From Sphingobium sp. Z007 (GTDB lineage: Bacteria; Pseudomonadota; Alphaproteobacteria; Sphingomonadales; Sphingomonadaceae), in the NCBI RefSeq assembly GCF_900013425.1, contig NZ_FBXK01000005.1, positions 2,728,001 to 2,792,000 on the forward strand: a stretch of 64,000 nt of DNA. Direction: 5' to 3'. Below, piece after piece: positions 1 to 64,000 of the stretch. Position 1 is the stretch's first letter; every line of letters begins with the position of its first letter. A program made the position numbers and the translations under genes. The notes beneath the pieces were generated by a model. The model saw only the letters and a list, made by a program, of their open reading frames with translations, was not told the DNA's origin and made no database searches.

Positions 1-592
1 CGTCGAGATACATGTCCAGATCCTGTGGGTCGCCGATTTCATCCGGCGTCACCAGCCAGGGGCCGACCGGGCAGAAGGTGTCATGGCCCTTGCCCTTGCT
101 CCACTGGCTACCGCGCTGCTTCTGGTTGAAGCGTTCCGACACGTCGTTGACCAGCGTGTAACCCGCGACTTTGGACAGCGCCTCTTCCTCGCTGACGTAT
201 CGGCAGGTTTCGCCGATGATGACGCCCAGTTCGACTTCCCAATCGCCATGGGTCGAATTTTTGGGCAACACGACTTCATCGTTCGGGCCGTTCAGCGACG
301 ATAGAGCCTTCATGAACATGACCGGTTCGGTCGGGATCGGCAGGTTGGATTCAATCGCATGATCCTCGTAATTGAGGCCGATCGCGACGATCTTGCCGAT
401 GCCCTTGACCGGCACGCCGTAGCGCGGTTCGCCCTCAACGACGGGCAGCGACGCGATGTCGGCAGCCTTGGCGGCGGCCAGCGTTGCGACGGTCAGTTCG
501 GGGACGATGCCCGACAGGTCACGCAACTTGCCATCGCTGTCGATGACGCCGGGCTTTTCGTGGCCGGGCTGGCCGAAACGAACGAATTTCAT
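1..592 (-). CDS. Fumarylacetoacetate-hydrolase-family protein, probably 2,4-diketo-3-deoxy-L-rhamnonate hydrolase (C-terminus cut by window edge)
   Basis: The leftward frame from the ATG at 592 stays open to the window edge (about 197 residues, N-terminal part). It starts MKFVRFGQPG, has the FAH-type entry 'KIVAIGLNYEDHA' near residue 68 and the metal-binding region 'GDWEVELGVIIG' near residue 118. FAH-fold hydrolases cleave C-C bonds of 2,4-diketo acids with a divalent metal. It lies 26 bases downstream of L-rhamnonate dehydratase on the same strand. In the non-phosphorylated L-rhamnose route described in Sphingomonas, such a hydrolase (LRA6) splits 2,4-diketo-3-deoxy-L-rhamnonate into pyruvate and L-lactate. 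The exact substrate is inferred from neighbours; a related acylpyruvase or ureidoglycolate-lyase-like role cannot be excluded from the sequence alone. Confidence 0.85.
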   Translation of the reverse strand, partial: MKFVRFGQPGHEKPGVIDSDGKLRDLSGIVPELTVATLAAAKAADIASLPVVEGEPRYGVPVKGIGKIVAIGLNYEDHAIESNLPIPTEPVMFMKALSSLNGPNDEVVLPKNSTHGDWEVELGVIIGETCRYVSEEEALSKVAGYTLVNDVSERFNQKQRGSQWSKGKGHDTFCPVGPWLVTPDEIGDPQDLDMYLD

Positions 593-618
593 GGGATCAG
601 TCTCTCTTTTGCGAACAA

Positions 619-1812
619 TCAATGGGTATAGGGGCGATGCATCGCGATGTCGGGGTTGAGATCGACGCCGAAGCCGGGCTTGTCGAGCGCGGTCACCTTC
701 ATGCGGCCATTTTCCGGCACCGGTTCGCCCAGCAATTGGGGATGGAACATCGGCACCACTTCGGTCGGCCCCGGATGCATCATCAGAAATTCGGCGAAGG
801 GCGAATTGTGGCGGGTGATGACGAAATGATAGCTGTAGACCGATGAACCATGCGGCACGACCATCTTGCCATGAGCATCGGCCAGCGCACTGATCTTGAG
901 CAATTCGGTCACGCCACCGCACCAGCCGACATCGGGCTGGATGATGTCGCAGCAATCCATTTCCAGCAGCATGCGAAAGCCCCAGCGGGTCGCCTCATGC
1001 TCGCCGGTGGTGACAAGCATGCCCTTGGGCACGTTGCGCTTCAGGGCGGCATAGCCCCAATAATCGTCGGGGCTGATCGCTTCCTCGATCCATTTGAGGC
1101 CAAGGTCGTGCGCAGCGATGGCGAGGCGGGTGGCATAGTCGACGTCGAGCGCCATCCAGCAATCCCACATCAGCCAGAAATCCGGGCCGACCTTTTCCCG
1201 CATGTCCGCCAGTTCGGCGATATTCTTCTTCAAGCCCTCGACGCCTTCGGCCGGACCATGGTGCAGCGCCATTTTGCCGCCGATAAAGCCAAATTCCTTC
1301 GCCTTGTCGGGCCGCGCGCCGGTGGCGTAGAATTGCAGCTCGTCGCGCACCGCGCCGCCCAGCAGATGATAGACCGGTTCCTGCCGCAATTTGCCGAGCA
1401 AGTCCCATAGCGCCAGATCGACGCCGGATATGGCGTTCACGACCAGGCCCTTGCGCCCATAATATTGGGTCGAGAAATACATCTGGTCCCAGATTTTCTC
1501 ATAATCCGTGGGCGCGCGGCCTTCGAGGAAGCGGGCGAGATGCTTTTCGACGATATAGGCGGCCGGTTCGCCGCCCGTTGTGACAGCAAAACCGACAGTT
1601 CCGTCCTCCGCCTCGATCTCCACGACCAGAGTGCCCAGCACGTTGATGCCGAAGCTCTGGCGCGACTGGCGATATTCGGGATATTTCGACATCGGCGTCG
1701 CAATGTGATCGTCGATCCAGTGGCCTTCGCCCTGGTCATGATAATCCGCCCCGCCCCCACGCACGGTGAAGGCGCGAACATGCTTGATCTTAGGCAAGGT
1801 CACGATCGGCAC
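619..1812 (-). CDS. rhmD: L-rhamnonate dehydratase
   Basis: An enolase-superfamily protein of about 397 residues that removes water from L-rhamnonate to give 2-keto-3-deoxy-L-rhamnonate in the cytoplasm. Features typical of RhmD are visible: '[20 protein letters not shown]' near the N-terminus, '[20 protein letters not shown]' mid-protein, the metal-ligand stretch '[15 protein letters not shown]', '[14 protein letters not shown]', '[12 protein letters not shown]' and '[14 protein letters not shown]', ending 'MHRPYTH'. It closely resembles the E. coli enzyme as remembered. The GTG at 1812 is chosen because an AGGGAG ribosome site (1820-1825, complement) lies 7 bases upstream; GTG at 1818 and 1803 are alternatives. 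It is probably cotranscribed with the downstream hydrolase and divergent from the IclR gene. Confidence 0.95.
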
Positions 1813-1860
1813 GCACACACTCCCTGAACCATGCCGATGCCCAAGATGTGAAAGCAGTCG

Positions 1861-1874
1861 GCGAAAATTTCCAA
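1861..1874. promoter_or_regulatory. Candidate IclR-type operator
   Basis: GAAA-A-TTTC is a short palindrome with a central base inside the 180-base divergent region between rhmD and the IclR gene. On the complement it reads TGGAAATTTTCGCC, which resembles the GGAAA/TTTCC-type boxes of IclR-family regulators. Functional assignment is inference only. Confidence 0.35.
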
Positions 1875-1919
1875 TATATGGTCAAACCGCCGATGGCGGC
1901 CGAGTATCGGGGAGGTGGC

Positions 1920-1936
1920 GTGATCGGAACAATCAC
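1920..1936. promoter_or_regulatory. Candidate palindromic operator
   Basis: GTGAT and ATCAC arms separated by seven bases form a perfect 5-bp inverted repeat, about 57 bases before the IclR start codon. It could be a second operator for the divergent rhamnose genes, or chance. Confidence 0.25.
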
Positions 1937-1992
1937 GGCCGGCCTCTCCTTCACCCTTGTTTTTCTCATTTTGTGGGATAGAGTATTATTAG

Positions 1993-2832
1993 ATGAGACA
2001 GAAAACGTCAAACCCAGAATCGGATGCGCCGGAAAATTCGGGGCGAGAGGAGAAGAAGGCGGGCGGGTCGCAGACTTTGCAGCGCGGACTGGACCTGCTC
2101 GACCAGGTGATCGACGGCCCGATCAAGCTGGCCGACCTGTCGGAACGGATGAGGCTGACCCGATCGACCACGCATCGGCTGGCCAACGCCATGGTGGAGC
2201 GCGGTTTCCTGACTTTCCTGCCGCGCGAGGGCTATCAACTGGGGCCAAAGCTGCTCCAGCTGGGGTTTCTGGCGCAGAGCCAGGCCGATGTCGTGCAGAT
2301 TGCCCGGCCGCATCTGGAGGCGCTGGCAGCCGCCAGCGAGGATGTGGTGCATCTGGGCCGGCTTGACGGCGACCAAGCGCTGTATCTCGACAAGATTCCC
2401 GGCCGCCGCCGCGTCGAGATCAGCAGCCGGATCGGCGATCGCCACCCGCTGACCTCAACGGGTCTTGGCAAGGCGCTGCTGATCGATGACCCGGAAGCCA
2501 ATTGGCGGCGGCTGTTCGACGCGGATCAGGCCGCAGGCACCCACCAGCAGGAGTATGACGGCTGGCTGGCGCGGATGCGCGGCTATGCCGCCGCTGGCCG
2601 GGCGTTCGACCTGGAAGAAAATGAAGACCAGATACGCTGTGTCGCCGCGCCAATCCGCGATGCGTCGGGCGCGATCGTCGCCGCCATCAGCCTGTCGAGC
2701 GCGGCCCAATATATGGACGATGAGCGCATGGCGGCGCTGAGCGACGATGTTCGCGCCGCCACACACAAGGTCAGCGCCGACCTGGGCTGGACCCCCGGCG
2801 TCAAGTCCCCCCGCCGCCCGGTGCGGCGATAA
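1993..2832 (+). CDS. IclR-family transcriptional regulator of the rhamnose locus
   Basis: A 279-residue protein with an N-terminal winged helix-turn-helix at about residues 28-85 ('LQRGLDLLDQVIDG' ... 'LTRSTTHRLANAMVERGFL') and a C-terminal IclR effector domain ('TSTGLGKALLIDD', 'IRCVAAPIRDASGAIVAAIS'). IclR proteins bind as dimers/tetramers to short palindromes and respond to small carbon metabolites. It is divergent from rhmD and 22 bases upstream of the rhamnose dehydrogenase, so it most likely controls both directions. E. coli also pairs rhmD with an IclR-type regulator (RhmR/YfaX), which supports this. The effector is unknown but is likely a rhamnose pathway intermediate. Confidence 0.9.
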   Translation: MRQKTSNPESDAPENSGREEKKAGGSQTLQRGLDLLDQVIDGPIKLADLSERMRLTRSTTHRLANAMVERGFLTFLPREGYQLGPKLLQLGFLAQSQADVVQIARPHLEALAAASEDVVHLGRLDGDQALYLDKIPGRRRVEISSRIGDRHPLTSTGLGKALLIDDPEANWRRLFDADQAAGTHQQEYDGWLARMRGYAAAGRAFDLEENEDQIRCVAAPIRDASGAIVAAISLSSAAQYMDDERMAALSDDVRAATHKVSADLGWTPGVKSPRRPVRR

Positions 2833-2854
2833 CCATCGAAGGAAAGCCGATCCC

Positions 2855-3619
2855 ATGAAGCTGCTTGAAGGCAAGACCGTCCTTATCACCGGCGCATCGA
2901 CTGGCATCGGCCGCGCCGCCGCCATCGGCGCGGCGCAACATGGCGCCGATGTCGTTATCAACTATGCGAACAGCGATGGGCCGGCCGCCAGCTGCGTGGC
3001 CGAGATCGAGGCGCTGGGCCAGCGCGCCATCGCCGTGAAGGGCGATGTCGCCGACCCGCAGACTGCGCAGGATTTCGTGGCCAAGGCGGTCGAGGCCTTC
3101 GGCAAGGTCGACGTCATGGTGAGCAATGCGGGCATCTGCCCCTTCCACGCCTTTCTCGACATGCCGGTCGATGTGGTCGAGCGGACCTTCAAGGTGAACC
3201 TGCACGGCGCCTATTTCATAGTGCAGGCCGCCGCGCAGCAGATGGTGAAACAGGGGCATGGCGGATCGATCGTCGCCGTCTCCTCCATCTCCGCGCTGGT
3301 CGGCGGGGAGTATCAGACGCACTACACGCCCACGAAAGCAGGGGTCCATTCGCTGATGCAGTCTACCGCGATCGCACTGGGCAAGCATGGCATACGCTGC
3401 AACAGCGTGCTGCCCGGCACGATCCTGACCGAGATCAACAAGGATGATCTGGCCGACGCGGAGAAGCGCCAATATATGGAAAAGCGGGTGCCGCTGGGGC
3501 GGCTCGGCGCGCCGGAAGACCTAGCCGGGCCGATCATATTCCTGGCGTCGGACATGGCCGCCTATGTCACCGGCGCGGCGCTGCTGGTCGATGGCGGCAT
3601 GTATGTGAATCTGCAATAG
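2855..3619 (+). CDS. SDR-family dehydrogenase, probably L-rhamnose 1-dehydrogenase (NAD(P)+)
   Basis: A classical short-chain dehydrogenase of 254 residues. The cofactor loop is 'GASTGIGRAA' near residue 12, the NAG motif is 'VSNAGICPFHAFLDMP', the catalytic Ser lies in 'VSSISALVGG' and the Tyr/Lys pair in 'HYTPTKAG'; the C-terminus is 'LLVDGGMYVNLQ'. The combination 'NAGICPFH', 'SISALVGG' and 'THYTPTKAG' matches, from memory, the L-rhamnose 1-dehydrogenases of Azotobacter and Sphingomonas (LRA1), which oxidise L-rhamnose to the 1,4-lactone. The ATG at 2855 is preceded by a GGAAAG ribosome site. It sits directly behind the IclR regulator. The 2-keto-3-deoxy-L-rhamnonate 4-dehydrogenase step is also an SDR and is the main alternative. 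Confidence 0.85.
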   Translation: MKLLEGKTVLITGASTGIGRAAAIGAAQHGADVVINYANSDGPAASCVAEIEALGQRAIAVKGDVADPQTAQDFVAKAVEAFGKVDVMVSNAGICPFHAFLDMPVDVVERTFKVNLHGAYFIVQAAAQQMVKQGHGGSIVAVSSISALVGGEYQTHYTPTKAGVHSLMQSTAIALGKHGIRCNSVLPGTILTEINKDDLADAEKRQYMEKRVPLGRLGAPEDLAGPIIFLASDMAAYVTGAALLVDGGMYVNLQ

Positions 3620-3652
3620 GCGCGCCACGGCGCTGCTGGAAGGCCACCGTCC

Positions 3653-4633
3653 ATGAACCCGATCGACCGCCGCACCCTGATCGCTGGCACCGTGGCCAGC
3701 GCCGCATTGGCTGGCCCGGCGCTGGGCCAGACGACCATGACTGGCCCGTTCCCGCTGCCGGCGGGGTTCGAGCGCTTCCCGATCTGGCCGGGCCAGGCGC
3801 CGGGCGGCGAGACAGTCCATGTGCAGGAGGTGGAGACGCTGCGCCGGCCTGACAGCCGCCCGGACGATGGCGTCTTCGCCCATGTCGTGACGCCGACCCT
3901 GACGCTGCTGCGCCCGGCGAAACCCAATGGCGCGGCGATATTGCTGATCCCCGGCGGCGGTTATAGTCGGGTCGCGATCGGGCATGAGGGCTATAATGTG
4001 GCGCGGCGTTTCGCGGCTGCGGGCTATGTGTGTTTTGCGCTGCTCTACCGCCTGCCCGGCGACGGCTGGGCGGCGGGGCCTGACGCGCCGTTGCAGGACG
4101 CCCAGCGCGCACTGCGACTGGTGCGGGCGCTGGGCGGTCGTGAGCGGTTCGACGCGAACCGGGTTGGGGTGATGGGCTTTTCGGCGGGCGGACATCTGGC
4201 CGCCTGGCTCACCAGCCGCGCGCCGGAGGAAAGCTACAGGCCTGTCGATTCCGCCGATCGAGAGCCGATCAACGCGGCGGTTGCGGCCTATCTCTATCCC
4301 GTCATCCAGATGGAGGGCCCGTTCGTGCATCAGGGATCGCGCGCGCAGTTGCTGGGCGCTGATCCGACGGTCGAACAGATGCGCGCCTATTCGCTCGACC
4401 AGCATGTCAGCGCGGATACGCCGCCGGTTTTCCTGGCCCATGCGATCGATGATCCCGCCGTGCCGGTCGAAAACAGCCTGGTGATGCTAGCGGCGCTGCG
4501 CGCGCGCAAGATTCCGGTGGAATGCCATTTGTTCGAAGATGGCGGCCATGGCTTTGGTCTGGTCGCCCCGCCCGCCGCGCCCGCGCCCTGGCCGGAGTTG
4601 TTCCTCGATTTTGCGAAGCGCCACGGACTATGA
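3653..4633 (+). CDS. Exported alpha/beta-hydrolase (acetylesterase-like)
   Basis: A 326-residue alpha/beta-hydrolase. The N-terminus 'MNPIDRRTLIAGTVASAALA' followed by 'GPALGQ' looks like a twin-arginine signal peptide. The oxyanion region is 'LIPGGGYSRVA' near residue 100, the nucleophile elbow 'GFSAGGHLAAWL' near residue 173 and the probable catalytic His lies in 'EDGGHGFG' near the C-terminus. This architecture is shared with exported polysaccharide acetylesterases (BD-FAE/Axe type). It overlaps lutA by four bases (ATGA). In this locus a role in de-esterifying pectin or rhamnogalacturonan oligomers is likely but unproven. Confidence 0.75.
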   Translation: MNPIDRRTLIAGTVASAALAGPALGQTTMTGPFPLPAGFERFPIWPGQAPGGETVHVQEVETLRRPDSRPDDGVFAHVVTPTLTLLRPAKPNGAAILLIPGGGYSRVAIGHEGYNVARRFAAAGYVCFALLYRLPGDGWAAGPDAPLQDAQRALRLVRALGGRERFDANRVGVMGFSAGGHLAAWLTSRAPEESYRPVDSADREPINAAVAAYLYPVIQMEGPFVHQGSRAQLLGADPTVEQMRAYSLDQHVSADTPPVFLAHAIDDPAVPVENSLVMLAALRARKIPVECHLFEDGGHGFGLVAPPAAPAPWPELFLDFAKRHGL

Positions 4634-5385
4634 GCAAGACTGTCGCCTTGTTCGTCACGTGCCTGGTCGATTTGATGCGCCCGCGCATCGGCTTTGCCGC
4701 GATCCGCGCGCTGGAGGCGGCGGGATGCGACGTGATCGTGCCGGAAGGACAGACCTGCTGCGGCCAGCCTGCGCTTAACAGCGGGGACCGGGACCATGCG
4801 GCGGTGCTGGCGAAGCAGACGATCGCGGCGCTGGAGCCTTATGAAGCGGTGGTCGTGCCGTCGGGGTCGTGCGCGGGAACGATCCGCTGCCATTATCCCG
4901 AAATCTTCGCGGATGACCCCGAATGGCTGCCGCGCGCGCAGGTCGTGGCCGCCAAGACGTTCGAGATCATGGCCTATCTGGACCAGGTGTGCGGGTGGAA
5001 ACCGGAAGGCGTTACGCTGGACGCCACCGCCACCTATCATGACAGTTGTTCGGGCCTGCGCGAACTGGGGATCAAGGCGCAGCCGCGTCGATTGCTCAAG
5101 AGCATCGATGGCCTGACCTTCGCGCCCTTGGCGGGCGAGGAGACATGCTGCGGCTTTGGCGGCACCTTCTGCGTCAAGTATCCCGCCATTTCCAACGCGA
5201 TCGTCGGCGAGAAGGCCGACGCGATCGACGCTACGGGCGCAGACGTGCTGCTGGCGGGGGACCTGGGCTGTTTGATGAACATGGCGGGCAAGCTGCATCG
5301 GAAGGGCAGCAAGGTGCGCGCCTATCATGCGATCGAACTGATCGCCGGGATGGGCGATGGCCCGGCGATCGGGGAAGAGGCATGA
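4630..5385 (+). CDS. lutA: L-lactate dehydrogenase complex subunit LutA/LldE (CCG-domain iron-sulfur protein)
   Basis: A 251-residue protein with two cysteine-rich CCG modules: 'TCCGQPALNSGD' with 'SGSCAG' in the first half, and 'HDSCSGLRELG' with 'TCCGFGGTFCVKYPAIS' in the second. This is the LutA/LldE/YkgE architecture, which binds iron-sulfur clusters in the LutABC complex that oxidises L-lactate to pyruvate. The ATG at 4630 overlaps the previous stop, and its own stop overlaps lutB (ATGA), so the genes are translationally coupled. Here it is expected to consume the L-lactate released by rhamnose cleavage. Confidence 0.93.
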   Translation: MSKTVALFVTCLVDLMRPRIGFAAIRALEAAGCDVIVPEGQTCCGQPALNSGDRDHAAVLAKQTIAALEPYEAVVVPSGSCAGTIRCHYPEIFADDPEWLPRAQVVAAKTFEIMAYLDQVCGWKPEGVTLDATATYHDSCSGLRELGIKAQPRRLLKSIDGLTFAPLAGEETCCGFGGTFCVKYPAISNAIVGEKADAIDATGADVLLAGDLGCLMNMAGKLHRKGSKVRAYHAIELIAGMGDGPAIGEEA

Positions 5386-6776
5386 GCGGCTTCACGGAGC
5401 GCGTCGACGCCGCACTGGCCGACCCGATCCTCAAGATCGCGGTCGAACGCACAGCGGGGACGGCAGAGGCCAAGCGCAGCATCGCCATCGACGCCTTCCC
5501 CGATTTCGAGGCGGCGCGGACCCGCGCCGCGGCGATCAAGGATCATGTGATCGCGCATCTGGGCCCTTATCTGGAACAGTTCGAGGCCAATGCCATTGCG
5601 GCCGGGGCCAAGGTCCATTGGGCGAGCACGGCGGACGAGGCCTGCGCAATCGTCATCGCCATCTGCAAGGCGGCGGGCGCGCGGAGCGTCGCGCGGTCCA
5701 AATCGATGCTGGGCGAGGAGATCGGCCTGCCTCATGCGCTGGCGGAAGCGGGGATCGGCCGGGTGGAGACGGACCTGGCCGAACATATCATCCAGTTGGC
5801 GGACGAACGGCCGTCGCACATCATATGGCCCGCCATGCACAAGACGCGCGAACAGGTGTCGGCGCTGTTCAAGGCGAAGCATCGCTCACCCCATCAGGAG
5901 GAGACGATCGCCGCCATGGCCGAAAGTGCGCGGCGGGAATTGCGCACGCAGATGCTGGCCGCGGATGTCGGCATATCGGGCGCGAATTTCCTGATTGCGG
6001 ATACAGGCGCGGTCTGCACCGTCACCAATGAGGGCAATGCCGAATTGTCGCTGGTGCCGCCCCGCGTCCATATCGTGACCGCGGGGATCGAGAAGATCGT
6101 GCCGTCGATGCCGCACGCCATCCATATGCTGCGGATGCTGGCGCGATCGGCCACCGGCGCGGCGCTGACCCAATATACGACCTTCTATACCGGGCCGAAG
6201 CGCGCAGGCGATCACGACGGGCCGGAAGAGATGCATATCGTCCTGGTCGACAATGGCCGCACCAAGATGCGCGAAGAGGGGCTGGCCGAGATGCTGCGCT
6301 GCATCCGCTGCGGCGCATGCATGAATCACTGCGTCGTGTTTCGGCAGATTGGCGGTCATGCCTATGGCGGCACCTATCCGGGGCCGATGGGCGCGGTTTT
6401 GACGCCGGTGCTGGACGGGCTGGCGCCCAATCGCGACCTGGCGCACGCCTGCACCCTCAACGGCAAGTGCCAGGAGGTGTGTCCGGTGCGCATCCCTCTC
6501 CCCACCCTGCTCAAGGGCTGGCGCGAGAAAAGCTGGCGCGAGGGGCTGGAGCCGACGTCGATGCGCTGGGGGCTGGGCCTGTGGGCCTGGGTCGCGACGC
6601 GGCCGCGCCTTTATCGGCTGGGGACCGGCATCGCCGTGCGGGTGCTGCGGCTGCTGGGGACGAAAGGGTGGATCGCAAGCCTGCCACTGGCAGGCGGCTG
6701 GACGCGCCATCGCGACATGCCCAAGCCCGCCGCGCAGACCTTCATGGCGCAATATAAGAAGGCGCGCCGCCCATGA
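5382..6776 (+). CDS. lutB: L-lactate dehydrogenase complex iron-sulfur subunit LutB/LldF
   Basis: A 464-residue protein with an N-terminal LUD domain (for example 'ANFLIADTGAVCTVTNEGNA') and two 4Fe-4S motifs near residue 305 onward ('CIRCGACMNHCVVFRQIGG' and 'CTLNGKCQEVCPVRIPLP'), followed by a C-terminal helical tail. This is the LutB/LldF/YkgF layout. It acts with LutA and LutC to pass electrons from L-lactate into the respiratory chain. Four-base overlaps on both sides place it in the same coupled operon. Confidence 0.95.
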   Translation: MSGFTERVDAALADPILKIAVERTAGTAEAKRSIAIDAFPDFEAARTRAAAIKDHVIAHLGPYLEQFEANAIAAGAKVHWASTADEACAIVIAICKAAGARSVARSKSMLGEEIGLPHALAEAGIGRVETDLAEHIIQLADERPSHIIWPAMHKTREQVSALFKAKHRSPHQEETIAAMAESARRELRTQMLAADVGISGANFLIADTGAVCTVTNEGNAELSLVPPRVHIVTAGIEKIVPSMPHAIHMLRMLARSATGAALTQYTTFYTGPKRAGDHDGPEEMHIVLVDNGRTKMREEGLAEMLRCIRCGACMNHCVVFRQIGGHAYGGTYPGPMGAVLTPVLDGLAPNRDLAHACTLNGKCQEVCPVRIPLPTLLKGWREKSWREGLEPTSMRWGLGLWAWVATRPRLYRLGTGIAVRVLRLLGTKGWIASLPLAGGWTRHRDMPKPAAQTFMAQYKKARRP

Positions 6777-7381
6777 GCGCCCGTGACGCCATCCTCGCCC
6801 GGTTGAAGGGAACGGCGCCAGACCGAGCCGAGGCCGATGCGCTGCTGGTCGCGCCGGAGCGTCCGGCGGTGAACGAAGCGGCGCTGGAGGCGGAATTTCT
6901 CTCCCGACTCGCCCTGCCCAGCGTCAATGCCAGCCATGACGTGATTGCGACCATGGCGGACCTGCCGGCCGCCGTCGCCCGCTATCTGGCGGGACAGGGT
7001 GAAGCGCTTACGCTCTGCCTACCCGCCGATCCGCGCCTGACAGCCTGCGACTGGCGCGGCTTCACCCTCCACGACAGCGCCGCGGCCGACGAAGCCGCTG
7101 CCCTCGCCATCGCGCGCAAAGGGATCGCCGAGACCGGGTCGCTGATCTTCGAGACCGGCCCGACCGCGCCGATGCTGCCCAATTTCCTGGCGCTGCATCA
7201 TATCGTGCTGCTGGCCGTCCGCGACATCGCACCCTATCTGGAGGACGCGCCATGGGACGGTGCGCAACCCCGCGCCCATTATTGGATCACCGGCGTATCG
7301 GGGACGACGGATATCGAGGGCACCTATGTGCGCGGCGCGCATGGTCCGCGCTTCCTGCATGTCATCCTCTTGCGCGATTGA
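6773..7381 (+). CDS. lutC: L-lactate utilisation protein LutC/LldG
   Basis: A 202-residue LUD-domain protein. The conserved blocks 'IAETGSLIFETG' and the C-terminal 'GVSGTTDIEGTYVRGAHGP' are characteristic of LutC/LldG/YkgG. It completes the three-gene LutABC complex and overlaps lutB by four bases. The operon running from the IclR gene to here has no internal gap larger than 33 bases. Confidence 0.93.
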   Translation: MSARDAILARLKGTAPDRAEADALLVAPERPAVNEAALEAEFLSRLALPSVNASHDVIATMADLPAAVARYLAGQGEALTLCLPADPRLTACDWRGFTLHDSAAADEAAALAIARKGIAETGSLIFETGPTAPMLPNFLALHHIVLLAVRDIAPYLEDAPWDGAQPRAHYWITGVSGTTDIEGTYVRGAHGPRFLHVILLRD

Positions 7382-7426
7382 CCGCATGTCGGACCATCAT
7401 TCCACATTCAGGGAATAAGGACTTAC

Positions 7427-7459
7427 TTTTGTATCTCTGGCCGCTATAAGGAGACAAAA
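7427..7459. promoter_or_regulatory. Inverted repeat upstream of kduI
   Basis: TTTTGTaTCTC (7427-7437) and GAGACAAAA (7451-7459) form an inverted repeat with one extra base in the left arm, 21 bases before the kduI start. It is AT-rich against the surroundings and could be an operator for a uronate-responsive regulator; no regulator gene is adjacent. Confidence 0.35.
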
Positions 7460-7480
7460 TCGCTGCGATGGAGTCCTTAG

Positions 7481-8320
7481 ATGTTCGACAAAACCTATTA
7501 TGCGACGCACCCGGACATGATGGAGTGCGTGTCGAACGAGGAACTGCGCGACCGCTATCTGATCGGCGGGCTGTTCCGCGACGGGGAATGCGTGCTGAAT
7601 TATACCCATGCCGAACGGTTCGTGATCGGCGGGGTGGCGGTGGCCAATGCGCCGGTGACGCTGCCGGTGCAGAGCGAACCGGCGTCGGCGGCGGGCCATC
7701 CCTTCCTGGAGCGGCGCGAGCTGGCGATCGTCAATGTGAGCGGCGTCGAAGGCACGGTCACCGTCGATGGCGAAATCTTCACGCTGGGCAACAAGGATTG
7801 TCTCTACGTCACCATGGGGGCGAAGGACGTGGTCTTTGCAGGCGCGGGCGCGCGCTATTATCTGGCCTCCTGCCCGGCGCACAAGGCGTTCACCACCCGC
7901 AAGCTGGGGATCGCCGACGCCAATGCGCTGGAGCGCGGCAGCCTGGAGGAATCGAACGAGCGGACCATCTTCCAACTGGTCATCCCCGGCGTGTGCGACA
8001 GCGCGCAACTGGTCATGGGCCTGACCGTGCTCAAGCCCGGTTCGGTGTGGAACACCATGCCCCCGCACATCCATGAGCGGCGCAGCGAGATCTACTTCTA
8101 TTTCGAGCTGGACGGCCCGGCCGACCGCGTCTTCCACTATATGGGTGAGGGCGACGCGATGCGCCACATCGTCATGGGCAATGAGGAAGCGGTCATTTCC
8201 CCACCCTGGTCGATCCATATGGGGACGGGCACCAAGGCCTATGCCTTCATCTGGGCGATGGCCGGCGAGAACCAGGATTATACCGACATGAATGTGCTGG
8301 ATATCTGCCAGCTGGCGTAA
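7481..8320 (+). CDS. kduI: 5-dehydro-4-deoxy-D-glucuronate isomerase
   Basis: A 279-residue cupin-fold isomerase, the usual KduI length. It starts '[20 protein letters not shown]' and contains the metal-binding block '[18 protein letters not shown]' near residue 195, with a further His in '[11 protein letters not shown]'. KduI converts the open-chain unsaturated uronate from pectate or rhamnogalacturonan lyase products to 3-deoxy-D-glycero-2,5-hexodiulosonate, the substrate of KduD. The AUG follows a GGAG site. Its neighbour kduD is the next pathway step, separated only by a REP-like element. Confidence 0.95.
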
Positions 8321-8336
8321 GCCCCACAGCAATGGC

Positions 8337-8412
8337 CCGTTCGTGTCGAGCGAAGTCGAGACACGGCGCGCGGCGTCATGACAGGTTTCTCGACTTCGCT
8401 CGAAACGAACGG
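8337..8412. repeat. REP-like paired inverted repeat
   Basis: Two 28-base arms (8337-8364 and 8385-8412) are near-perfect inverted copies, with two differences, around a 20-base loop. The core is CGAGCGAAGTCGAGA and both outer ends are CCGTTCGT. Related pairs occur at 36449 and 56487. The element ends 8 bases before the kduD GTG, so it occupies the usual ribosome-binding region. Confidence 0.8.
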
Positions 8413-8420
8413 ATCATAGT

Positions 8421-9176
8421 GTGACAAACCCCTTCGACCTCGCCGGCAAAGTCGCCATCGTCACCGGCGCGAATACCGGCATCGGCCAGGCGATCGCGCT
8501 GGCGCTGGCCGCGGCAGGCGCGGACATCGCTGCGGTGGGACGCACCCCGGCGGAGGAGACCGTCGCCCAGATACGCGCGCTAGGCCGCCGGGCCGAATTC
8601 GTGTCGGCCGACCTGTCGAGCATCGAGCCGGTGCAGCGCGTGGTCGACGAGACGGTCGCGGCGCTGGGCGGGCTCGATATCCTCGTCAACAATGCCGGGA
8701 TCATCCGCCGCGCCGACAGCGTGGACTTTACCGAGGCGGACTGGGACGCGGTGATCGACACCAACCTCAAGAGCGTCTTCTTCCTGTCCCAGGCCGCCGG
8801 TCGCCACATGCTGGCACAGGGCAGCGGCAAGATCATCAACATCGCGTCTCTGCTGTCCTTCCAGGGCGGCATTCGCGTGCCCAGCTACACCGCGTCCAAG
8901 AGCGGCGTCGCGGGGCTGACCAAGCTGCTGGCGAACGAATGGGCGGCCAAGGGCGTCAATGTGAACGCCATCGCGCCGGGCTATATCGCCACCAACAATA
9001 CCGCCGCGCTCCAGGCGGACGCGACGCGCAACCGCCAGATCCAGGAGCGCATCCCGGCCGGGCGCTGGGGCGCGGCGAGCGATATCGGCGGAGCGGCGGT
9101 GTTCCTGGCGTCCAGCGCGGCGAGTTATGTTCACGGACATGTGCTGCCGGTCGATGGCGGCTGGCTGGCGCGCTGA
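8421..9176 (+). CDS. kduD: 2-dehydro-3-deoxy-D-gluconate 5-dehydrogenase
   Basis: A 251-residue classical SDR with a GTG start. The N-terminus 'TNPFDLAGKVAIVTGANTG' is typical of KduD; the NAG motif is 'LVNNAGIIRRADSVDF', the Ser lies in 'INIASLLSFQGG' and the Tyr/Lys pair in 'SYTASKSG'. The C-terminus is 'GHVLPVDGGWLAR'. It reduces 3-deoxy-D-glycero-2,5-hexodiulosonate to 2-keto-3-deoxygluconate, directly after KduI. No clear Shine-Dalgarno sequence is visible because the REP-like hairpin abuts the start. Confidence 0.92.
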   Translation: MTNPFDLAGKVAIVTGANTGIGQAIALALAAAGADIAAVGRTPAEETVAQIRALGRRAEFVSADLSSIEPVQRVVDETVAALGGLDILVNNAGIIRRADSVDFTEADWDAVIDTNLKSVFFLSQAAGRHMLAQGSGKIINIASLLSFQGGIRVPSYTASKSGVAGLTKLLANEWAAKGVNVNAIAPGYIATNNTAALQADATRNRQIQERIPAGRWGAASDIGGAAVFLASSAASYVHGHVLPVDGGWLAR

Positions 9177-9271
9177 GGGAAGCGTGGCGCGCGGTTGAGA
9201 TTGCGGAACTAGGCTCCTGCCTGCGCAGGAGCAAGAGGAGGGCAAACCCTCCCCACCATAGAGGAGGATCG

Positions 9272-10477
9272 ATGCCTGACAGACGAACATTGCTGCGGTC
9301 CGCCGGCCTTGCCGGGCTGGGTCTGGCTTGGCCGGCGCAGGCGACCCGGCGCAGCGGCGCGCGGCCAGGCCCCTATCTGATCGGCGCGGATATCAGCTGG
9401 ATTCCCGAAGATGAAGCCGCGGGCGCGCGCTATTTCGTGGACGGGGTGCCGAAAGACCCGATAATTTTGCTGCGCGACGCGGGTTTCAATGCGATCCGGT
9501 TGCGTATCTTCGTCGATCCGGCGAAGGGCTATGCGAAACGCGAGCCAGACAAGGCCTGGGCTGGCCTCGCTCAGACGATCAAGCTGGGGCGGCGCATCAA
9601 GGACGCCGGCCTCTATCTGGTCCTGAGCTTCCATTATAGCGACATATGGGCCGACCCGGAGCATCAGGGCGTGCCGGCGGCCTGGGCGGGCTATGACCTT
9701 TCCCTGCTGGCCAGGGCGGTCGACGCCCACACCCATGACACGCTGGTCGCGATGCGCGCGGCCGGTGCGCCGGTCGACATGGCGGTGATCGGCAATGAAA
9801 CGACCTTCGGCATCCTGTGGCCCCAGGGCCGGGTGACATTATCCACCCCTACCGGTAATCCGGTCACCGACGCCAATCATGCCAAGGTGGGCGAGGTCGG
9901 CGGGTTCGACGCCTTCGCGCAATTGCTGCGCGCCGGGATCGCCGGGGCGCGGCGGGCCGAACCGGCGATCCTGATCCAGTTGCACAATCATCTGGGCCGC
10001 CACTGGCCGATCGTGCGCGAATGGACCGATGCGCTGATCGCGCGGCAGGTGGATTTCGATGTCATCGGCTTTTCCTGCTACCAGCAGCGGGCGCAAGGCG
10101 ACTGGGCGGCGACCTTTGCGCAATTCGTCAGACGCTACCCCGACAAGGGGCTGCTGGTCGCGGAATATTCCAGCCGCAAACGCTATATCAACGATCTGGT
10201 CCATGCCTTGCCCGGCAAACAGGGCTGGGGCGCCTTCATATGGGAGCCGACCCGGCATCAGGAGGCGATTTTCGATCAGGATGGTCACAATGCCGGCGAA
10301 GGGGCCAAGCCCGACCTGATTTCCCAAGGTTTGAACAGTGCCGAAGCGCCTGGCGGCCTGGCGGGCACGACGGCGACGCCAAAGCCGGAACCGACCGGTC
10401 CGATGGGCCATGGCGGCGATTATGTCGCAAACCCGCTGCTCGACCTGTATCGACAGATGGCGAAGGCGTATCGGTGA
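9272..10477 (+). CDS. GH53-family arabinogalactan endo-beta-1,4-galactanase, Tat-exported
   Basis: A 401-residue glycoside hydrolase. The N-terminus 'MPDRRTLLRSAGLAGLGLAW' carries a twin-arginine signal. The mature part has the GH53 hallmarks 'LIGADISWIPEDE', 'DAGFNAIRLRIFVDP', 'LVLSFHYSDIWADPEHQ', the acid/base region 'DMAVIGNETTFGILWPQG' (the usual GNE motif) and the nucleophile region 'LLVAEYSS'. GH53 enzymes cut beta-1,4-galactan side chains of rhamnogalacturonan I. An optimal GAGGAGG site precedes the ATG. Its last base pairs overlap the GTG of the following gene. Confidence 0.93.
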   Translation: MPDRRTLLRSAGLAGLGLAWPAQATRRSGARPGPYLIGADISWIPEDEAAGARYFVDGVPKDPIILLRDAGFNAIRLRIFVDPAKGYAKREPDKAWAGLAQTIKLGRRIKDAGLYLVLSFHYSDIWADPEHQGVPAAWAGYDLSLLARAVDAHTHDTLVAMRAAGAPVDMAVIGNETTFGILWPQGRVTLSTPTGNPVTDANHAKVGEVGGFDAFAQLLRAGIAGARRAEPAILIQLHNHLGRHWPIVREWTDALIARQVDFDVIGFSCYQQRAQGDWAATFAQFVRRYPDKGLLVAEYSSRKRYINDLVHALPGKQGWGAFIWEPTRHQEAIFDQDGHNAGEGAKPDLISQGLNSAEAPGGLAGTTATPKPEPTGPMGHGGDYVANPLLDLYRQMAKAYR

Positions 10478-11418
10478 GGCGTCGGGATTTTGCCCTTGGC
10501 CTTGGCGCAATGGCGCTCACCGGTTGCACCACCCCGCGTGAAGGCAGGCGCGACGACCCGCTGGTCTTCGCCTATTTCACCACCGGCAAGGCGGGCGAGG
10601 CGGACGGGCTGAAGCTCGCCGTCAGCGACGATGGCTTCGCCTTCCGCACGCTGGCGGGCGGGCGCAGCCTGCTGGTCCCGGCAGTGGGCGAGAAGAAGTT
10701 GTTGCGCGACCCCTTCCTCTTCCAGGACGGACGGACCTATCATCTGCTGTGGACTACCGCCTGGGAAGGCGTGACGATCGGCCATGCAACCAGCGACGAC
10801 CTGGTCCACTGGTCGGCGCAAAGGGCCATAGCGGTGATGGCGGACGTGCCCGGCACACGCAATTGCTGGGCGCCGGAGGCGATCCGCGACCCGCGCACGG
10901 GCCGGTATGCAATTATCTGGTCGAGCACCGTCACCGGCCGTTTCACGCAAACCGCCGGCACGTCCGAGTCGGCCTATAATCATCGGCTCTGGCACAGCAG
11001 CACGGCGGATTTTGGGACCTTCGCCCCGGCGCGGCCGCTCTACGACCCCGGTTTCAGCGTGATCGACGGGACGTTCGCGCAAGGTCCTGAGGGTGGCCTA
11101 TGGCTGATCGTGAAGGACGAGACCGTCGATCCGCCGCGCAAATGGCTGCAGGTCGCGAAGGGCGACAGCCCCACCGGCCCCTTCGGCCCGCTGTCCCCGC
11201 CCTTTTCGCCCGCCTGGGTCGAGGGGCCAATGACGGCCCGCATCGGCGACGCGCTGATTTGCTATTATGATGTGTATAAGGAGGGCCGCTGGGGCGCGGC
11301 GATGACCCGCGACATGATGCGGTGGACCGATGTCAGCGCCCGGTTGGCCATGCCTGCGGGCGCTCGCCATGGATCATTGCTGCGCGTCCCGCGCGCCCTG
11401 GTAGATGCGATCGTTTGA
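10474..11418 (+). CDS. GH43-like five-bladed propeller glycosidase, probable Tat lipoprotein
   Basis: A 314-residue protein whose GTG start overlaps the GH53 stop (GTGA). The N-terminus 'RRRDFALGLGAMALTGC' combines a twin-arginine motif with a lipobox ending in Cys, suggesting a Tat-exported lipoprotein. The GH43/GH117-type propeller pattern is visible in 'LLRDPFLFQDGRTYHLLWTT', 'LVHWSAQ', 'CWAPEAIRDPRTGRYAIIWS', 'FSVIDGTFAQ' and 'WVEGPMTARI'. It probably removes arabinose or galactose residues, but the exact specificity and the catalytic triad need alignment. Coupling to GH53 supports a role on galactan/arabinan side chains. Confidence 0.75.
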   Translation: MRRRDFALGLGAMALTGCTTPREGRRDDPLVFAYFTTGKAGEADGLKLAVSDDGFAFRTLAGGRSLLVPAVGEKKLLRDPFLFQDGRTYHLLWTTAWEGVTIGHATSDDLVHWSAQRAIAVMADVPGTRNCWAPEAIRDPRTGRYAIIWSSTVTGRFTQTAGTSESAYNHRLWHSSTADFGTFAPARPLYDPGFSVIDGTFAQGPEGGLWLIVKDETVDPPRKWLQVAKGDSPTGPFGPLSPPFSPAWVEGPMTARIGDALICYYDVYKEGRWGAAMTRDMMRWTDVSARLAMPAGARHGSLLRVPRALVDAIV

Positions 11419-11544
11419 GTCAATTTGCCCATAGCGTGAAATTTTTGCTGATAAGTTGGCTCAAATCCCAACCTATGGAGATATTGCAGACAACGCATTA
11501 TGTTATTCGCCGCAAAAATCCCGCTTCTCTGCGCTTTTCGGGAA

Positions 11545-11562
11545 TTGGCACGCCCCCTGCAA
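11545..11562 (+). promoter_or_regulatory. Candidate sigma-54 (-24/-12) promoter
   Basis: TTGGCACG followed by CCCC and CTGCAA gives GG-N10-GC spacing, one base away from the TGGCACG-N4-TTGCA consensus. It lies about 60 bases upstream of the small secreted protein start at 11622, a sensible leader length. No enhancer-binding regulator gene is adjacent. Confidence 0.5.
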
Positions 11563-11621
11563 TGTCGTTGGCATGATCCAGCAAGGATCACCAACCACAT
11601 GTTCAGGGAAGGACAATCCTC

Positions 11622-11882
11622 ATGAAGACCATCGCTTTCGCCGCCGCCATCGTCGCCGCCACACTGGCCGTATCGGCCGCCAGCACCCCCGCTTTCGCCG
11701 AGCCGCAAGGCAGCTTCGGCAAGGCCAAGGTGACCTACGATCAGAAGAACGACCGCTATTGCTTTCGCGAAACGGTGAGCGGATCGCTCGCGCCCATGAT
11801 CCGCTGCCGCTCGAAAGCGCAGTGGGCGCAGGCCGGCCTGACCATCACGCACAAGGCATCGGTGCAGCTGGCCCAGCGCTGA
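11622..11882 (+). CDS. Small secreted protein, function unknown
   Basis: An 86-residue protein with a clear Sec signal peptide (MKTIAFAAAIVAATLAVSAA, cleavage near 'AFA-EPQ'). The mature part of about 58 residues has two cysteines in the pattern 'YCFRETVSGSLAPMIRCRSK' followed by 'AQW'. The same pattern appears in the secreted protein at 23206, so the two look like distant paralogues. An AGGAC-type site precedes the ATG, and a candidate sigma-54 promoter lies upstream. I do not recognise a function; the cysteine pair could form a disulfide. Confidence 0.8.
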   Translation: MKTIAFAAAIVAATLAVSAASTPAFAEPQGSFGKAKVTYDQKNDRYCFRETVSGSLAPMIRCRSKAQWAQAGLTITHKASVQLAQR

Positions 11883-11953
11883 TGCGTCCTGTCCCCCGGC
11901 CATGGCGCGCCATTACGCGTCATGGCGGGCGGGTGGACGGACATTCTTAGCCC

Positions 11954-12562
11954 TTATAATTTCCCATATTTCGCTTCGAAGCCAGCAATGTCGCCGGCGG
12001 CGAGATATCTGGCCTGATCGACCCATTGGTCGCGCACCGGTCGGCCCTTGAAATTCCCCAGCTTCGCATCGATGGCGGCGATGTCCGCATCGCCCCAGGC
12101 GGCAATCTGGGCATAGCGGGTGACGCCCAGTTCGATCAGCAACGTCTTGAGTTTGGGACCAACGCCCTTGAGACGCAGCAGGTCGTCAAGCTCATCTGAG
12201 ATCGCCGCAATGGCGGGTGAAGCGGGAATGGGCTGCGGCGCGGGGGCGGGTTCCGCCACGGGTTCCGGCGCAGGCGTCGGTTCTGCGACCGGTTCGATGG
12301 GCGTGACCGGCGCAACGGGTTCGACCGCCGCGATCGGCTCCACAGGCGCGACAGGCGCGACCACCACCGGAGACACCGCGACCGGCGCGGCGATGATCGG
12401 ATCGACGAAGGGTGTCGGTGCAGGGGGGGGCGAGGCGACCGGAACGGACGGTTCGACCGGTTCTTCCGCTTTGCGCCTGCCCGACAGCAGGAAGACCAGC
12501 GCGATGACGACCAGCAATGCGACCAACAGCCACAGTCCATAGTCCATGAAGAATTCCTGCAT
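11954..12562 (-). CDS. Membrane-anchored helix-hairpin-helix protein
   Basis: About 202 residues from the ATG at 12562 (an ATG at 12583 is also in frame). There is one N-terminal membrane segment ('YGLWLLVALLVVIALVFLL') followed by basic residues, then a roughly 90-residue Pro/Ala/Val/Glu-rich linker with repeated PVAP/EPVA units. The C-terminal domain of about 75 residues contains the HhH signature 'LLRLKGVGPKLKTLLIELGV' and resembles the predicted-DNA-binding domains fused to ribosomal L21-like or NADH-dehydrogenase-E-like proteins. Topology suggests the HhH domain faces the cytoplasm. Function is unknown; the gene is convergent with the small secreted protein gene. Confidence 0.8.
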   Translation of the reverse strand: MQEFFMDYGLWLLVALLVVIALVFLLSGRRKAEEPVEPSVPVASPPPAPTPFVDPIIAAPVAVSPVVVAPVAPVEPIAAVEPVAPVTPIEPVAEPTPAPEPVAEPAPAPQPIPASPAIAAISDELDDLLRLKGVGPKLKTLLIELGVTRYAQIAAWGDADIAAIDAKLGNFKGRPVRDQWVDQARYLAAGDIAGFEAKYGKL

Positions 12563-12632
12563 CGCGCTTCGTCTCCCTGCCAAATCCTGACGCTATTTAA
12601 GGATGCTTTGCCGCGCGCCGCAAGGGCGCGGT

Positions 12633-13910
12633 CTATTGCGCTTCGCGCGCGACCGCCCGCCAGCCGATATCGCGGCGGCAGAAGCCGGTCGGGAAATCGA
12701 GCGCATCCACGGCGGCATAGGCCGCCGCCTGCGCCGCGCCGACCGTGTCTGCGGTGGCGGTGACGTTGAGGACGCGCCCGCCATTGGCGACCAGCACGCC
12801 GTTTTTCTCTGCCGTGCCGGCGTGGAAAATCTTTGCGCCGCCCCGTTCCGCCGCTTCGATGCCGCCGATCGCGCCGCCCTTCTCCGGCGTGCCGGGATAG
12901 CCTTTGGCCGCCATGACGATGGTGAGCGCGGTGCGATCCGCCAGTCGTACTGGTCCCTGCTCCGCCAACGTCCCTTGCGCCACGGCCAGCAGCAGGTCGA
13001 CCAGATCACCGTCGAAGCGCGTCATCAGCACCTGACATTCGGGATCGCCGAACCGGGCATTATATTCGATCAGCTTGGGGCCGTCCGCCGTCAGCATCAG
13101 GCCGGCATAAAGGACGCCGGAATAGGCCGTCCCTTCCGCCGCCATGGTATCGACAGTCGGGCGGATGATCGTTTCGATCACCTGGGCCTCCAGTTCCGGG
13201 GTCAGCACCCGCGCCGGGCTATAGGCGCCCATGCCGCCGGTATTGGGGCCGCTATCGCCGTCCCCTACCCGCTTGTGATCCTGCGCGGAACCGAAGGGCA
13301 GGATCGCGCGGCCATCGGTCAGCACGAAGAAGCTCGCCTCCTCCCCGGTCATGAACTCTTCCAGCACCACTTCCTCGCCCGCCGCGCCGAACGCGCCGGA
13401 GAACATGGTGTCGAGCGCCTCAAACGCTTCGTCGCGGGTTTCAGCGATGATGACGCCCTTGCCCGCGGCCAGGCCATCCGCCTTGATGACGACCGGCAGG
13501 GCGAAATCATCGAGCGCGGCCAGCGCGCCATCCTTGCTGGTGACGCGGACATAGGCGGCGGTGGGGATGTTGGCGCGCTGGCACAGATCCTTGGTGAAGC
13601 CCTTCGACCCTTCCAGTTGCGCGGCCTTCCTGTTGGGGCCGAACACCGGCACGCCGATCGTGCGCAGATTGTCGGCCAGGCCATCGACCAGCGGCGCTTC
13701 CGGCCCGATCACCACCAGACCGATCGAATGGCGGACGCAAAAATCAAGAACCGCGCGATGATCCGTCGCGTCGAGGTCGACCAATGTCGCATGCTCGGCT
13801 ATGCCCGGATTGCCCGGCGCGGCGTAGAGCGTATCAAGCCGGGGCGATTGCGCCAGCTTCCACGCCAGCGCATGTTCGCGGCCGCCGCCGCCAAGCAGAA
13901 GGATGTTCAT
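12633..13910 (-). CDS. purD: Phosphoribosylamine-glycine ligase
   Basis: A 425-residue ATP-grasp enzyme catalysing the second step of purine synthesis (phosphoribosylamine + glycine + ATP to GAR). Seen: '[20 protein letters not shown]', '[15 protein letters not shown]', '[19 protein letters not shown]', '[17 protein letters not shown]', '[20 protein letters not shown]', 'GMGAY' and '[13 protein letters not shown]'. The start at 13910 fits the family N-terminus; an in-frame ATG at 13919 is possible. The start codon shares the tetranucleotide CATG with that of the divergent xseA. Confidence 0.97.
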
Positions 13911-15411
13911 GTCGCCCATGTCCCCGGATTTCGATGCCTATGACAGTTCGGGCCGCCTGTTAGCGGAGGAACGCGCAGGGGACAACGCGCCGCCGCTCAG
14001 CGTCAGCGAATTGTCGGGGATGCTCAAGCGCACGGTCGAGGACCGGTTCGGCCATGTGCGGCTGCGCGGTGAGATTTCAGGGTTCAAGCGGGCGGCGTCG
14101 GGGCATCTCTACCTGGCGCTGAAGGACGAAAATGCGGTGCTGGATGGGGTGATGTGGAAGGGCGGCGCGCAGCGGTTGGCCTTTTCCCCGCAGGACGGGG
14201 TTGAGGTGATCGCGACGGGCAAGCTGACCACCTATCCCGGTCGGTCGAAATATCAGATCGTGATCGAGCGGATGGAATTGGCGGGCGAAGGCGCGCTGAT
14301 GGCGCTGCTGGAGAAGCTCAAGGCCAAACTGGCGGGCGAAGGCTTGTTCGCCGTCGAGCGCAAGAAGCCCCTGCCCTTCCTGCCGCGCACCATCGGCGTC
14401 GTTACGTCGCCGACCGGGGCGGTGATCCGGGACATTCTTCACCGGCTGGCCGATCGCTGCCCGACCAATGTGCTGGTCTGGCCGGTGCTGGTGCAGGGCC
14501 AGGGCGCGGCCGAGCAGGTGGCGCGGGCGGTGCGCGGATTCAGCGCGATGGACGGCAGCGGGCCGGTGCCGCGGCCGGACCTGGTGATCGTGGCGCGCGG
14601 CGGCGGGTCGATCGAGGATCTGTGGAGCTTCAACGAGGAGATCGTGGTGCGGGCGGTCGCAGACTGCACCATCCCGATCATATCGGCGGTGGGGCATGAG
14701 ACGGACACGACGCTGTGCGACTATGCCGCCGACCGGCGTGCGCCCACGCCGACCGCCGCGGCGGAGATGGCCGTGCCGGTGCGCGCAGAATTGCTGGCGG
14801 GCCTGACCGAGATGGGCCTGCGGGCCGGGCGCGCGGTGCGGCGCGGCGCGGCGCAGGCGCGGGAACGGCTGGAGATGCAGGCGCGCCTGATGCCCACGCC
14901 CGACATGCTGCTCAGCCCCCAGCGGCAGCGGCTGGATGAGGCCAGTGCCCGGCTCAATCGCGGGTTGAGCCACCGGCTTGTAGTGGCGCGCGCGCATCTC
15001 AATGAAGCGGGCGGCGCGTTGCGACCCGCCTTGTTGCGCCAGCATGTCCAGCGCGCGGGCGAACGGCTCGACCGGCTGACGCTGCGCCCCGACTATCTGC
15101 AACGCGCTTTGTCCGATCGCGCCATCGCCTTCGACCGGGTGTCGCGCCATTTCGCCTCGCTTGATCCTGATCGGCCGCTGCAAAAGGGCTATGCGCGGGT
15201 GATGGCGCAGGGGCGTCTGGTGCAATCAGTGGCGGCGGCGCAGGCGGCGGGCCATGTGACGCTGCATTTCAAAGACGGCACGGTGGAGGCCGCGATCGGC
15301 GACGCGGCGCCGCTTGAGAAGCGCCCGCCGGTCGCTATATCCCCTGCACCGCGCCCCGCCCGCAAGCCGCGCGAGGCAGACGCAACGCCGCAACAGGACT
15401 TGTTTTCCTGA
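13909..15411 (+). CDS. xseA: Exodeoxyribonuclease VII large subunit
   Basis: About 500 residues. The N-terminal OB fold ('[20 protein letters not shown]', '[20 protein letters not shown]') is followed by the catalytic domain ('[19 protein letters not shown]', '[17 protein letters not shown]', '[20 protein letters not shown]') and a helical C-terminus. XseA with XseB degrades single-stranded DNA in both directions; xseB is not in this window. The ATG at 13909 has AGAAGG six bases upstream (13897-13902); ATGs at 13903 and 13918 are also in frame. It is divergent from purD with no intergenic space. Confidence 0.96.
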
Positions 15412-15434
15412 TGCGGCGCAGAAAGGCCTGACCC

Positions 15435-15647
15435 ATGTTGATGTCCAACCGCGACCGGATCGCCCGGCTCCATTATATGCCCTATAGTTTCCGCGTGTTG
15501 CAGGCGGGCGACCATGTCCTGTGCGCCGTGACCGGGCAGAAAATCGCGTTGGAGGATCTGCGTTACTGGAGCATCGCACGGCAGGAGCCCTATGCCAGCG
15601 CCCAGGCGTCGGTCGAGGCGGAGTTGAAGGCCCGCGGCGCGCGATGA
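15435..15647 (+). CDS. DUF2093-family small protein
   Basis: A 70-residue protein with the features of the alphaproteobacterial DUF2093 family: 'ARLHYMPYSFRVLQAGDHVL', 'CAVTGQKIALEDLRYWSIAR' and 'QEPYASAQASVEA'. No signal peptide or membrane segment is visible. It follows xseA by 23 bases and overlaps the M23 peptidase start by four bases, so the three are probably one transcript. Function is unknown. Confidence 0.85.
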   Translation: MLMSNRDRIARLHYMPYSFRVLQAGDHVLCAVTGQKIALEDLRYWSIARQEPYASAQASVEAELKARGAR

Positions 15648-16495
15648 GGCGGATCGGCATCGCCCTGCTCTTGGCTTTCGCGGGAACGGCGGTGGCGCAG
15701 CCCAGCCCTCGTCCCGCAGCAGGGCGAACCGATTTTCAACTCACCGGCACGGCGACGCAGGGCGGCACGCTGGTCGGTATCGCGCCCGCCGGGACGGTCG
15801 CACTCAAGCTGGACACGCAACTGGTGCCGGTGGACGCTGACGGCCGTTTTTTGATCGCCTTCGATCGCGACGCTGCGCCAAATGCGCGCCTTATCGCCCG
15901 CTTGCCAGACGGGCGAACGGTCGAGCGCATGTTGACTGTTAGCCCCCGCGCCTGGCGGATCGAACGGATCGACGCGCCGATGCGGCCGTCCAAGAGCACC
16001 CAGGCGTTCCTGGCGCTGCGCAAGCCGGAACTGGAGGCGATCGCCGCCGCGCGGGAGACGGTGACGGACGCGCAGGGTTGGCGGCAGCGTTTCATTTGGC
16101 CGCGGATCGGGCGGATATCGGGATTGTTCGGGTCGCAACGCGTCTATCAGGGCACGCGCGGTGCCTATCATGGCGGCGTCGATGTGGCGGGCGGAACCGG
16201 CGTGCCCGTCGTCGCGCCGGCGGACGGCATGGTGATCCTGGCCGCCGCGGACAAGCCCTTCACGCTGGAAGGGCATTTGCTGATGATCGACCATGGCCAT
16301 GGTCTTAACAGCGCCTTCCTGCACCTATCGCGGATCGACGTGCAGGTCGGTGACGCTGTGACGCAAGGGCAACGCATCGGCGCGATCGGCGCAACCGGGC
16401 GCGCCACCGGGCCGCATCTCCATTGGGGAATGAAGTGGAACGAGGCGCGGATCGACCCTATGCTCGTGGCCGGACCGATGCCGAACGGACTGTAA
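15644..16495 (+). CDS. Exported M23-family (LytM) peptidase
   Basis: A 283-residue protein with a Sec signal (MRRIGIALLLAFAGTAVAQ). A beta-rich middle region precedes a C-terminal LytM domain with the zinc ligands in 'GAYHGGVDVAG' (H...D), 'LHLSRIDVQVGD' and 'GPHLHWGMKW' (HxH). Such enzymes cut peptidoglycan peptide cross-links in the periplasm, or serve as activators of amidases when catalytic residues are lost; here the zinc ligands look intact. It overlaps the DUF2093 gene by four bases. Confidence 0.9.
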   Translation: MRRIGIALLLAFAGTAVAQPSPRPAAGRTDFQLTGTATQGGTLVGIAPAGTVALKLDTQLVPVDADGRFLIAFDRDAAPNARLIARLPDGRTVERMLTVSPRAWRIERIDAPMRPSKSTQAFLALRKPELEAIAAARETVTDAQGWRQRFIWPRIGRISGLFGSQRVYQGTRGAYHGGVDVAGGTGVPVVAPADGMVILAAADKPFTLEGHLLMIDHGHGLNSAFLHLSRIDVQVGDAVTQGQRIGAIGATGRATGPHLHWGMKWNEARIDPMLVAGPMPNGL

Positions 16496-16497
16496 GG

Positions 16498-17055
16498 TCA
16501 GCTGATCCGCTTCATCCGTACGGCCCGACCGCCTTCGACTTTGCCCATGAAGCTCCCCATCGCGGCCCGTTTCAGCTCGATCTTCTGCCCCGGCTTGGGA
16601 TCACGCCCGGTCACCGCTTCGGTCGTCATCCATTGCGCGCCGTCTTCCAGGCCGATCTGCCATTTTCCATAGCCCAGGCTGCGGACCGACGCGATCGTGG
16701 CGTCGATATGGGTGACGCCTTCTGCCTGCGGCTTGTCGCCGTCATCATCACCACCGCCCAGGAACGGCAGTTTGGGGAAGGAGAAGCCGAACAGCGTCTT
16801 GCGCGTCTTGTTGAGTTCGCTCTTGTCGAGCACGACCACTTCGTCGCGTTGGGCGGCGGCGTCCATCGCGCCGACCTGCTGGTCGAAACAGGCCAGGCGC
16901 GCCGCATTATCCGATATGGCGCGACACTGGAGCAGGTTGGTGAAGATTTCCGGCCGAGGCTGCTGCTTGGGCGCGGCCTGCGCCTGTCCGATGACCAGAT
17001 GACCGGCCACAAGACACAGGGATAGCGCCAATATCCTGTTGCGCCTGCCGTTCAT
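16498..17055 (-). CDS. Secreted hypothetical protein with a conserved cysteine motif
   Basis: About 185 residues from the ATG at 17055, with a Sec signal (NGRRNRILALSLCLVAGHLV, cleavage near 'AQA-APK'). After the signal comes 'NLLQCRAISDNAARLACFD', a C-x(11-12)-C-[FY]-D pattern seen in several exported proteins of unknown function. The C-terminal half ('IASVRSLGYGKWQIGLEDGA', 'GQKIELKRAAMGSFMGKVEG') looks like a small beta barrel. It is convergent with the M23 gene with only two bases between the stops. Function not recognised. Confidence 0.75.
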   Translation of the reverse strand: MNGRRNRILALSLCLVAGHLVIGQAQAAPKQQPRPEIFTNLLQCRAISDNAARLACFDQQVGAMDAAAQRDEVVVLDKSELNKTRKTLFGFSFPKLPFLGGGDDDGDKPQAEGVTHIDATIASVRSLGYGKWQIGLEDGAQWMTTEAVTGRDPKPGQKIELKRAAMGSFMGKVEGGRAVRMKRIS

Positions 17056-17451
17056 ATCCGCTCTTCCTTCATCGAACCGTCCGATGCGCATTAGCATGCA
17101 CCCGTAAAAGATGACGTCAATATGACAGTCACTCTCTATCCCGGCGCACAACCGCGCCACAATCGGCAGGTTGCGCCGCAGCATGGTGCATGATTGCTAC
17201 ATGGCATCGTAACTTCATGTAATTATCTTGCAATACAGGCGTAAAACAGCGGGCGTCAATGCTTGTTGCATTTATGATACAGCCGCTTCCAAAAGCGGCG
17301 TCCGTCCTTTTCCCCGGCTTTACAGCGCCCTGAACCCCGCGCAGTTTCGCGGCCATCCATATGGGGGGATCGCTGTCGGGCACCATATCCCTCCGTACGG
17401 GCCACATCTGTGGCAGGCTATCTGCCAAACTCCAGAGCAAGGGACTGGACC
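17056..17451. other. Intergenic region upstream of the TonB-dependent receptor
   Basis: A 396-base divergent region with no convincing gene. It contains a perfect 7-bp hairpin with a CCAA loop (GCCGCTT/AAGCGGC, 17282-17299) followed by a pyrimidine-rich run, which could be a leader terminator or attenuator for the receptor. No recognisable Fur box is visible. Confidence 0.4.
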
Positions 17452-20400
17452 GTGAAAACATTTTCGAAGAGGGCACTATTGCGTGCCAGCGCCGCACCGG
17501 CGATTCTGGGCGCGTCGCTGATCGCGACGGCTGCGTTCGCACAGGACGCACCGCAGACGGCGGAAGCCGACGCAGGCGACACCATCATCGTCACCGGATC
17601 GCTGATCAAGAATCCGAACCTGGCGCGTTCGACCCCGGTCACCGCCACAACGGCCGACCAGATCGAACTGAAGCAGAACAACACCGCAGAAGATATTCTG
17701 CGTGAAATTCCGGGCATCGTCCCCAGCATCGGTTCGGCCGTCAACAACGGCAACGGCGGCGCGTCGTTCGTCAACCTGCGCGGCCTTGGCGAAAACCGCA
17801 ATATCGTGCTGCTGGATGGCAACCGCCTTGTGCCGGCCGGCCTCGACGGCATCTTCGATCTTAACAACGTCCCTGTCGAACGTGTCGACGTGCTGACCGG
17901 CGGTGCATCGACCACCTATGGCGCGGATGCCATTTCAGGTGTCGTCAACTTTGTCCTCAAGTCGGATTTCGCCGGCTTGGAAGGCAATGTATCGAACCAG
18001 ATCACCGAAGATGGTGACGGCAACTATTTCCGTGCCGACGTGACAATTGGCGCAAATTTTGACGACGGTCGCGGCAACGTGGTGTTCTCCGTCGGCTATC
18101 AGCAGTCCGATCCAGTATATCAGGGCAGCCGTTCCTTCTCGCGCGATCAGGTTGATTCTTACAGCGTTGGCGGCTCCGGCACTGCCACTCCGTCGCGCTT
18201 CGGCGGTATCAGCACCACGGGTCGTGATGCCATCACCGCTGGTTGCAACGACGCGTCGCCAGATTTGGCTAACCCTGTTGCTTGCGTAACCAATGCGCAA
18301 GGGACGCGCCAGGTCACGGCCGACGGCACTGGTTTCCGCCCGACATCAGCTTTCGATTCGTTCAACTTCAACCCTTACAACGTATTCCAGACGCCGTTCG
18401 AACGGTTCAATATGTTCGGGTCGGCACGGTACGAAGTCAGCGATGCCGTTGAAGTCTACACGCGCGGCATCTTCTCTAAGAATACCGTTAAGACGATCAT
18501 CGCGCCGTCCGGTGCGTTCGGCATCGCCGTCAATGTCCCGCTCAGCAACCCGTACCTGACGGCTGCCCAGCGCAATGCCTTCTGCGCATTCGACGTCAAT
18601 CCTGGCGTTGGATACCAGGCGCGCTTCAGCCAAGCCGAATGCGATGCGGCCGCTCTGGCCACCAACCCCAACGACGCGGCCTATCGTGAAGTCGGCGCTG
18701 GCGGTTTCACCCCCTTCGATATCAATGGTGACGGCGTCCTGGGCACGGATGACGATGGCAATGTGACCGAAGGGTACAACCCCAATCCGCAAGCTACGCT
18801 GAACCGTCGTTCCACCGAACTTGGTCCCCGTGTTTCGGAGTTCACCACCACATTTTTTGACTATAAGATCGGCTTCCGCGGCGGTATCACCGACTCGATC
18901 GATTGGGATGTGTCGGGTTCTTACGGCGAGAGCGAGCAGATCCAAACTCAGAAGGGCTATTGGCTGAACAGCCGGGTCCGTCAGGCGTTGCTGTCCACCA
19001 GCACCGGCGAATGTCTCGATACGTCGAACGGATGCGTTCCGTTGAACGCTTTTGGACGTGACGGCTCGATCACGTCTGCCATGAACGCTTTCCTAAATGC
19101 CAACAGCCAAGTGACAACCAAGACGTCGCTGGCGCAGGCGAAAGCCCTGATCAATGGTGACGTCGGCGTAGCATCGCCGTTCGCTAGCGATGCGATTGCG
19201 TTCGCAATTGGTGGCGAATATCGGAAATATCAGGCGTCGCAGGAATCCGATCTCCTTTCGCAGTCCGGTGATCTGGGCGGCGCAGGGGGTGCGGCTCCGA
19301 ACATCACCGGTGCCTACGACGTATATGAAGCCTTTGGCGAACTGGTCCTGCCTTTGGTTCAGGACAAGCCCTTCTTCCAGGACCTGACCCTGGAAGCCGG
19401 TATTCGCTACTCGGACTACAGCGTTCAGGGCGGCGCTGGCTACAATACGACCACGTGGAAGGTCGGCGGTAGCTGGACTCCGGTTGACGCCATCAAGTTC
19501 CGTGGCGGTTATAACCGTGCGGTTCGTGCGCCAAATATCGCTGAACTGTTCGCGCCGCTCAACACGCTGTTGACCAATCTTGGCGTTGACCCCTGCGCGG
19601 GATCAGCACCGGTGGGCAACGCAAATCTGGCAGCTATCTGCTTGGCTCAGGGCGCTCCGGCGTCGGCTATCGGTGCGATCACCAACGATCCTTCGGGCCA
19701 GGTCAACTACACCGGCGGCGGCAACCTTTCCGTTGGGCCGGAAACGTCGAACAGCTACACCGCTGGCGTCGTATTGCAGCCTTCGTTTATTCCTGGCTTC
19801 TCGGCCACGGCGGACTATTACAACATCAAGATCAAGGGAGCGATCACCTCGCCTACACCTGGCGACGCCATCGCAAACTGCTTCGGAAACATCACGGGTG
19901 CCAGCGCAAGCGATCCTGCCTGTACCGTTATCCGTCGTAACCCGGTTACCGGCGAACTATTCGGTGAAGCCGCAACCACCCCTGGTCTGTTCCTGCCGCT
20001 GTCCAATCTGGGTCGACTATCGACCGACGGCGTCGATTTCTCGGTCAATTACAACCGGGATATCGGCTTTGCCAAGTTGGGCCTGAGCCTGACCGGCAAC
20101 TGGACCAACAGCCAGAAGTTCCAGGCAACGCCAACGTCGCTCAATCGTGAGTGCGCCGGATATTATTCGGTCAACTGCGCATCGATCCAGCCCAAGTGGC
20201 AGTTCTCGCAGCGCACGACGCTCGGCTTTGAAAGCTTCGATATTTCGCTGCTGTGGCGCTATATCGACACGGTCAAGTTCGAACCCCAGCAGCTGGCGGA
20301 TGACATCGCTTCTGCCAACGCAACCTTCGCGGCAAGCGGTGATTGCGGCGATGCGGCTGGTGCCGATCCTGACGGTTGTGTGGTCGATCCGCAGTTCCGC

Positions 20401-20616
20401 AAGATCAAGGCTGAGCATTATTTCGATCTGACTGGCCGTTTCATGGTCAGCGACACGGTGACATTCACTCTGACCGTGCAGAACATGATGAACAACAAGC
20501 CCAAGGTAGTCGGAAATACGCTCGGCTCGACGACGTACAACAGCGGCAACGTCTATCCGTCGACCTACGACGCGCTGGGCCGCCGTTATGCCGCTTCGGT
20601 GAAGTTCCGCTTCTGA
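17452..20616 (+). CDS. TonB-dependent outer-membrane receptor
   Basis: A 1054-residue receptor with a GTG start and a Sec signal ending 'ATAAFAQD'. The TonB box region 'DTIIVTGSLIKN' near residue 45 is followed by the plug domain ('NNTAEDILREIPGIVPSIGS', 'VNLRGLGENRNIVLLDGNRL', 'VERVDVLTGGASTTYGADAI') and a long beta-barrel ending 'YAASVKFRF' with a terminal Phe, as expected for outer-membrane barrels. No N-terminal STN or carboxypeptidase-like extension is seen. The substrate is unknown; sphingomonads use this subfamily for carbohydrates, peptides or siderophores. Its codon use is slightly less GC-rich than its neighbours. A strong terminator follows. Confidence 0.95.
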   Translation: MKTFSKRALLRASAAPAILGASLIATAAFAQDAPQTAEADAGDTIIVTGSLIKNPNLARSTPVTATTADQIELKQNNTAEDILREIPGIVPSIGSAVNNGNGGASFVNLRGLGENRNIVLLDGNRLVPAGLDGIFDLNNVPVERVDVLTGGASTTYGADAISGVVNFVLKSDFAGLEGNVSNQITEDGDGNYFRADVTIGANFDDGRGNVVFSVGYQQSDPVYQGSRSFSRDQVDSYSVGGSGTATPSRFGGISTTGRDAITAGCNDASPDLANPVACVTNAQGTRQVTADGTGFRPTSAFDSFNFNPYNVFQTPFERFNMFGSARYEVSDAVEVYTRGIFSKNTVKTIIAPSGAFGIAVNVPLSNPYLTAAQRNAFCAFDVNPGVGYQARFSQAECDAAALATNPNDAAYREVGAGGFTPFDINGDGVLGTDDDGNVTEGYNPNPQATLNRRSTELGPRVSEFTTTFFDYKIGFRGGITDSIDWDVSGSYGESEQIQTQKGYWLNSRVRQALLSTSTGECLDTSNGCVPLNAFGRDGSITSAMNAFLNANSQVTTKTSLAQAKALINGDVGVASPFASDAIAFAIGGEYRKYQASQESDLLSQSGDLGGAGGAAPNITGAYDVYEAFGELVLPLVQDKPFFQDLTLEAGIRYSDYSVQGGAGYNTTTWKVGGSWTPVDAIKFRGGYNRAVRAPNIAELFAPLNTLLTNLGVDPCAGSAPVGNANLAAICLAQGAPASAIGAITNDPSGQVNYTGGGNLSVGPETSNSYTAGVVLQPSFIPGFSATADYYNIKIKGAITSPTPGDAIANCFGNITGASASDPACTVIRRNPVTGELFGEAATTPGLFLPLSNLGRLSTDGVDFSVNYNRDIGFAKLGLSLTGNWTNSQKFQATPTSLNRECAGYYSVNCASIQPKWQFSQRTTLGFESFDISLLWRYIDTVKFEPQQLADDIASANATFAASGDCGDAAGADPDGCVVDPQFRKIKAEHYFDLTGRFMVSDTVTFTLTVQNMMNNKPKVVGNTLGSTTYNSGNVYPSTYDALGRRYAASVKFRF

Positions 20617-20641
20617 TCCTGCGATCAGGCATGAAAAAGGG

Positions 20642-20673
20642 AGGGGCTGGTGGAAACACCGGCCCCTTTTTTT
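20642..20673 (+). terminator. Rho-independent terminator of the TonB receptor gene
   Basis: GGGGCTGGTG and CACCGGCCCC (20643-20652 and 20657-20666) pair around a GAAA tetraloop and are followed by seven T residues, 26 bases after the stop codon. Confidence 0.9.
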
Positions 20674-20710
20674 ATCGATGCGATGCGATGATTGCTGCGG
20701 GGGCGGGCGA

Positions 20711-21745
20711 TCAATCCAGCAGCGGGTTGGGTAAGCGCATCCTTATGCCGCCATTATCCGCCAGCACGCGCGCCCAATGGGCGACCTTCTCCACCTCTTC
20801 GCCATGGAGTTCCAGGCCGCGCCGTGCCTCCTGCGCGCGCTGGCCCGGCGCGAAATCGGCGCCGTCCTTGGCGTTACGCGTGAAGATCGGTCCGTTGACG
20901 ATGCCCGCGACCGCATCGTTATCCAGCGCCAGGCCGAACAGGCGGGCGAGCGCCGCGAGGCTGTCCCCCGGACGCGCCACCAGCGTTTCGCTGTCGAGCG
21001 TCGCCACCCGATCGCCCAGCTTCATCGCGATATCCTGAAACTGTCGCTGCTGCGCGAGCCAGCCGACGGCCGCGACCTGAATGTCGGTGAGGCCCAGATA
21101 CGCGTCCGGCGCGATGCCAAGCGGCGCCAGCATCCCTTCGCGCAGCAGCTTGCCGAACAGGTCGCGCACCCACAGCCGCCCCCACATGCCCTTGCGCGCG
21201 ATCGAGGCGAGATAGGCGTCGAGCGGGGCGTGAAGCAGGAGCGCGTGCGCCTGCGGCCGCAATCCCAATAGGGCGGGGATCAGCGGGTTGACGATGTTGG
21301 AGGGCTTTACCACCACCGCCTCACCCGGAGCGAAAGGCCGCGCGAGCAGGCGCAGGCCCTCATCCAGCACACGCGCGACATCCGGCCCTTTCGCGCCGCG
21401 ATGCCGCCAGCCGATCAGGTCGTTGAGCAGCACCGGCTCCTTCAACCCCATCGCCACGCCGGGATAGTCGAAGGCGGCGGCCAGCAGCGTCGAACAACAA
21501 TAGGCCGAGTGAAAGACGAAATGGATGGGCGCAGCAGCCGGCGCCTGCGCCATCGCATCGGCGCGGCGCAGCACCAGCGGGGCATCCGCCTCGCCCAGAT
21601 ACTCATCGGTCAGAAAAGGGAGCGCAGCATGGCGGGCGCGCGGGACGTGCCGCATGTGAAAGGCGTCATGGCCCGGATCATAGCGGTGGGCCAGCCATTC
21701 GGCGCTGCCCATAACGTCGCCGATTGGCGGAAGGGAAAGGGTCAT
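20711..21745 (-). CDS. Sulfotransferase-like P-loop protein, function unknown
   Basis: A 344-residue cytoplasmic protein with no signal peptide. 'IHFVFHSAYCCSTLLAAAFD' near residue 93 resembles the 5' phosphosulfate-binding loop of sulfotransferases, and later blocks ('AVVVKPSNIVNPLIP', 'DRVATLDSETLVARPGDSLA', then 'ALARLFG') match the general sulfotransferase fold pattern. It is divergent from the TPR/aspartyl-hydroxylase gene (47 bases between starts) and convergent with the TonB receptor. This trio is plausibly one functional unit, but no substrate can be named. Fold assignment is moderate. Confidence 0.65.
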   Translation of the reverse strand: MTLSLPPIGDVMGSAEWLAHRYDPGHDAFHMRHVPRARHAALPFLTDEYLGEADAPLVLRRADAMAQAPAAAPIHFVFHSAYCCSTLLAAAFDYPGVAMGLKEPVLLNDLIGWRHRGAKGPDVARVLDEGLRLLARPFAPGEAVVVKPSNIVNPLIPALLGLRPQAHALLLHAPLDAYLASIARKGMWGRLWVRDLFGKLLREGMLAPLGIAPDAYLGLTDIQVAAVGWLAQQRQFQDIAMKLGDRVATLDSETLVARPGDSLAALARLFGLALDNDAVAGIVNGPIFTRNAKDGADFAPGQRAQEARRGLELHGEEVEKVAHWARVLADNGGIRMRLPNPLLD

Positions 21746-21792
21746 GCCGCAGCTTTCGCACGGGTTTACGCAGCGGACAAGGCGGGGGGAAC

Positions 21793-23136
21793 ATGCCCCT
21801 CTTGCCAGCGCATCCGCTTGTGATAGCGATGATGCACAAGGAGCTGGGGCGCTTTATGGATGTGACGGTCGGACGTTTGTTGCAACAGGCCATCGAGGCG
21901 CGTCGGCAGGGCCGCGCCGCGGAGGCAGAGCGTATATTGGGGGCGGCGCTGGCGCGCCAGCCGGGGGAGCCGCAACTGCGCAACCTGTTGGGCCTGATCG
22001 CGCTGGATCGCGGCGATTTTGCCGCGGCACGCGCCCATTTCCAGGCCGCGGCGGAGGCTGATCCGGGCGAAGCGGCACTGTGGATGAACGTGGCGTCGGC
22101 CGAACGCGGGCTGGGCGCGGCGGAGGGCGAGCGCACGGCGCTCAACAAGGCGATCGCCATCGACCAGCGCAACCTGATGGCGCAGATCCGCATGGCGCAG
22201 TTGCAGCAACGGATGCACGAGGCGCAGGGCGCGGCTGACAGCTGGGCCAAGGTGCTGGCGCTGACGAGCGGCATGACCGACATCCCGCCCCCGTTGGCCG
22301 AGACGCTGGTTCAGGCGCGCCAGTTTGTCAGCGACCATCATGCCCGCTTCGCCGCCTTTGTCGAAACGAACCTGGCCGAGCAGTTGGGACAAGCCGACGC
22401 AGTAGCGAAACGCCGGTTTCAGGCCTGCCTGGACCGGGAGTTCGGACGCCGCACCATATATCAGAATCACTGCTCCGGCCTGCATTACCCTTTCCTCCCG
22501 GCCGACGAATTTTTCGATCGAGCCCATTTCCCCTGGATGGCGCAGTTGGAGGCGCAGACCGATGCGATCCGGGCCGAGTTTCTGGCGCTGATCGCCAGGG
22601 ATGGCGGCGTCGTTCGCCCCTATGTGCGGCAGGAGGCGGGGACGCCGGAGAATAAGTGGACGGCGCTGGACGGATCGCTTGATTGGGGCGCATCCTTCCT
22701 GTGGGAATATGGCGTGCGCAACGAAGCGGTCTGCGCCGCCTGTCCGCAGACGGTCGCGGCGCTGGAGGCGTTACCGCGCGCCGACATTCCCGGACGCGCG
22801 CCGTCCGCTTTCTTCTCGTTGCTCAAGCCCAAAAGCCGGATTCCCGCGCATACCGGCGTCACCAACAGCCGCGCCATCGTCCATCTGCCGCTGGTAGTGC
22901 CGCCGGGCTGCTTCTTTCGCGTCGGAGGCGAAACGCGGGCCTGGGAAGAAGGCGTCGCGTTCGCTTTCGACGACACGATCGAGCATGAAGCATGGAACGA
23001 GAGCGAGCATTTGCGCGCGGTGTTGATATTCGACGTGTGGAACCCGCATTTGTCGCTTGAAGAACAGCAATTATTGAAGCAATTCTATGCCACAGCCGAT
23101 GCGAGCAAGGCGAACGGCGTCCGCTCGACCATCTGA
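21793..23136 (+). CDS. TPR protein fused to aspartyl/asparaginyl beta-hydroxylase domain
   Basis: About 447 residues. The N-terminal 150 residues hold tetratricopeptide repeats ('GEPQLRNLLGLIALDRGDFA', 'AALWMNVASAERGLG'). The C-terminal 200 residues are an aspartyl/asparaginyl beta-hydroxylase (2-oxoglutarate/Fe(II)) domain: 'FFSLLKPKSRIPAHTGVTNS', 'AIVHLPLVVPPGCFFRVGGE', 'FAFDDTIEHEAWNESEHLRA', then 'VLIFDVWNPHL', with metal-binding His residues visible. GGGGGGAAC upstream supports the ATG at 21793; ATGs at 21829, 21832 and 21856 are alternatives. The hydroxylation target is unknown. Confidence 0.85.
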   Translation: MPLLPAHPLVIAMMHKELGRFMDVTVGRLLQQAIEARRQGRAAEAERILGAALARQPGEPQLRNLLGLIALDRGDFAAARAHFQAAAEADPGEAALWMNVASAERGLGAAEGERTALNKAIAIDQRNLMAQIRMAQLQQRMHEAQGAADSWAKVLALTSGMTDIPPPLAETLVQARQFVSDHHARFAAFVETNLAEQLGQADAVAKRRFQACLDREFGRRTIYQNHCSGLHYPFLPADEFFDRAHFPWMAQLEAQTDAIRAEFLALIARDGGVVRPYVRQEAGTPENKWTALDGSLDWGASFLWEYGVRNEAVCAACPQTVAALEALPRADIPGRAPSAFFSLLKPKSRIPAHTGVTNSRAIVHLPLVVPPGCFFRVGGETRAWEEGVAFAFDDTIEHEAWNESEHLRAVLIFDVWNPHLSLEEQQLLKQFYATADASKANGVRSTI

Positions 23137-23205
23137 TCGACGGCAGGCAGCAGGGTCCATGCGGAGAGGCGGGACCGGCCCGGCCGCCTTTCTGGGAGAT
23201 TATCA

Positions 23206-23463
23206 ATGCGTGTTTTGAAGACCATGATCGCCGCGGGCCTGTTCGCCATGGCAATGCCCGCGCTGGCGCAGGACAAGCCGAAACTGGACCGCAATGACCC
23301 CAACGCGACGCGATGCCGGCGCCTGGACGTGACCGGATCGCTGGTGCGCAAGGAACGTATCTGCAAGACCAACGCGGAATGGCGGGCGATCAGCGAGCAG
23401 CAGAATCGTGACGCCGACGATTTGATCACCCGCAGCCGCGCGGGCATGAACCCGAACGGCTGA
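23206..23463 (+). CDS. Small secreted protein, function unknown (paralogue-like to 11622)
   Basis: An 85-residue protein with a Sec signal (RVLKTMIAAGLFAMAMPALA-QDK). The mature part contains 'RCRRLDVTGSLVRKERICKT' and 'NAEW', matching the C-R-x-V-[ST]-GSL-x-R-C-[KR]-x-A-W pattern of the protein at 11622. GGGAG precedes the ATG. Both proteins have the two spaced cysteines. Function unknown. Confidence 0.75.
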   Translation: MRVLKTMIAAGLFAMAMPALAQDKPKLDRNDPNATRCRRLDVTGSLVRKERICKTNAEWRAISEQQNRDADDLITRSRAGMNPNG

Positions 23464-23484
23464 CGGCGGGCGGGTTGTCGGCCG

Positions 23485-23516
23485 ACAGGCCCCGCCGCTG
23501 ATGCGGCGAGGCCTGT
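23485..23516. terminator. Probable bidirectional terminator hairpin
   Basis: ACAGGCCcCGCCGC and GCGGCGaGGCCTGT pair around TGAT. The hairpin lies between the convergent small secreted protein gene and clpB. The flanking T/A runs are weak. Confidence 0.55.
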
Positions 23517-23520
23517 ATTG

Positions 23521-26100
23521 CTACGCAACCGTCAGCTTGAGCGCGCCGTCGCCATCCTCCACCCGCACCGTCGATCCGTCCGGCACTTCGCCGCGCAGGA
23601 TGAGGTCGGCGAGCGGGTCTTGCAGATAACGCTGCACCGCGCGCTTCAACGGCCGTGCGCCATAGACGGGGTCGTAACCGACACGACCGAGCCAGGCCCG
23701 CGCCTCATCGGTGAGATCGAGCAGGATCTTGCGATCCTTGAGCAGCTTGCCGATGCGCGCGACCTGAATGTCCACGATCGGCGCCATATGGGCGGCGCCC
23801 AGGCGGTGGAACAGGATGACTTCGTCCAGCCGGTTGAGAAATTCGGGGCGGAAATGGCCGCGCACAATCTCCATCACCTGCGGTTCGACCTTCTCCACCG
23901 GCTCGTCATCGGCGAGGCCCGTGAGATACTGGCTGCCCAGGTTCGACGTCAGGACGATGATCGTGTTGGTGAAATCGACCGTGCGCCCCTGCCCGTCGGT
24001 CAGGCGGCCGTCGTCCAGCACCTGAAGCAGGATGTTGAACACGTCGCCATGTGCCTTTTCGACCTCATCGAACAGGACGACCTGATAGGGACGACGGCGG
24101 ACGGCTTCGGTCAGGACGCCGCCTTCCTCATAGCCGACATAGCCCGGAGGGGCGCCGATCAGCCGGGCGACGCTGTGCTTCTCCATGAACTCGCTCATGT
24201 CGATGCGCACCATCGCGCTGTCGTCGTCGAACAGGAAGCCGGCAAGCGCCTTGGTCAGCTCGGTCTTGCCGACGCCGGTGGGGCCAAGGAAGAGGAAGGA
24301 GCCGAGCGGGCGGTTGGGGTCTTGCAGGCCCGCACGACTGCGGCGCACTGCAGTCGCTACGGCTTTCACCGCTTCGGCCTGGCCAATGACCCGCTTGCCC
24401 AGCGTCTCTTCCATCGCCAATAGCTTCTCGCGCTCGCCGGTCAGCATCCGCTCGACCGGGATGCCGGTCCAGCGGGCGACGACGCCGGCAATGTCCTCCG
24501 CCGTCACTTCCTCGCGCAGCATCGCACCTTCCGACGCGGTTTCGGCTTCTGCGAGGCGCTTTTCGAGCGCGGGAATGCTGCCGTAGGACAGTTCGCTCAT
24601 CTTCGCGAGGTCGCCCGCGCGCTGGGCCTGCTCCAGTTCAAGCCGGGCGGCGTCGAGTTGCTCCTTGATCTTCGCTTCGCCGGCGATCTTGTCCTTTTCC
24701 GCCTGCCAGCGCTGGGTCAGCGATGCAGATTGCTCCTCCAGATTAGCAAGGTCTTCCTCCAGCGTGGTCAGGCGGTCCGCCGACGCCTTGTCAGATTCCT
24801 TTTTCAGCGCCTCCCGCTCGATCTTGAGCTGGATGATGCGGCGGTCGAGATTTTCGATCTCTTCGGGCTTGGATTCGACTTCCATGCGCAGCCGGGACGC
24901 GGCCTCGTCCATCAGGTCGATCGCCTTGTCGGGCAGGAAACGGTCGGTGATATAGCGGTTGCTGAGCGTCGCTGCGCTGACGAGCGCGCCGTCGGTGATG
25001 CGGACGCCGTGGTGGAGTTCGTATTTTTCCTTCAGGCCGCGCAGGATGCTGATCGTGTCCTCGACCGTCGGTTCGCCGACGAAGACGGGCTGGAAGCGGC
25101 GCTGGAGCGCGGGGTCTTTTTCGACATATTTGCGATATTCGTCGAGCGTGGTCGCGCCGATGCAATGGAGTTCGCCGCGAGCAAGAGCGGGCTTGAGCAG
25201 ATTGCCCGCATCCATCGCGCCTTCGCTTTTGCCCGCGCCGATCAGCGTGTGCATCTCGTCGATGAACAGGACAATATGGCCTTCAGCGGCTTTTACTTCA
25301 TCAAGGACGCCTTTCAGACGCTCCTCGAACTCGCCACGATATTTGGCGCCCGCGATCAGGCTACCCATGTCGAGCGCCATCAGGGTGCGGTCTTTCAGCG
25401 TATCGGGCACGTCGCCATTGGCGATGCGCAGCGCAAGGCCCTCGGCGATCGCGGTCTTGCCGACGCCGGGGTCGCCGATCAGAACCGGGTTGTTCTTGGT
25501 GCGGCGGGCGAGGATCTGGATCGTGCGACGGATTTCCTCGTCACGGCCGATGACCGGGTCAAGCTTGCCCGCGCGTGCCGCTTCAGTCAGGTCGCGGGCG
25601 AATTTCTTGAGTGCGTCATAGCGATCTTCCGCGCCCGCCGTGTCGGCGCTGCGGCCCTGGCGCAGGCTGTTGATCGCGGCGTTGAGCGCTTCGGGCTTTA
25701 CGCCTGCGGCGGCGAGCGCTTTGCCAGCGGTCGTCGTGGTGGCGAGGGTGAGGGCGAGCAGCAGGCGTTCGACAGTGACGAAACTGTCGCCTGCTTTCTG
25801 CGCGACCTGTTCGGCGCTGTCGAGGACACGGACTGCGTCATTGTCCAGGCCGGGGGTCTGCTGCGCGCCAGACCCGGAGACGGCGGGCACCTTGGCGAGC
25901 GCGGCGTCGGTGTCGCGCAGCGCGACTTGCGCCGAACCGCCCGCCGCCTTGATGAGGCCGGACGCCATGCCCTCGCTGTCTTCCAGCAGGGCCTTTAACA
26001 GATGTTCCGGGCCGATCCGCTGATGGCTCATGCGGATCGCGACGGTCTGCGCCGATTGCAGGAAGCCCTTGGCGCGGTCGGTGAATTTTTCGAGGTTCAT
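23521..26100 (-). CDS. clpB: ATP-dependent disaggregase ClpB
   Basis: An 859-residue AAA+ chaperone, normal ClpB length. The N-terminus '[20 protein letters not shown]' is family-typical. There are two nucleotide-binding domains with Walker A motifs '[15 protein letters not shown]' near residue 209 and '[16 protein letters not shown]' near residue 605, separated by the coiled-coil M domain ('[20 protein letters not shown]'). ClpB works with DnaK to rescue aggregated proteins. The start at 26100 is chosen over in-frame upstream codons because of the family N-terminus. Confidence 0.98.
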
Positions 26101-26128
26101 GTGTGTCCCCATGGATAAGATGGTGACG

Positions 26129-26156
26129 ATGTAGTGTTGCTCAAAAACCACACAAG
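26129..26156 (-). promoter_or_regulatory. Candidate heat-shock promoter of clpB
   Basis: On the complement, CTTGTG and CTACAT are 16 bases apart, about 30 bases upstream of the clpB start. This resembles RpoH promoters (CTTG-type -35 with an AT-rich -10). The assignment is based on gene identity and weak motifs. Confidence 0.3.
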
Positions 26157-26175
26157 GGGCGGGTGGTGATTATCC

Positions 26176-27837
26176 TTATCGGGTCGCCTTTTCCGCCTGC
26201 GGGGCGAAGAGGTCACCGAAGAAGTCCTTCGCGAACCAGCGCGGCGGCGCGTCGCCGTCCGCCATGGCGCGGGTGATGCGGTAATTGGCCTCTGCAAAGC
26301 GCGCGCCGGCGGCCCAGTCGATCTTTTGCGTCATGTCGTCGCCGGGATGGTGATAAGCGCCGCCCAGAAAGTCACCCCACGCCTTTTCGCCGCCATTGGC
26401 ATAGCCGGTCGCGAGGAAGACGGCGGGTACGCCCTGCTTCACGAACATATAATGGTCGGAGCGCACGAAGATGCTTTCCTGCGGCATCGGATCGGGGGAG
26501 AGCTTCACGCCCATGGGCGCGACCGCCTTGGCCACGATCGGCCCCAGGGTGGAATGGTCCGCGCCGAAGGCGATGAGATCGGTGAAGGGATAGAGCAACA
26601 ACGGCATGTCAAGATCGACATTACCGACGATCTGCCTGACCGGGACGCTGGGATGGCGGGCATAATAGTCGGCACCCAGCAGCCCCTTTTCCTCTGCGGT
26701 GGAGGCGAGGAAGATGATCGAGCGGCGCGGTTTGTCCGGCGCCTGCGCCATAGCGCGGGCGACCTCCAACATGGTCGCGATGCCGGCGCCATTGTCCAGC
26801 GCGCCATTGTTGATCCGGTCCTTATCGGCTGCGTCGCCGGGCTTGGCGGCACTGACGCCGATATGGTCGAGATGGGCGGACAGGACGACATATTCGTCTT
26901 TAAGCTTGGGGTCGCTACCGGGCAGGATGGCCACGACATTGGGACTGCTGACACGCTGGCTGACCGTGTCGGCCTTGATCGTCACGCTGGTCTTGAGCGC
27001 GAAACCCTTCGGCTTGCCGCCCACCTTGTCGGCAGTCTTGCGGATCGCGGCGATGGTCGCGGGCGCACCGGCGAACACGGCCTGCGCCGCGGGGTCGTTG
27101 AGCATGGCGGCGGCGCGCAGGCCCGGCGCGGCGTTGAACGGCACGCCTTCGGGCGAAACCCAGGTGAAGTCGGGTTCGTCGGCGAATTGCACCATCCGCG
27201 CCCAGGGACGCGCCTTGGCCGACTGGAGCGTGTTGAGCGCGATCATGCCGATCGCGCCATGGGATTCGGCGATCTTCCCCTTGGTCGCGGAGAGGTGCGC
27301 GCCCTCCTCGCTCGGCAGCCCCTTGGGATAGCCGCGCAGGGTGACGACGATTTTTCCCTTCACGTCGAGGCCGGCATAGTCGTTGAGGCCAAGCCGCGCA
27401 TTTTCAAGGCCATAGCCAACGAAAACGAGCGGCGCGGTGACGTCAAGATGCGGTTGGTCGGCGTTGATGCCGATGATGACGTCGCCGGCGTGGGTGAAGC
27501 TTTTCGCACCGGCGGGGCTGGTGACGGTCAGCGTGGCGGGCGTCTTGCCAAATTCGGTTTTCTGGAATGTGATGCGCTGGAGCCAGCTGACCCCATTTGC
27601 ATCGGTGTCGCCGGCGGGTTTCAGGCCGAGGGCGTCAAACTGGCTGGCGACGTAGCGGGCGGCGATCTCATGCCCTTCGCTGCCGGTGTCGCGGCCTTTC
27701 AACAGATCATCGGCGAGAAATTCGACATGGGCGCGCATGGCGGCGGGGGTGAAGACCGGGTCGGCGGCGCTCTGGGCCGGGAGGGCGGCGGGCAGGAGCA
27801 GCGCCGTCATGGCAATAAGGGAGAGGGGGCTTCGCAT
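26176..27837 (-). CDS. Exported M28-family metallopeptidase with PA domain
   Basis: A 553-residue protein with a Sec signal (MRSPLSLIAMTALLLPAALP-AQS). A protease-associated domain in the middle ('VFVGYGLENARLGLNDYAGL', 'GKIVVTLRG') interrupts an M28 aminopeptidase domain with zinc-ligand motifs 'VVLSAHLDHIG', 'NGALDNGAGIATMLEVARA', 'FLASTAEEKGLLGADYYAR' and 'VRSDHYMFVKQGVPA'. It probably degrades peptides in the periplasm or outside the cell. It lies 75 bases upstream of clpB on the same strand. Confidence 0.92.
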   Translation of the reverse strand: MRSPLSLIAMTALLLPAALPAQSAADPVFTPAAMRAHVEFLADDLLKGRDTGSEGHEIAARYVASQFDALGLKPAGDTDANGVSWLQRITFQKTEFGKTPATLTVTSPAGAKSFTHAGDVIIGINADQPHLDVTAPLVFVGYGLENARLGLNDYAGLDVKGKIVVTLRGYPKGLPSEEGAHLSATKGKIAESHGAIGMIALNTLQSAKARPWARMVQFADEPDFTWVSPEGVPFNAAPGLRAAAMLNDPAAQAVFAGAPATIAAIRKTADKVGGKPKGFALKTSVTIKADTVSQRVSSPNVVAILPGSDPKLKDEYVVLSAHLDHIGVSAAKPGDAADKDRINNGALDNGAGIATMLEVARAMAQAPDKPRRSIIFLASTAEEKGLLGADYYARHPSVPVRQIVGNVDLDMPLLLYPFTDLIAFGADHSTLGPIVAKAVAPMGVKLSPDPMPQESIFVRSDHYMFVKQGVPAVFLATGYANGGEKAWGDFLGGAYHHPGDDMTQKIDWAAGARFAEANYRITRAMADGDAPPRWFAKDFFGDLFAPQAEKATR

Positions 27838-28017
27838 GGAGGAACTTTCCATTGGAGAGGCGGGATGGACCGAAGGATTGCCGCCGTGCTGCGACCCTGT
27901 CCAGCAATAAGCGTATTGCGCGTCTAAAACGGTCCGCTATGCTGCGCCCATATGTGCAGCGGCTGCGTTCTGCCCCAAGTTCCGCTGCTGCAAAGTCCCC
28001 CCTTTCATGAGGTTCTC

Positions 28018-30894
28018 ATGGCCCTTTCCCCGATGTCGCGCCGCCTGTCCCTGATGATGGGCCTGTCCGTTCTGGCGCTCTCTCCCGCAGCGCATGCCGC
28101 CACGGCTGTACCGATGGCGGCCCCTGCCCCGGTCGCCAGCCTGGTGTCGCAGGTCGATATTCCCTATGAGGAATTTACCCTCAACAACGGGCTGCGCGTC
28201 ATTGTTCATACCGATCGCAAGGCGCCGGTGGTGGCGGTGTCAATCTGGTATCATGTCGGGTCGCGCTACGAGCCGGCGGGGAAGACCGGTTTCGCCCATC
28301 TGTTCGAACATCTGATGTTCTATGGGTCGGAAAATGCCGATGGCCCCTTCTTCGGGCAGCTGGAGGATATCGGCGCGACCGATTGGAACGGGACGACCTG
28401 GTTCGATCGCACCAATTATTTCGAGACGGTGCCGACCGGGGCGCTGGACCGGGCGCTGTTCCTGGAGTCCGACCGCATGGGCCATCTGTTGGGCGCGGTG
28501 ACGCAGACCAAGCTGGATACGCAGCGCGGCGTCGTTCAGAATGAAAAGCGGATGGGCGAGAATGAGCCCTATGGCCTGGTGGAATATGCGCAGCTTGACG
28601 CGATGCTGCCCGCAGGCCACCCCTACCGCCACTCCACCATCGGATCGATGGCGGACCTGAACGCGGCAAGCCTGGCCGACGTCCAGAACTGGTTCAAGAC
28701 CCATTATGGGCCGAACAATGCGGTGCTGGTGCTGGCGGGCGATATCGATGTCGCGACGGCCAAGGCCAAGGTCGAGAAGTGGTTCGGCAATATTGCCGCT
28801 GGCCCGGCCCCCAAGGATGTGGACGCGGCCGTGCCGACGCTCGACAAGGATGTCGAAAAGCTGATGCACGACAATGTCGCGGCGACGCGGCTGTATCGCA
28901 ACTGGATCGTGCCGGGTGTCAATTCGGACGAGTTGCAGCAGCTGGACCTGGCCATGACCGTGTTCGGTGGTTTGAAATCTTCCCGGCTGGACAATGCGCT
29001 GGTGCGCGATGAAAAGGTCGCTGTAGCCGTGAAGGCCAGCATCCAGCCGTTCGAGAAGCTGTCCATCGCAGAGATCACGGTGGACGTGAAGCCGGGCGCG
29101 GACCCGGTGGCGGTGGGCAAGCGGCTGGACCAGTTGCTGGCCGACTATCTGGCCAAGGGGCCGAGCGCCGACGAGGTGTTGCGCGCCGCGACCCAGCAGG
29201 CCGCCGGCACAATTTCGGGACTGGAGAAGGTCGGCGGCTTTAGCGGCAAGGCGGTGACGCTGGCCGAGGGGGCGGTCTATTCCAACGATCCGGCGAAATA
29301 TAAGAAGGACCTGGCCGTCTATGCCGCCGCGACGCCGGCGACGGTGAGCGCCGCCGCGCGCAAATGGCTGGGGCGGCCGGTGCTGCGCCTGACCGTGGCG
29401 CCGGGCGAGCGGTCGGCCGCCGACAATGCGCTGGCGGGCAATGTTCGGGCAGAGGGGGCGACGCACAAGCCCGCTTTCTTCCGCAATCCCGATGCGGCAG
29501 CGCCCAAGGCGGCGACGCCCCCGGCCCCGACCAAGATCGCCGAGCCGCCCATCGAGCCGGTCAAGGATCTGGACTTCCCCGATGTCGAACATGCGACGTT
29601 GAAGAACGGCATCAAGGTGGCGCTGGCGCGGCGCACCACGGTGCCGACGGTGCACGTGTCGGTCGCCTTCGATGCGGGCAATGCGGCGGATGACAAGGCC
29701 AAGCTGGGCACGGCGGGGCTGACCGCCGCGTTGCTGGACGAGGGCACGACGACGCGGTCGTCGCTGCAGATCGCCGAGGAGCAGGAAAGGCTGGGCGCGT
29801 CGATCAGCGCGGCCAACAGCATGGACCGGACGACCGTCGGCCTGTTTGCGCTCAAGCCCAATCTGGACGCCTCGCTGGGCCTGCTGGCCGACGTGATCCG
29901 CAACCCGGCCTTTGCGCCCGCCGAAGTCGAGCGGCTGCGCGGGCAGGTGCTGACCGGTATCCAGGCGGAAAAGACGTCACCGATGTCGATTGCGCAGCGG
30001 ATGCTGCCGCCGCTGCTGTATGGACAGGCGCACCCCTATGGCATCCCCTTCACCGGGTCCGGCACCGAAACTGGTGTCAAAGCGGTGACGCGGGCGGACC
30101 TGACGGCGTTTCACGACACATGGCTGCGGCCCGACAACGCAACCATCTTCGTTGCGGGCGACACGACCCTGGCAGACCTTATGCCGCTGCTGGAAAAGCG
30201 GTTCGGCGACTGGAAGGCGCCCAGGACGGCGAAGGGCGTCAAGACGTTCCGCATGGACAAGATGATGCGCCCGGCCAAGATCGTGCTGATCGACAAGCCG
30301 CAAAGCCCGCAGTCGATGATCCTGGCGGGGCTGTTGACCAACAAGGCGGGCACCGACAATCCGGTGACGTTGCAGACGGCCAATGAAGTGCTGGGCGGCG
30401 CGACATCCTCGCGCTTGTGGATGGACCTTCGCGAAACGAAAGGCTGGGCCTATGGCGTGGGCACGGCGCTGTCGGGGGTCAAGGAAACCATCCCCCTGCT
30501 GGTCTATGCCCCGGTGCAGACCGACAAGACCGGCGAATCGATTCAGGCGATCCGCAAGGATATGACCGAGTTTCTGACCACCAAGGGCACGACGGAGGCG
30601 GAGCGCAACCAGACGATCAACAGCCAGATCTTGTCGCTGCCCGGCAGTTTCGAGACGTCGTCGGACCTGCTGTCCGCAATGATGCGCAACAGCCTGATCG
30701 GTCGGCCGGACGATTATTATGAAACGCTGCCCAAAGTCTATCGCGCGATGACCGCGGCGGACTTCGACAAGGCCGCGCGTGAGTCGATCAACCCCGATCG
30801 GCTGATCTGGGTGGTGGTCGGCGACGCCAAGCTGGTGCGACCGCAGCTTGACGCGGTGGGCCTGCCGGTGGAAATGGGCACATTGGCTGATTGA
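28018..30894 (+). CDS. Exported M16-family (insulinase-like) zinc peptidase
   Basis: A 958-residue protein with a Sec signal cleaved near 'AAHA-ATA'. Two tandem M16 modules are present. The first carries the inverted zinc motif in 'GFAHLFEHLMFYGS' (HxxEH) with the distal Glu in 'VVQNEKRMGENEP'. The second module lacks HxxEH ('LGTAGLTAALLDEGTT'), as is usual for the inactive half. Such enzymes cleave peptides in the periplasm. The two exported peptidases at 26176 and 28018 are divergently arranged. Confidence 0.93.
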   Translation: MALSPMSRRLSLMMGLSVLALSPAAHAATAVPMAAPAPVASLVSQVDIPYEEFTLNNGLRVIVHTDRKAPVVAVSIWYHVGSRYEPAGKTGFAHLFEHLMFYGSENADGPFFGQLEDIGATDWNGTTWFDRTNYFETVPTGALDRALFLESDRMGHLLGAVTQTKLDTQRGVVQNEKRMGENEPYGLVEYAQLDAMLPAGHPYRHSTIGSMADLNAASLADVQNWFKTHYGPNNAVLVLAGDIDVATAKAKVEKWFGNIAAGPAPKDVDAAVPTLDKDVEKLMHDNVAATRLYRNWIVPGVNSDELQQLDLAMTVFGGLKSSRLDNALVRDEKVAVAVKASIQPFEKLSIAEITVDVKPGADPVAVGKRLDQLLADYLAKGPSADEVLRAATQQAAGTISGLEKVGGFSGKAVTLAEGAVYSNDPAKYKKDLAVYAAATPATVSAAARKWLGRPVLRLTVAPGERSAADNALAGNVRAEGATHKPAFFRNPDAAAPKAATPPAPTKIAEPPIEPVKDLDFPDVEHATLKNGIKVALARRTTVPTVHVSVAFDAGNAADDKAKLGTAGLTAALLDEGTTTRSSLQIAEEQERLGASISAANSMDRTTVGLFALKPNLDASLGLLADVIRNPAFAPAEVERLRGQVLTGIQAEKTSPMSIAQRMLPPLLYGQAHPYGIPFTGSGTETGVKAVTRADLTAFHDTWLRPDNATIFVAGDTTLADLMPLLEKRFGDWKAPRTAKGVKTFRMDKMMRPAKIVLIDKPQSPQSMILAGLLTNKAGTDNPVTLQTANEVLGGATSSRLWMDLRETKGWAYGVGTALSGVKETIPLLVYAPVQTDKTGESIQAIRKDMTEFLTTKGTTEAERNQTINSQILSLPGSFETSSDLLSAMMRNSLIGRPDDYYETLPKVYRAMTAADFDKAARESINPDRLIWVVVGDAKLVRPQLDAVGLPVEMGTLAD

Positions 30895-30922
30895 CGCCAA
30901 CGTAAAGCATAGGAGAATAGAG

Positions 30923-31222
30923 ATGGCAGTGGATGGCGCTTATGATTGCGTGGCCAAGACGCCGATGGGCGACCAGAAGGGCGTGTTCACCGTCGTCAGC
31001 AGCGGAGACCGCTTCAACGGCACGTTCGCCGGGATGATGGGGTCGCTGGACGTGGTCGACGGCAAGGTCGATGGTGAGAAGCTGACCTGGAAGATGGAAA
31101 TGACCATGCCCATGCCGATGACGCTGGAGTGTGAAGCGCAGGTGGCGGGCGACGCCATCACCGGCACGATGCAACTGGGCGCATTTGGCGCGTCGGCGTT
31201 CAACGGGACGCGGCGGGCATAA
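30923..31222 (+). CDS. Small beta-rich hypothetical protein
   Basis: A 99-residue protein starting at 30923 with a GGAG site upstream. The sequence alternates in a pattern expected of a beta sheet ('MAVDGAYDCVAKTPMGDQKG', 'DRFNGTFAGMMGSLDVVDG', 'ITGTMQLGAFGASAFNGTRR') and recalls small proteins found beside sphingomonad dehydrogenase or peptidase genes. No signal peptide. It lies 28 bases after the M16 gene. Function unknown. Confidence 0.7.
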   Translation: MAVDGAYDCVAKTPMGDQKGVFTVVSSGDRFNGTFAGMMGSLDVVDGKVDGEKLTWKMEMTMPMPMTLECEAQVAGDAITGTMQLGAFGASAFNGTRRA

Positions 31223-31227
31223 TCTCC

Positions 31228-31297
31228 CGTCATTGCGAGCGCAGCGAAGCAATCCAAAGGCGCGCCACTGGATTGCTTCGCTGCGCTCGCAATGACG
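31228..31297. repeat. Paired inverted repeat (GCGAGCGCAGCGAAGC family)
   Basis: Two identical 29-base arms in inverted orientation (31228-31256 and 31269-31297) around a 12-base loop. The core CATTGCGAGCGCAGCGAAG is a widely dispersed bacterial intergenic repeat and differs from the CGAGCGAAGTCGAGA family elsewhere in this window. Confidence 0.85.
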
Positions 31298-31354
31298 AAC
31301 ATAGGCAATAGCGCGACAGCGAGCGAGACAGTTATACGATATTGATATTTTCCG

Positions 31355-31370
31355 TTAGTTAGCTATCTAA
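31355..31370. promoter_or_regulatory. Candidate MarR operator
   Basis: TTAGTTAGCTATCTAA is a 16-base palindrome with one mismatched pair, ending on the first base of the marR start codon. Autorepression of the efflux operon through this site is likely for a MarR regulator but not shown. Confidence 0.5.
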
Positions 31371-31825
31371 TGGAAATGCCCTTATCAGACCCCAAGCGCG
31401 CTTTGGCGCACAAGATCGCCCCCGTCGCGCGCGCCTGGCGTCAGCTGGCCGACTCGGTCCTGGCCGAATTTGGCGTATCGAACAGCGCTGCCTGGTGCCT
31501 GATCCATATCGACCGGCTGGGCGGCGAAGTAGGGCAAAGCGCGCTGGCCGATTCGCTGGACATCCGTCAGCCTTCTCTGGTGCGCACATTGGACCAGGTG
31601 CAGGCAGCGGGCCTGGTGCAACGGGCGCAGCATCCAGACGACAAACGGTCCAACATCATCATCCTGACTGACGCCGGGCGTGAACTGGTCGGCCGGATCG
31701 AAACCAAACTCGACGCGCTGCGGGCCGAATTGCTGAAGGACGTGCCGGACGGGGCGATCGAGGTCACGGTATGGCTGCTCGACCTGCTGAGCCTGCGCAT
31801 CAGCGAATGGAAAGGCGCGCCATGA
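31370..31825 (+). CDS. MarR-family transcriptional regulator of the efflux operon
   Basis: A 151-residue protein with the MarR winged helix: 'SALADSLDIRQPSLVRTLDQ' (recognition helix) and 'VQRAQHPDDKRSNIIILTDA' (wing with the conserved DxR). The ATG at 31376 is an alternative start. It overlaps the following FUSC gene by four bases, so it is the first gene of the efflux operon and probably represses it in response to an aromatic or phenolic compound. Confidence 0.92.
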   Translation: MEMPLSDPKRALAHKIAPVARAWRQLADSVLAEFGVSNSAAWCLIHIDRLGGEVGQSALADSLDIRQPSLVRTLDQVQAAGLVQRAQHPDDKRSNIIILTDAGRELVGRIETKLDALRAELLKDVPDGAIEVTVWLLDLLSLRISEWKGAP

Positions 31826-33888
31826 ACGCCGCGCGCTGGGGCGACCGGTTCGGCGTGCCGGCCGCGCTCTTTTCCGTGAAATGCCTCGCAGCGGCCATGC
31901 TGGCGCTGTATGTCGCGTTCAGCATCGGGCTGGAGCGGCCCTATTGGGCGTTCCTGACCAGCTATATCGTCGCACAGCCGATGGCGGGCGCTGTGATTTC
32001 CAAGGCGGTGTTTCGCGCCGTCGGCACGCTAGTGGGCGCGATGTTCGCCGTGGCGATCGTGCCGCCGCTGGTCAATGCGCCCGAATTGCTGGTGCTGGCG
32101 ATGGGCGGCTGGCTGGCGCTGTGCGTGTTCGTGTCGCTGATGGACCGGACGCCGCGATCCTATATGTTCGTGCTGGCGGGCTATACCGCCTGCCTGATCG
32201 TCTTTCCCGATGTCGATACGCCCCAGACCATCTTCACCGTCGCGTCGTTGCGGGTGCAGGAGATTGTGATCGGCATCGCCTGCGGCAGCCTGGTCCACAG
32301 CGTCATCCTGCCCGGATCAGTTACGGCCACGTTGCTGGCGCGGGTGGAGGGGATGTTGCGCGACGCCGAACGCTGGTCGCGCGATGCGATCGCGACGCAG
32401 CCGGTCGCGAGCCTGGACGCCGAGCGCCGCCGTCTGGCGCAGGACGTGACCGAACTGCACCAGATGGCGGTCCATCTGCCCTTCGACATCAGTCGTCTGG
32501 CGCCGCGGGTGCGGACCGTGCGCGCGTTGCAGGACCAGTTGTCGATGCTGTTGCCGCTGGGCGCGGCGGTGGAAGACAGGCTGGCGCAATTGAAGGCCGC
32601 CTATGGCGGGACCGTGCCGACCCAGGTCGAGACGCTGATCGCCGATGTCCGCGAGTGGCTGGAATCCCCCGTGGTGGACAATGCCAGCCGGGCGTCGCTG
32701 GCCCAGGCACTGATCGACCGTTGCGCCGCGCTGGAACCGGCGGCGACGCCCGACATGGCATGGGCCGACATGATGCGGCTGAGCCTCTATGCCCGGCTCG
32801 CCACGCTTATCGCGGTGCATCGCGATTGCCGCGACTTGGCCGACCAGATGGCGACGCACAGCCGGGCCGCCGTGACGCCACGGGTCGCGCAACTGCTGGA
32901 GGGTCGCCGCAACCGCGAACTGCACCGCGACTATGCCCGCGCGGCGCGGGGTGCGTTCAGCGCCTTCGTCACGGTCGTGCTGGGCTGCGCGATCTGGATA
33001 TGGAGCGGGTGGAAGGATGGCGGCACGGCAGTGATGCTGGCGGGCGTGTTCCTGGCCTTGTTCGCGGCGGTCGATAATCCGCTCGCGCCCTTGAAGGGCT
33101 TCATGATCGGCACGATCGCGGCGTCGGCGCTGGGCGCGCTCTATGGCTATGCGATCATGCCGCGGTTGGACGGTTTTGCGATGCTGGCGCTGGCCTATGC
33201 GCCTGCCCTGCTGCTGCTGGGCGCGATGATGGCGTCGCCGCGCTGGGCGGGGATCGCGCTGCCCACTTTGTTGGGGCTGGGCAGTCCGGTGCTGTTGTCG
33301 AGCCGCTATGTCAGCGCATTCGGCAGCTATGTGAACGGCGCGGTGGCGCAGATCGTCGGCATCTGGTTCGCGATCATCATGGCCGGGCTGTTGCAGTCGG
33401 CAGGCGTCGAAGGCGCGATCCGCCGCACATTGCGCGCGGGCTGGACCGACATCGCCAATCGCGCGACGTTGATGCGCCCGCCCGACCTGCGCGGCTGGAT
33501 CAACCGGATGCTCGACCGCATCGCCCTGCTCGCCCCCCGGCTGGCAGCGACTCGCGCCGATAGCGGCAAGCCGCTCTACGACGCGCTGCGCGACCTGCGC
33601 ACCGGGGTCGCGATCGGCGAGCTGCGCCAATTGCGGCTGGACCTGCCGATGCAGGAGGGCGCGCCGCTGGCCGCCGTGCTGGGAGGTGTGAGCCGCCATT
33701 ATCGCGGGCTGGACCCGGATGGGCCGGCACAAGCCGATCCCGCGCTGCTGGATGATATAGACAGCGCCATCAGCGACATCAGCGCCCATCCGCGGCCGCC
33801 GGTGCGGCGGGAGGGGGTATTGGGGCTGGTGAGCCTGCGCCGCAACCTGTTCCCCGACGCCCATGCCTATCGAAGGGCCATCGCATGA
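31822..33888 (+). CDS. FUSC-family inner-membrane efflux protein (AaeB-like)
   Basis: A 688-residue protein with an N-terminal cluster of about six membrane helices ('LAAAMLALYVAFSIGLERPY', 'LLVLAMGGWLALCVFVSLM'), a soluble middle part, a second cluster ('AFVTVVLGCAIWIWSGW', 'GFAMLALAYAPALLLLGAMM') and a cytoplasmic tail. This is the AaeB/FUSC layout, the pump for hydroxylated aromatic carboxylic acids in E. coli. It is coupled by overlaps to marR and to the DUF1656 gene. Confidence 0.9.
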   Translation: MNAARWGDRFGVPAALFSVKCLAAAMLALYVAFSIGLERPYWAFLTSYIVAQPMAGAVISKAVFRAVGTLVGAMFAVAIVPPLVNAPELLVLAMGGWLALCVFVSLMDRTPRSYMFVLAGYTACLIVFPDVDTPQTIFTVASLRVQEIVIGIACGSLVHSVILPGSVTATLLARVEGMLRDAERWSRDAIATQPVASLDAERRRLAQDVTELHQMAVHLPFDISRLAPRVRTVRALQDQLSMLLPLGAAVEDRLAQLKAAYGGTVPTQVETLIADVREWLESPVVDNASRASLAQALIDRCAALEPAATPDMAWADMMRLSLYARLATLIAVHRDCRDLADQMATHSRAAVTPRVAQLLEGRRNRELHRDYARAARGAFSAFVTVVLGCAIWIWSGWKDGGTAVMLAGVFLALFAAVDNPLAPLKGFMIGTIAASALGALYGYAIMPRLDGFAMLALAYAPALLLLGAMMASPRWAGIALPTLLGLGSPVLLSSRYVSAFGSYVNGAVAQIVGIWFAIIMAGLLQSAGVEGAIRRTLRAGWTDIANRATLMRPPDLRGWINRMLDRIALLAPRLAATRADSGKPLYDALRDLRTGVAIGELRQLRLDLPMQEGAPLAAVLGGVSRHYRGLDPDGPAQADPALLDDIDSAISDISAHPRPPVRREGVLGLVSLRRNLFPDAHAYRRAIA

Positions 33889-34100
33889 CCGGCGAAATCG
33901 CTTTGGGGGGCATCTATGTCCCCACCCTGTTGCTGCTGGCGCTGGTCGCGCTGGTGCTCAGCTGGGCGCTGACCCGGCTGATCGGCGCTTTGGGCCTCTA
34001 TCGCTTCCTGGCCTATCGCGCCGCCGTGGACCTCAGCCTCTTCATCCTGTTGCTGGGCGCCCTTGCCCTGATCGTTCCCACCTTTGGAATCCGTCTATGA
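33885..34100 (+). CDS. DUF1656 small membrane protein (AaeX-like)
   Basis: A 71-residue protein with two membrane segments ('YVPTLLLLALVALVLSWALT', 'AAVDLSLFILLLGALALIV') and the family start 'MTGEIALGGIYVP'. DUF1656 proteins accompany AaeA/AaeB-type pumps. Four-base overlaps on each side. Confidence 0.9.
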   Translation: MTGEIALGGIYVPTLLLLALVALVLSWALTRLIGALGLYRFLAYRAAVDLSLFILLLGALALIVPTFGIRL

Positions 34101-35005
34101 ATCGCCTTTCGTCCACGCTCATTCGGAGCGCCGCCACCATCATCCTGGTCATCGCCGCGGCGCTGGTCGCGATATGGATGTGGAATCATTATGAGCGCAG
34201 CCCCTGGACGCGCGACGGGCGGGTGCGCGCCGACGTGGTGCGGGTGACGCCGGACATCAGCGGGCTGGTGACGTCGGTCGCGGTGCGGGACAACCAGCGG
34301 GTGAAGGCCGGCGACCTGCTGTTCGTGATCGACACGCCACGTTACGCGCTGGCGCTGGACCAAGCCAAGTCGCAGATCGCCAGCGCGCAGGCGACGCTGG
34401 CGCAGGCGCGGCGGGAGGCGCGGCGCGATCTGGCGCTGGGTGATCTGGTGGCGGCGGAAACGCATGAGCAGAATGTCGCGCGGGTCGAGACGGCGCAGGC
34501 CGCGCTGACCGAGGCGATGAGCGCGCGCGAGGGCGCGGCGCTGAACCTGCAACGGACGAAGGTCAGGGCCTCGGTCAATGGCGTGGTCACGAACCTGGAC
34601 CTGCATCCGGGCGACTATGTCGGCGCGGGCGCCCAAGCGCTGGCCCTGATCGACAGCGACTCGATGCGGGTCGAGGGCTATTTCGAGGAAACCAAGCTGG
34701 GGCTGATCTGCGTCGGCGCGCCGGTGACGGTGCGGCTGATGGGCGAGGCGCAGTATCTCCATGGCCGGGTCGAGAGCATCGCCTTTGGCATTGACGACGA
34801 CAGCCGCACCAATAGCGGCAATTTGCTGCCCGCGGTTGAGCCGACCTTTAGCTGGGTGCGGCTGGCGCAGCGGATTCCGGTGCGGGTGAAGCTGGACAAG
34901 GTGCCAGAGGGATTGCGGCTGATTTCGGGGCGGACCGCGACGGTGACGGTGCAGCCGGCGGCGAAGCACAAGGATGGCAAGGCGGGAGTTTGCCGTCATG
35001 GGTGA
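34097..35005 (+). CDS. HlyD-family periplasmic adaptor of the efflux pump (AaeA-like)
   Basis: A 302-residue membrane-fusion protein with one N-terminal membrane segment ('SAATIILVIAAALVAIWMWN'), the lipoyl-type halves 'VSVAVRDNQRVKAGDLLFVI'-like region and 'VVTNLDLHPGDYV', and an alpha-hairpin rich in Ala/Gln/Arg between them. It links the FUSC pump to an outer-membrane channel. It overlaps the next gene by eight bases. Confidence 0.92.
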   Translation: MNRLSSTLIRSAATIILVIAAALVAIWMWNHYERSPWTRDGRVRADVVRVTPDISGLVTSVAVRDNQRVKAGDLLFVIDTPRYALALDQAKSQIASAQATLAQARREARRDLALGDLVAAETHEQNVARVETAQAALTEAMSAREGAALNLQRTKVRASVNGVVTNLDLHPGDYVGAGAQALALIDSDSMRVEGYFEETKLGLICVGAPVTVRLMGEAQYLHGRVESIAFGIDDDSRTNSGNLLPAVEPTFSWVRLAQRIPVRVKLDKVPEGLRLISGRTATVTVQPAAKHKDGKAGVCRHG

Positions 35006-36425
35006 GCGCAGCAAAAAGCGAGGAACAGGGAGGGGGATTGCGGTCTCCTTGTTGGCATTGGGCCTGTCCGCCTGCGCGACCGCGGGGCCGGATTATCGGT
35101 CGCCTGAACAATCCGCCGCCACCGCGCCCGCCGCGACCGGGGCGTTTCATTCGGCGCAGGGCGGACCCTATAGCCACGCAGACCTGCCGGATCATTGGTG
35201 GCGGCTTTATGCCGATCCGCAGCTCGACGGCCTGATCGAACAGGCGCTGGCCGCCAATACCGACCTGCGCCAGGCCGACGCCAATCTGGCCCAGGCGCAG
35301 GCGGTGCTGCGCGAGGCGGAGGCCGGGCGCGCGATCACGACCGGGATCAGCGGCGGGGCGACGCTGTCGCGCCCGTCCAGCACCGGATATAGCCTGCCGG
35401 GCGTGGTCGGCTATGATCTGGGCCTGTCCGCCAGCTATCCGCTCGACCTCAATGGCCGGATCAAGCGCGCGATCGAGGCGAGCGGCGCGGAAGTGGAGGC
35501 GAGCGCCGCGGCGCGCGACTATGTGCGGGTCAGCGTCGCGGCGGCGACGGCGCGCGCCTATGCGCAGGTGTGCGCGGCCAATTACAGCCTGGGCGTCAAC
35601 CGGCGGGTGGTGGCGTTACAGCGCGATACGCTGACCGCGACGCAGCGGCTGGCCAGAGGCGGGCGCGGCACCGCCTTCGACGTCAGCCGGGCGCAGGCGG
35701 CGGTGGACAGCAGCGCGGCCGCTCTGCCCGCGTTCGAGGCGCAACGGCAGAATGGGCTGTATTTGCTGGCGACATTGCTGGGGCGGCCGCCGGCCGATTA
35801 TCCGCGCGCGATGGAGAGTTGCGCGGCGCTACCGGCGTTGCGGGCGCCGCTGCCGGTGGGGGATGGCGCAGCGCTGATCCGGCGGCGGCCCGACATCCGG
35901 CAGGCCGAACGCGCGATCGCAGCGGATACCGCACGTCTGGGGGTGGCGACCGCCGACCTCTATCCACAGGTCAGCATCGGCGGGTCGGTCGGCCTGTCCG
36001 GGCCGCTCAAGGATCTGGGGTCGGGTACGGCCTTCGGCTTCAGCCTGGGACCACTGATCAGTTGGAGCTTCCCCAACCGGCCGGTGGTGCGGGCGCGGAT
36101 CGCGCAGGCCGATGCGACGGTGCAGGGCGACCTGGCCGGGTTCGACGGGACCGTGCTGGAGGCATTGCGCCAGACCGAGACGGCGCTGGAGACCTACCGC
36201 CGCGATGCCGAGCGGGCAGCGGCGCTGGACCGGGCGCGGGACAGCGCGGCGCTATCGGCGGCCCAGGCGGGCAAGCTGTTCCGATTCGGCCGGGGCGATT
36301 TCCTGTCGCTGCTGGACGCGCAGCGGAGTCTGGCGAGCGCGGAGGTTACGGCGGCGGCGGCGCGGACGCAGCTGGTGCAGGACCAGATTGCAATCTTTCT
36401 GGCGCTGGGGGGCGGTTGGGCGTGA
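34998..36425 (+). CDS. NodT-family outer-membrane efflux lipoprotein
   Basis: A 475-residue protein with a lipoprotein signal ending 'LALGLSACATAGPDYRSPE' (lipobox LSAC). Two repeated outer-membrane-efflux domains are visible ('LIEQALAANTDLRQADANLA' and 'LIRRRPDIRQAERAIAADTA'; 'FRFGRGDFLSLLDAQRSLAS'). It supplies the exit duct for the FUSC/HlyD pump. The ATG at 34998 is chosen for its overlap and the signal sequence. Confidence 0.93.
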   Translation: MGERSKKRGTGRGIAVSLLALGLSACATAGPDYRSPEQSAATAPAATGAFHSAQGGPYSHADLPDHWWRLYADPQLDGLIEQALAANTDLRQADANLAQAQAVLREAEAGRAITTGISGGATLSRPSSTGYSLPGVVGYDLGLSASYPLDLNGRIKRAIEASGAEVEASAAARDYVRVSVAAATARAYAQVCAANYSLGVNRRVVALQRDTLTATQRLARGGRGTAFDVSRAQAAVDSSAAALPAFEAQRQNGLYLLATLLGRPPADYPRAMESCAALPALRAPLPVGDGAALIRRRPDIRQAERAIAADTARLGVATADLYPQVSIGGSVGLSGPLKDLGSGTAFGFSLGPLISWSFPNRPVVRARIAQADATVQGDLAGFDGTVLEALRQTETALETYRRDAERAAALDRARDSAALSAAQAGKLFRFGRGDFLSLLDAQRSLASAEVTAAAARTQLVQDQIAIFLALGGGWA

Positions 36426-36448
36426 GGGCGGCCACACCGCTACCAACT

Positions 36449-36567
36449 CCGTTCGTGCTGAGTAGGGGCTGAGCGAAGTCGAAGACCCGTATCGAAGCAT
36501 CATACGCTGTGCATGATCCTTCGATACACCATTTCGACTTCGCTCAATGGCTACTCAGGACGAACGG
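36449..36567. repeat. REP-like paired inverted repeat
   Basis: Two arms of about 49 bases (36449-36497 and 36519-36567) are inverted copies with a few differences. Outer ends are CCGTTCGT and the cores GAGCGAAGTCGAA, related to the elements at 8337 and 56487. It lies between the stops of the convergent NodT and bamE genes and may double as a terminator. Confidence 0.8.
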
Positions 36568-36588
36568 AAATATTAGGATTCATTTGAA

Positions 36589-37104
36589 TTAGCTGCCGTT
36601 GGGGCCGCCGCCGGTGTTGCTGCCGCCGCCACCGCCGCCCATGCCGCCAGCGCCGACCGCACCGATATTGCCGAAAATCTCGTCGAACAGGCTGCGGTTG
36701 CGGCCCAGCGTCGGGGTCTTGTCGCCCATGGGCGAGATATTGGCGACCTGGTCAAGCCCCATGCGATCGACCGCCGCGACATTGCCCGCGCCATCGAAGC
36801 GGACGCGCAGCACGGTCTGCTCCACAGGCTTTGGATTGGCGAAGGCCAGCGCGCGCATTTCGCGCGAGACATAATACCAGTCCTGCTCGCCAAATTGCGA
36901 GATGAAGCTGGGACGGCCCAGCGTCCCTTCCACCGAGGCGCGATTGTCGATGCCGGGCTGGACCGAATCGACCAGCAGCTTGTCGATCGAATAGCCCTGA
37001 TGCGTGCGAATGCGGGTACAGCCAGACGCGCCCAGCACCAGCGCGCTGAGGCCGATCGCGAGCAGGATGCGCCCGCGTGGCGAATGACGGCTGAACTGAC
37101 GCAT
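36589..37104 (-). CDS. bamE: Outer-membrane assembly lipoprotein BamE (SmpA/OmlA)
   Basis: A 171-residue lipoprotein with a signal ending 'VLGASGCTRIRTHQGYSID'. The SmpA/OmlA domain follows ('VQPGIDNRASVEGTLGRPSF', 'WYYVSREMRALAFANPK', 'LRVRFDGAGNVAAVDRM'). The tail is Gly/Ser-rich ('GGMGGGGGGSNTGGG'). BamE is part of the BAM complex that inserts beta-barrel proteins. It is divergent from the CBP3 chaperone gene. Confidence 0.92.
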   Translation of the reverse strand: MRQFSRHSPRGRILLAIGLSALVLGASGCTRIRTHQGYSIDKLLVDSVQPGIDNRASVEGTLGRPSFISQFGEQDWYYVSREMRALAFANPKPVEQTVLRVRFDGAGNVAAVDRMGLDQVANISPMGDKTPTLGRNRSLFDEIFGNIGAVGAGGMGGGGGGSNTGGGPNGS

Positions 37105-37265
37105 GAACTTCTCCTGCGGGGGGCGACCCGCGAACCCAAGAAACTGATGTCGCCATTGCATTGGGCGACGCAGCGATCAATATGGAAATGCGCAAGCCCC
37201 GGCAAGGGGCGCAAAATATCGGACGGCGCGTCGCCATCCGATCCGTCACGAAAAGCTGTTGTCCG

Positions 37266-37790
37266 ATGTCCGCTTCCCCGTCCTTCCTTCAGCGCCTGTT
37301 TGGCCGCACTGATCCCAAGGAGGGGCTACGGCCGCTCTATAACGCCGTGATCCAGGAGGGACGGCAGCCGCACTGGTATGTCGAGGGCGCCGTGCCCGAT
37401 ACGATAGACGGGCGGTTCGACATGATCGTCGCGATCCTGGCGCAGCTGCTGATCCGGCTGGAACAGCAGGATGGCCCGCAGGAGAGCGTATGGCTGACCG
37501 AATTGTTCGTGGACGACATGGACGGGCAGTTGCGGCAGGAAGGGATTGGCGACGTGGTGGTCGGCAAACATGTCGGGCGGATGATGAGCGCGCTGGGCGG
37601 ACGCATCAGCGCCTATCGCGCGGCCTTGAACGGGACGGCCGATCTGAACGATGCGTTGCGACGCAATCTCTATCGCGGCGTTGATGTCGATGACGCGGCG
37701 GTCGCCCATGTCGAAGGCGCGCTGCGGGCGCGCTGGACGCGGCTGGGCTGCGTTTCGCGCGACGCGCTGCTGCGAGGAGATATCGGATGA
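37266..37790 (+). CDS. Ubiquinol-cytochrome c chaperone family protein (CBP3-like)
   Basis: A 174-residue protein with the family pattern 'LRPLYNAVIQEGRQPHWYVE', 'DTIDGRFDMIVAILAQLLIR', 'LTELFVDDMDGQLRQEGIGD' and 'VGKHVGRMMSALGGRISAYR'. Homologues (UPF0174/CBP3) assist assembly of the cytochrome bc1 complex. It overlaps the yceD gene by four bases, a common pairing in alphaproteobacteria. Confidence 0.9.
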   Translation: MSASPSFLQRLFGRTDPKEGLRPLYNAVIQEGRQPHWYVEGAVPDTIDGRFDMIVAILAQLLIRLEQQDGPQESVWLTELFVDDMDGQLRQEGIGDVVVGKHVGRMMSALGGRISAYRAALNGTADLNDALRRNLYRGVDVDDAAVAHVEGALRARWTRLGCVSRDALLRGDIG

Positions 37791-38323
37791 CCATCAACCT
37801 CAACCCCGAATTTTCGCGCACCCACAAAGTGGATCAGATCGCGCGGCTGGCGGGCAAGCTGCATATCGCGGCCAAGCAGCCGGAGCGCGACGCGCTGGCG
37901 CAGCGATTCGGGCTGTTGGCGCTCGATCGGCTGGAGGCCGATTATAGTGTCGCCACGGAGGATGGCGCGATCGTCGCACGGGGCCGGGTGCGCGCGGAGC
38001 TGGCGCAACCGTGCGTCGCGACCGGCGTGGCCGTGTCCGAGACGATCGACAGCGATTTCGTGCTGCGCTTCGTGGTCGAGAGCGAGGAGGCGCAGGCGGC
38101 CGACGAACTGGAGCTGGACGCGGAAGATTGCGACACGATCGGCTATGACGGCCATGTCATCGACATGGGCGAAGCGGTGGCCGAAACGATGGTGCTGGCG
38201 ATGACCCCCTTCCCCCGCGCGCCGGATGCCGACGCCTATCTGAAGGAGGCGGGCGTGCTGAGCGAGGAGCAGGCAAGTCCCTTTGCCGTGTTGCTGGGAT
38301 TGAAGGACAAGGACGCGCATTAA
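37787..38323 (+). CDS. YceD-family (DUF177) protein
   Basis: A 178-residue acidic protein with the DUF177 features 'DYSVATEDGAIVARGRVRAE', 'LAQPCVATGVAVSETIDSDF' and 'EDCDTIGYDGHVIDMGEAVA'. YceD proteins are linked to 23S rRNA maturation in plants and bacteria, usually beside rpmF, but rpmF is not here. Coupled to the CBP3 gene. Confidence 0.85.
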   Translation: MTINLNPEFSRTHKVDQIARLAGKLHIAAKQPERDALAQRFGLLALDRLEADYSVATEDGAIVARGRVRAELAQPCVATGVAVSETIDSDFVLRFVVESEEAQAADELELDAEDCDTIGYDGHVIDMGEAVAETMVLAMTPFPRAPDADAYLKEAGVLSEEQASPFAVLLGLKDKDAH

Positions 38324-38384
38324 GGGACGCGCATTACGAGTCAGGCGTTTCCCTTTCGTTCCTGTCCGTGGCATAGGATGCGCC

Positions 38385-39479
38385 ATGGACTCGGCCACGG
38401 ACCCGGCGCTGCGCAAGATCATCCATGTCGACATGGACGCCTTTTACGCGTCGGTGGAGCAGCGCGACGACCCGTCGTTGCGGGGATTGCCGATCGCGGT
38501 GGGCGGCGGCGGCCCGCGCGGCGTGGTGGCGACATGCAGTTATGAAGCGCGCAAGTTCGGGGTGCGTTCCGCCATGCCGGGCGCGCGGGCGCGGCGGTTG
38601 TGCCCGGACCTGATCTTCGTGCCGCCCCGTTTCGATGTCTATCGCGCGGTATCCGGCCATGTGCGCGAAATTTTCAGCCGCTTTACCGACATCGTCCAGC
38701 CGCTCTCGCTCGACGAAGCCTATCTGGACGTGACGGTGAACAAGCCGGGGATCGCTTCGGCGACGCAGATCGCGCAGGAGATACGGCGGATGATCCGGGC
38801 GGAAACCGGCCTGACCGCGTCGGCCGGCGTGTCCTACAACAAGCTGATCGCCAAGCTGGCGTCGGACCAGAACAAGCCCGACGGCGTGTGCGTGGTGCGG
38901 CCGAGCGAGGGGCCGGCCTTCATCGCGGCGATGCCGGTGCGGCGCATCCATGGCGTGGGGCCAGTGACGGCGAAGCGGATGCAGGCGCTGGGGATCGAGA
39001 CGGGCGCGGATTTGCGGGCGCGCGACCTGCGTTTTCTCCAGACGCATTTCGGCAGTGCCGCCGACTATTATTATCGCGCGGCGCGGGCGCAAGACGACCG
39101 GCCGGTGCGCGAGCGCGAGGGACGCAAGTCGGTGAGCGTCGAGGATACCTTCTTCGACGATCTGGTCGAGGAGGCGGCGCTGGTCGCGGAGATCGAGCGG
39201 ATCGCGGCCAGCCTGTGGACCCGGATCGAGAAGGCGCAGGCCTGGGGCCGGACCGTAGTGTTGAAGGTGAAATTCGCCGATTTCCGCATCATCACCCGAT
39301 CGCGCAGTTTTTCCACGCCGGTGCGGTCGGCCGATTTGCTGGCGCAGGCGGGGCGGGAATTACTGGTCGCGCAACTGCCGCTGCGCATGGGCGTGCGGCT
39401 GTTGGGGTTGGGGGTGCATAATCTGGAAGGCGAGGAAGAGGAGGAGGCGCAGGCTGGGCAGTTGGCTTTGGGGTTGTAG
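38385..39479 (+). CDS. dinB: DNA polymerase IV
   Basis: A 364-residue Y-family polymerase for lesion bypass. Catalytic motifs: 'IHVDMDAFYASVEQRDDPSL' (metal-binding Asp), 'FTDIVQPLSLDEAYLDVT' (second acidic pair) and 'GVSYNKLIAKLASDQNKPDG' (thumb/palm). The little-finger domain follows. The extreme C-terminus lacks a clear clamp-binding QL[SD]LF box ('AGQLALGL' is a possible variant). A bidirectional terminator follows. Confidence 0.96.
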   Translation: MDSATDPALRKIIHVDMDAFYASVEQRDDPSLRGLPIAVGGGGPRGVVATCSYEARKFGVRSAMPGARARRLCPDLIFVPPRFDVYRAVSGHVREIFSRFTDIVQPLSLDEAYLDVTVNKPGIASATQIAQEIRRMIRAETGLTASAGVSYNKLIAKLASDQNKPDGVCVVRPSEGPAFIAAMPVRRIHGVGPVTAKRMQALGIETGADLRARDLRFLQTHFGSAADYYYRAARAQDDRPVREREGRKSVSVEDTFFDDLVEEAALVAEIERIAASLWTRIEKAQAWGRTVVLKVKFADFRIITRSRSFSTPVRSADLLAQAGRELLVAQLPLRMGVRLLGLGVHNLEGEEEEEAQAGQLALGL

Positions 39480-39535
39480 GGGCGCCCCGTGCCCACCCCG
39501 CTGCGACTAACGCGCTACGCGCATAAGTCTCGCTG

Positions 39536-39562
39536 CCCCTCCCGCGAGCGGGAGGGGTGTTT
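39536..39562. terminator. Strong hairpin terminator between dinB and eipA
   Basis: CCCCTCCCG and CGGGAGGGG pair around CGAG (39536-39557), followed by TGTTT. It separates convergent genes. The sequence is also a common sphingomonad intergenic motif. Confidence 0.75.
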
Positions 39563-39570
39563 ATCGGCGT

Positions 39571-40377
39571 TTAGAAAGGCAGCCAGGTGCGCTTTTCGCT
39601 GAACTTCATATAGCCGGCATTGACGCCGAGGCGGTAGCCGACACCGAGGCGTATGGGGATCAGCACGACATTGCCCCAGCGCAGATAGGAGGCGGTGAAG
39701 CCGCCGACCAGATAGGCCGTGCCCTCCGCGGCGGGGAAGCGGTGATAGAGATCCTGGGTGTCGTAGAGATTATAGACCAGGACGAAGGTGTTAGCCGCGT
39801 TGCCGCCGACGTCGAAGCCGATCGACGGACCGGTCCAATAGACTTCGCGCTTGCCCTCCACCTTATGGTTGAGCGTGCCCGACCCATAGCGCAGGCCGAC
39901 GACAAAGGCGCCCGACGCTTCGCGCCCGGAAATATAGGCATTGGGACGGCCTTGATCCTTCAGCACCTTTTCGATGAGGCCGGCGAGGCCTTCGGCGCCC
40001 TTGCCGAATACCCCTTCGGCCGCGCCGATCAGGTCGTCTTCCTGATAGGAGTCGGCGGGCGGGAGAGCGGCGGGCGGCGAGTTGGGCGTGACCGGCGCGC
40101 CGGTGGCGGTGTTGCCGGTGGCGCTGCCCGCTGGGGCTTCATAGGGGGCGACGCCTGGGCTGACGCCTTGATCGACGCTGCTGTCGACGCCGGGATCGGT
40201 GGGCGTCGTATTGGCGGGCGGCGGCGGCGCGAGGTCGGAATCGATCGCGGTGTTGGGATCGATCGTCTTGACCTGCGCTGTGGCCGCGAGCGGCGTCAGC
40301 GCCATGCCCGCCAGCGCCGCGACCAGCGCCATAGCGCGCGTGATGCGGCCGCCCGTCTGCCCTTTGATGCCGATCAT
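39571..40377 (-). CDS. eipA: Envelope integrity protein EipA (DUF1134)
   Basis: About 268 residues from the ATG at 40377. A Sec signal (ITRAMALVAALAGMALTPLA-ATAQ) is followed by a Pro/Ala/Thr-rich linker of about 90 residues and the DUF1134 domain: 'NAYISGREASGAFVVGLRYG', 'VYWTGPSIGFDVGGNAANTF', 'YLVGGFTASYLRWGNVVLIP'. Brucella EipA is a periplasmic beta-barrel protein needed for envelope integrity. The long Pro-rich linker is unusual in length compared with the minimal family form. Confidence 0.9.
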   Translation of the reverse strand: MIGIKGQTGGRITRAMALVAALAGMALTPLAATAQVKTIDPNTAIDSDLAPPPPANTTPTDPGVDSSVDQGVSPGVAPYEAPAGSATGNTATGAPVTPNSPPAALPPADSYQEDDLIGAAEGVFGKGAEGLAGLIEKVLKDQGRPNAYISGREASGAFVVGLRYGSGTLNHKVEGKREVYWTGPSIGFDVGGNAANTFVLVYNLYDTQDLYHRFPAAEGTAYLVGGFTASYLRWGNVVLIPIRLGVGYRLGVNAGYMKFSEKRTWLPF

Positions 40378-40524
40378 GCCCGATACTCCCCGAAAAACCC
40401 GCTTCCTAGTCATCATAGGGCATTGCGACCCGCAAGCTGAAACGACAATGAACGAACGGCGACACGAGTCGATTCCGCGCCGGAACGAAAGCGCGGAGGT
40501 TGCGAAAATTCCTGCAACAGCCCG

Positions 40525-40553
40525 TTGCCATGCCGCAAAGCCCTCGCTATAGC
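40525..40553 (+). promoter_or_regulatory. Candidate promoter of tRNA-Ser
   Basis: TTGCCA (40525-40530) and TATAGC (40548-40553) are exactly 17 bases apart, about 45 bases upstream of the mature tRNA 5' end, as expected for a sigma-70-type promoter. Confidence 0.55.
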
Positions 40554-40598
40554 CCCTGCCAGCCATTGCTCTCCTGTCTGGGTGGGCAAATTTCGTGC

Positions 40599-40690
40599 GG
40601 AGACGTGGGTGAGTGGCTGAAACCAGCGGTTTGCTAAACCGTCGTGGCCTTAAGGGGCCACCGAGGGTTCGAATCCCTCCGTCTCCGCCA
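40599..40690 (+). tRNA. tRNA-Ser(GCT)
   Basis: 92 bases with a 7-bp acceptor stem (GGAGACG with CGTCTCC), anticodon GCT at 40633-40635 inside TTTGCTAAA, a long variable arm typical of tRNA-Ser, a GGTTCGAATCC T-arm and an encoded CCA end. Its 3' end is the attachment site of the island to the right. Confidence 0.97.
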
Positions 40691-40694
40691 CTTT
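40669..40694 (+). repeat. attL-like direct repeat (tRNA-Ser 3' end)
   Basis: 26 bases, from the T-arm through CCA and CTTT, are repeated identically at 45141-45166. The tRNA is left complete on this side, as in most tRNA-targeted integrations. Confidence 0.85.
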
Positions 40695-40858
40695 CTATTG
40701 TTTTTGCTGGATAATTTTCGCTTCGGCGAAACTATGCCCATTTCTATGCCCACTATCTAAATGGTAGTTAGCGAACAGCGGCAGCCCGAACATCTGGTCA
40801 CCGAGCGCAACAGATATTTCTAACCTCCAAAATTTGCGTGGCCGAGTGAGCGTTATTA

Positions 40859-41182
40859 TCATAGCGCTCGTATACGCGAACTGAGCGAATCAACAGTCTG
40901 GTAGCACTCCCAGTCATTCTTAAGACTGTGCATCCAAGCTCGTCGAAGACAGCGGGTATTTTTATCCAAGCTGTAGATATAGTGTATAATGAATGACTTG
41001 CACGAAGCGGGCAAAAAGGACTTCCTTAAACCGAAACGGCGACCGGCTACCTCAAGCGCGGCGCTTACATGCTCATATGTGTGTATCTTGACGCAGGATA
41101 CGGGCGTAACATCATACGCGTAGTCGAAAAAGATAACCGTGTGCCAAGGCGAGGCCCCTCGTTCGAGCAGAACCCCTTTCAT
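40859..41182 (-). CDS. Unrecognised island ORF, 107 aa
   Basis: The protein starts 'MKGVLLERGASPWHTVIFFD' and contains 'YDVTPVSCVKIHTYEHVSAA' and 'FIIHYIYSLDKNTRCLRRAW'. It has no signal peptide and no motif I recognise. Codon usage is less GC-rich than the chromosome, fitting foreign DNA. It overlaps the rightward ORF at 41069 by 114 bases on the opposite strand, so at most one of them is likely to be real in the overlap. Confidence 0.35.
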   Translation of the reverse strand: MKGVLLERGASPWHTVIFFDYAYDVTPVSCVKIHTYEHVSAALEVAGRRFGLRKSFLPASCKSFIIHYIYSLDKNTRCLRRAWMHSLKNDWECYQTVDSLSSRIRAL

Positions 41183-41590
41183 TGGGGGCTGTGGGCCATG
41201 TTCATCAATGATAGCGTCATTGGTAAGGACGAGCGGTGGCTATTTGCAAGCCAGATCCTGTACGCCTTTCGGAACAATGTGCCCGAGCATTTTTTGGCCG
41301 GGTTTCTATATCAACTTGGGAAAACGCAGAAAATCTTAATTATGTGCGTTCAGATCGACGGGACCCTTGGCCTGCTGCCGCCGCACAACAGGGAGGGGAA
41401 TGATTTGGTACTGCGCTTAGCTGCACCAGAATGGTATTCCCCCATGGAGGCCATACAAGTCGTGGAACACCACCCGGTCAGTTGGCAATTTAATTGCGTG
41501 GAAACCGCGATAGACCTGCCTTTGCATCCCTCAATTTGTGTCACGAACCATACGTCATACACGGTCGACATTTCGGTAAAGGCATTTTGA
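41069..41590 (+). CDS. Unrecognised island ORF, 173 aa (possible 5' part of a frameshifted gene)
   Basis: The frame has an ATG at 41069 and later ones at 41198 and 41342. Composition is protein-like in the middle ('SFEQNPFHWGLWAMFINDSV', 'RWLFASQILYAFRNNVPEHF', 'LRLAAPEWYSPMEAIQVVEH'). It ends at 41590, where the next rightward frame (41494-41817) remains open and looks equally protein-like. This suggests one longer gene of about 250 residues broken by a frameshift near 41560-41590. No family recognised. Confidence 0.4.
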   Translation: MLICVYLDAGYGRNIIRVVEKDNRVPRRGPSFEQNPFHWGLWAMFINDSVIGKDERWLFASQILYAFRNNVPEHFLAGFLYQLGKTQKILIMCVQIDGTLGLLPPHNREGNDLVLRLAAPEWYSPMEAIQVVEHHPVSWQFNCVETAIDLPLHPSICVTNHTSYTVDISVKAF

Positions 41591-41817
41591 ATCTTGGCGA
41601 GAAGACCCCTGATGACCTGCGGCCCTTTCAAGAGCAATCAGGCATCATCTGCCATCAAAGGTGGCGGTTGAGGATCAAGCTCGCCGAACGATATGGCGGG
41701 TTGGCTTCGATCATCCTAAATGTCCGGTGGATGGACGAATATGCCATATTCGCAGAATTCTATGAAAATTGGTCGCTGAACTTTGATGGCGGAGGGGGTT
41801 GGACATCCACGTTATAA
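41494..41817 (+). CDS. Unrecognised island ORF, 107 aa (possible 3' part of the same gene)
   Basis: The open frame contains 'GKGILNLGEKTPDDLRPFQE', 'RWRLRIKLAERYGGLASIIL' and 'DEYAIFAEFYENWSLNFDGG', rich in aromatic and charged residues as in a folded protein. The first 30 residues overlap the 41069 frame and are probably not coding in this frame. It ends 380 bases before cas3. Function unknown. Confidence 0.35.
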   Translation: MRGNRDRPAFASLNLCHEPYVIHGRHFGKGILNLGEKTPDDLRPFQEQSGIICHQRWRLRIKLAERYGGLASIILNVRWMDEYAIFAEFYENWSLNFDGGGGWTSTL

Positions 41818-42197
41818 ATGGCCGGCCCTAACTCTTACCGCAGCTACCATGACATGCCGACGCTGTCGCAGCAGCCGGTGGCAGGACTGTCGTTGGTCAA
41901 ATAACTGACAAACACGTGGGGCGTCCCTCCGGACGCTCCACCATGCAATGAGAAAACGACCCTTGCCGGACGCTCGGCGCTCCATTCAGATCCTCAGTTG
42001 CAGACGGTCGGCTATCGCATCGCTTCATGGCAAATGTCGGTGCCACGTCGGACAGGAGATCTTCGACAATTCGTAGCGATGGGGGGAAGAATGTACGTCA
42101 CCACGACGGTGGATGACAAAGTCCGTCACGATCGCAATGCCGCTGGACAAGGGGCGGTAAGTCGCGATTGTGGCCAGCAGCGCTGGGGGGGAGCGAG
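41818..42197. other. Non-coding stretch upstream of cas3
   Basis: About 380 bases with no supported gene. It holds an 11-bp hairpin (41916-41926 with 41931-41941, GTGGGGCGTCC/GGACGCTCCAC, one G-T pair, CTCC loop) without a T-run, and presumably the promoter of the cas operon. No integrase or cas fragment is visible. Confidence 0.4.
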
Positions 42198-43043
42198 ATG
42201 GCCAAATATGCGCATTCGCTGGAGGACAGGCCGGAAACCGATTGGGAACCGCTGGCGCATCATCTTTCCAACGTCGGCGATCGGGCCGCAGGATTTGCCG
42301 CGCCCTTTGGTGCCTCCACATTGGCGCTGGCCATGGGCTTGTTGCACGACATCGGCAAATGTTCGGCTGCCTATCAGACTTATATCCGCAAGGGCCGCTT
42401 GCCCGGCGGGCTGAAGGGACCGGACCATAGCAGCGCAGGCGCACAGCAATCCTGCGCCCTCTATGGCACCGGGCTGGGCCGCCTGATGGCCTTTGGCATT
42501 GCGGGCCACCATAGCGGCCTGATGGATGGCGACGGCCATGGCGCGAGCGACCTCAACGGGCGACTGAGCAAGAAACTGGAGCCGCATGACGATTGGCGCG
42601 ACCATGTCATCGACCTGCCTGCCGCCGCCGAGTTGCACGCCAGCATCGCGCCCCCCAGGGTCAATGCCATCGACCGCAGCTTTTCCGCCGCCTTCCTGCC
42701 CCGCATGCTGTTTTCCGCACTGGTCGACGCCGACTTCCTCGAAACCGAAGCCTTCTATGCCCAGGCCAACGGAGAAGAACCACCGCCGCGCGGCGGCACG
42801 CTGACGGCCCGTCATCGCGACACGGTCCGCGCCTTCCTTGCCCGCCATCGCAGGGCTGATACGCCGGTCAACAAACTGCGCTCCGACATATTGGACCATG
42901 TCAATGGCAAAGCCGCGTTGCCGCCGGGGCTATTCACCCTGACCGTGCCGACAGGCGGCGGCAAGACGCTGACATCGCTTAGCTTTGCGATGGAACATGC
43001 CCTGGCCCATGGCTTGGCGCGGATCATCTACGTTATCCCCTTC
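42198..43043 (+). pseudogene. cas3: Truncated type I-C cas3 (HD nuclease and start of helicase only)
   Basis: About 282 residues of Cas3 remain, with a GGGGGGA ribosome site before the ATG. The N-terminal HD nuclease domain looks complete: an early His ('AHSLED', 'LAHHLSNVGDRAAGFAAPFG'), the HD pair in 'MGLLHDIGKCSAAYQTYI', 'FGIAGHHSGLMDGD' and 'MLFSALVDADFLETEAFY'. The helicase begins with Walker A 'TVPTGGGKTLTSLSFAMEHA' and continues to 'RIIYVIPF'. At 43041-43043 it changes abruptly into a CRISPR repeat; a normal Cas3 would have several hundred more residues. The frame runs on through the array to a stop at 43157, giving a chimeric tail. Confidence 0.92.
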
Positions 43044-44868
43044 GCGGAGGCGTGGATCGAAACTTCAAGAAGCCCGACAAGGAGCATGACTGGAAGTCGC
43101 CTCGTCGCCTCCCACGCGGAGGCGTGGATCGAAACTTCCCGCCCGCTGCAAACATAGACCGTCGCATCAGTCGCCTCCCACGCGGAGGCGTGGATCGAAA
43201 CCCATTGTTGGCGAAACCGTCAATGCGGGCCGCCGCGCCGGTGTCGAGTCGCCTCCCACGCGGAGGCGTGGATCGAAACAAGGTGCAGGTCAAGACTGTA
43301 GCCGGGGCGAACGTCGCCTCCCACGCGGAGGCGTGGATCGAAACTGGGAACACGGCACGCGCCCGAACTGGACCACATGTCGCCTCCCACGCGGAGGCGT
43401 GGATCGAAACGAGATGATAGGTGCCAGGAGGGAGCGGAGCGTCGCGTCGCCTCCCACGCGGAGGCGTGGATCGAAACATACCACCAACCGTTGCGGCTGT
43501 CATCGACAAGCGGGTCGCCTCCCACGCGGAGGCGTGGATCGAAACGCTTTATCCTTGGACGGATGAATTCACTGAACCGGTCGCCTCCCACGCGGAGGCG
43601 TGGATCGAAACATCGTCGAGCAGCACCGGAAGCGGCTCGCAACCTGTCGCCTCCCACGCGGAGGCGTGGATCGAAACCACCGGGGAGCGCGGTGAGGGTC
43701 GGGGCCATGGTGTCGCCTCCCACGCGGAGGCGTGGATCGAAACGATATCGTCGCGACGTTGCACTTGGGTTACGGGCGTCGCCTCCCACGCGGAGGCGTG
43801 GATCGAAACGTCACCGCCGTCGATCTGTCGCGCCTACCAGCGCGTCGCCTCCCACGCGGAGGCGTGGATCGAAACGTTACCCTCCCGACGGCGACGCTAC
43901 GGCGCCGCTGTCGCCTCCCACGCGGAGGCGTGGATCGAAACATCGTCGAGCAGCACCGCAGGCGACCCGCCACCTGTCGCTTCCCACGCGGAGGCGTGGA
44001 TCGAAACCCATATCCCACCGGCTCGCCCCGGCAGTCCCCCAGTCGCCTCCCACGCGGAGGCGTGGATCGAAACTCTGCTGGGACTTCATCTATCAGCAAT
44101 CGACTGGTAGTCGCCTCCCACGCGGAGGCGTGGATCGAAACCGAACCCGCTTAATATAGCGGGTGACCTCTTCGGGTCGCCTCCCACGCGGAGGCGTGGA
44201 TCGAAACCGACGGCGACGCTACGGCGCCGCTACATGCAGGAGTCGCCTCCCACGCGGAGGCGTGGATCGAAACATTGACGGGTCTTGCATCGTAGGTGGC
44301 GATGACCGTCGCCTCCCACGCGGAGGCGTGGATCGAAACAAGAACAAGCCGATCCCCGACCTGGCGAAGGAGGTCGCCTCCCACGCGGAGGCGTGGATCG
44401 AAACGCTGGGCAAGCGGGAGACTGCTCGTATCACGACCGTCGCCTCCCACGCGGAGGCGTGGATCGAAACCTGGTGGGCGCTCAGTTCGCCGTTGCCCTT
44501 GCGGGTCGCCTCCCACGCGGAGGCGTGGATCGAAACTGCGAATAAACCCTCCACACCCAGAGAGCCACCCGGTCGCCTCCCACGCGGAGGCGTGGATCGA
44601 AACTTGTCCTGATCGTGCTGGGCATCGCCATCGTGGCGTCGCCTCCCACGCGGAGGCGTGGATCGAAACGCAATATCGGCCTGGGCAAAGTCCGCGCTGG
44701 CGAGTCGCCTCCCACGCGGAGGCGTGGATCGAAACCCCATCACCTGCAATGTCACCGCGGCGCCAACGGTGGTCGCCTCCCACGCGGAGGCGTGGATCGA
44801 AACCTTACCGCCCAGCCGATCAAAGCTGTCCGGGTCGTCGCCTCCCACGCGGAGGCGTGGATCGAAAC
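43032..44868 (+). CRISPR. Type I-C CRISPR array, 27 spacers, first repeat half-destroyed
   Basis: There are 27 intact 32-base repeats (first at 43104-43135, last at 44837-44868) plus a partial one at 43032-43063 in which only the last 21 bases match. The repeat starts GTCGCCTCCCACGCGG and ends GCGTGGATCGAAAC, with a GCCTCC/GGAGGC stem, as in type I-C. One repeat (43976-44007) has a C-to-T change at base 6. Most spacers are 33-36 bases; spacer 1 (43064-43103) is 40 and spacer 3 (43202-43247) is 46. Transcription is expected rightward, so the leader should lie to the left, but cas3 coding sequence is there instead. Confidence 0.98.
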
Positions 44869-45140
44869 ACCTAGTGCGACGCGCCCCGCGGGTCGTGATC
44901 CGAAGGTACAGCCCTCCGCCGTCCGATGTCGACCCGGCTCCTTCAAGGCCGAAACCGCCCTCGCCGTTAATATGTTGATCGCCCGCGCCATGATATTACT
45001 TCCCAATACTCATGGCCCACTATGCCCACTTTCAACTTGGCATGAAGCGGTCTGTGGCGAATAACGGCGGACGATGAATACCTATAAACCTCAATATAAT
45101 GGCCATTTTCTGATAAATGATCGCGAGATTCCGAAATGGG
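44869..45140. other. Non-coding stretch between the array and the right attachment site
   Basis: 272 bases with no supported gene. The right part is AT-rich. It contains GGCCCACTATGCCCAC at 45014-45029, a motif also found just inside the left end of the island (40735-40757). Confidence 0.4.
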
Positions 45141-45166
45141 TCGAATCCCTCCGTCTCCGCCACTTT
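45141..45166 (+). repeat. attR-like direct repeat (copy of tRNA-Ser 3' end)
   Basis: Identical to 40669-40694 over 26 bases, with no tRNA 5' part upstream. It marks the right end of the island. Confidence 0.85.
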
Positions 45167-45182
45167 TCATAGGTTCCGCGCG

Positions 45183-45734
45183 TTGATCCGACCCCGCTTC
45201 GGCACCTTTCGCGGGCTTGTCCGCCTCGCCCTTTCCTATCCCCAGCTGTGGCTCGGCCGGTCGGGCAGCCGCGCGCCTGATCCCGCGCAGGTTCGGCGGC
45301 TGGTGTTCGTGTGCCAGGGCAATATCTGCCGCAGCGCCTTTGCCGATGTCGCAGGTCGGCGTGCGGGGCTGAACACCGCGTCCTTCGGCCTGTCCACCAC
45401 CACCGGGCGGGCCGCGCATGACGCCGCGATCGTCGCGGCGCGGGCAATGGGCCATGACCTGTCGGACCATAGGGCGATCGACCTGAAGGATTATGCACCG
45501 CAGGACGGCGACCTGTTGCTGGCGATGGAGGTGCGGCAATTGCATCGGCTGGCGGCCGATCCGCGCCTGTCCGGCCTGCCGCGGGTGTTGCTGGGGCGCT
45601 GGACGCGGCCGATGCTGCCGCATCTGCACGATCCCTATGGGCTGGACGATCGCTATATGGCGACCTGTCTGCGCCGCATCGACCGGGCGGTGCCCGGATT
45701 GGTCAGCGCCTTTCCCGGCGCACGGCTTTCCTGA
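45183..45734 (+). CDS. Low-molecular-weight protein tyrosine phosphatase family protein
   Basis: About 183 residues if started at the TTG at 45183. The P-loop 'FVCQGNICRSAFADV' has the CX5R signature, and the general-acid loop is 'LPHLHDPYGLDDRY'. LMW-PTPs dephosphorylate tyrosine, often regulating polysaccharide-export kinases. The island end lies 16 bases upstream. The frame is also open to an ATG at 45117 inside the island, so the present start may differ from the ancestral one. The 3' end overlaps the convergent ATP-grasp gene by 32 bases. Confidence 0.85.
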   Translation: MIRPRFGTFRGLVRLALSYPQLWLGRSGSRAPDPAQVRRLVFVCQGNICRSAFADVAGRRAGLNTASFGLSTTTGRAAHDAAIVAARAMGHDLSDHRAIDLKDYAPQDGDLLLAMEVRQLHRLAADPRLSGLPRVLLGRWTRPMLPHLHDPYGLDDRYMATCLRRIDRAVPGLVSAFPGARLS

Positions 45735-46917
45735 CCATCTGCGCCATGTCGCGCAGCCAGGGTCGCATGTCCGTGGCGCTGAAGACATAATAGCGCGCGC
45801 GCGGATCGAAGAAGGCGAGCAGGTAGCTGGCGAGGTCGTGCAGCGGGCGACGCCGGAAGAAAGGGGCACCGATGCGGCCGGGCGCCAGCAGGATGCGCCC
45901 CAGCCGCTTGGTTTCCGGCACCATGTAGCGCGCGCGCAAGTCGTCGCGCGGCGGCGGGGCGGCGGCCGTCTGGCCCAGCACCTTGCGGCGATAGGCTTCC
46001 CAGGCGAAATGGGCGCCGCAGTGGCGCGCGAGCGGCAGGCTGCCCCAGAAGCGGCCATTGACCTCCATCAGCCAGTAGCGGTCGTTGTCCGGTTCGTAGC
46101 GATATTCGACCATCGCTTGGCCCTCCCAGTCGAGCGCCCGCAGCAGCTTTTCCGACAGCGCCATTTGCGCGCCATGGGCGGCGGCCGGTTCTGCGCGGCA
46201 CAGCGTGGATACGCCGCCTTCGGGCGGCCATTCGTGCAGGCGGCGATGCTGGAAGCGAAGCGTGGCCTGGCCATCCTGCATGTAGAGCATCTGGCCGAGG
46301 CCAACGCCGCGGCAATATTGCTGGACCAGCGGCCAGCACCCGACCGGGGCATAGCGGTCCAGCAAGGCGACCAACTGGTCGGGCGTGCGGACATAGTCGG
46401 TCTTGATCCACTCCAGGCCCGCCTGCTCCAGCACCGCCATGATTTCGGGCGGATTGGCCCATTTGGCGACGAGCGGGTAGCGCATCTGGGCGGCGCGGGC
46501 GGCGAAATCCTCGCCCGCGCGTGGTTGCCAGGTTTGCGGCACGCGCAGCCCGGCGACGGCCGCGGCGTGGAGCGTCTGCAGCTTGTCGAGCACCCGGCCC
46601 AACGGTTCGGGCCGGGGGACGAGGATATGGCAGTCGCCGATCATCGGCGGCAGGGCGGCCAGTTCGATCAGGTCCGATTCGGAAATAGCCAGCACCGCCC
46701 GCGCGCCGGTGCGGGCGATCAGGGCGGGCAGCCAATCGGCGATCGGCCCGGCCGGGCGCAGCGTCCAGTCGGCGCAATGGCGCGATACTGTCCCGATCGC
46801 GGCGGCGCTGCGGACGATGCCATGGACCGGCACGCCATGGCCGCCCAGTTCGCGCACGACCGTCAGGGCGATCGCATTTTCCAGACCTAGCAGCAGTACG
46901 CCCGGTAACGCGGTCAC
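45703..46917 (-). CDS. ATP-grasp family protein, substrate unknown
   Basis: About 404 residues with a GTG start overlapping the deacetylase stop (GTGA). The N-terminal Rossmann-like part ('ALPGVLLLGLENAIALTVVR') is followed by an ATP-grasp domain: 'RYPLVAKWANPPEIMAVLEQ', 'VQQYCRGVGLGQMLYMQDG', 'AMVEYRYEPDNDRYWLMEVN' and 'GRFWGSLPLA' (the conserved E-x-N). It resembles carboxylate-amine ligases encoded in polysaccharide clusters. Coupling to a polysaccharide deacetylase points to envelope or exopolysaccharide modification. Confidence 0.85.
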   Translation of the reverse strand: MTALPGVLLLGLENAIALTVVRELGGHGVPVHGIVRSAAAIGTVSRHCADWTLRPAGPIADWLPALIARTGARAVLAISESDLIELAALPPMIGDCHILVPRPEPLGRVLDKLQTLHAAAVAGLRVPQTWQPRAGEDFAARAAQMRYPLVAKWANPPEIMAVLEQAGLEWIKTDYVRTPDQLVALLDRYAPVGCWPLVQQYCRGVGLGQMLYMQDGQATLRFQHRRLHEWPPEGGVSTLCRAEPAAAHGAQMALSEKLLRALDWEGQAMVEYRYEPDNDRYWLMEVNGRFWGSLPLARHCGAHFAWEAYRRKVLGQTAAAPPPRDDLRARYMVPETKRLGRILLAPGRIGAPFFRRRPLHDLASYLLAFFDPRARYYVFSATDMRPWLRDMAQMVRKAVRRERR

Positions 46918-47906
46918 GCAGGGACCAGCCGATGTTCGTAACGCCAGGTCGCCCAGGCCTGCTCCGCCATGCGCAGGCCGGTGCGCCACTGGCTGGGCGC
47001 GGCGCGGCTGAGGCTCCGCGCGGGGCGGTCGGGCAGGTCGGTGGGCAGGTCGTTAAAGCCCGCGCCCTGCATGTCGGGCAAGCGCGCGGCTTCGCGGCAC
47101 AAGGCCTCGAACCGGCCCATCACGGCGCGGTTGGGGCGCTGGCGATCGCGGGAGAGCATTTCGAAACTATGGGTGACGACGATGAAAGCGTCATGCCCTT
47201 CGCCCACGGCATGACGCAGCCCGGCGCGCATTTCGGCCGCCGACATGGCGCAGATCTGGGCCGGGCGGAAACTGCCGGGGCGGTCGGCGATGCCGGAAAC
47301 GGGCAATTCGGCGACGCCTTGCAACCGGGTCGCGCCGATCTGCGCCGGGTCGGCGGTGATGGTACATTCGCGGCCGAGATAGGCGGGGTTCACGCTGCTG
47401 TCCCAGGCGACGCCAAGGGTCGCCAGCGCGCGCAACGTGTCGTCACTGGCACCGAAATTGCCGGCGCGGAAAGCGGTGATGGCGGGGGCGCCTGCATCCT
47501 CCAACAACTGCTTGGCAAGGCCGAGAAGGATGATCTGGTCGGCCAACGAGAAATCGCCGATATTGCGGCCCTGCCGACCATCGACCGGCGAATCCTTCGC
47601 CCAGGCGAGCCATTCGCTGTGAATGTGCATCTGCACTTCATGGCCCCGCCCGACGATGGCGGCCACGATCGGCGCCAGGAAATCGGCACCATGGACCAAG
47701 GCAGGCATCGGATCGAGGAAGAAGACGCCTTTGAGAGCATAGCGTTCGAGCAGGTCCATCTGCCAGCCGATGCCGTAGGCCCCGCCCTGCACTTGGCCCC
47801 AGATCGAGCGATCCACATTGTCCGCCAGACCCATGCCCCGCTGATGCAGCGAGGAGGAGAGTTCGGTGTCGACGGTGATGAGCAGCGCGGTCGTGGGGGC
47901 GGTCAT
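46914..47906 (-). CDS. Polysaccharide deacetylase (NodB-homology) family protein
   Basis: A 330-residue protein without a signal peptide. Visible: 'TALLITVDTELSSSL' (the catalytic Asp region of NodB folds), 'HEVQMHIHSEWLAWA' (HxH metal ligands), 'AFRAGNFGASDDTLRALATL' and 'AFIVVTHSFEMLS'. The WalW-like variant is typical of polysaccharide biosynthesis loci. It is upstream of and coupled to the ATP-grasp gene. Confidence 0.85.
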   Translation of the reverse strand: MTAPTTALLITVDTELSSSLHQRGMGLADNVDRSIWGQVQGGAYGIGWQMDLLERYALKGVFFLDPMPALVHGADFLAPIVAAIVGRGHEVQMHIHSEWLAWAKDSPVDGRQGRNIGDFSLADQIILLGLAKQLLEDAGAPAITAFRAGNFGASDDTLRALATLGVAWDSSVNPAYLGRECTITADPAQIGATRLQGVAELPVSGIADRPGSFRPAQICAMSAAEMRAGLRHAVGEGHDAFIVVTHSFEMLSRDRQRPNRAVMGRFEALCREAARLPDMQGAGFNDLPTDLPDRPARSLSRAAPSQWRTGLRMAEQAWATWRYEHRLVPA

Positions 47907-48053
47907 GGGGCGGTCCGGTCAGGGGGTGACAAGCCTGCAGTAGAGGTGGGGAGTTAAGGAGCAGTAATGGTTGCGCCGATGTCCTGTCGGACAACGGCCT
48001 GACGCCTCTTTCGATCCCCATGTTTCCAAGACGGCGCGGCGCACGCCATTCCT

Positions 48054-48548
48054 TCATTCCAGCAGGGAAAATTCCCCGTAATTGCCCTGGAAGAAGAGCA
48101 GCGGACTGCCCGGACGGTCCACTTCCAGCGCGACGACGCGGCCCAGCACGATATCATGATCGCCCGCTTCATGCACCGCTTCGAGCGTGCAGTCGATCCA
48201 GGCGACGACATCGTCAAGGATAGGCGAGCCGTTGGCCGATACACGATGGGCGATGCCGGCGAACTTGTCCGGGCCGGGCGCAGCGATCTGGCGGCAGAGC
48301 GGCTTCTGGTCGCTGGCGAGGACATTGACGCAGAATTTGCCGACCGCCTGGATGCGCGGCCAGCTGGTCGAGCTTTTGGCGGGGAAGAAGGCGACGAGCG
48401 GTGGGTCGAGCGAGACCGAGGTGAAGGAGCCGACCACCATGGCCACCGGCGCGCCGTCCGCCTCGACCGCGGTGACGACGCACACGCCGGTCGGATAATG
48501 GCCCAGCACACGCCGGAAGGTCGCACTGTCGAAACTGGCCATGCTCAT
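48054..48548 (-). CDS. Flavin reductase family protein
   Basis: A 164-residue FMN-binding split-barrel protein: 'FRRVLGHYPTGVCVVTAVEA', 'MVVGSFTSVSLDPPLVAFFP', 'FCVNVLASDQKPLCRQIA' and 'HDIVLGRVVALEVD'. Proteins of this type reduce flavin for a partner monooxygenase; no monooxygenase is adjacent. It is separate from its neighbours (147 and 109 bases). Confidence 0.9.
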   Translation of the reverse strand: MSMASFDSATFRRVLGHYPTGVCVVTAVEADGAPVAMVVGSFTSVSLDPPLVAFFPAKSSTSWPRIQAVGKFCVNVLASDQKPLCRQIAAPGPDKFAGIAHRVSANGSPILDDVVAWIDCTLEAVHEAGDHDIVLGRVVALEVDRPGSPLLFFQGNYGEFSLLE

Positions 48549-48657
48549 ATCTTGCTCCCGAAAGGGTCCTTAATCTCTTCGCGCGCGCAACATGCCCCCT
48601 GCAAGTGCAAGGCACACATATCCGACGGGGGGTAAACCGCAGACGGCGCGCCCCGGA

Positions 48658-50919
48658 TCAGAGCGCAACCCCGCCCGCCGCCAGCACCGCCAGTGTCAGC
48701 AATTCGGACGCATTGGACGACATGGTCGCGATCTGCACCGATTTTTCCATGCCGACCAGCACTGGCCCGATCATCGACGTGCCGCCCAGTTCGCGCAGCA
48801 GCTTGGCCGAGATATTGGCCGATTGCAGCCCCGGCATGACCAGCACGTTGGCCGGGCCGGACAGGCGGCTGAACGGATAATTTTTCATGACGGCGGGATT
48901 AAGCGCGACATCGGCGGTCATTTCGCCCTCATATTCGAAATCGACGTCGCGCTCGTCGAGCAGCTTCACCGCGCCGCGCACATTTTCCAGGAAGGCGCCG
49001 GGCGGATTGCCGAAATTGGAATAGGAGAGAAAAGCGACGCGCGGATCGACGCCCATACGGCGGGCGACCGCCACGGTGCCTTCCGCAATATCGGCCAGTT
49101 CGCTGGCGGTCGGGCGTTCGTTGACGGTGGTGTCGGCCAGGAACACGGTCTTGTCCTTGGCCACAATCACATGGATGCCGAAGGGGGTGCGACCGGCCGC
49201 CGGGTCCATCACCCGCTTCACTTCGCGCAGGGTCTGCGCATAGGGGCGGGTCATGCCGGTAATCATGGCGTCGGCCACGCCCATCTTGACCAGCAACGTG
49301 CCGAAGATGTTGCGATCGCGATTGACCATCCGCTCGCAATCGCGGCGCAGATAGCCGCGGCGCTGGAGGCGGTCGTAGAGCATGTCGACCATATCGGGCA
49401 CCAGCGGCGAATTGACGCTGTTGTGCAATTCGAAACTTTCGGGATCGCGGACGCCCAGTGCCCGAAGCTTTTCGACCACCTCGCCGCGGCCGACCAGCAC
49501 CGGGATGCCATAGCCGAGGTCACGGAACTGGATCGCCGCGCGCAGCACCACTTCCTCTTCCGCTTCGGCGAAGACAACGCGCTTGGGATTGGCCTTGGCC
49601 ACTTCATAGGCGGTGGTGAGGACGGTGGTGGTCGGGTTGAGCCGGGCCTTCAAGGACTGGCGATAGGCCGCCATGTCCGCAATCGGCTTTTGCGCGACGC
49701 CACTTTCCATCGCCGCCTGGGCGACGGCGGCGGGCACCACCTCCATCAGGCGCGGGTCGAACGGCGCGGGGATGATATAGTCCGGGCCGAAACTGTGCGA
49801 TCGGCCATAGGCCTTGGCCACTTCCTCCGGCACCTGTTCGCGTGCAAGATTGGCGATGGCGTGGGCGGCGGCCAGCTTCATCGCTTCGTTAATACCGGTC
49901 GCCCGCACATCAAGCGCGCCGCGGAAGATGAAGGGGAACCCCAGGACATTGTTGACCTGGTTGGGGAAGTCCGACCGGCCGGTGGCGACGATCACGTCCG
50001 GGCGCACGGCATGGGCGTCGGGCGGCAGGATTTCGGGATTGGGGTTGGCCATGGCGAAGATGATCGGCTTCGGCCCCATCGACTTCACCATATCCTGGGT
50101 CATCGCGCCGGCGACCGACAGACCCAGGAACACGTCCGCGCCCTTGACCGCTTCCGCCAGCGTCCGCGCGTCGGTGCGCACGGCATGGGCCGACTTCCAC
50201 TGGTTCATGCCCTCGGCGCGCCCCTGGTAGATCACGCCCTTGCTGTCGCACATGATGACATTTTCATGGGGCACGCCCAGCGCCTTGATGAGTTCGGTGC
50301 AGGAGATGGAGGCGGCGCCCGCGCCGTTCACCACCACCTTCATATCCTTCATCTCCCGCCCCGTCAGCAGCGCGGCATTGATGACGCCGGCGGCCGCGAT
50401 GATCGCGGTGCCATGCTGGTCGTCATGGAAGACCGGAATGTTCATCCGTTCTTTGAGCGTCTGTTCGATGATGAAGCATTCAGGCGCCTTGATATCCTCA
50501 AGGTTGATGCCGCCGAAGGTCGGCTCCATCAGCTCGACCGCGTCGATGAAACGATCGACATCCTCGGTCTTCAGTTCGATATCGATGCTGTCCACGTCGG
50601 CGAAGCGCTTGAAGAGGACCGCCTTGCCCTCCATCACCGGCTTGGACGCCAGCGCGCCCAGATTGCCGAGCCCCAGGATCGCCGTGCCATTGGTGATGAC
50701 CGCGACCAGATTGCCCTTGGCGGTATAATCATAGGCGCAGGCCGGGTCTTTCGCGATCGCCAGCACTGGCACCGCGACGCCGGGCGAATAAGCAAGGCTC
50801 AGGTCGCGCTGCGTCGCCATCGGTTTGGACGCGATGATCTCGATCTTGCCGGGGCGGCCGGTCGAATGGAAGAACAGCGCCTCGCGCTCGGAAAATTCCA
50901 CATGCGATCGGTCTGACAT
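48658..50919 (-). CDS. maeB: NADP-dependent malic enzyme with phosphotransacetylase-like domain
   Basis: About 753 residues. The N-terminal 430 residues are malic enzyme ('[20 protein letters not shown]', '[20 protein letters not shown]', '[20 protein letters not shown]', '[20 protein letters not shown]'). The C-terminal 320 residues are a phosphotransacetylase-like domain ('[20 protein letters not shown]'-like block near residue 590). It converts malate to pyruvate with NADPH. The fusion is standard for MaeB. It is divergent from mutS. Confidence 0.95.
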
Positions 50920-51057
50920 GGCGGGCACCCATATATTGGAACAACAGCGCGGCCCTAGCGGTAACGCTATCTTGTGGGCAAGTGCGAGACGCGCAATTTT
51001 ACTGCGCCTGGGCGAAGCGCTGGTTTCGGTGCGAGGTTCAGGCTATCGGCTTTGGCC

Positions 51058-53703
51058 ATGGCCCCTTCGACCGATATAGCCGCCCCGACGCCGATGATGG
51101 CGCAATATCTGACGCTCAAGGCACAGGCGCAGGACTGCCTGCTCTTCTACCGCATGGGTGATTTCTTCGAGCTGTTCTTCGATGACGCGAAACTGGCGGC
51201 CGCGACGCTGGACATCGCGCTGACCAGCCGGGGCGAACATGGCGGCGCGCCGATCCCGATGTGCGGCGTGCCGGTGCATAGCGCGGAGGGCTATCTGGCG
51301 CGGCTGATCAAGGGCGGGCATCGCGTCGCCATCGCCGAACAGACCGAAACGCCAGCGCAGGCCAAGGCGCGCGGGGGCAAGACGTTGGTGGCGCGGGCGA
51401 TCGTGCGCTACGTCACCGCCGGCACGCTGACCGAGGAGACGCTGCTCGACAGCCGACGCGACAATATGCTGGTGGCGCTGGCGCAGGTCGGCGGGGAGGG
51501 CGCGGGCGAGGTTGGCATTGCCGCCGCCGATATTTCCACCGGCCGGTTCGAGACGATGACCTGCCCGATCGGCGACCTGCCCGCCGAACTGGCGCGGCTG
51601 CGGCCGAGCGAGACGGTGGTGGCCGAAGGATCGGCGCTGGACGTGGCGGATGGCCACCCCTTCGATCGTGCGGCTTTTTCCAGCACGCGGGCGGAGGATG
51701 CGTTGAAGCGCCTGTTCGGGGTCGCGACGCTGGACGGGTTCGGGCAGTTTGGCCGCGCGGAACTGGCGGCGATGGGCGGCCTCGTCGCTTATCTCGACCA
51801 TGCGGGCAAGGGCACCCTGCCCTTCCTGGCCCCGCCGCTGCGCAAGACCAGCGGCGGCCATGTCGCGATCGACGCGGCGACGCGCGAGAGCCTGGAGATC
51901 GTGGCGACCATGGCGGGCGCGCGGGCGGGCAGCCTGCTGGGCGCGATCGACCGGACGGTGACGGGCGCGGGCGCGCGGCTGCTGGGGCAGGATCTGTCCG
52001 CGCCGCTGATGGACCTGGCGACGATCGAGGCGCGGTTGGGGCTGGTGCAGCTCTTCCATGACGATGCGGCATTGCGCGACCAGCTGCGCGGCGCGCTGCG
52101 GGCGTTGCCGGATATCGGCCGGGCGCTGGGGCGCGTGGCGGTGGGGCGTGGGTCGCCCCGTGATCTGGGGCAGTTGCGGGACGGTTTGGGCGAGGCCAGG
52201 CTGTTGCGCGAGCGGCTGGGGCGGATCGCCGAGCCGCCGCTGTTGCTGGCGCGGCTATTGCCCGCGCTGGACGGCCATGGCGCGTTGGTCAATGCGCTTG
52301 CGCGCGCGCTGGTGCCCGCCCCGCCGACCGAGACGGCGAGCGGCGGCTATATCGCCGACGGCTATGATCCCGCGCTGGACGAGCTGCGCCGCATGGCCGG
52401 CGACGGCCGCCGCGCGATCGCCGCGCTGGAGGCGAAATATCGTGCGCAGACCGGCATATCGGCGCTCAAGATCCGGCATAATGGCGTGCTGGGCTATCAT
52501 GTTGAGGTGCCGGCGCGCGCCGCCGATACGCTGATGGCGCCCGACAGCGGCTTTACCCATCGCCAGACGCTGGCCGGAGTCGTACGCTTCAATTCGATCG
52601 ACCTGCATGAGGAGGCCGGGCGCGTGGCGCAGGCGGGCGCCCATGCGCTGGTCGCCGAAGCCGCGCATCTGGAGGAGCTGATTTCCGCCGTGCTGGACCG
52701 CAAGGCCGACATCGCCCGCGCGGCCGAGGCGCTGGCGCGGCTGGACGTCGCCGCGTCGCTCGCCGAACGAGCGGCCGAGGGCGGGTGGCAGCGGCCGCAT
52801 TTCGTGGTCGAGGACGGCGCAGGTCCGTGCCTGGACATCGTGGGTGGGCGGCATCCGGTGGTGGAGGACGCGCTGCGCAAGGATGGCCAGCCTTTCGTCG
52901 CAAACGACTGCTGCTTGAGCGAGAGCGACCGGCTGTGGCTGGTCACTGGGCCGAATATGGGCGGTAAATCGACCTTCCTGCGGCAAAATGCGCTGATCGT
53001 CATATTGGCGCAGGCGGGTGGCTATGTTCCCGCGCAGTCCACGACGCTGACGTTGGTCGATCGCCTGTTCAGCCGGGTCGGCGCGTCGGATAACCTCGCC
53101 AAGGGGCGATCGACCTTCATGGTCGAGATGGTCGAGACGGCCGCGATCCTGGCCCAGGCGACGCCGCGCAGCTTCGTCATATTGGACGAGGTCGGGCGCG
53201 GCACGTCTACCTATGACGGGCTGGCGCTCGCCTGGGCGGTGGTGGAAGCGGTGCATGAGGTCAATCGCTGCCGATGCCTGTTCGCGACCCACTATCATGA
53301 GCTGACGCGGTTGGCCGAGACGCTGCCGTCGTTGTCGCTGCATCATGTGCGGGCGCGAGAGTGGAAGGGCGACTTGGTCCTGCTGCACGAACTGAGCGAC
53401 GGGCCGGCCGACCGTAGCTATGGGCTGGCAGTAGCGCGGCTGGCGGGGCTGCCCCAACCGGTTTTGAAGCGGGCCAAGGACGTGCTGGCGCGGCTGGAGG
53501 CGGGCAAGGCGAAAACCGGCGGGATCGCTGCGGGATTGGACGACCTGCCGCTGTTCGCGGCCGTCGCGGCACAGGAGGAGGAGGCGCCCGATCCACTGCT
53601 GGCGGCGATCGCGGCGATCGATGCCGACGCGCTGTCCCCGCGCGAGGCGCTCGATCACATATATCGATTGAAACAACTGGCCGCTGAGCGGCGGTCCGAC
53701 TAG
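51058..53703 (+). CDS. mutS: DNA mismatch repair protein MutS
   Basis: An 881-residue MutS. The mismatch-reading Phe-x-Glu lies in 'CLLFYRMGDFFELFFDDAKL'. The ATPase has Walker A 'TGPNMGGKSTFLRQNALIVI', 'LFSRVGASDNLAKGRSTFMV' and Walker B 'SFVILDEVGRGTSTYDGLAL', then 'ATHYHELTRL'. The ATG at 51058 gives the usual N-terminus; upstream codons in the frame are less likely. It is followed 9 bases later by glnD. Confidence 0.98.
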   Translation: MAPSTDIAAPTPMMAQYLTLKAQAQDCLLFYRMGDFFELFFDDAKLAAATLDIALTSRGEHGGAPIPMCGVPVHSAEGYLARLIKGGHRVAIAEQTETPAQAKARGGKTLVARAIVRYVTAGTLTEETLLDSRRDNMLVALAQVGGEGAGEVGIAAADISTGRFETMTCPIGDLPAELARLRPSETVVAEGSALDVADGHPFDRAAFSSTRAEDALKRLFGVATLDGFGQFGRAELAAMGGLVAYLDHAGKGTLPFLAPPLRKTSGGHVAIDAATRESLEIVATMAGARAGSLLGAIDRTVTGAGARLLGQDLSAPLMDLATIEARLGLVQLFHDDAALRDQLRGALRALPDIGRALGRVAVGRGSPRDLGQLRDGLGEARLLRERLGRIAEPPLLLARLLPALDGHGALVNALARALVPAPPTETASGGYIADGYDPALDELRRMAGDGRRAIAALEAKYRAQTGISALKIRHNGVLGYHVEVPARAADTLMAPDSGFTHRQTLAGVVRFNSIDLHEEAGRVAQAGAHALVAEAAHLEELISAVLDRKADIARAAEALARLDVAASLAERAAEGGWQRPHFVVEDGAGPCLDIVGGRHPVVEDALRKDGQPFVANDCCLSESDRLWLVTGPNMGGKSTFLRQNALIVILAQAGGYVPAQSTTLTLVDRLFSRVGASDNLAKGRSTFMVEMVETAAILAQATPRSFVILDEVGRGTSTYDGLALAWAVVEAVHEVNRCRCLFATHYHELTRLAETLPSLSLHHVRAREWKGDLVLLHELSDGPADRSYGLAVARLAGLPQPVLKRAKDVLARLEAGKAKTGGIAAGLDDLPLFAAVAAQEEEAPDPLLAAIAAIDADALSPREALDHIYRLKQLAAERRSD

Positions 53704-53712
53704 AGAAACCAA

Positions 53713-56475
53713 ATGGTCATGCAGTTCCCCGCGCTGGGATCGCGCCGCGCGATCATCGACCGGCGCGCCATTTCCGACACGATCAACGCCCTGGCGATAG
53801 AGCATCGGGGCGATAGCGCTCGGCTGCGCGCCGAAATCGTCAAGGAATTGAAGGCGGCGCTGGAGCAGGGCCGGGCCGAAGTCGCCAAGCGGCTGGAGGC
53901 GAAACCGACGCGCGGGCGCGAATCCGTGACCGCCTTCGCCTTCCTGATCGACCAGATTTTGCGGCTGCTGTACGACGCGACGACGCATCATCTCTACCCG
54001 TCGGGCAATCGCAGCACCGGCGAACGGATCGCCTTGATCGCGGTGGGCGGATACGGCCGGGGCGAAATGGCGCCGCATAGCGATGTCGACATCGGCTTCA
54101 TCACCCCCTGGAAGCCCACCGGCTGGACCGAGCAGGTGATCGAATCCATGCTTTATTCGCTATGGGATCTTGGGCTGAAGGTCGGGCATTCGAGCCGATC
54201 GATCGACGAGACGATGCGCATGGCCAAGGCCGACCTGACGGTGCGCACCGCGCTGCTGGAGGCGCGCTATGTCTGGGGCGACCGGGCGCTATACGAGGAA
54301 ACATCGGTCCGGTTCGATGCCGAGGTGATGCAGGGCAACGCCCGCGCGTTCGTGACCGAAAAGCTGGTCGAGCGCGACGAGCGGCACAAAAGGATGGGCG
54401 ACAGCCGCTATGTCGTCGAACCCAATGTGAAGGAGGGCAAGGGCGGCCTGCGCGACCTGCATACGCTCTTCTGGATCGGCAAATATGTGAACCGGGTGCG
54501 GTCGGTCGCCGAGCTGGTCGATGTCGGGCTGCTGACCCAAGTGGAGTTGCGTCAGTTCCAGAAGGCCGAGGATTTCCTGTGGGCGGTGCGATGCCACCTG
54601 CACACCATCACAGGGCGCGCCGAGGACCGGCTGACCTTCGATCTGCAGCTGGAAACCGCGACGCGGATGCGCTTTACCGGGCGGGCCGGTCAGTCCGGGG
54701 TCGAACGGTTCATGCGCTATTATTTCCTGAACGCCAAGATCGTGGGTGACCTGACCGCCGTGTTCCTGGCCCATCTGGACGATCAGATGGCGGAAAAGGG
54801 CCGGCGCTACATCCCGTCCATTTTCCGCCGGCCCAAGAAGCTGGACGGCTTCGTGCTGGAGCGCGGGAGGCTGAGCCTGCCGAGCGACGATTTTTTCCAG
54901 GCGGACCCGGTGCGGCTGCTGGAAATATTCGCCGTCGCGGACAAGCATGGGTTGCAGATTCACCCCAGCGCGATCCGCGCGGCCAGTCGCGACGCGGGGC
55001 TGATCAATGCGAAGGTGCGCAAGGACCCGCGCGCCAATGCCGCCTTCATGGAGGTGCTGACCTCCCCGCGCGATCCCGAAACGGTGCTGCGCTGGATGAA
55101 CGAATCATCGGTGTTCGGCCGTTTCGTGCCCGATTTCCGCCGTGTCGTCGCGCAGATGCAGTTCGATATGTATCATCACTATACGGTGGACGAGCATACC
55201 ATCCGCGCCGTTGGCCTGCTGTCGCGGATCGAGAAGGGCGAATTGCCGGAGGATCATCCGCTAGCTAGCGACCTGATGGGCAAATTACTGTCGCGGCGCG
55301 CGCTCTATGTGGCGGTGCTGCTGCATGATATCGCCAAGGGGCGCGGCGGCGATCATAGCCTGCTGGGCGCGGAGGTGGCCGAGCATCTCTGCCCGCGCCT
55401 GGGCTTGACCCCGGCGGAGACGGAAACGGTCGCCTGGCTGGTGCGCTATCATCTGCTGATGTCGGCCACCGCCTTCAAGCGCGACCTGTCCGATTATAAA
55501 ACTATCCTCGATTTCGTGGACGTGGTGCAAAGCCCGGAGCGGCTGCGGCTGCTCTTGTGCCTGACGGTGGTGGACATCCGCGCGGTGGGACCGGGGGTGT
55601 GGAACAGCTGGAAACGCCAGTTGCTGGGCGACCTGTATGACAGCGCCGAAGAATTGCTGCGGCTGGGCCATAAGCAGAAGGGGCGGAGCGAACGGGTCGT
55701 CGTGAAGCAGGAAACGCTGCAACGGGCGCTGGGGATTGATGACGCCGCCTTCGCCGCGTTCAGCAAGCGGCTGCCCGAATCCTACTGGATCGCCGAACCC
55801 GACGACATCCTTTTCCACAACGCGCAGCATATATTGGCGGCGGGCGAATCGCCTTTGTCGATCGCGGCGCAATATTATCCGCAGCGCGGCGCGACGCTGG
55901 TGACCGTCTATGCCGCCGACCATCCCGGTCTGTTCTACCGGATCGCGGGCGCCATCCACCTGGCGGGCGGCAACATCATCGACGCGCGCATCCACACGAC
56001 GCGCGACGGTGTGGCGATCGACAATTTCCTGGTGCAAGACCCGCTAGGCGGCGCGTTTCACAGCCCCGACCAGTTGCAGCGCATCCGCAACGCGATCGAG
56101 GATTCTTTGTCCAACCGGCACCGGATGATCACCAAGCTGTCGGCGCGGCCCCTGCCCCGCACCCGCGCCGAAGCGTTCCGCATCGAACCCAATGTGCTGA
56201 TCGATAACAAGGCGTCGAACCGCTTCACCGTCGTGGAAGTCAATGCGCGCGACCGGCCCGCACTCCTGTTCAGCCTGGCCAATGCGCTGTTCCAGTCGAA
56301 GGTCACGGTCCACAGCGCCCATGTCGCTACCTATGGCGAGCGGGCGGTGGATACATTTTACGTCACCGACCTGTTCGGCGGGAAGATCGAGAGCAAGGCG
56401 CGGTTGCAGACTTTGGAGCGGCGCTTGCTGGAGGCCGCGGGCGGTGAAGTGGGCGAGGCGCTGGAGCGGGCTTGA
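53713..56475 (+). CDS. glnD: [Protein-PII] uridylyltransferase / uridylyl-removing enzyme
   Basis: A 920-residue protein with the nucleotidyltransferase motif 'AVGGYGRGEMAPHSDVDIGF', the adjacent 'VKEGKGGLRDLHTLFWIGKY', an HD domain ('AVLLHDIAKGRGGDHSLLGA') and two C-terminal ACT domains ('LVTVYAADHPGLFYRIAGAI' and 'VVEVNARDRPALLFSLANAL'). It senses glutamine and modifies PII to control nitrogen assimilation. In-frame ATGs at 53713 and 53719 are both possible starts. Confidence 0.97.
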   Translation: MVMQFPALGSRRAIIDRRAISDTINALAIEHRGDSARLRAEIVKELKAALEQGRAEVAKRLEAKPTRGRESVTAFAFLIDQILRLLYDATTHHLYPSGNRSTGERIALIAVGGYGRGEMAPHSDVDIGFITPWKPTGWTEQVIESMLYSLWDLGLKVGHSSRSIDETMRMAKADLTVRTALLEARYVWGDRALYEETSVRFDAEVMQGNARAFVTEKLVERDERHKRMGDSRYVVEPNVKEGKGGLRDLHTLFWIGKYVNRVRSVAELVDVGLLTQVELRQFQKAEDFLWAVRCHLHTITGRAEDRLTFDLQLETATRMRFTGRAGQSGVERFMRYYFLNAKIVGDLTAVFLAHLDDQMAEKGRRYIPSIFRRPKKLDGFVLERGRLSLPSDDFFQADPVRLLEIFAVADKHGLQIHPSAIRAASRDAGLINAKVRKDPRANAAFMEVLTSPRDPETVLRWMNESSVFGRFVPDFRRVVAQMQFDMYHHYTVDEHTIRAVGLLSRIEKGELPEDHPLASDLMGKLLSRRALYVAVLLHDIAKGRGGDHSLLGAEVAEHLCPRLGLTPAETETVAWLVRYHLLMSATAFKRDLSDYKTILDFVDVVQSPERLRLLLCLTVVDIRAVGPGVWNSWKRQLLGDLYDSAEELLRLGHKQKGRSERVVVKQETLQRALGIDDAAFAAFSKRLPESYWIAEPDDILFHNAQHILAAGESPLSIAAQYYPQRGATLVTVYAADHPGLFYRIAGAIHLAGGNIIDARIHTTRDGVAIDNFLVQDPLGGAFHSPDQLQRIRNAIEDSLSNRHRMITKLSARPLPRTRAEAFRIEPNVLIDNKASNRFTVVEVNARDRPALLFSLANALFQSKVTVHSAHVATYGERAVDTFYVTDLFGGKIESKARLQTLERRLLEAAGGEVGEALERA

Positions 56476-56486
56476 GACATCAACAT

Positions 56487-56590
56487 CCGTTCGTTTCGAG
56501 CGTAGTCGAGAAACGAGGCAGAGCAGAGTTCAGCGATGTTAAGCGCACGCGATGCGCTAACCGCTTCTCGACTTCGCTCGAAGCGAACGG
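56487..56590. repeat. REP-like paired inverted repeat
   Basis: Arms of 28 bases at 56487-56514 and 56563-56590 are inverted copies with three differences, around a 48-base loop. Same family as 8337 and 36449 (CCGTTCG ends, CGAGCG-AGTCGAGAA core). It lies between the convergent glnD and L,D-transpeptidase genes. Confidence 0.8.
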
Positions 56591-56611
56591 GTTTATTTAT
56601 GATGCCGTGCT

Positions 56612-57115
56612 TTAGAGCACGATCTCCACCGCATCGCCCGGCGCGAGCAGCGGGAGCAGGCGCAGCATGTCAGGGCGGTCCACCGCGACGCAGCCGGCGG
56701 TGGGGCGGCCTTCGGACAGATGGAAGAAGATGGCGCTCCCCTGCCCCGGCGCCGGCGGCGCGTCATTATGGCCCAGCACGACGATGACGTCATAAGCATC
56801 ATTGGTGCGGATCAGGCTTTCGGCGGAGAAGGGACGCGGCAGGCGGACCGGGCGGTTATAGGCGGGATCGGCGATGTCGTCCGACCAGCCATCATTGGCC
56901 CGCACCCAGCGCCAGGGCAGGCTGACGCCGCGCGCCGCGACCTTGCCGGGGCGCAGCAGGACGCCGCGGATCGGCCAAAGGCCCAAGGGCGTGCACCCGT
57001 CCCCTTCCCGCTTGTCCGCCGCCGGGCAGGCGCCGCTGCGGCCGATGGTACAGGGTATTTCAAGATCACCGAAAGTCAGGCGGCCCGCACCGCAATCGAC
57101 GCGGATGACGGTCAC
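56612..57115 (-). CDS. L,D-transpeptidase (YkuD-type) catalytic domain protein
   Basis: A 167-residue protein with a GTG start overlapping the ribA stop. The catalytic region '[20 protein letters not shown]' contains the His and Cys of the YkuD domain; '[19 protein letters not shown]' is another conserved block. No signal peptide is visible, unlike classical periplasmic L,D-transpeptidases, so its location is uncertain. Third gene of the xthA-ribA operon. Confidence 0.85.
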
Positions 57116-58197
57116 AGCTGGTGGCCGGTGCGGTCGCGCTTTGTGGCGAGATAGCGTTCATTGTGCGGGTTGGTGGGCAGGATGATCGGCATGCGTTCGG
57201 TGACCTTGATCCCCGCCGCTTCGAGTCCCGCGACCTTGTTGGGATTGTTGGTGAGCAGGCGCACGGCACCGACGCCCAGCAGGTCGAGCATCCGCGCCGC
57301 GACCGAAAAATCGCGCGCGTCGATCGCGAAGCCGAGGCGCGTATTGGCATCGACCGTATCGAACCCCTGATCCTGCATCGCATAGGCGCGCAATTTGTTG
57401 ACCAGGCCGATGCCGCGCCCTTCCTGCCGCAAATAGAGGAGGATGCCCCAAGGCGCGTTGGCTATTCTGTGCAGCGCTTCATGCAATTGCGGGCCGCAAT
57501 CGCATTTGAGGCTGCCCAGCACGTCGCCGGTCAAACATTCGCTGTGCAGGCGGATGACGGGCGGCGAGGCGTTTCGCTTGCCCACGACCAGCGCGATATG
57601 TTCGCGCGGTTCGTCCGGGCTGCGGAAGGCGATGATTTCGCCGCTCTCGCTGGCCGACACCGGCAGGCGCGCGCGGGTGGCGATGGCGAGGCGGGTGGCG
57701 TCGTCATAGGCGGCGATGGCGTTGGCGCTGAGCGTCGCTTCGACGGGGCCGTCGCCTTCGATCAGGAAATAGGCAGGCAGGATACCGGCGAGCCGGGCGA
57801 GGCGCAGCGCCGCCTTGGCGGCTTGCGGCGCGGGCAGCGTGCGGGCGCGAAACGGGCCTTTCAGGGGCGACGCCAGGTCGAGCACCGGGTCGGATATGGC
57901 GGTGGCGACATCGGCGTCGATCCACGGCGCGCGTTCGACCAGCACCGGCAGGTCGGGGTCCGCGGCGGCCAGCTGGTTGGCGAGCTTCAAGGTTTCGGCG
58001 CGGGCGGCGGAGATAAGGATGTCGGCGCGGCCAAGCGGGTCGAAATCCGCCAGCGTGACCGCGTCCGCGCCCTCGATCGCCATCAGCCGGATCGCGCCGT
58101 CGGGGGCGGCCAGGCGGATCGCCCAGCCGCGGCGCAGCGCATCGATCGCGCGCGCGGCGTCCCGCCCGTTAGCCCCGCCGATGTGTAGCCCCGGCAT
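57112..58197 (-). CDS. ribA: GTP cyclohydrolase II with N-terminal extension
   Basis: A 361-residue protein. The C-terminal 200 residues are GTP cyclohydrolase II: zinc ligands in '[20 protein letters not shown]', substrate loop '[20 protein letters not shown]' and '[18 protein letters not shown]'. It opens GTP in the first step of riboflavin synthesis. The N-terminal 150 residues are not part of the core enzyme and do not show DHBP synthase catalytic motifs; this extended form occurs in alphaproteobacteria. It overlaps xthA by one base and the transpeptidase by four. Confidence 0.93.
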
Positions 58198-58994
58198 CAG
58201 AAGGCGAATTCGGTGATGATGGGGATATGGTCGGATGGCTTGATCCAGCTGCGCGCGGGTTCGACCACGCGATGGCTGACCGCCTTGTCCGCCACATCCT
58301 TCGTCATCCACATATGGTCCAGGCGGCGGCCGCGATCCGATTCCGCCCAGTCCTTCGCGCGATAGCTCCACCAGGTGTAGAGGCGGGCGGGCGCAGGATA
58401 GAAATGACGGCCGATATCGACCCAGTCGTTGGACGCCTGCAACCGGGCGAGAATTTCGCATTCCCCCGGCGTGTGGCTGACAACGTTCAGCAATTGCTTG
58501 TGGCTCCAGACGTCACATTCCAGCGGGGCGATGTTGAAATCGCCGGTCAGGATGGCGGGCTGCTTGTCGAGCGCGGACGACCACTGGATCATCCGTTCGA
58601 GGAAATCCATTTTCTGGCCGAATTTGGGGTTTAGCTCCCGATCGGGGATGTCGCCGCCAGCGGGGACATAGACATTTTCGATTCGCACGCCATTGTCGAG
58701 CCGCACGCCGACATGGCGCGCTTCGCCATTGGCCTGCCAGTCGAACCGGTCATCCTCATGCACGGGCACCTTGCTCATGATTGCGACGCCATGGTGCATC
58801 CGCTGGCCATTCAGCACCTGATGCACATAGCCCATGCGGCGGAACATTTCGGCGGGGAAAGTCTCGTTCACCACCTTGGTTTCCTGCAGGCACAAGATGT
58901 CGGGCGCTTCGAGCCGCAGCAGATGTTCGACGATGTCGATGCGCGCGCGGACGGAGTTTATGTTCCAGGAGCAGATGGAGAGGGTGTCGGCCAT
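58197..58994 (-). CDS. xthA: Exodeoxyribonuclease III
   Basis: A 265-residue AP endonuclease/3'-exonuclease. Catalytic blocks: '[20 protein letters not shown]', '[20 protein letters not shown]', '[17 protein letters not shown]', '[15 protein letters not shown]' and the final '[13 protein letters not shown]'. It repairs abasic sites. First gene of the operon with ribA and the transpeptidase. Confidence 0.96.
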
Positions 58995-59054
58995 GCGATT
59001 CCACCTAGGAGGCCGCGGGCGGACGCGCAAGCGGCTGGACAGACGCCGCACAAA

Positions 59055-59170
59055 GTAAGACCCCCGCTCCGGGGGCGTGGAACGGGGGTCTCGATCGCGC
59101 CCTTGAAGCGCTTCGCGGCGAGAGAGTGGGCCGGGTAACAGGGGGGAAATCCCGGTTTGTCTCTCGCCTT
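59055..59170 (-). ncRNA. Candidate structured RNA between lolA and xthA
   Basis: On the complement, a 9-bp stem (59160-59168 with 59117-59125) with an inner CCCGG/CCGGG helix and a C-rich loop is followed by a GAAGCGCTTC palindrome (59105-59114) and a 9-bp hairpin AGACCCCCG/CGGGGGTCT (59058-59066 with 59083-59091) ending in a weak U-rich tail. It could be a small RNA, the lolA 3' end or the xthA leader. No known family recognised. Confidence 0.3.
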
Positions 59171-59250
59171 GAGTTGTAATTAGCGCCCGCCATATGAGCG
59201 GCAGATGAACGAATGGCGTAGTTTTTCCATCCGTCGCGCAGAGCGCTCGG

Positions 59251-59901
59251 TCAGCCGCCCGCCGACCGGCCTCTGGGTCGTGGATCGGTCCAGCGAAAGG
59301 CGGAATCGGCCACCGCAGCGCCATAGACCTGATTGCTCAGCCGGACCGCGGTGCGGTTATTCTGCGAATCGAGCGCCACCCAGCCATAGAGCTGAAGGCC
59401 CGCAGGACCGGAGGCATTGCGTTTGAAGATCATGGTAAAGGTGCCATATTCCGGCCGCTTGGGATCTCGCGCCTCAACGCTCAACACCGATGGATCGCCG
59501 GTCGGCACCACCTTCCCGAATTTCGACAGATCCTTGTTCGGATCGATGAGGACGCCCAGCGGCGAGTTGCCGATCGGCCAGCGCTGCACCTGCCGCACTT
59601 CATAATCGATCATGGTCAGCGCCTTGCCATCGCCCACGATCAGCAGCGGCACGCCCTTTTGATATTGGAAGCGGATCTTGCCCGGCTGCTTGAGGGTCAG
59701 CTTGCCCGTCAGGGTCTGGCCACTGCGGTCGGTCTGGGTGAAATCGGCGGTAAGGGTGGTGACGCCGCGAATATAGGCGTTGACCTGGGCCAGGTCGGGC
59801 GAGGCCGACTGCGCGGCGACGGGCGCGGTCGGCACGATGACCGACAGGGCGGCCGGCGCGGCGGCAAGGGCCAGGATCAGGGGCGCAAGGCTGCGCTGCA
59901 T
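59251..59901 (-). CDS. lolA: Outer-membrane lipoprotein carrier protein LolA family
   Basis: A 216-residue periplasmic protein with a Sec signal ending near 'APVAAQSA'. The LolA fold is visible in 'GVTTLTADFTQTDRSGQTLT', 'KQPGKIRFQYQKGVPLLIVG', 'ALTMIDYEVRQVQRWPIG' and 'LQLYGWVALDSQNNRTAVRL'. LolA carries lipoproteins from the inner to the outer membrane. The position next to ftsK is the usual alphaproteobacterial arrangement. Confidence 0.92.
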   Translation of the reverse strand: MQRSLAPLILALAAAPAALSVIVPTAPVAAQSASPDLAQVNAYIRGVTTLTADFTQTDRSGQTLTGKLTLKQPGKIRFQYQKGVPLLIVGDGKALTMIDYEVRQVQRWPIGNSPLGVLIDPNKDLSKFGKVVPTGDPSVLSVEARDPKRPEYGTFTMIFKRNASGPAGLQLYGWVALDSQNNRTAVRLSNQVYGAAVADSAFRWTDPRPRGRSAGG

Positions 59902-60305
59902 GGCGTTCAACTCCGGTTGTTCAGGAATATGGGAGGTAGAAGGTCGGGCTTGAACCCGTTGTGAACCCGGCTGTTCCGAAATAGCAAGATTTGGGGGAGT
60001 GATGGGGAGAGCATCCACAGACGGCCGGACAGCTCCATCCCCCATGCTCCCACCTCGCCCTGCCGGTCTGACCGGCGGCACCGCTCCAATTATGTTATCG
60101 GCGCGGCAGCAGCGGGATTGGACTAGCCCGATTCGCGGACAAAAAAAAGGGCCGATCCGAAGACCAGCCCGAAAAGTTTTAGGAGAGGATGCCTGAAAGG
60201 CCTGATCCTATTGCCCGGTCCCGTCTCATGCTGCAAATGCGAAGGGCGTAAGAGCGATTGCATGATACGCAATCGTAACCATTTTTCGGCTGGCGATGCG
60301 GCCCG
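59902..60305. other. Intergenic region between ftsK and lolA
   Basis: 404 bases without a supported gene. It includes a 6-bp hairpin (GATTGC/GCAATC, 60258-60276) close to the ftsK stop, an A-rich run (60140-60147), and presumably the lolA promoter on the complement. Nothing else recognised. Confidence 0.4.
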
Positions 60306-62633
60306 TCAAAGCGGATTGCCATTTTCGTCGCGCAGCACTTCGCGGCGGCCGACATGGTTGGGGGCGCCGACCAGGCCTTCTTCCTCCATACGTTCGATCA
60401 GGCGGGCGGCACTGTTGTAGCCGACGCGCAGTTGGCGCTGGAGCCAGCTGGTCGAGGCTTTCTGATTTTCGAACACCAATTGGCACGCCTTGCGGAACAG
60501 CTGCGCGTCGGGGCTGTCGTCGCCCAGATCGACGCCGTCGAGCGCAAAGCTGCCCTCCTCCGGTTCTTCGGTGACGGCCTGGATATAGTCGGGCTGGCCC
60601 TGTGCGCGCCAATGGTCGGCGACGACGCGCACTTCATCGTCGGACACGAAGGGACCATGGACGCGGGTCAACCCCTTGCCGCCATGCATGTAGAGCATGT
60701 CGCCTTTGCCTAGTAATTGTTCGGCGCCCTGTTCGCCCAATATGGTGCGGCTGTCGATCTTCGACGTCACGAAGAAGCTGATCCGGGTCGGCAGGTTGGC
60801 CTTGATGACGCCGGTGATGACGTCGACCGACGGGCGTTGGGTCGCGAGGATCAGATGGATACCAGCCGCGCGTGCCTTTTGCGCCAGGCGCTGGATCAGG
60901 AACTCGACTTCCTTGCCCGCGGTCATCATGAGGTCAGCGAGTTCGTCCACCACCACCACGATCTGCGGCAGCGGCTGGAAATCGAGCTGTTCCTCCTCAT
61001 AGATGGGCTTGCCATTTTCGGGATCGTAACCGGTCTGAACCCGGCGGCCGAGCGGCTTGCCCTTGGCCTTGGCGGCGCGGACCTTTTCATTATAATTGGC
61101 GAGGTTGCGGACGGAAATGGACGCCATCATGCGATAGCGATCCTCCATCTGTTCGACCGCCCATTTGAGCGCGCGGATCGCCTTGGCTGGCTCTGTGACG
61201 ACAGGCGACAAGAGATGGGGGATGTCGTCATAGGTCGACAATTCCAGCATCTTGGGATCGATCATGATCAGGCGCAGCTGGTCCGGGGTCATGCGGTAGA
61301 GCAAAGACAGGATCATGGCGTTGAGGCCGACCGATTTGCCCGACCCGGTGGTGCCCGCGATCAGCAGGTGCGGCATGGGGGCGAGGTCGGCGATGATCGG
61401 TTCGCCGGAAATATTCTTTCCCAGGATGATCGGCAGGGTCGCTTCCTGCATGAATTGTTCGCTAGTGATGAGTTCGCGAAACGACACACCTTCGCGATGC
61501 GCATTGGGCAGTTCGATGCCGATCACGGTGCGGCCGGGAATCGTCGCCACGCGGGCGGAGAGCGCCGACATGTTGCGGGCGATGTCGTCCGCCAGCGCGA
61601 TCACGCGGCTCGCCTTGATACCCGGCGCGGGTTCCAGTTCATACATGGTGACGACCGGGCCGGGGCGGACTTCGGTGATGTTGCCCTTCACATGGAAGTC
61701 GTCGAGTACCGATTCGAGAAGGCGGGCGTTGCGCTCCAGCGCGGCCTTGTCGATCTTGCCGCCCTGGTTGGCGGGCACGGGGTTGAGCAGGTCGGGCGAG
61801 GGCAGCGAGCTGTGCCCGAACAGGTCGTCCTGACTGACCGGGGCCATGGCGCGCTGCACCGGGGCGGGCTTGGGCGACTGAATGGTGATGGGTGGCTTGG
61901 GTTCGTGCGACACCTGCTTGCGCGGGGCGATGACCCGCTCGGCCAGTTCGTCGTCGCCATCGTCGTCGGCATCGGCCGCGTTGGCGTTACCGGCAAAGCC
62001 CAGTGTCGGGCGTGGCAGAGCGAGCTTGGGCAGCGAGGGGCGTCGCAGCGCGATGATCGGCTTTTCCAGCGCCAGGCTGCGATAGCAGGCGAACAGGCCG
62101 GTAATCAGGGCGATGACGATAAGGACGCCGGTGATCCAGGGCGCGGCGGCGGGCGCCTGCGCGCTGAGGCTGGCGATGCCCTTGGCGACGACCAGGCCGA
62201 TTACGCCGCCCCAACCGGCAGGCAGGCCGACCAGCGGCGCGCTCTGAAACAAGGCGAGCGCGATGCCGATCAGGACGATGCCCAGCAGGCATTTGCCGAA
62301 CTGCCCTTTCCATTCGCTCATATCCTGGTCGCCCCACAGGCGGCGAGCGGTGACGGCCATCAGCGGCAGGATCAGCGCGACCGGCACACCCAGCAGCCAG
62401 AGCAGGAAATCGGCGGTCCAAGCGCCAGGCGCCTGCATGATATTGGCGACATGATCGCCCGCGACGGTGTTCATCGACGGGTCGCTTGGCGCGTAGCTGA
62501 GCAGCGCCAGCGCCAGGAACAGGGTCGCCAGCATAAGCGTGATCGCGCCGATCAGCGCGCCGCTGCGCATAAGGCTGCGCTTCAACATTTCGCGCCATTC
62601 CGGCGTACGTTTCACGGTGCGGCCGACGGCCAT
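60306..62633 (-). CDS. ftsK: DNA translocase FtsK
   Basis: About 775 residues from the ATG at 62633 (an upstream ATG at 62669 is possible). Four to five N-terminal membrane helices ('LIGAITLMLATLFLALALLS', 'LLGVPVALILPLMAVTARRL') precede a linker and the RecA-like motor: Walker A 'LIAGTTGSGKSVGLNAMILS', Walker B 'QIVVVVDELADLMMTAG', 'LILATQRPSVDVITGVIKAN'. A C-terminal gamma winged helix ('LQRQLRVGYNSAARLIERME') follows. It pumps chromosome termini at the division septum. Confidence 0.97.
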   Translation of the reverse strand: MAVGRTVKRTPEWREMLKRSLMRSGALIGAITLMLATLFLALALLSYAPSDPSMNTVAGDHVANIMQAPGAWTADFLLWLLGVPVALILPLMAVTARRLWGDQDMSEWKGQFGKCLLGIVLIGIALALFQSAPLVGLPAGWGGVIGLVVAKGIASLSAQAPAAAPWITGVLIVIALITGLFACYRSLALEKPIIALRRPSLPKLALPRPTLGFAGNANAADADDDGDDELAERVIAPRKQVSHEPKPPITIQSPKPAPVQRAMAPVSQDDLFGHSSLPSPDLLNPVPANQGGKIDKAALERNARLLESVLDDFHVKGNITEVRPGPVVTMYELEPAPGIKASRVIALADDIARNMSALSARVATIPGRTVIGIELPNAHREGVSFRELITSEQFMQEATLPIILGKNISGEPIIADLAPMPHLLIAGTTGSGKSVGLNAMILSLLYRMTPDQLRLIMIDPKMLELSTYDDIPHLLSPVVTEPAKAIRALKWAVEQMEDRYRMMASISVRNLANYNEKVRAAKAKGKPLGRRVQTGYDPENGKPIYEEEQLDFQPLPQIVVVVDELADLMMTAGKEVEFLIQRLAQKARAAGIHLILATQRPSVDVITGVIKANLPTRISFFVTSKIDSRTILGEQGAEQLLGKGDMLYMHGGKGLTRVHGPFVSDDEVRVVADHWRAQGQPDYIQAVTEEPEEGSFALDGVDLGDDSPDAQLFRKACQLVFENQKASTSWLQRQLRVGYNSAARLIERMEEEGLVGAPNHVGRREVLRDENGNPL

Positions 62634-62731
62634 AATCCTGCTTGTCCCCCAAATGTTCCGTTTCGGCACAATGAACCCGACGGCGAGTCCGCGTCAAGTA
62701 TGCGTCCGATCGGCTCGTCCCGCGCGCACGA

Positions 62732-63214
62732 TCAGAGCGCGGCGAGCGCCGCCAGCGTGTCGCCATCGACCCGCTGCACCGTCCATTCGTCCATCGCCTT
62801 AGCGCCTAGCAACCGGTAGAAGGCGATGGCGGGTTCGTTCCAGTCCAGAACCGACCATTCGAGCCGGGCGCAATCGCGCTCGATCGCCAGTGCGGCCAGG
62901 CGCGCGAGCAACGCCTTCCCCGCGCCCAGGCCGCGCGCATCCGGCAGGACGAACAGATCCTCCAGATAGATGCCCGGCCGCGCTTCGAAGGTCGAGAAAT
63001 TGTGGAAGAAAAGAGCGAAGCCGACCGCCCGGCCTTGATGCTCCGCGATCAGCACCTCCGCCATGGGGCGCGGACCAAACAGATAGCGGGCGAGCGTGGC
63101 GCGATCCGCCTTCACCGCATGGGCGAGCCGCTCATAGTCGGCCAATGCCAGGATGAAATCGTGTATGGTGCCGATATCGTCGGCCTGCGCGTCGCGAATG
63201 ATGATGCCCGTCAT
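62732..63214 (-). CDS. GNAT-family N-acetyltransferase (diamine acetyltransferase-like)
   Basis: A 160-residue GNAT protein with the acetyl-CoA loop 'LPDARGLGAGKALLARLAAL' and 'LEDLFVLP', plus 'WSVLDWNEPAIAFYRLLGAK'. The pattern resembles spermidine/spermine acetyltransferase-like proteins, but the substrate is not established. Its ATG overlaps the stop of the upstream transporter gene by four bases. Confidence 0.9.
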   Translation of the reverse strand: MTGIIIRDAQADDIGTIHDFILALADYERLAHAVKADRATLARYLFGPRPMAEVLIAEHQGRAVGFALFFHNFSTFEARPGIYLEDLFVLPDARGLGAGKALLARLAALAIERDCARLEWSVLDWNEPAIAFYRLLGAKAMDEWTVQRVDGDTLAALAAL

Positions 63215-64000
63215 GCCGTTCCCGCTTCCACATGGGCAACCGCTGCCCCCTTGCTGCGCGCGGCGATAAGGCAGCCGGCGACGATGAGCAATGCGCCCGC
63301 GACGGTCGTAAGCGTCAGCCGCTCGCCAAAGGCCAGCCAGCCGACGATCGCCGCCCAGAAGAACGCGCTATATTCGACCGGGATCAGCCGCTGCGCTTCC
63401 GCCCGCGCATAGGCCCAGGACAGGGCGGCCAGCGAGGTGAACGCCAAGGTCGCCGCCAGCAGCACAAGGGGGGCGGCCGTGATGGGGGGCGCATGGGCAA
63501 GCCACGGCGCACCGAGCGAAAAGACGCCGAGCATGACGAGATGCTGGAAGAAGGCGACCTCGATTGGGGAAGCGACCTGCGCCTGTTGCCGCTGGATGAT
63601 GAGGTTCCAGGCGAAGAGGATGGCGGACGCCAGCACGGCGCCAGCCCCCAATAGCGCGTCAGCGTCATAGACGCCCTGAAGCCGGCCCGACAGAATGACC
63701 GCTACCCCCACCAGCCCCAGCAGCGACGCCATGACAGCCTGTCGGCCGACGCTTTCCTTGAGCAGCAGCGCGGCCAGATAGAGGGCGATCAGCGGCGCGA
63801 TGAAGGACAGCGCGATCGCTTCGGCCAGCGGCATCCGCATGAGCGCCCAAAAGAAGAGCGCGGCCATCAGCGCGACCACCGTTCCGCGCAGCAGATGGAT
63901 GCGCAGCACCGCGCGCGACGGCCAGCGCTGGCGGGTGAGCAGCATCAGGACGAGGCCCAGAATGGTGCCGGTGACCGCGCGCCAGAACAGGGCGTTGTAC
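63211..64000 (-). CDS. EamA/DMT-family transporter (N-terminus beyond window)
   Basis: The leftward frame is open from the window end; the visible part, about 262 residues, contains at least eight membrane helices ('GTVVALMAALFFWALMRMPL', 'AIALSFIAPLIALYLAALLL', 'LVLLAATLAFTSLAALSWAY', 'AGALLIVAGCLIAARS') and two EamA repeats, the second with 'IPVEYSAFFWAAIVGWLAFG'. EamA proteins export metabolites or amino acids; the substrate is unknown. An internal ATG at 63945 is not the start because the homologous sequence continues upstream ('YNALFWRAVTGTILGLVLM'). Confidence 0.88.
   Translation of the reverse strand, partial: YNALFWRAVTGTILGLVLMLLTRQRWPSRAVLRIHLLRGTVVALMAALFFWALMRMPLAEAIALSFIAPLIALYLAALLLKESVGRQAVMASLLGLVGVAVILSGRLQGVYDADALLGAGAVLASAILFAWNLIIQRQQAQVASPIEVAFFQHLVMLGVFSLGAPWLAHAPPITAAPLVLLAATLAFTSLAALSWAYARAEAQRLIPVEYSAFFWAAIVGWLAFGERLTLTTVAGALLIVAGCLIAARSKGAAVAHVEAGTA

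Follow-up and report, generated by a model that had tools for sequence, protein, structure and literature searches.

The window analysed here, a stretch of 64,000 nucleotides from Sphingobium sp. Z007 (contig NZ_FBXK01000005.1, positions 2,728,001 to 2,792,000), carries a CRISPR array that lies directly against the 5′ fragment of a type I-C cas3 gene (Table 1). The reading frame of this cas3 stub is uninterrupted from its ATG at 42198, encodes the Walker A motif TVPTGGGKT, and closes on RIIYVIPF, the final codon of which is TTC (43041-43043). The stub matches the NCBIfam model of the Cas3″ HD domain above its cut-off (TIGR01596, E 5.2e-24) and two Pfam HD models below theirs. It belongs to the I-C branch of Cas3, whose members related to it precede cas5c-cas8c-cas7 operons. 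The letters and the translation confirm the original prediction of a cas3 frame that stays clean past Walker A as far as RIIYVIPF and then gives way to a CRISPR repeat.

Table 1. Features at the cas3-array junction of Sphingobium sp. Z007 (positions are those of the window).
Feature	Position	Strand	Remarks
tRNA-Ser (GCT)	40599..40690	+	flank, 1.5 kb upstream of the cas3 stub
5′ fragment of type I-C cas3	42198..43043	+	282 codons, HD domain to just past Walker A, ending ...RIIYVIPF
3′ half of CRISPR repeat	43044..43063	+	bases 13-32; cas3 abuts it, with the break at the palindrome centre
First retained spacer (32 nt) and 8-nt extra repeat start GTCGCCTC (43096-43103)	43064..43103	+	40 nt
CRISPR array, without leader	43104..44868	+	27 full 32-nt repeats
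Spacer 20	44340..44372	+	matched exactly in six phage or viral sequences (one phage record, five viral contigs), TTC directly 5′
Low-molecular-weight phosphatase gene	45117..45734	+	right flank of the array

From 43044 the sequence reads GCGGAGGCGTGGATCGAAAC, which is the final 20 bases of the 32-nt repeat. Its length and its register with the array rule out a chance resemblance. The junction had been predicted to hold 21 bases of the repeat 3′ end; the 3′ end is correct and 20 of these bases are certain, while the 21st, the C at 43043, fits both sides, as the last base of cas3 or as base 12 of the repeat. The repeat is of the 32-nt GTCGCC..GGCGTGGATCGAAAC kind and contains a palindrome, as in intact I-C loci, and 26 of the 27 full copies are identical, the other having one mismatch. 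No leader is found ahead of the array. It is not necessarily the leader-proximal repeat that was cut, as leader-side repeats may also have gone. As a separate feature, the extra GTCGCCTC copy adjoins the first full repeat and stretches the first spacer to 40 nt.

An intact counterpart is present in Sphingobium lactosutens DS20 (NZ_ATDP01000110.1), the sister of Z007 in the cas3 tree (support 100/98). Here, the order is cas3-cas5-cas8c-cas7-cas4-cas1-cas2-leader-array in the same orientation as in Z007, as had been predicted for I-C loci. The products of cas5, cas8c, cas7, cas4, cas1 and cas2 all score above their NCBIfam cut-offs; the models for cas5, cas8c, cas7 and cas1 are specific to type I-C, and cas3 passes for the HD domain. 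Over the fragment, Cas3 is 86% identical to that of Z007, and the repeats differ by one base. In contrast to Z007, S. lactosutens retains operon, leader and array intact, with 6 repeats and with other spacers and flanks; a comparison of window positions 40000-46000 with the 20.8 kb that surround the locus in S. lactosutens found only a 30-nt tRNA match in common. The equivalents of the two Z007 breakpoints lie 7,151 bp apart in S. lactosutens. The intact operon in this relative and the genes missing from Z007 together support the proposal of a deletion from inside cas3 into a repeat. A second genome of the genus (G004) has the same order of open reading frames by eye and 44 repeats. The prediction named, as further support, an intact locus in a sister strain that shares the trailing spacers; no such strain was found, and among the other bacterial loci compared none carries any of the 27 Z007 spacers.

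Searches of the Z007 assembly (4.94 Mb, 99.99% complete) for the missing genes covered Cas1, Cas7 and Cas3. Neither Cas1 nor Cas7 was found in the whole genome, a full-length Cas3 query returned the stub and no second cas3 piece, and no Cascade gene (cas5, cas8c, cas7) lies between the stub and the array. A whole-genome search for the repeat (≤3 mismatches) returned only the 27 copies in the window, so there is no second array. Lacking Cas1, the array is unable to acquire spacers; lacking Cas7, it is unable to direct interference. The original description of an array frozen without adaptation or interference genes nearby therefore holds, and the search it proposed for cas1, cas7 and a matching repeat elsewhere in the genome found none. 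The locus fits the class of orphan or degenerate CRISPR loci, in that the array is without a full cas set and a cas3 stub alone stands beside it.

The loss is recent, because the frame of the stub is still open, its dN/dS is close to that of an intact pair (0.136 against the S. lactosutens cas3, as compared to 0.12), a sign of little drift, and its branch in the cas3 tree is not elongated (0.073 versus 0.15). The array also held working memory, since spacer 20 matches its targets next to a PAM. It matches five IMG/VR contigs exactly, and likewise a phage record that comes from human faecal samples; TTC is immediately 5′ in 6/6, and by this one spacer TTC is the PAM of the Z007 array. TTC is also the PAM in a type I-C system of Xanthomonas in which it was tested (PMC8406640). 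The other 26 spacers had no match in the phage collection. Two pairs of spacers resemble or overlap one another, 43612-43645 with 43942-43975 (flagged by script) and 43876-43909 with 44208-44241 (by eye), a pattern expected if related phage genes were sampled repeatedly.

Z007 is one of seven cas3-to-array fusions found in Alphaproteobacteria. The closest parallel is in Hephaestia sp. MAHUQ-44 (NZ_JAMSLX010000024.1; L040, also G1259), where TTC is followed directly by GCGGAGGCGTGGATCGAAAC, making the junction nucleotide identical to that of Z007. As in Z007, a half repeat is fused to cas3 and the array is kept (7 further, full repeats), and no other cas gene was found on the stretch examined. 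The two differ in that the Hephaestia Cas3 is only 67% identical, the spacers are its own, with none common to both, and the one Cas1 of this genome is a type II Cas1 encoded elsewhere. The Hephaestia array stops ~160 nt short of the contig end.

In the remaining five fusions, the cas3 and repeat portions vary. A Sphingopyxis MAG (L039, also G1330) has cas3 to about residue 487 and then TGCGGAGGCGTGGATCGAAAC, and G640 has a cas3 with an internal deletion and then CGGGAGCGTGGATCGGAAC. G015 retains 20 cas3 codons followed by one lone repeat from base 1, and a plasmid of Allorhizobium pseudoryzae (L160) carries cas3 to about residue 367, then a repeat from base 1, with three repeats in all. In a Caulobacteraceae MAG (L053), cas3 contains stop codons and is followed by an apparent spacer remnant (by eye) and one degenerate repeat. 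A second small array of 3 near-identical repeats (L210; NZ_CP049244.1, 325000-350000) lies on the Allorhizobium plasmid ~73 kb from the cas3 fusion, on the same strand; the surrounding 25 kb yielded no cas genes. Searches for Cas1 found none in G000, G640, G1330, G1331 or the Allorhizobium plasmid; G015 has two Cas1 pieces near contig ends.

A DNA search with the stub across 94 genomes of the genus of Z007 gave matches in 23, mostly short chance matches, and left five cas3 carriers: Z007, S. lactosutens (G025), G004, G027 and G015. The same repeat (≤3 mismatches) is present in 4/94 of these genomes, all carriers except G027. Fusions account for 2/5 cas3-bearing genomes in this genus, for 2/8 in the genus of G640 (295 genomes) and for 1/1 in that of L039 (80 genomes). 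In the samples of higher rank, which overlap with each other and with the genus samples, fusions were found in 1/12 cas3-bearing genomes of the family (397 genomes; Z007, with G100 and G345 truncated into other DNA and G395 cut by a contig end), in 2/15 of the order (396 genomes; Z007 and G640) and in 1/16 matching genomes of the class (385 genomes; Z007, by the coverage table only and leaving aside the partial matches G767, G822 and G1043). In the species-genome collection, 91 relatives were found. Among the best 80 of these 91 loci, which were scored for the operon, 72 have cas3 to at least residue 683 of 775, 2 are cut by contig ends (L086, L092), 3 are cas3-to-array fusions (L039, L040, L053) and 3 are truncated into other DNA (L093, L097, L101). 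Among plasmids, 78 records match; of the two short ones examined among the 60 matches listed, one is a fusion (H45) and one is truncated into other DNA (H50). The junction pattern was found in none of the viral contigs. Because the seven fusions come from searches with Cas3, the sample under-represents breaks in other cas genes and over-represents the query's close relatives.

A census of repeats points to the same cases. Across 203 records there are 1,120 distinct repeat 3′ ends, 11 of which lack a 5′ half; 3 of these 11 are true half repeats, namely those of Z007, Hephaestia and the Sphingopyxis MAG. The census filter required a repeat ending in GCG[TC]GGAT.GAAA. and therefore missed G640, which ends in GGAAC. 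Mirror scars, in which a 5′ half would remain, number 9 among 1,027 candidates; most resemble degenerate array ends by eye, and one or two, in L047 and L087, could be breaks near the loop (by eye).

As DNA, the Z007 repeat folds into a 7-pair hairpin with bases 10-14 in the loop and base 12 at its centre. To within ~1 base, four of the seven fusions (Z007, Hephaestia, L039 and G640) break at base 12-13; for L039 and G640 the position is accurate to ~1 base, as their native repeats were not observed intact. In simulations over the 66-bp unit, at least 4/7 breaks fell in some 2-nt window with P = 0.0017 and in some 3-nt window with P = 0.007, both calculated post hoc. The recurrence of this class of join across species, and its preference for the palindrome centre, make the repeat hairpin a probable preferred breakpoint from these four cases. 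It is not the sole one: the break is at base 1 in G015 and Allorhizobium, and in L053 it falls within a spacer. On the cas3 side, a shared nucleotide between any two of seven fusions had P = 0.009 in simulation (post hoc). Furthermore, 4/13 cas3 truncations end within ~31 nt from the IPF/IPY codon on (simulation P 0.0055, post hoc and with offsets by eye), which is only a hint of a truncation hot spot within cas3.

Taken in aggregate, these data are best read as the decay of a type I-C locus through deletion and subsequent end joining, the repeat palindrome being a likely preferred breakpoint; to this reading we assign a probability of about 75%. From direct comparison with the intact S. lactosutens locus, we infer the extent of the event as follows: a single deletion of ~7 kb or more would have run from just past codon 282 of cas3 to the palindrome centre of a repeat, removing the rest of cas3, cas5, cas8c, cas7, cas4, cas1, cas2, the leader and half a repeat. 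Any transcription of the array would now start from the former cas3 promoter. A promoter scan 5′ of the stub gave two weak sigma-70-like sites, one per strand.

The Z007 join has a microhomology of at most 1 base, and Ku is encoded in 5/6 genomes tested, Z007 included (G015 had no match). The minimal microhomology together with the presence of Ku makes non-homologous or alternative end joining the likely repair route. By analogy with published work, the driver is likely autoimmunity, selecting cells that lose cas genes (PMC3630108). In Pectobacterium, chromosomal self-targeting selects large deletions; 7 nt of homology were present at the junctions sequenced, and the authors of that study proposed alternative end joining (PMC3630108). 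Both sets of deletions are large, those of Pectobacterium being repaired at short homology; they differ in that the Pectobacterium self-targeting was engineered and affected a pathogenicity island, whereas the Z007 deletion is natural and took the cas operon itself (PMC3630108). Among 1,179 spacers, each compared with the rest of its own locus at ≤5 mismatches (36000-50000 for Z007), none is self-matching. This counts against autoimmunity, although a self-spacer would not be expected in survivors.

The same junctions could also be read as a product of the adaptation machinery. On the donor side, Cas4-Cas1-Cas2 might, with low probability, have taken a prespacer from its own cas3, cutting at the PAM boundary directly after TTC. 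On the array side, an equally doubtful step would have the repeat arms become single-stranded and the hairpin tip break, the ends being joined with deletion of the intervening DNA. Consistent with this proposal, the cas3 breaks of Z007 and Hephaestia lie immediately 3′ of TTC, the PAM of the Z007 array. The Allorhizobium junction consists of TTC, exactly 34 nt and repeat base 1; 34 nt is the most frequent spacer length in the arrays scanned (497/1,179, a set that includes some loci twice and in which lengths of 42-51 are artefacts of a short repeat consensus). Cas1-Cas2 attacks at repeat base 1, which is where G015 and Allorhizobium break. Other junctions do not fit: TTC lies 39 nt from the join in G015 and 42 nt in L039, both unusual spacer lengths, L053 has none within 45 nt, and none was seen in the stretch of G640 read by eye. 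By a rough estimate, a TTC at 0 or 33-36 nt would arise by chance at perhaps 8-10% of junctions. In addition, we know of no Cas1-Cas2 product that takes the form of a half-repeat remnant. Loss of the type I-C operon as a quasi site-specific accident of its own adaptation machinery, with operon, leader and new spacer lost together, is thus unlikely. If it were true, such an accident would have left its traces in the identical join of TTC to a half repeat in two lineages and in the TTC-34 nt-repeat join of a third.

Homologous recombination between cas3 and a cas3-derived self-spacer, deleting the DNA between them, would fit Allorhizobium, with its PAM, 34-nt protospacer and full repeat. This route must, however, leave a spacer and a full repeat, whereas Z007, Hephaestia, the Sphingopyxis MAG and G640 keep half a repeat, and the absence of any self-match among the 1,179 spacers also counts against it. 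It is ruled out at the Z007 junction, where only half a repeat is left, unless a second deletion followed, and as an account of the fusions it is very improbable.

That Z007 and Hephaestia inherited one ancestral junction through horizontal transfer is suggested by a join that agrees to the nucleotide on either side, and is still harder to sustain. In the tree, Z007 pairs with the intact S. lactosutens, whereas the Hephaestia cas3 groups with L038 and L039 (fork 91/87, drawn open). Within the last 21 cas3 bases, Z007 differs from Hephaestia at 4 positions and from S. lactosutens at 1, and these codon differences force any crossover into the final three cas3 bases; nor are any spacers shared. 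Because Hephaestia has its own codons up to the join and sits on another branch, its junction arose independently, and common origin or gene conversion is rejected on tree and codons. Finally, an assembly collapse or chimera at 43040 is scarcely credible: repeats can break assemblies and the Hephaestia array ends close to a contig end, but the Z007 array is read through within a 3.25-Mb contig and the identical junction occurs in the separate assembly of another species, and mis-assembly at the Z007 junction is rejected on these grounds.

Decay of type I-C loci also takes other forms. A truncated cas3 ends in non-CRISPR DNA in G100, G345, L093, L097, L101 and L159. The L159 stub (positions 8995-9861 of that locus, from Methylosinus trichosporium OB3b plasmid pOB3b2), annotated as Cas3″, ends ~30 nt past the same IPF codon, and the L093 cas3 ends near the same place. 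The cas3 of G100 (L142) is cut after ~84 codons, and in the decayed I-C locus L038 it is cas8c that is cut, after ~91 codons, again into non-CRISPR DNA. Solitary, shortened repeats of ~24-25 nt were also observed between cas3 and cas5 of intact I-C operons (L055 12478-12501, L060 12806-12830, L048 ~12597-12621); these may resemble Cas-regulating or CreTA RNAs and are possible guide-like cas regulators.

Orphan arrays and degenerate CRISPR-Cas loci are a known general class, with which Z007 shares an array without cas genes. It differs from them in that the scar of the loss is legible to the base and is recurrent. Among the open-access papers that literature searches listed, none describes recurrent cas3-to-repeat junctions in its title or in the opening of its abstract. 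The loss of CRISPR-Cas systems is mostly inferred from absence, whereas here the scars are base-exact, and the independent, identical join in a distant relative hints that these systems break at preferred points. If the palindrome or the PAM sites prove to be genuine hot spots, the loss of immunity would be non-random, a property of the locus itself, and laboratory strains could be used to test how fast it occurs and whether autoimmunity or adaptation errors cause it. At minimum, Sphingobium sp. Z007 provides a clean, recent case of a frozen array with its phage memory intact.
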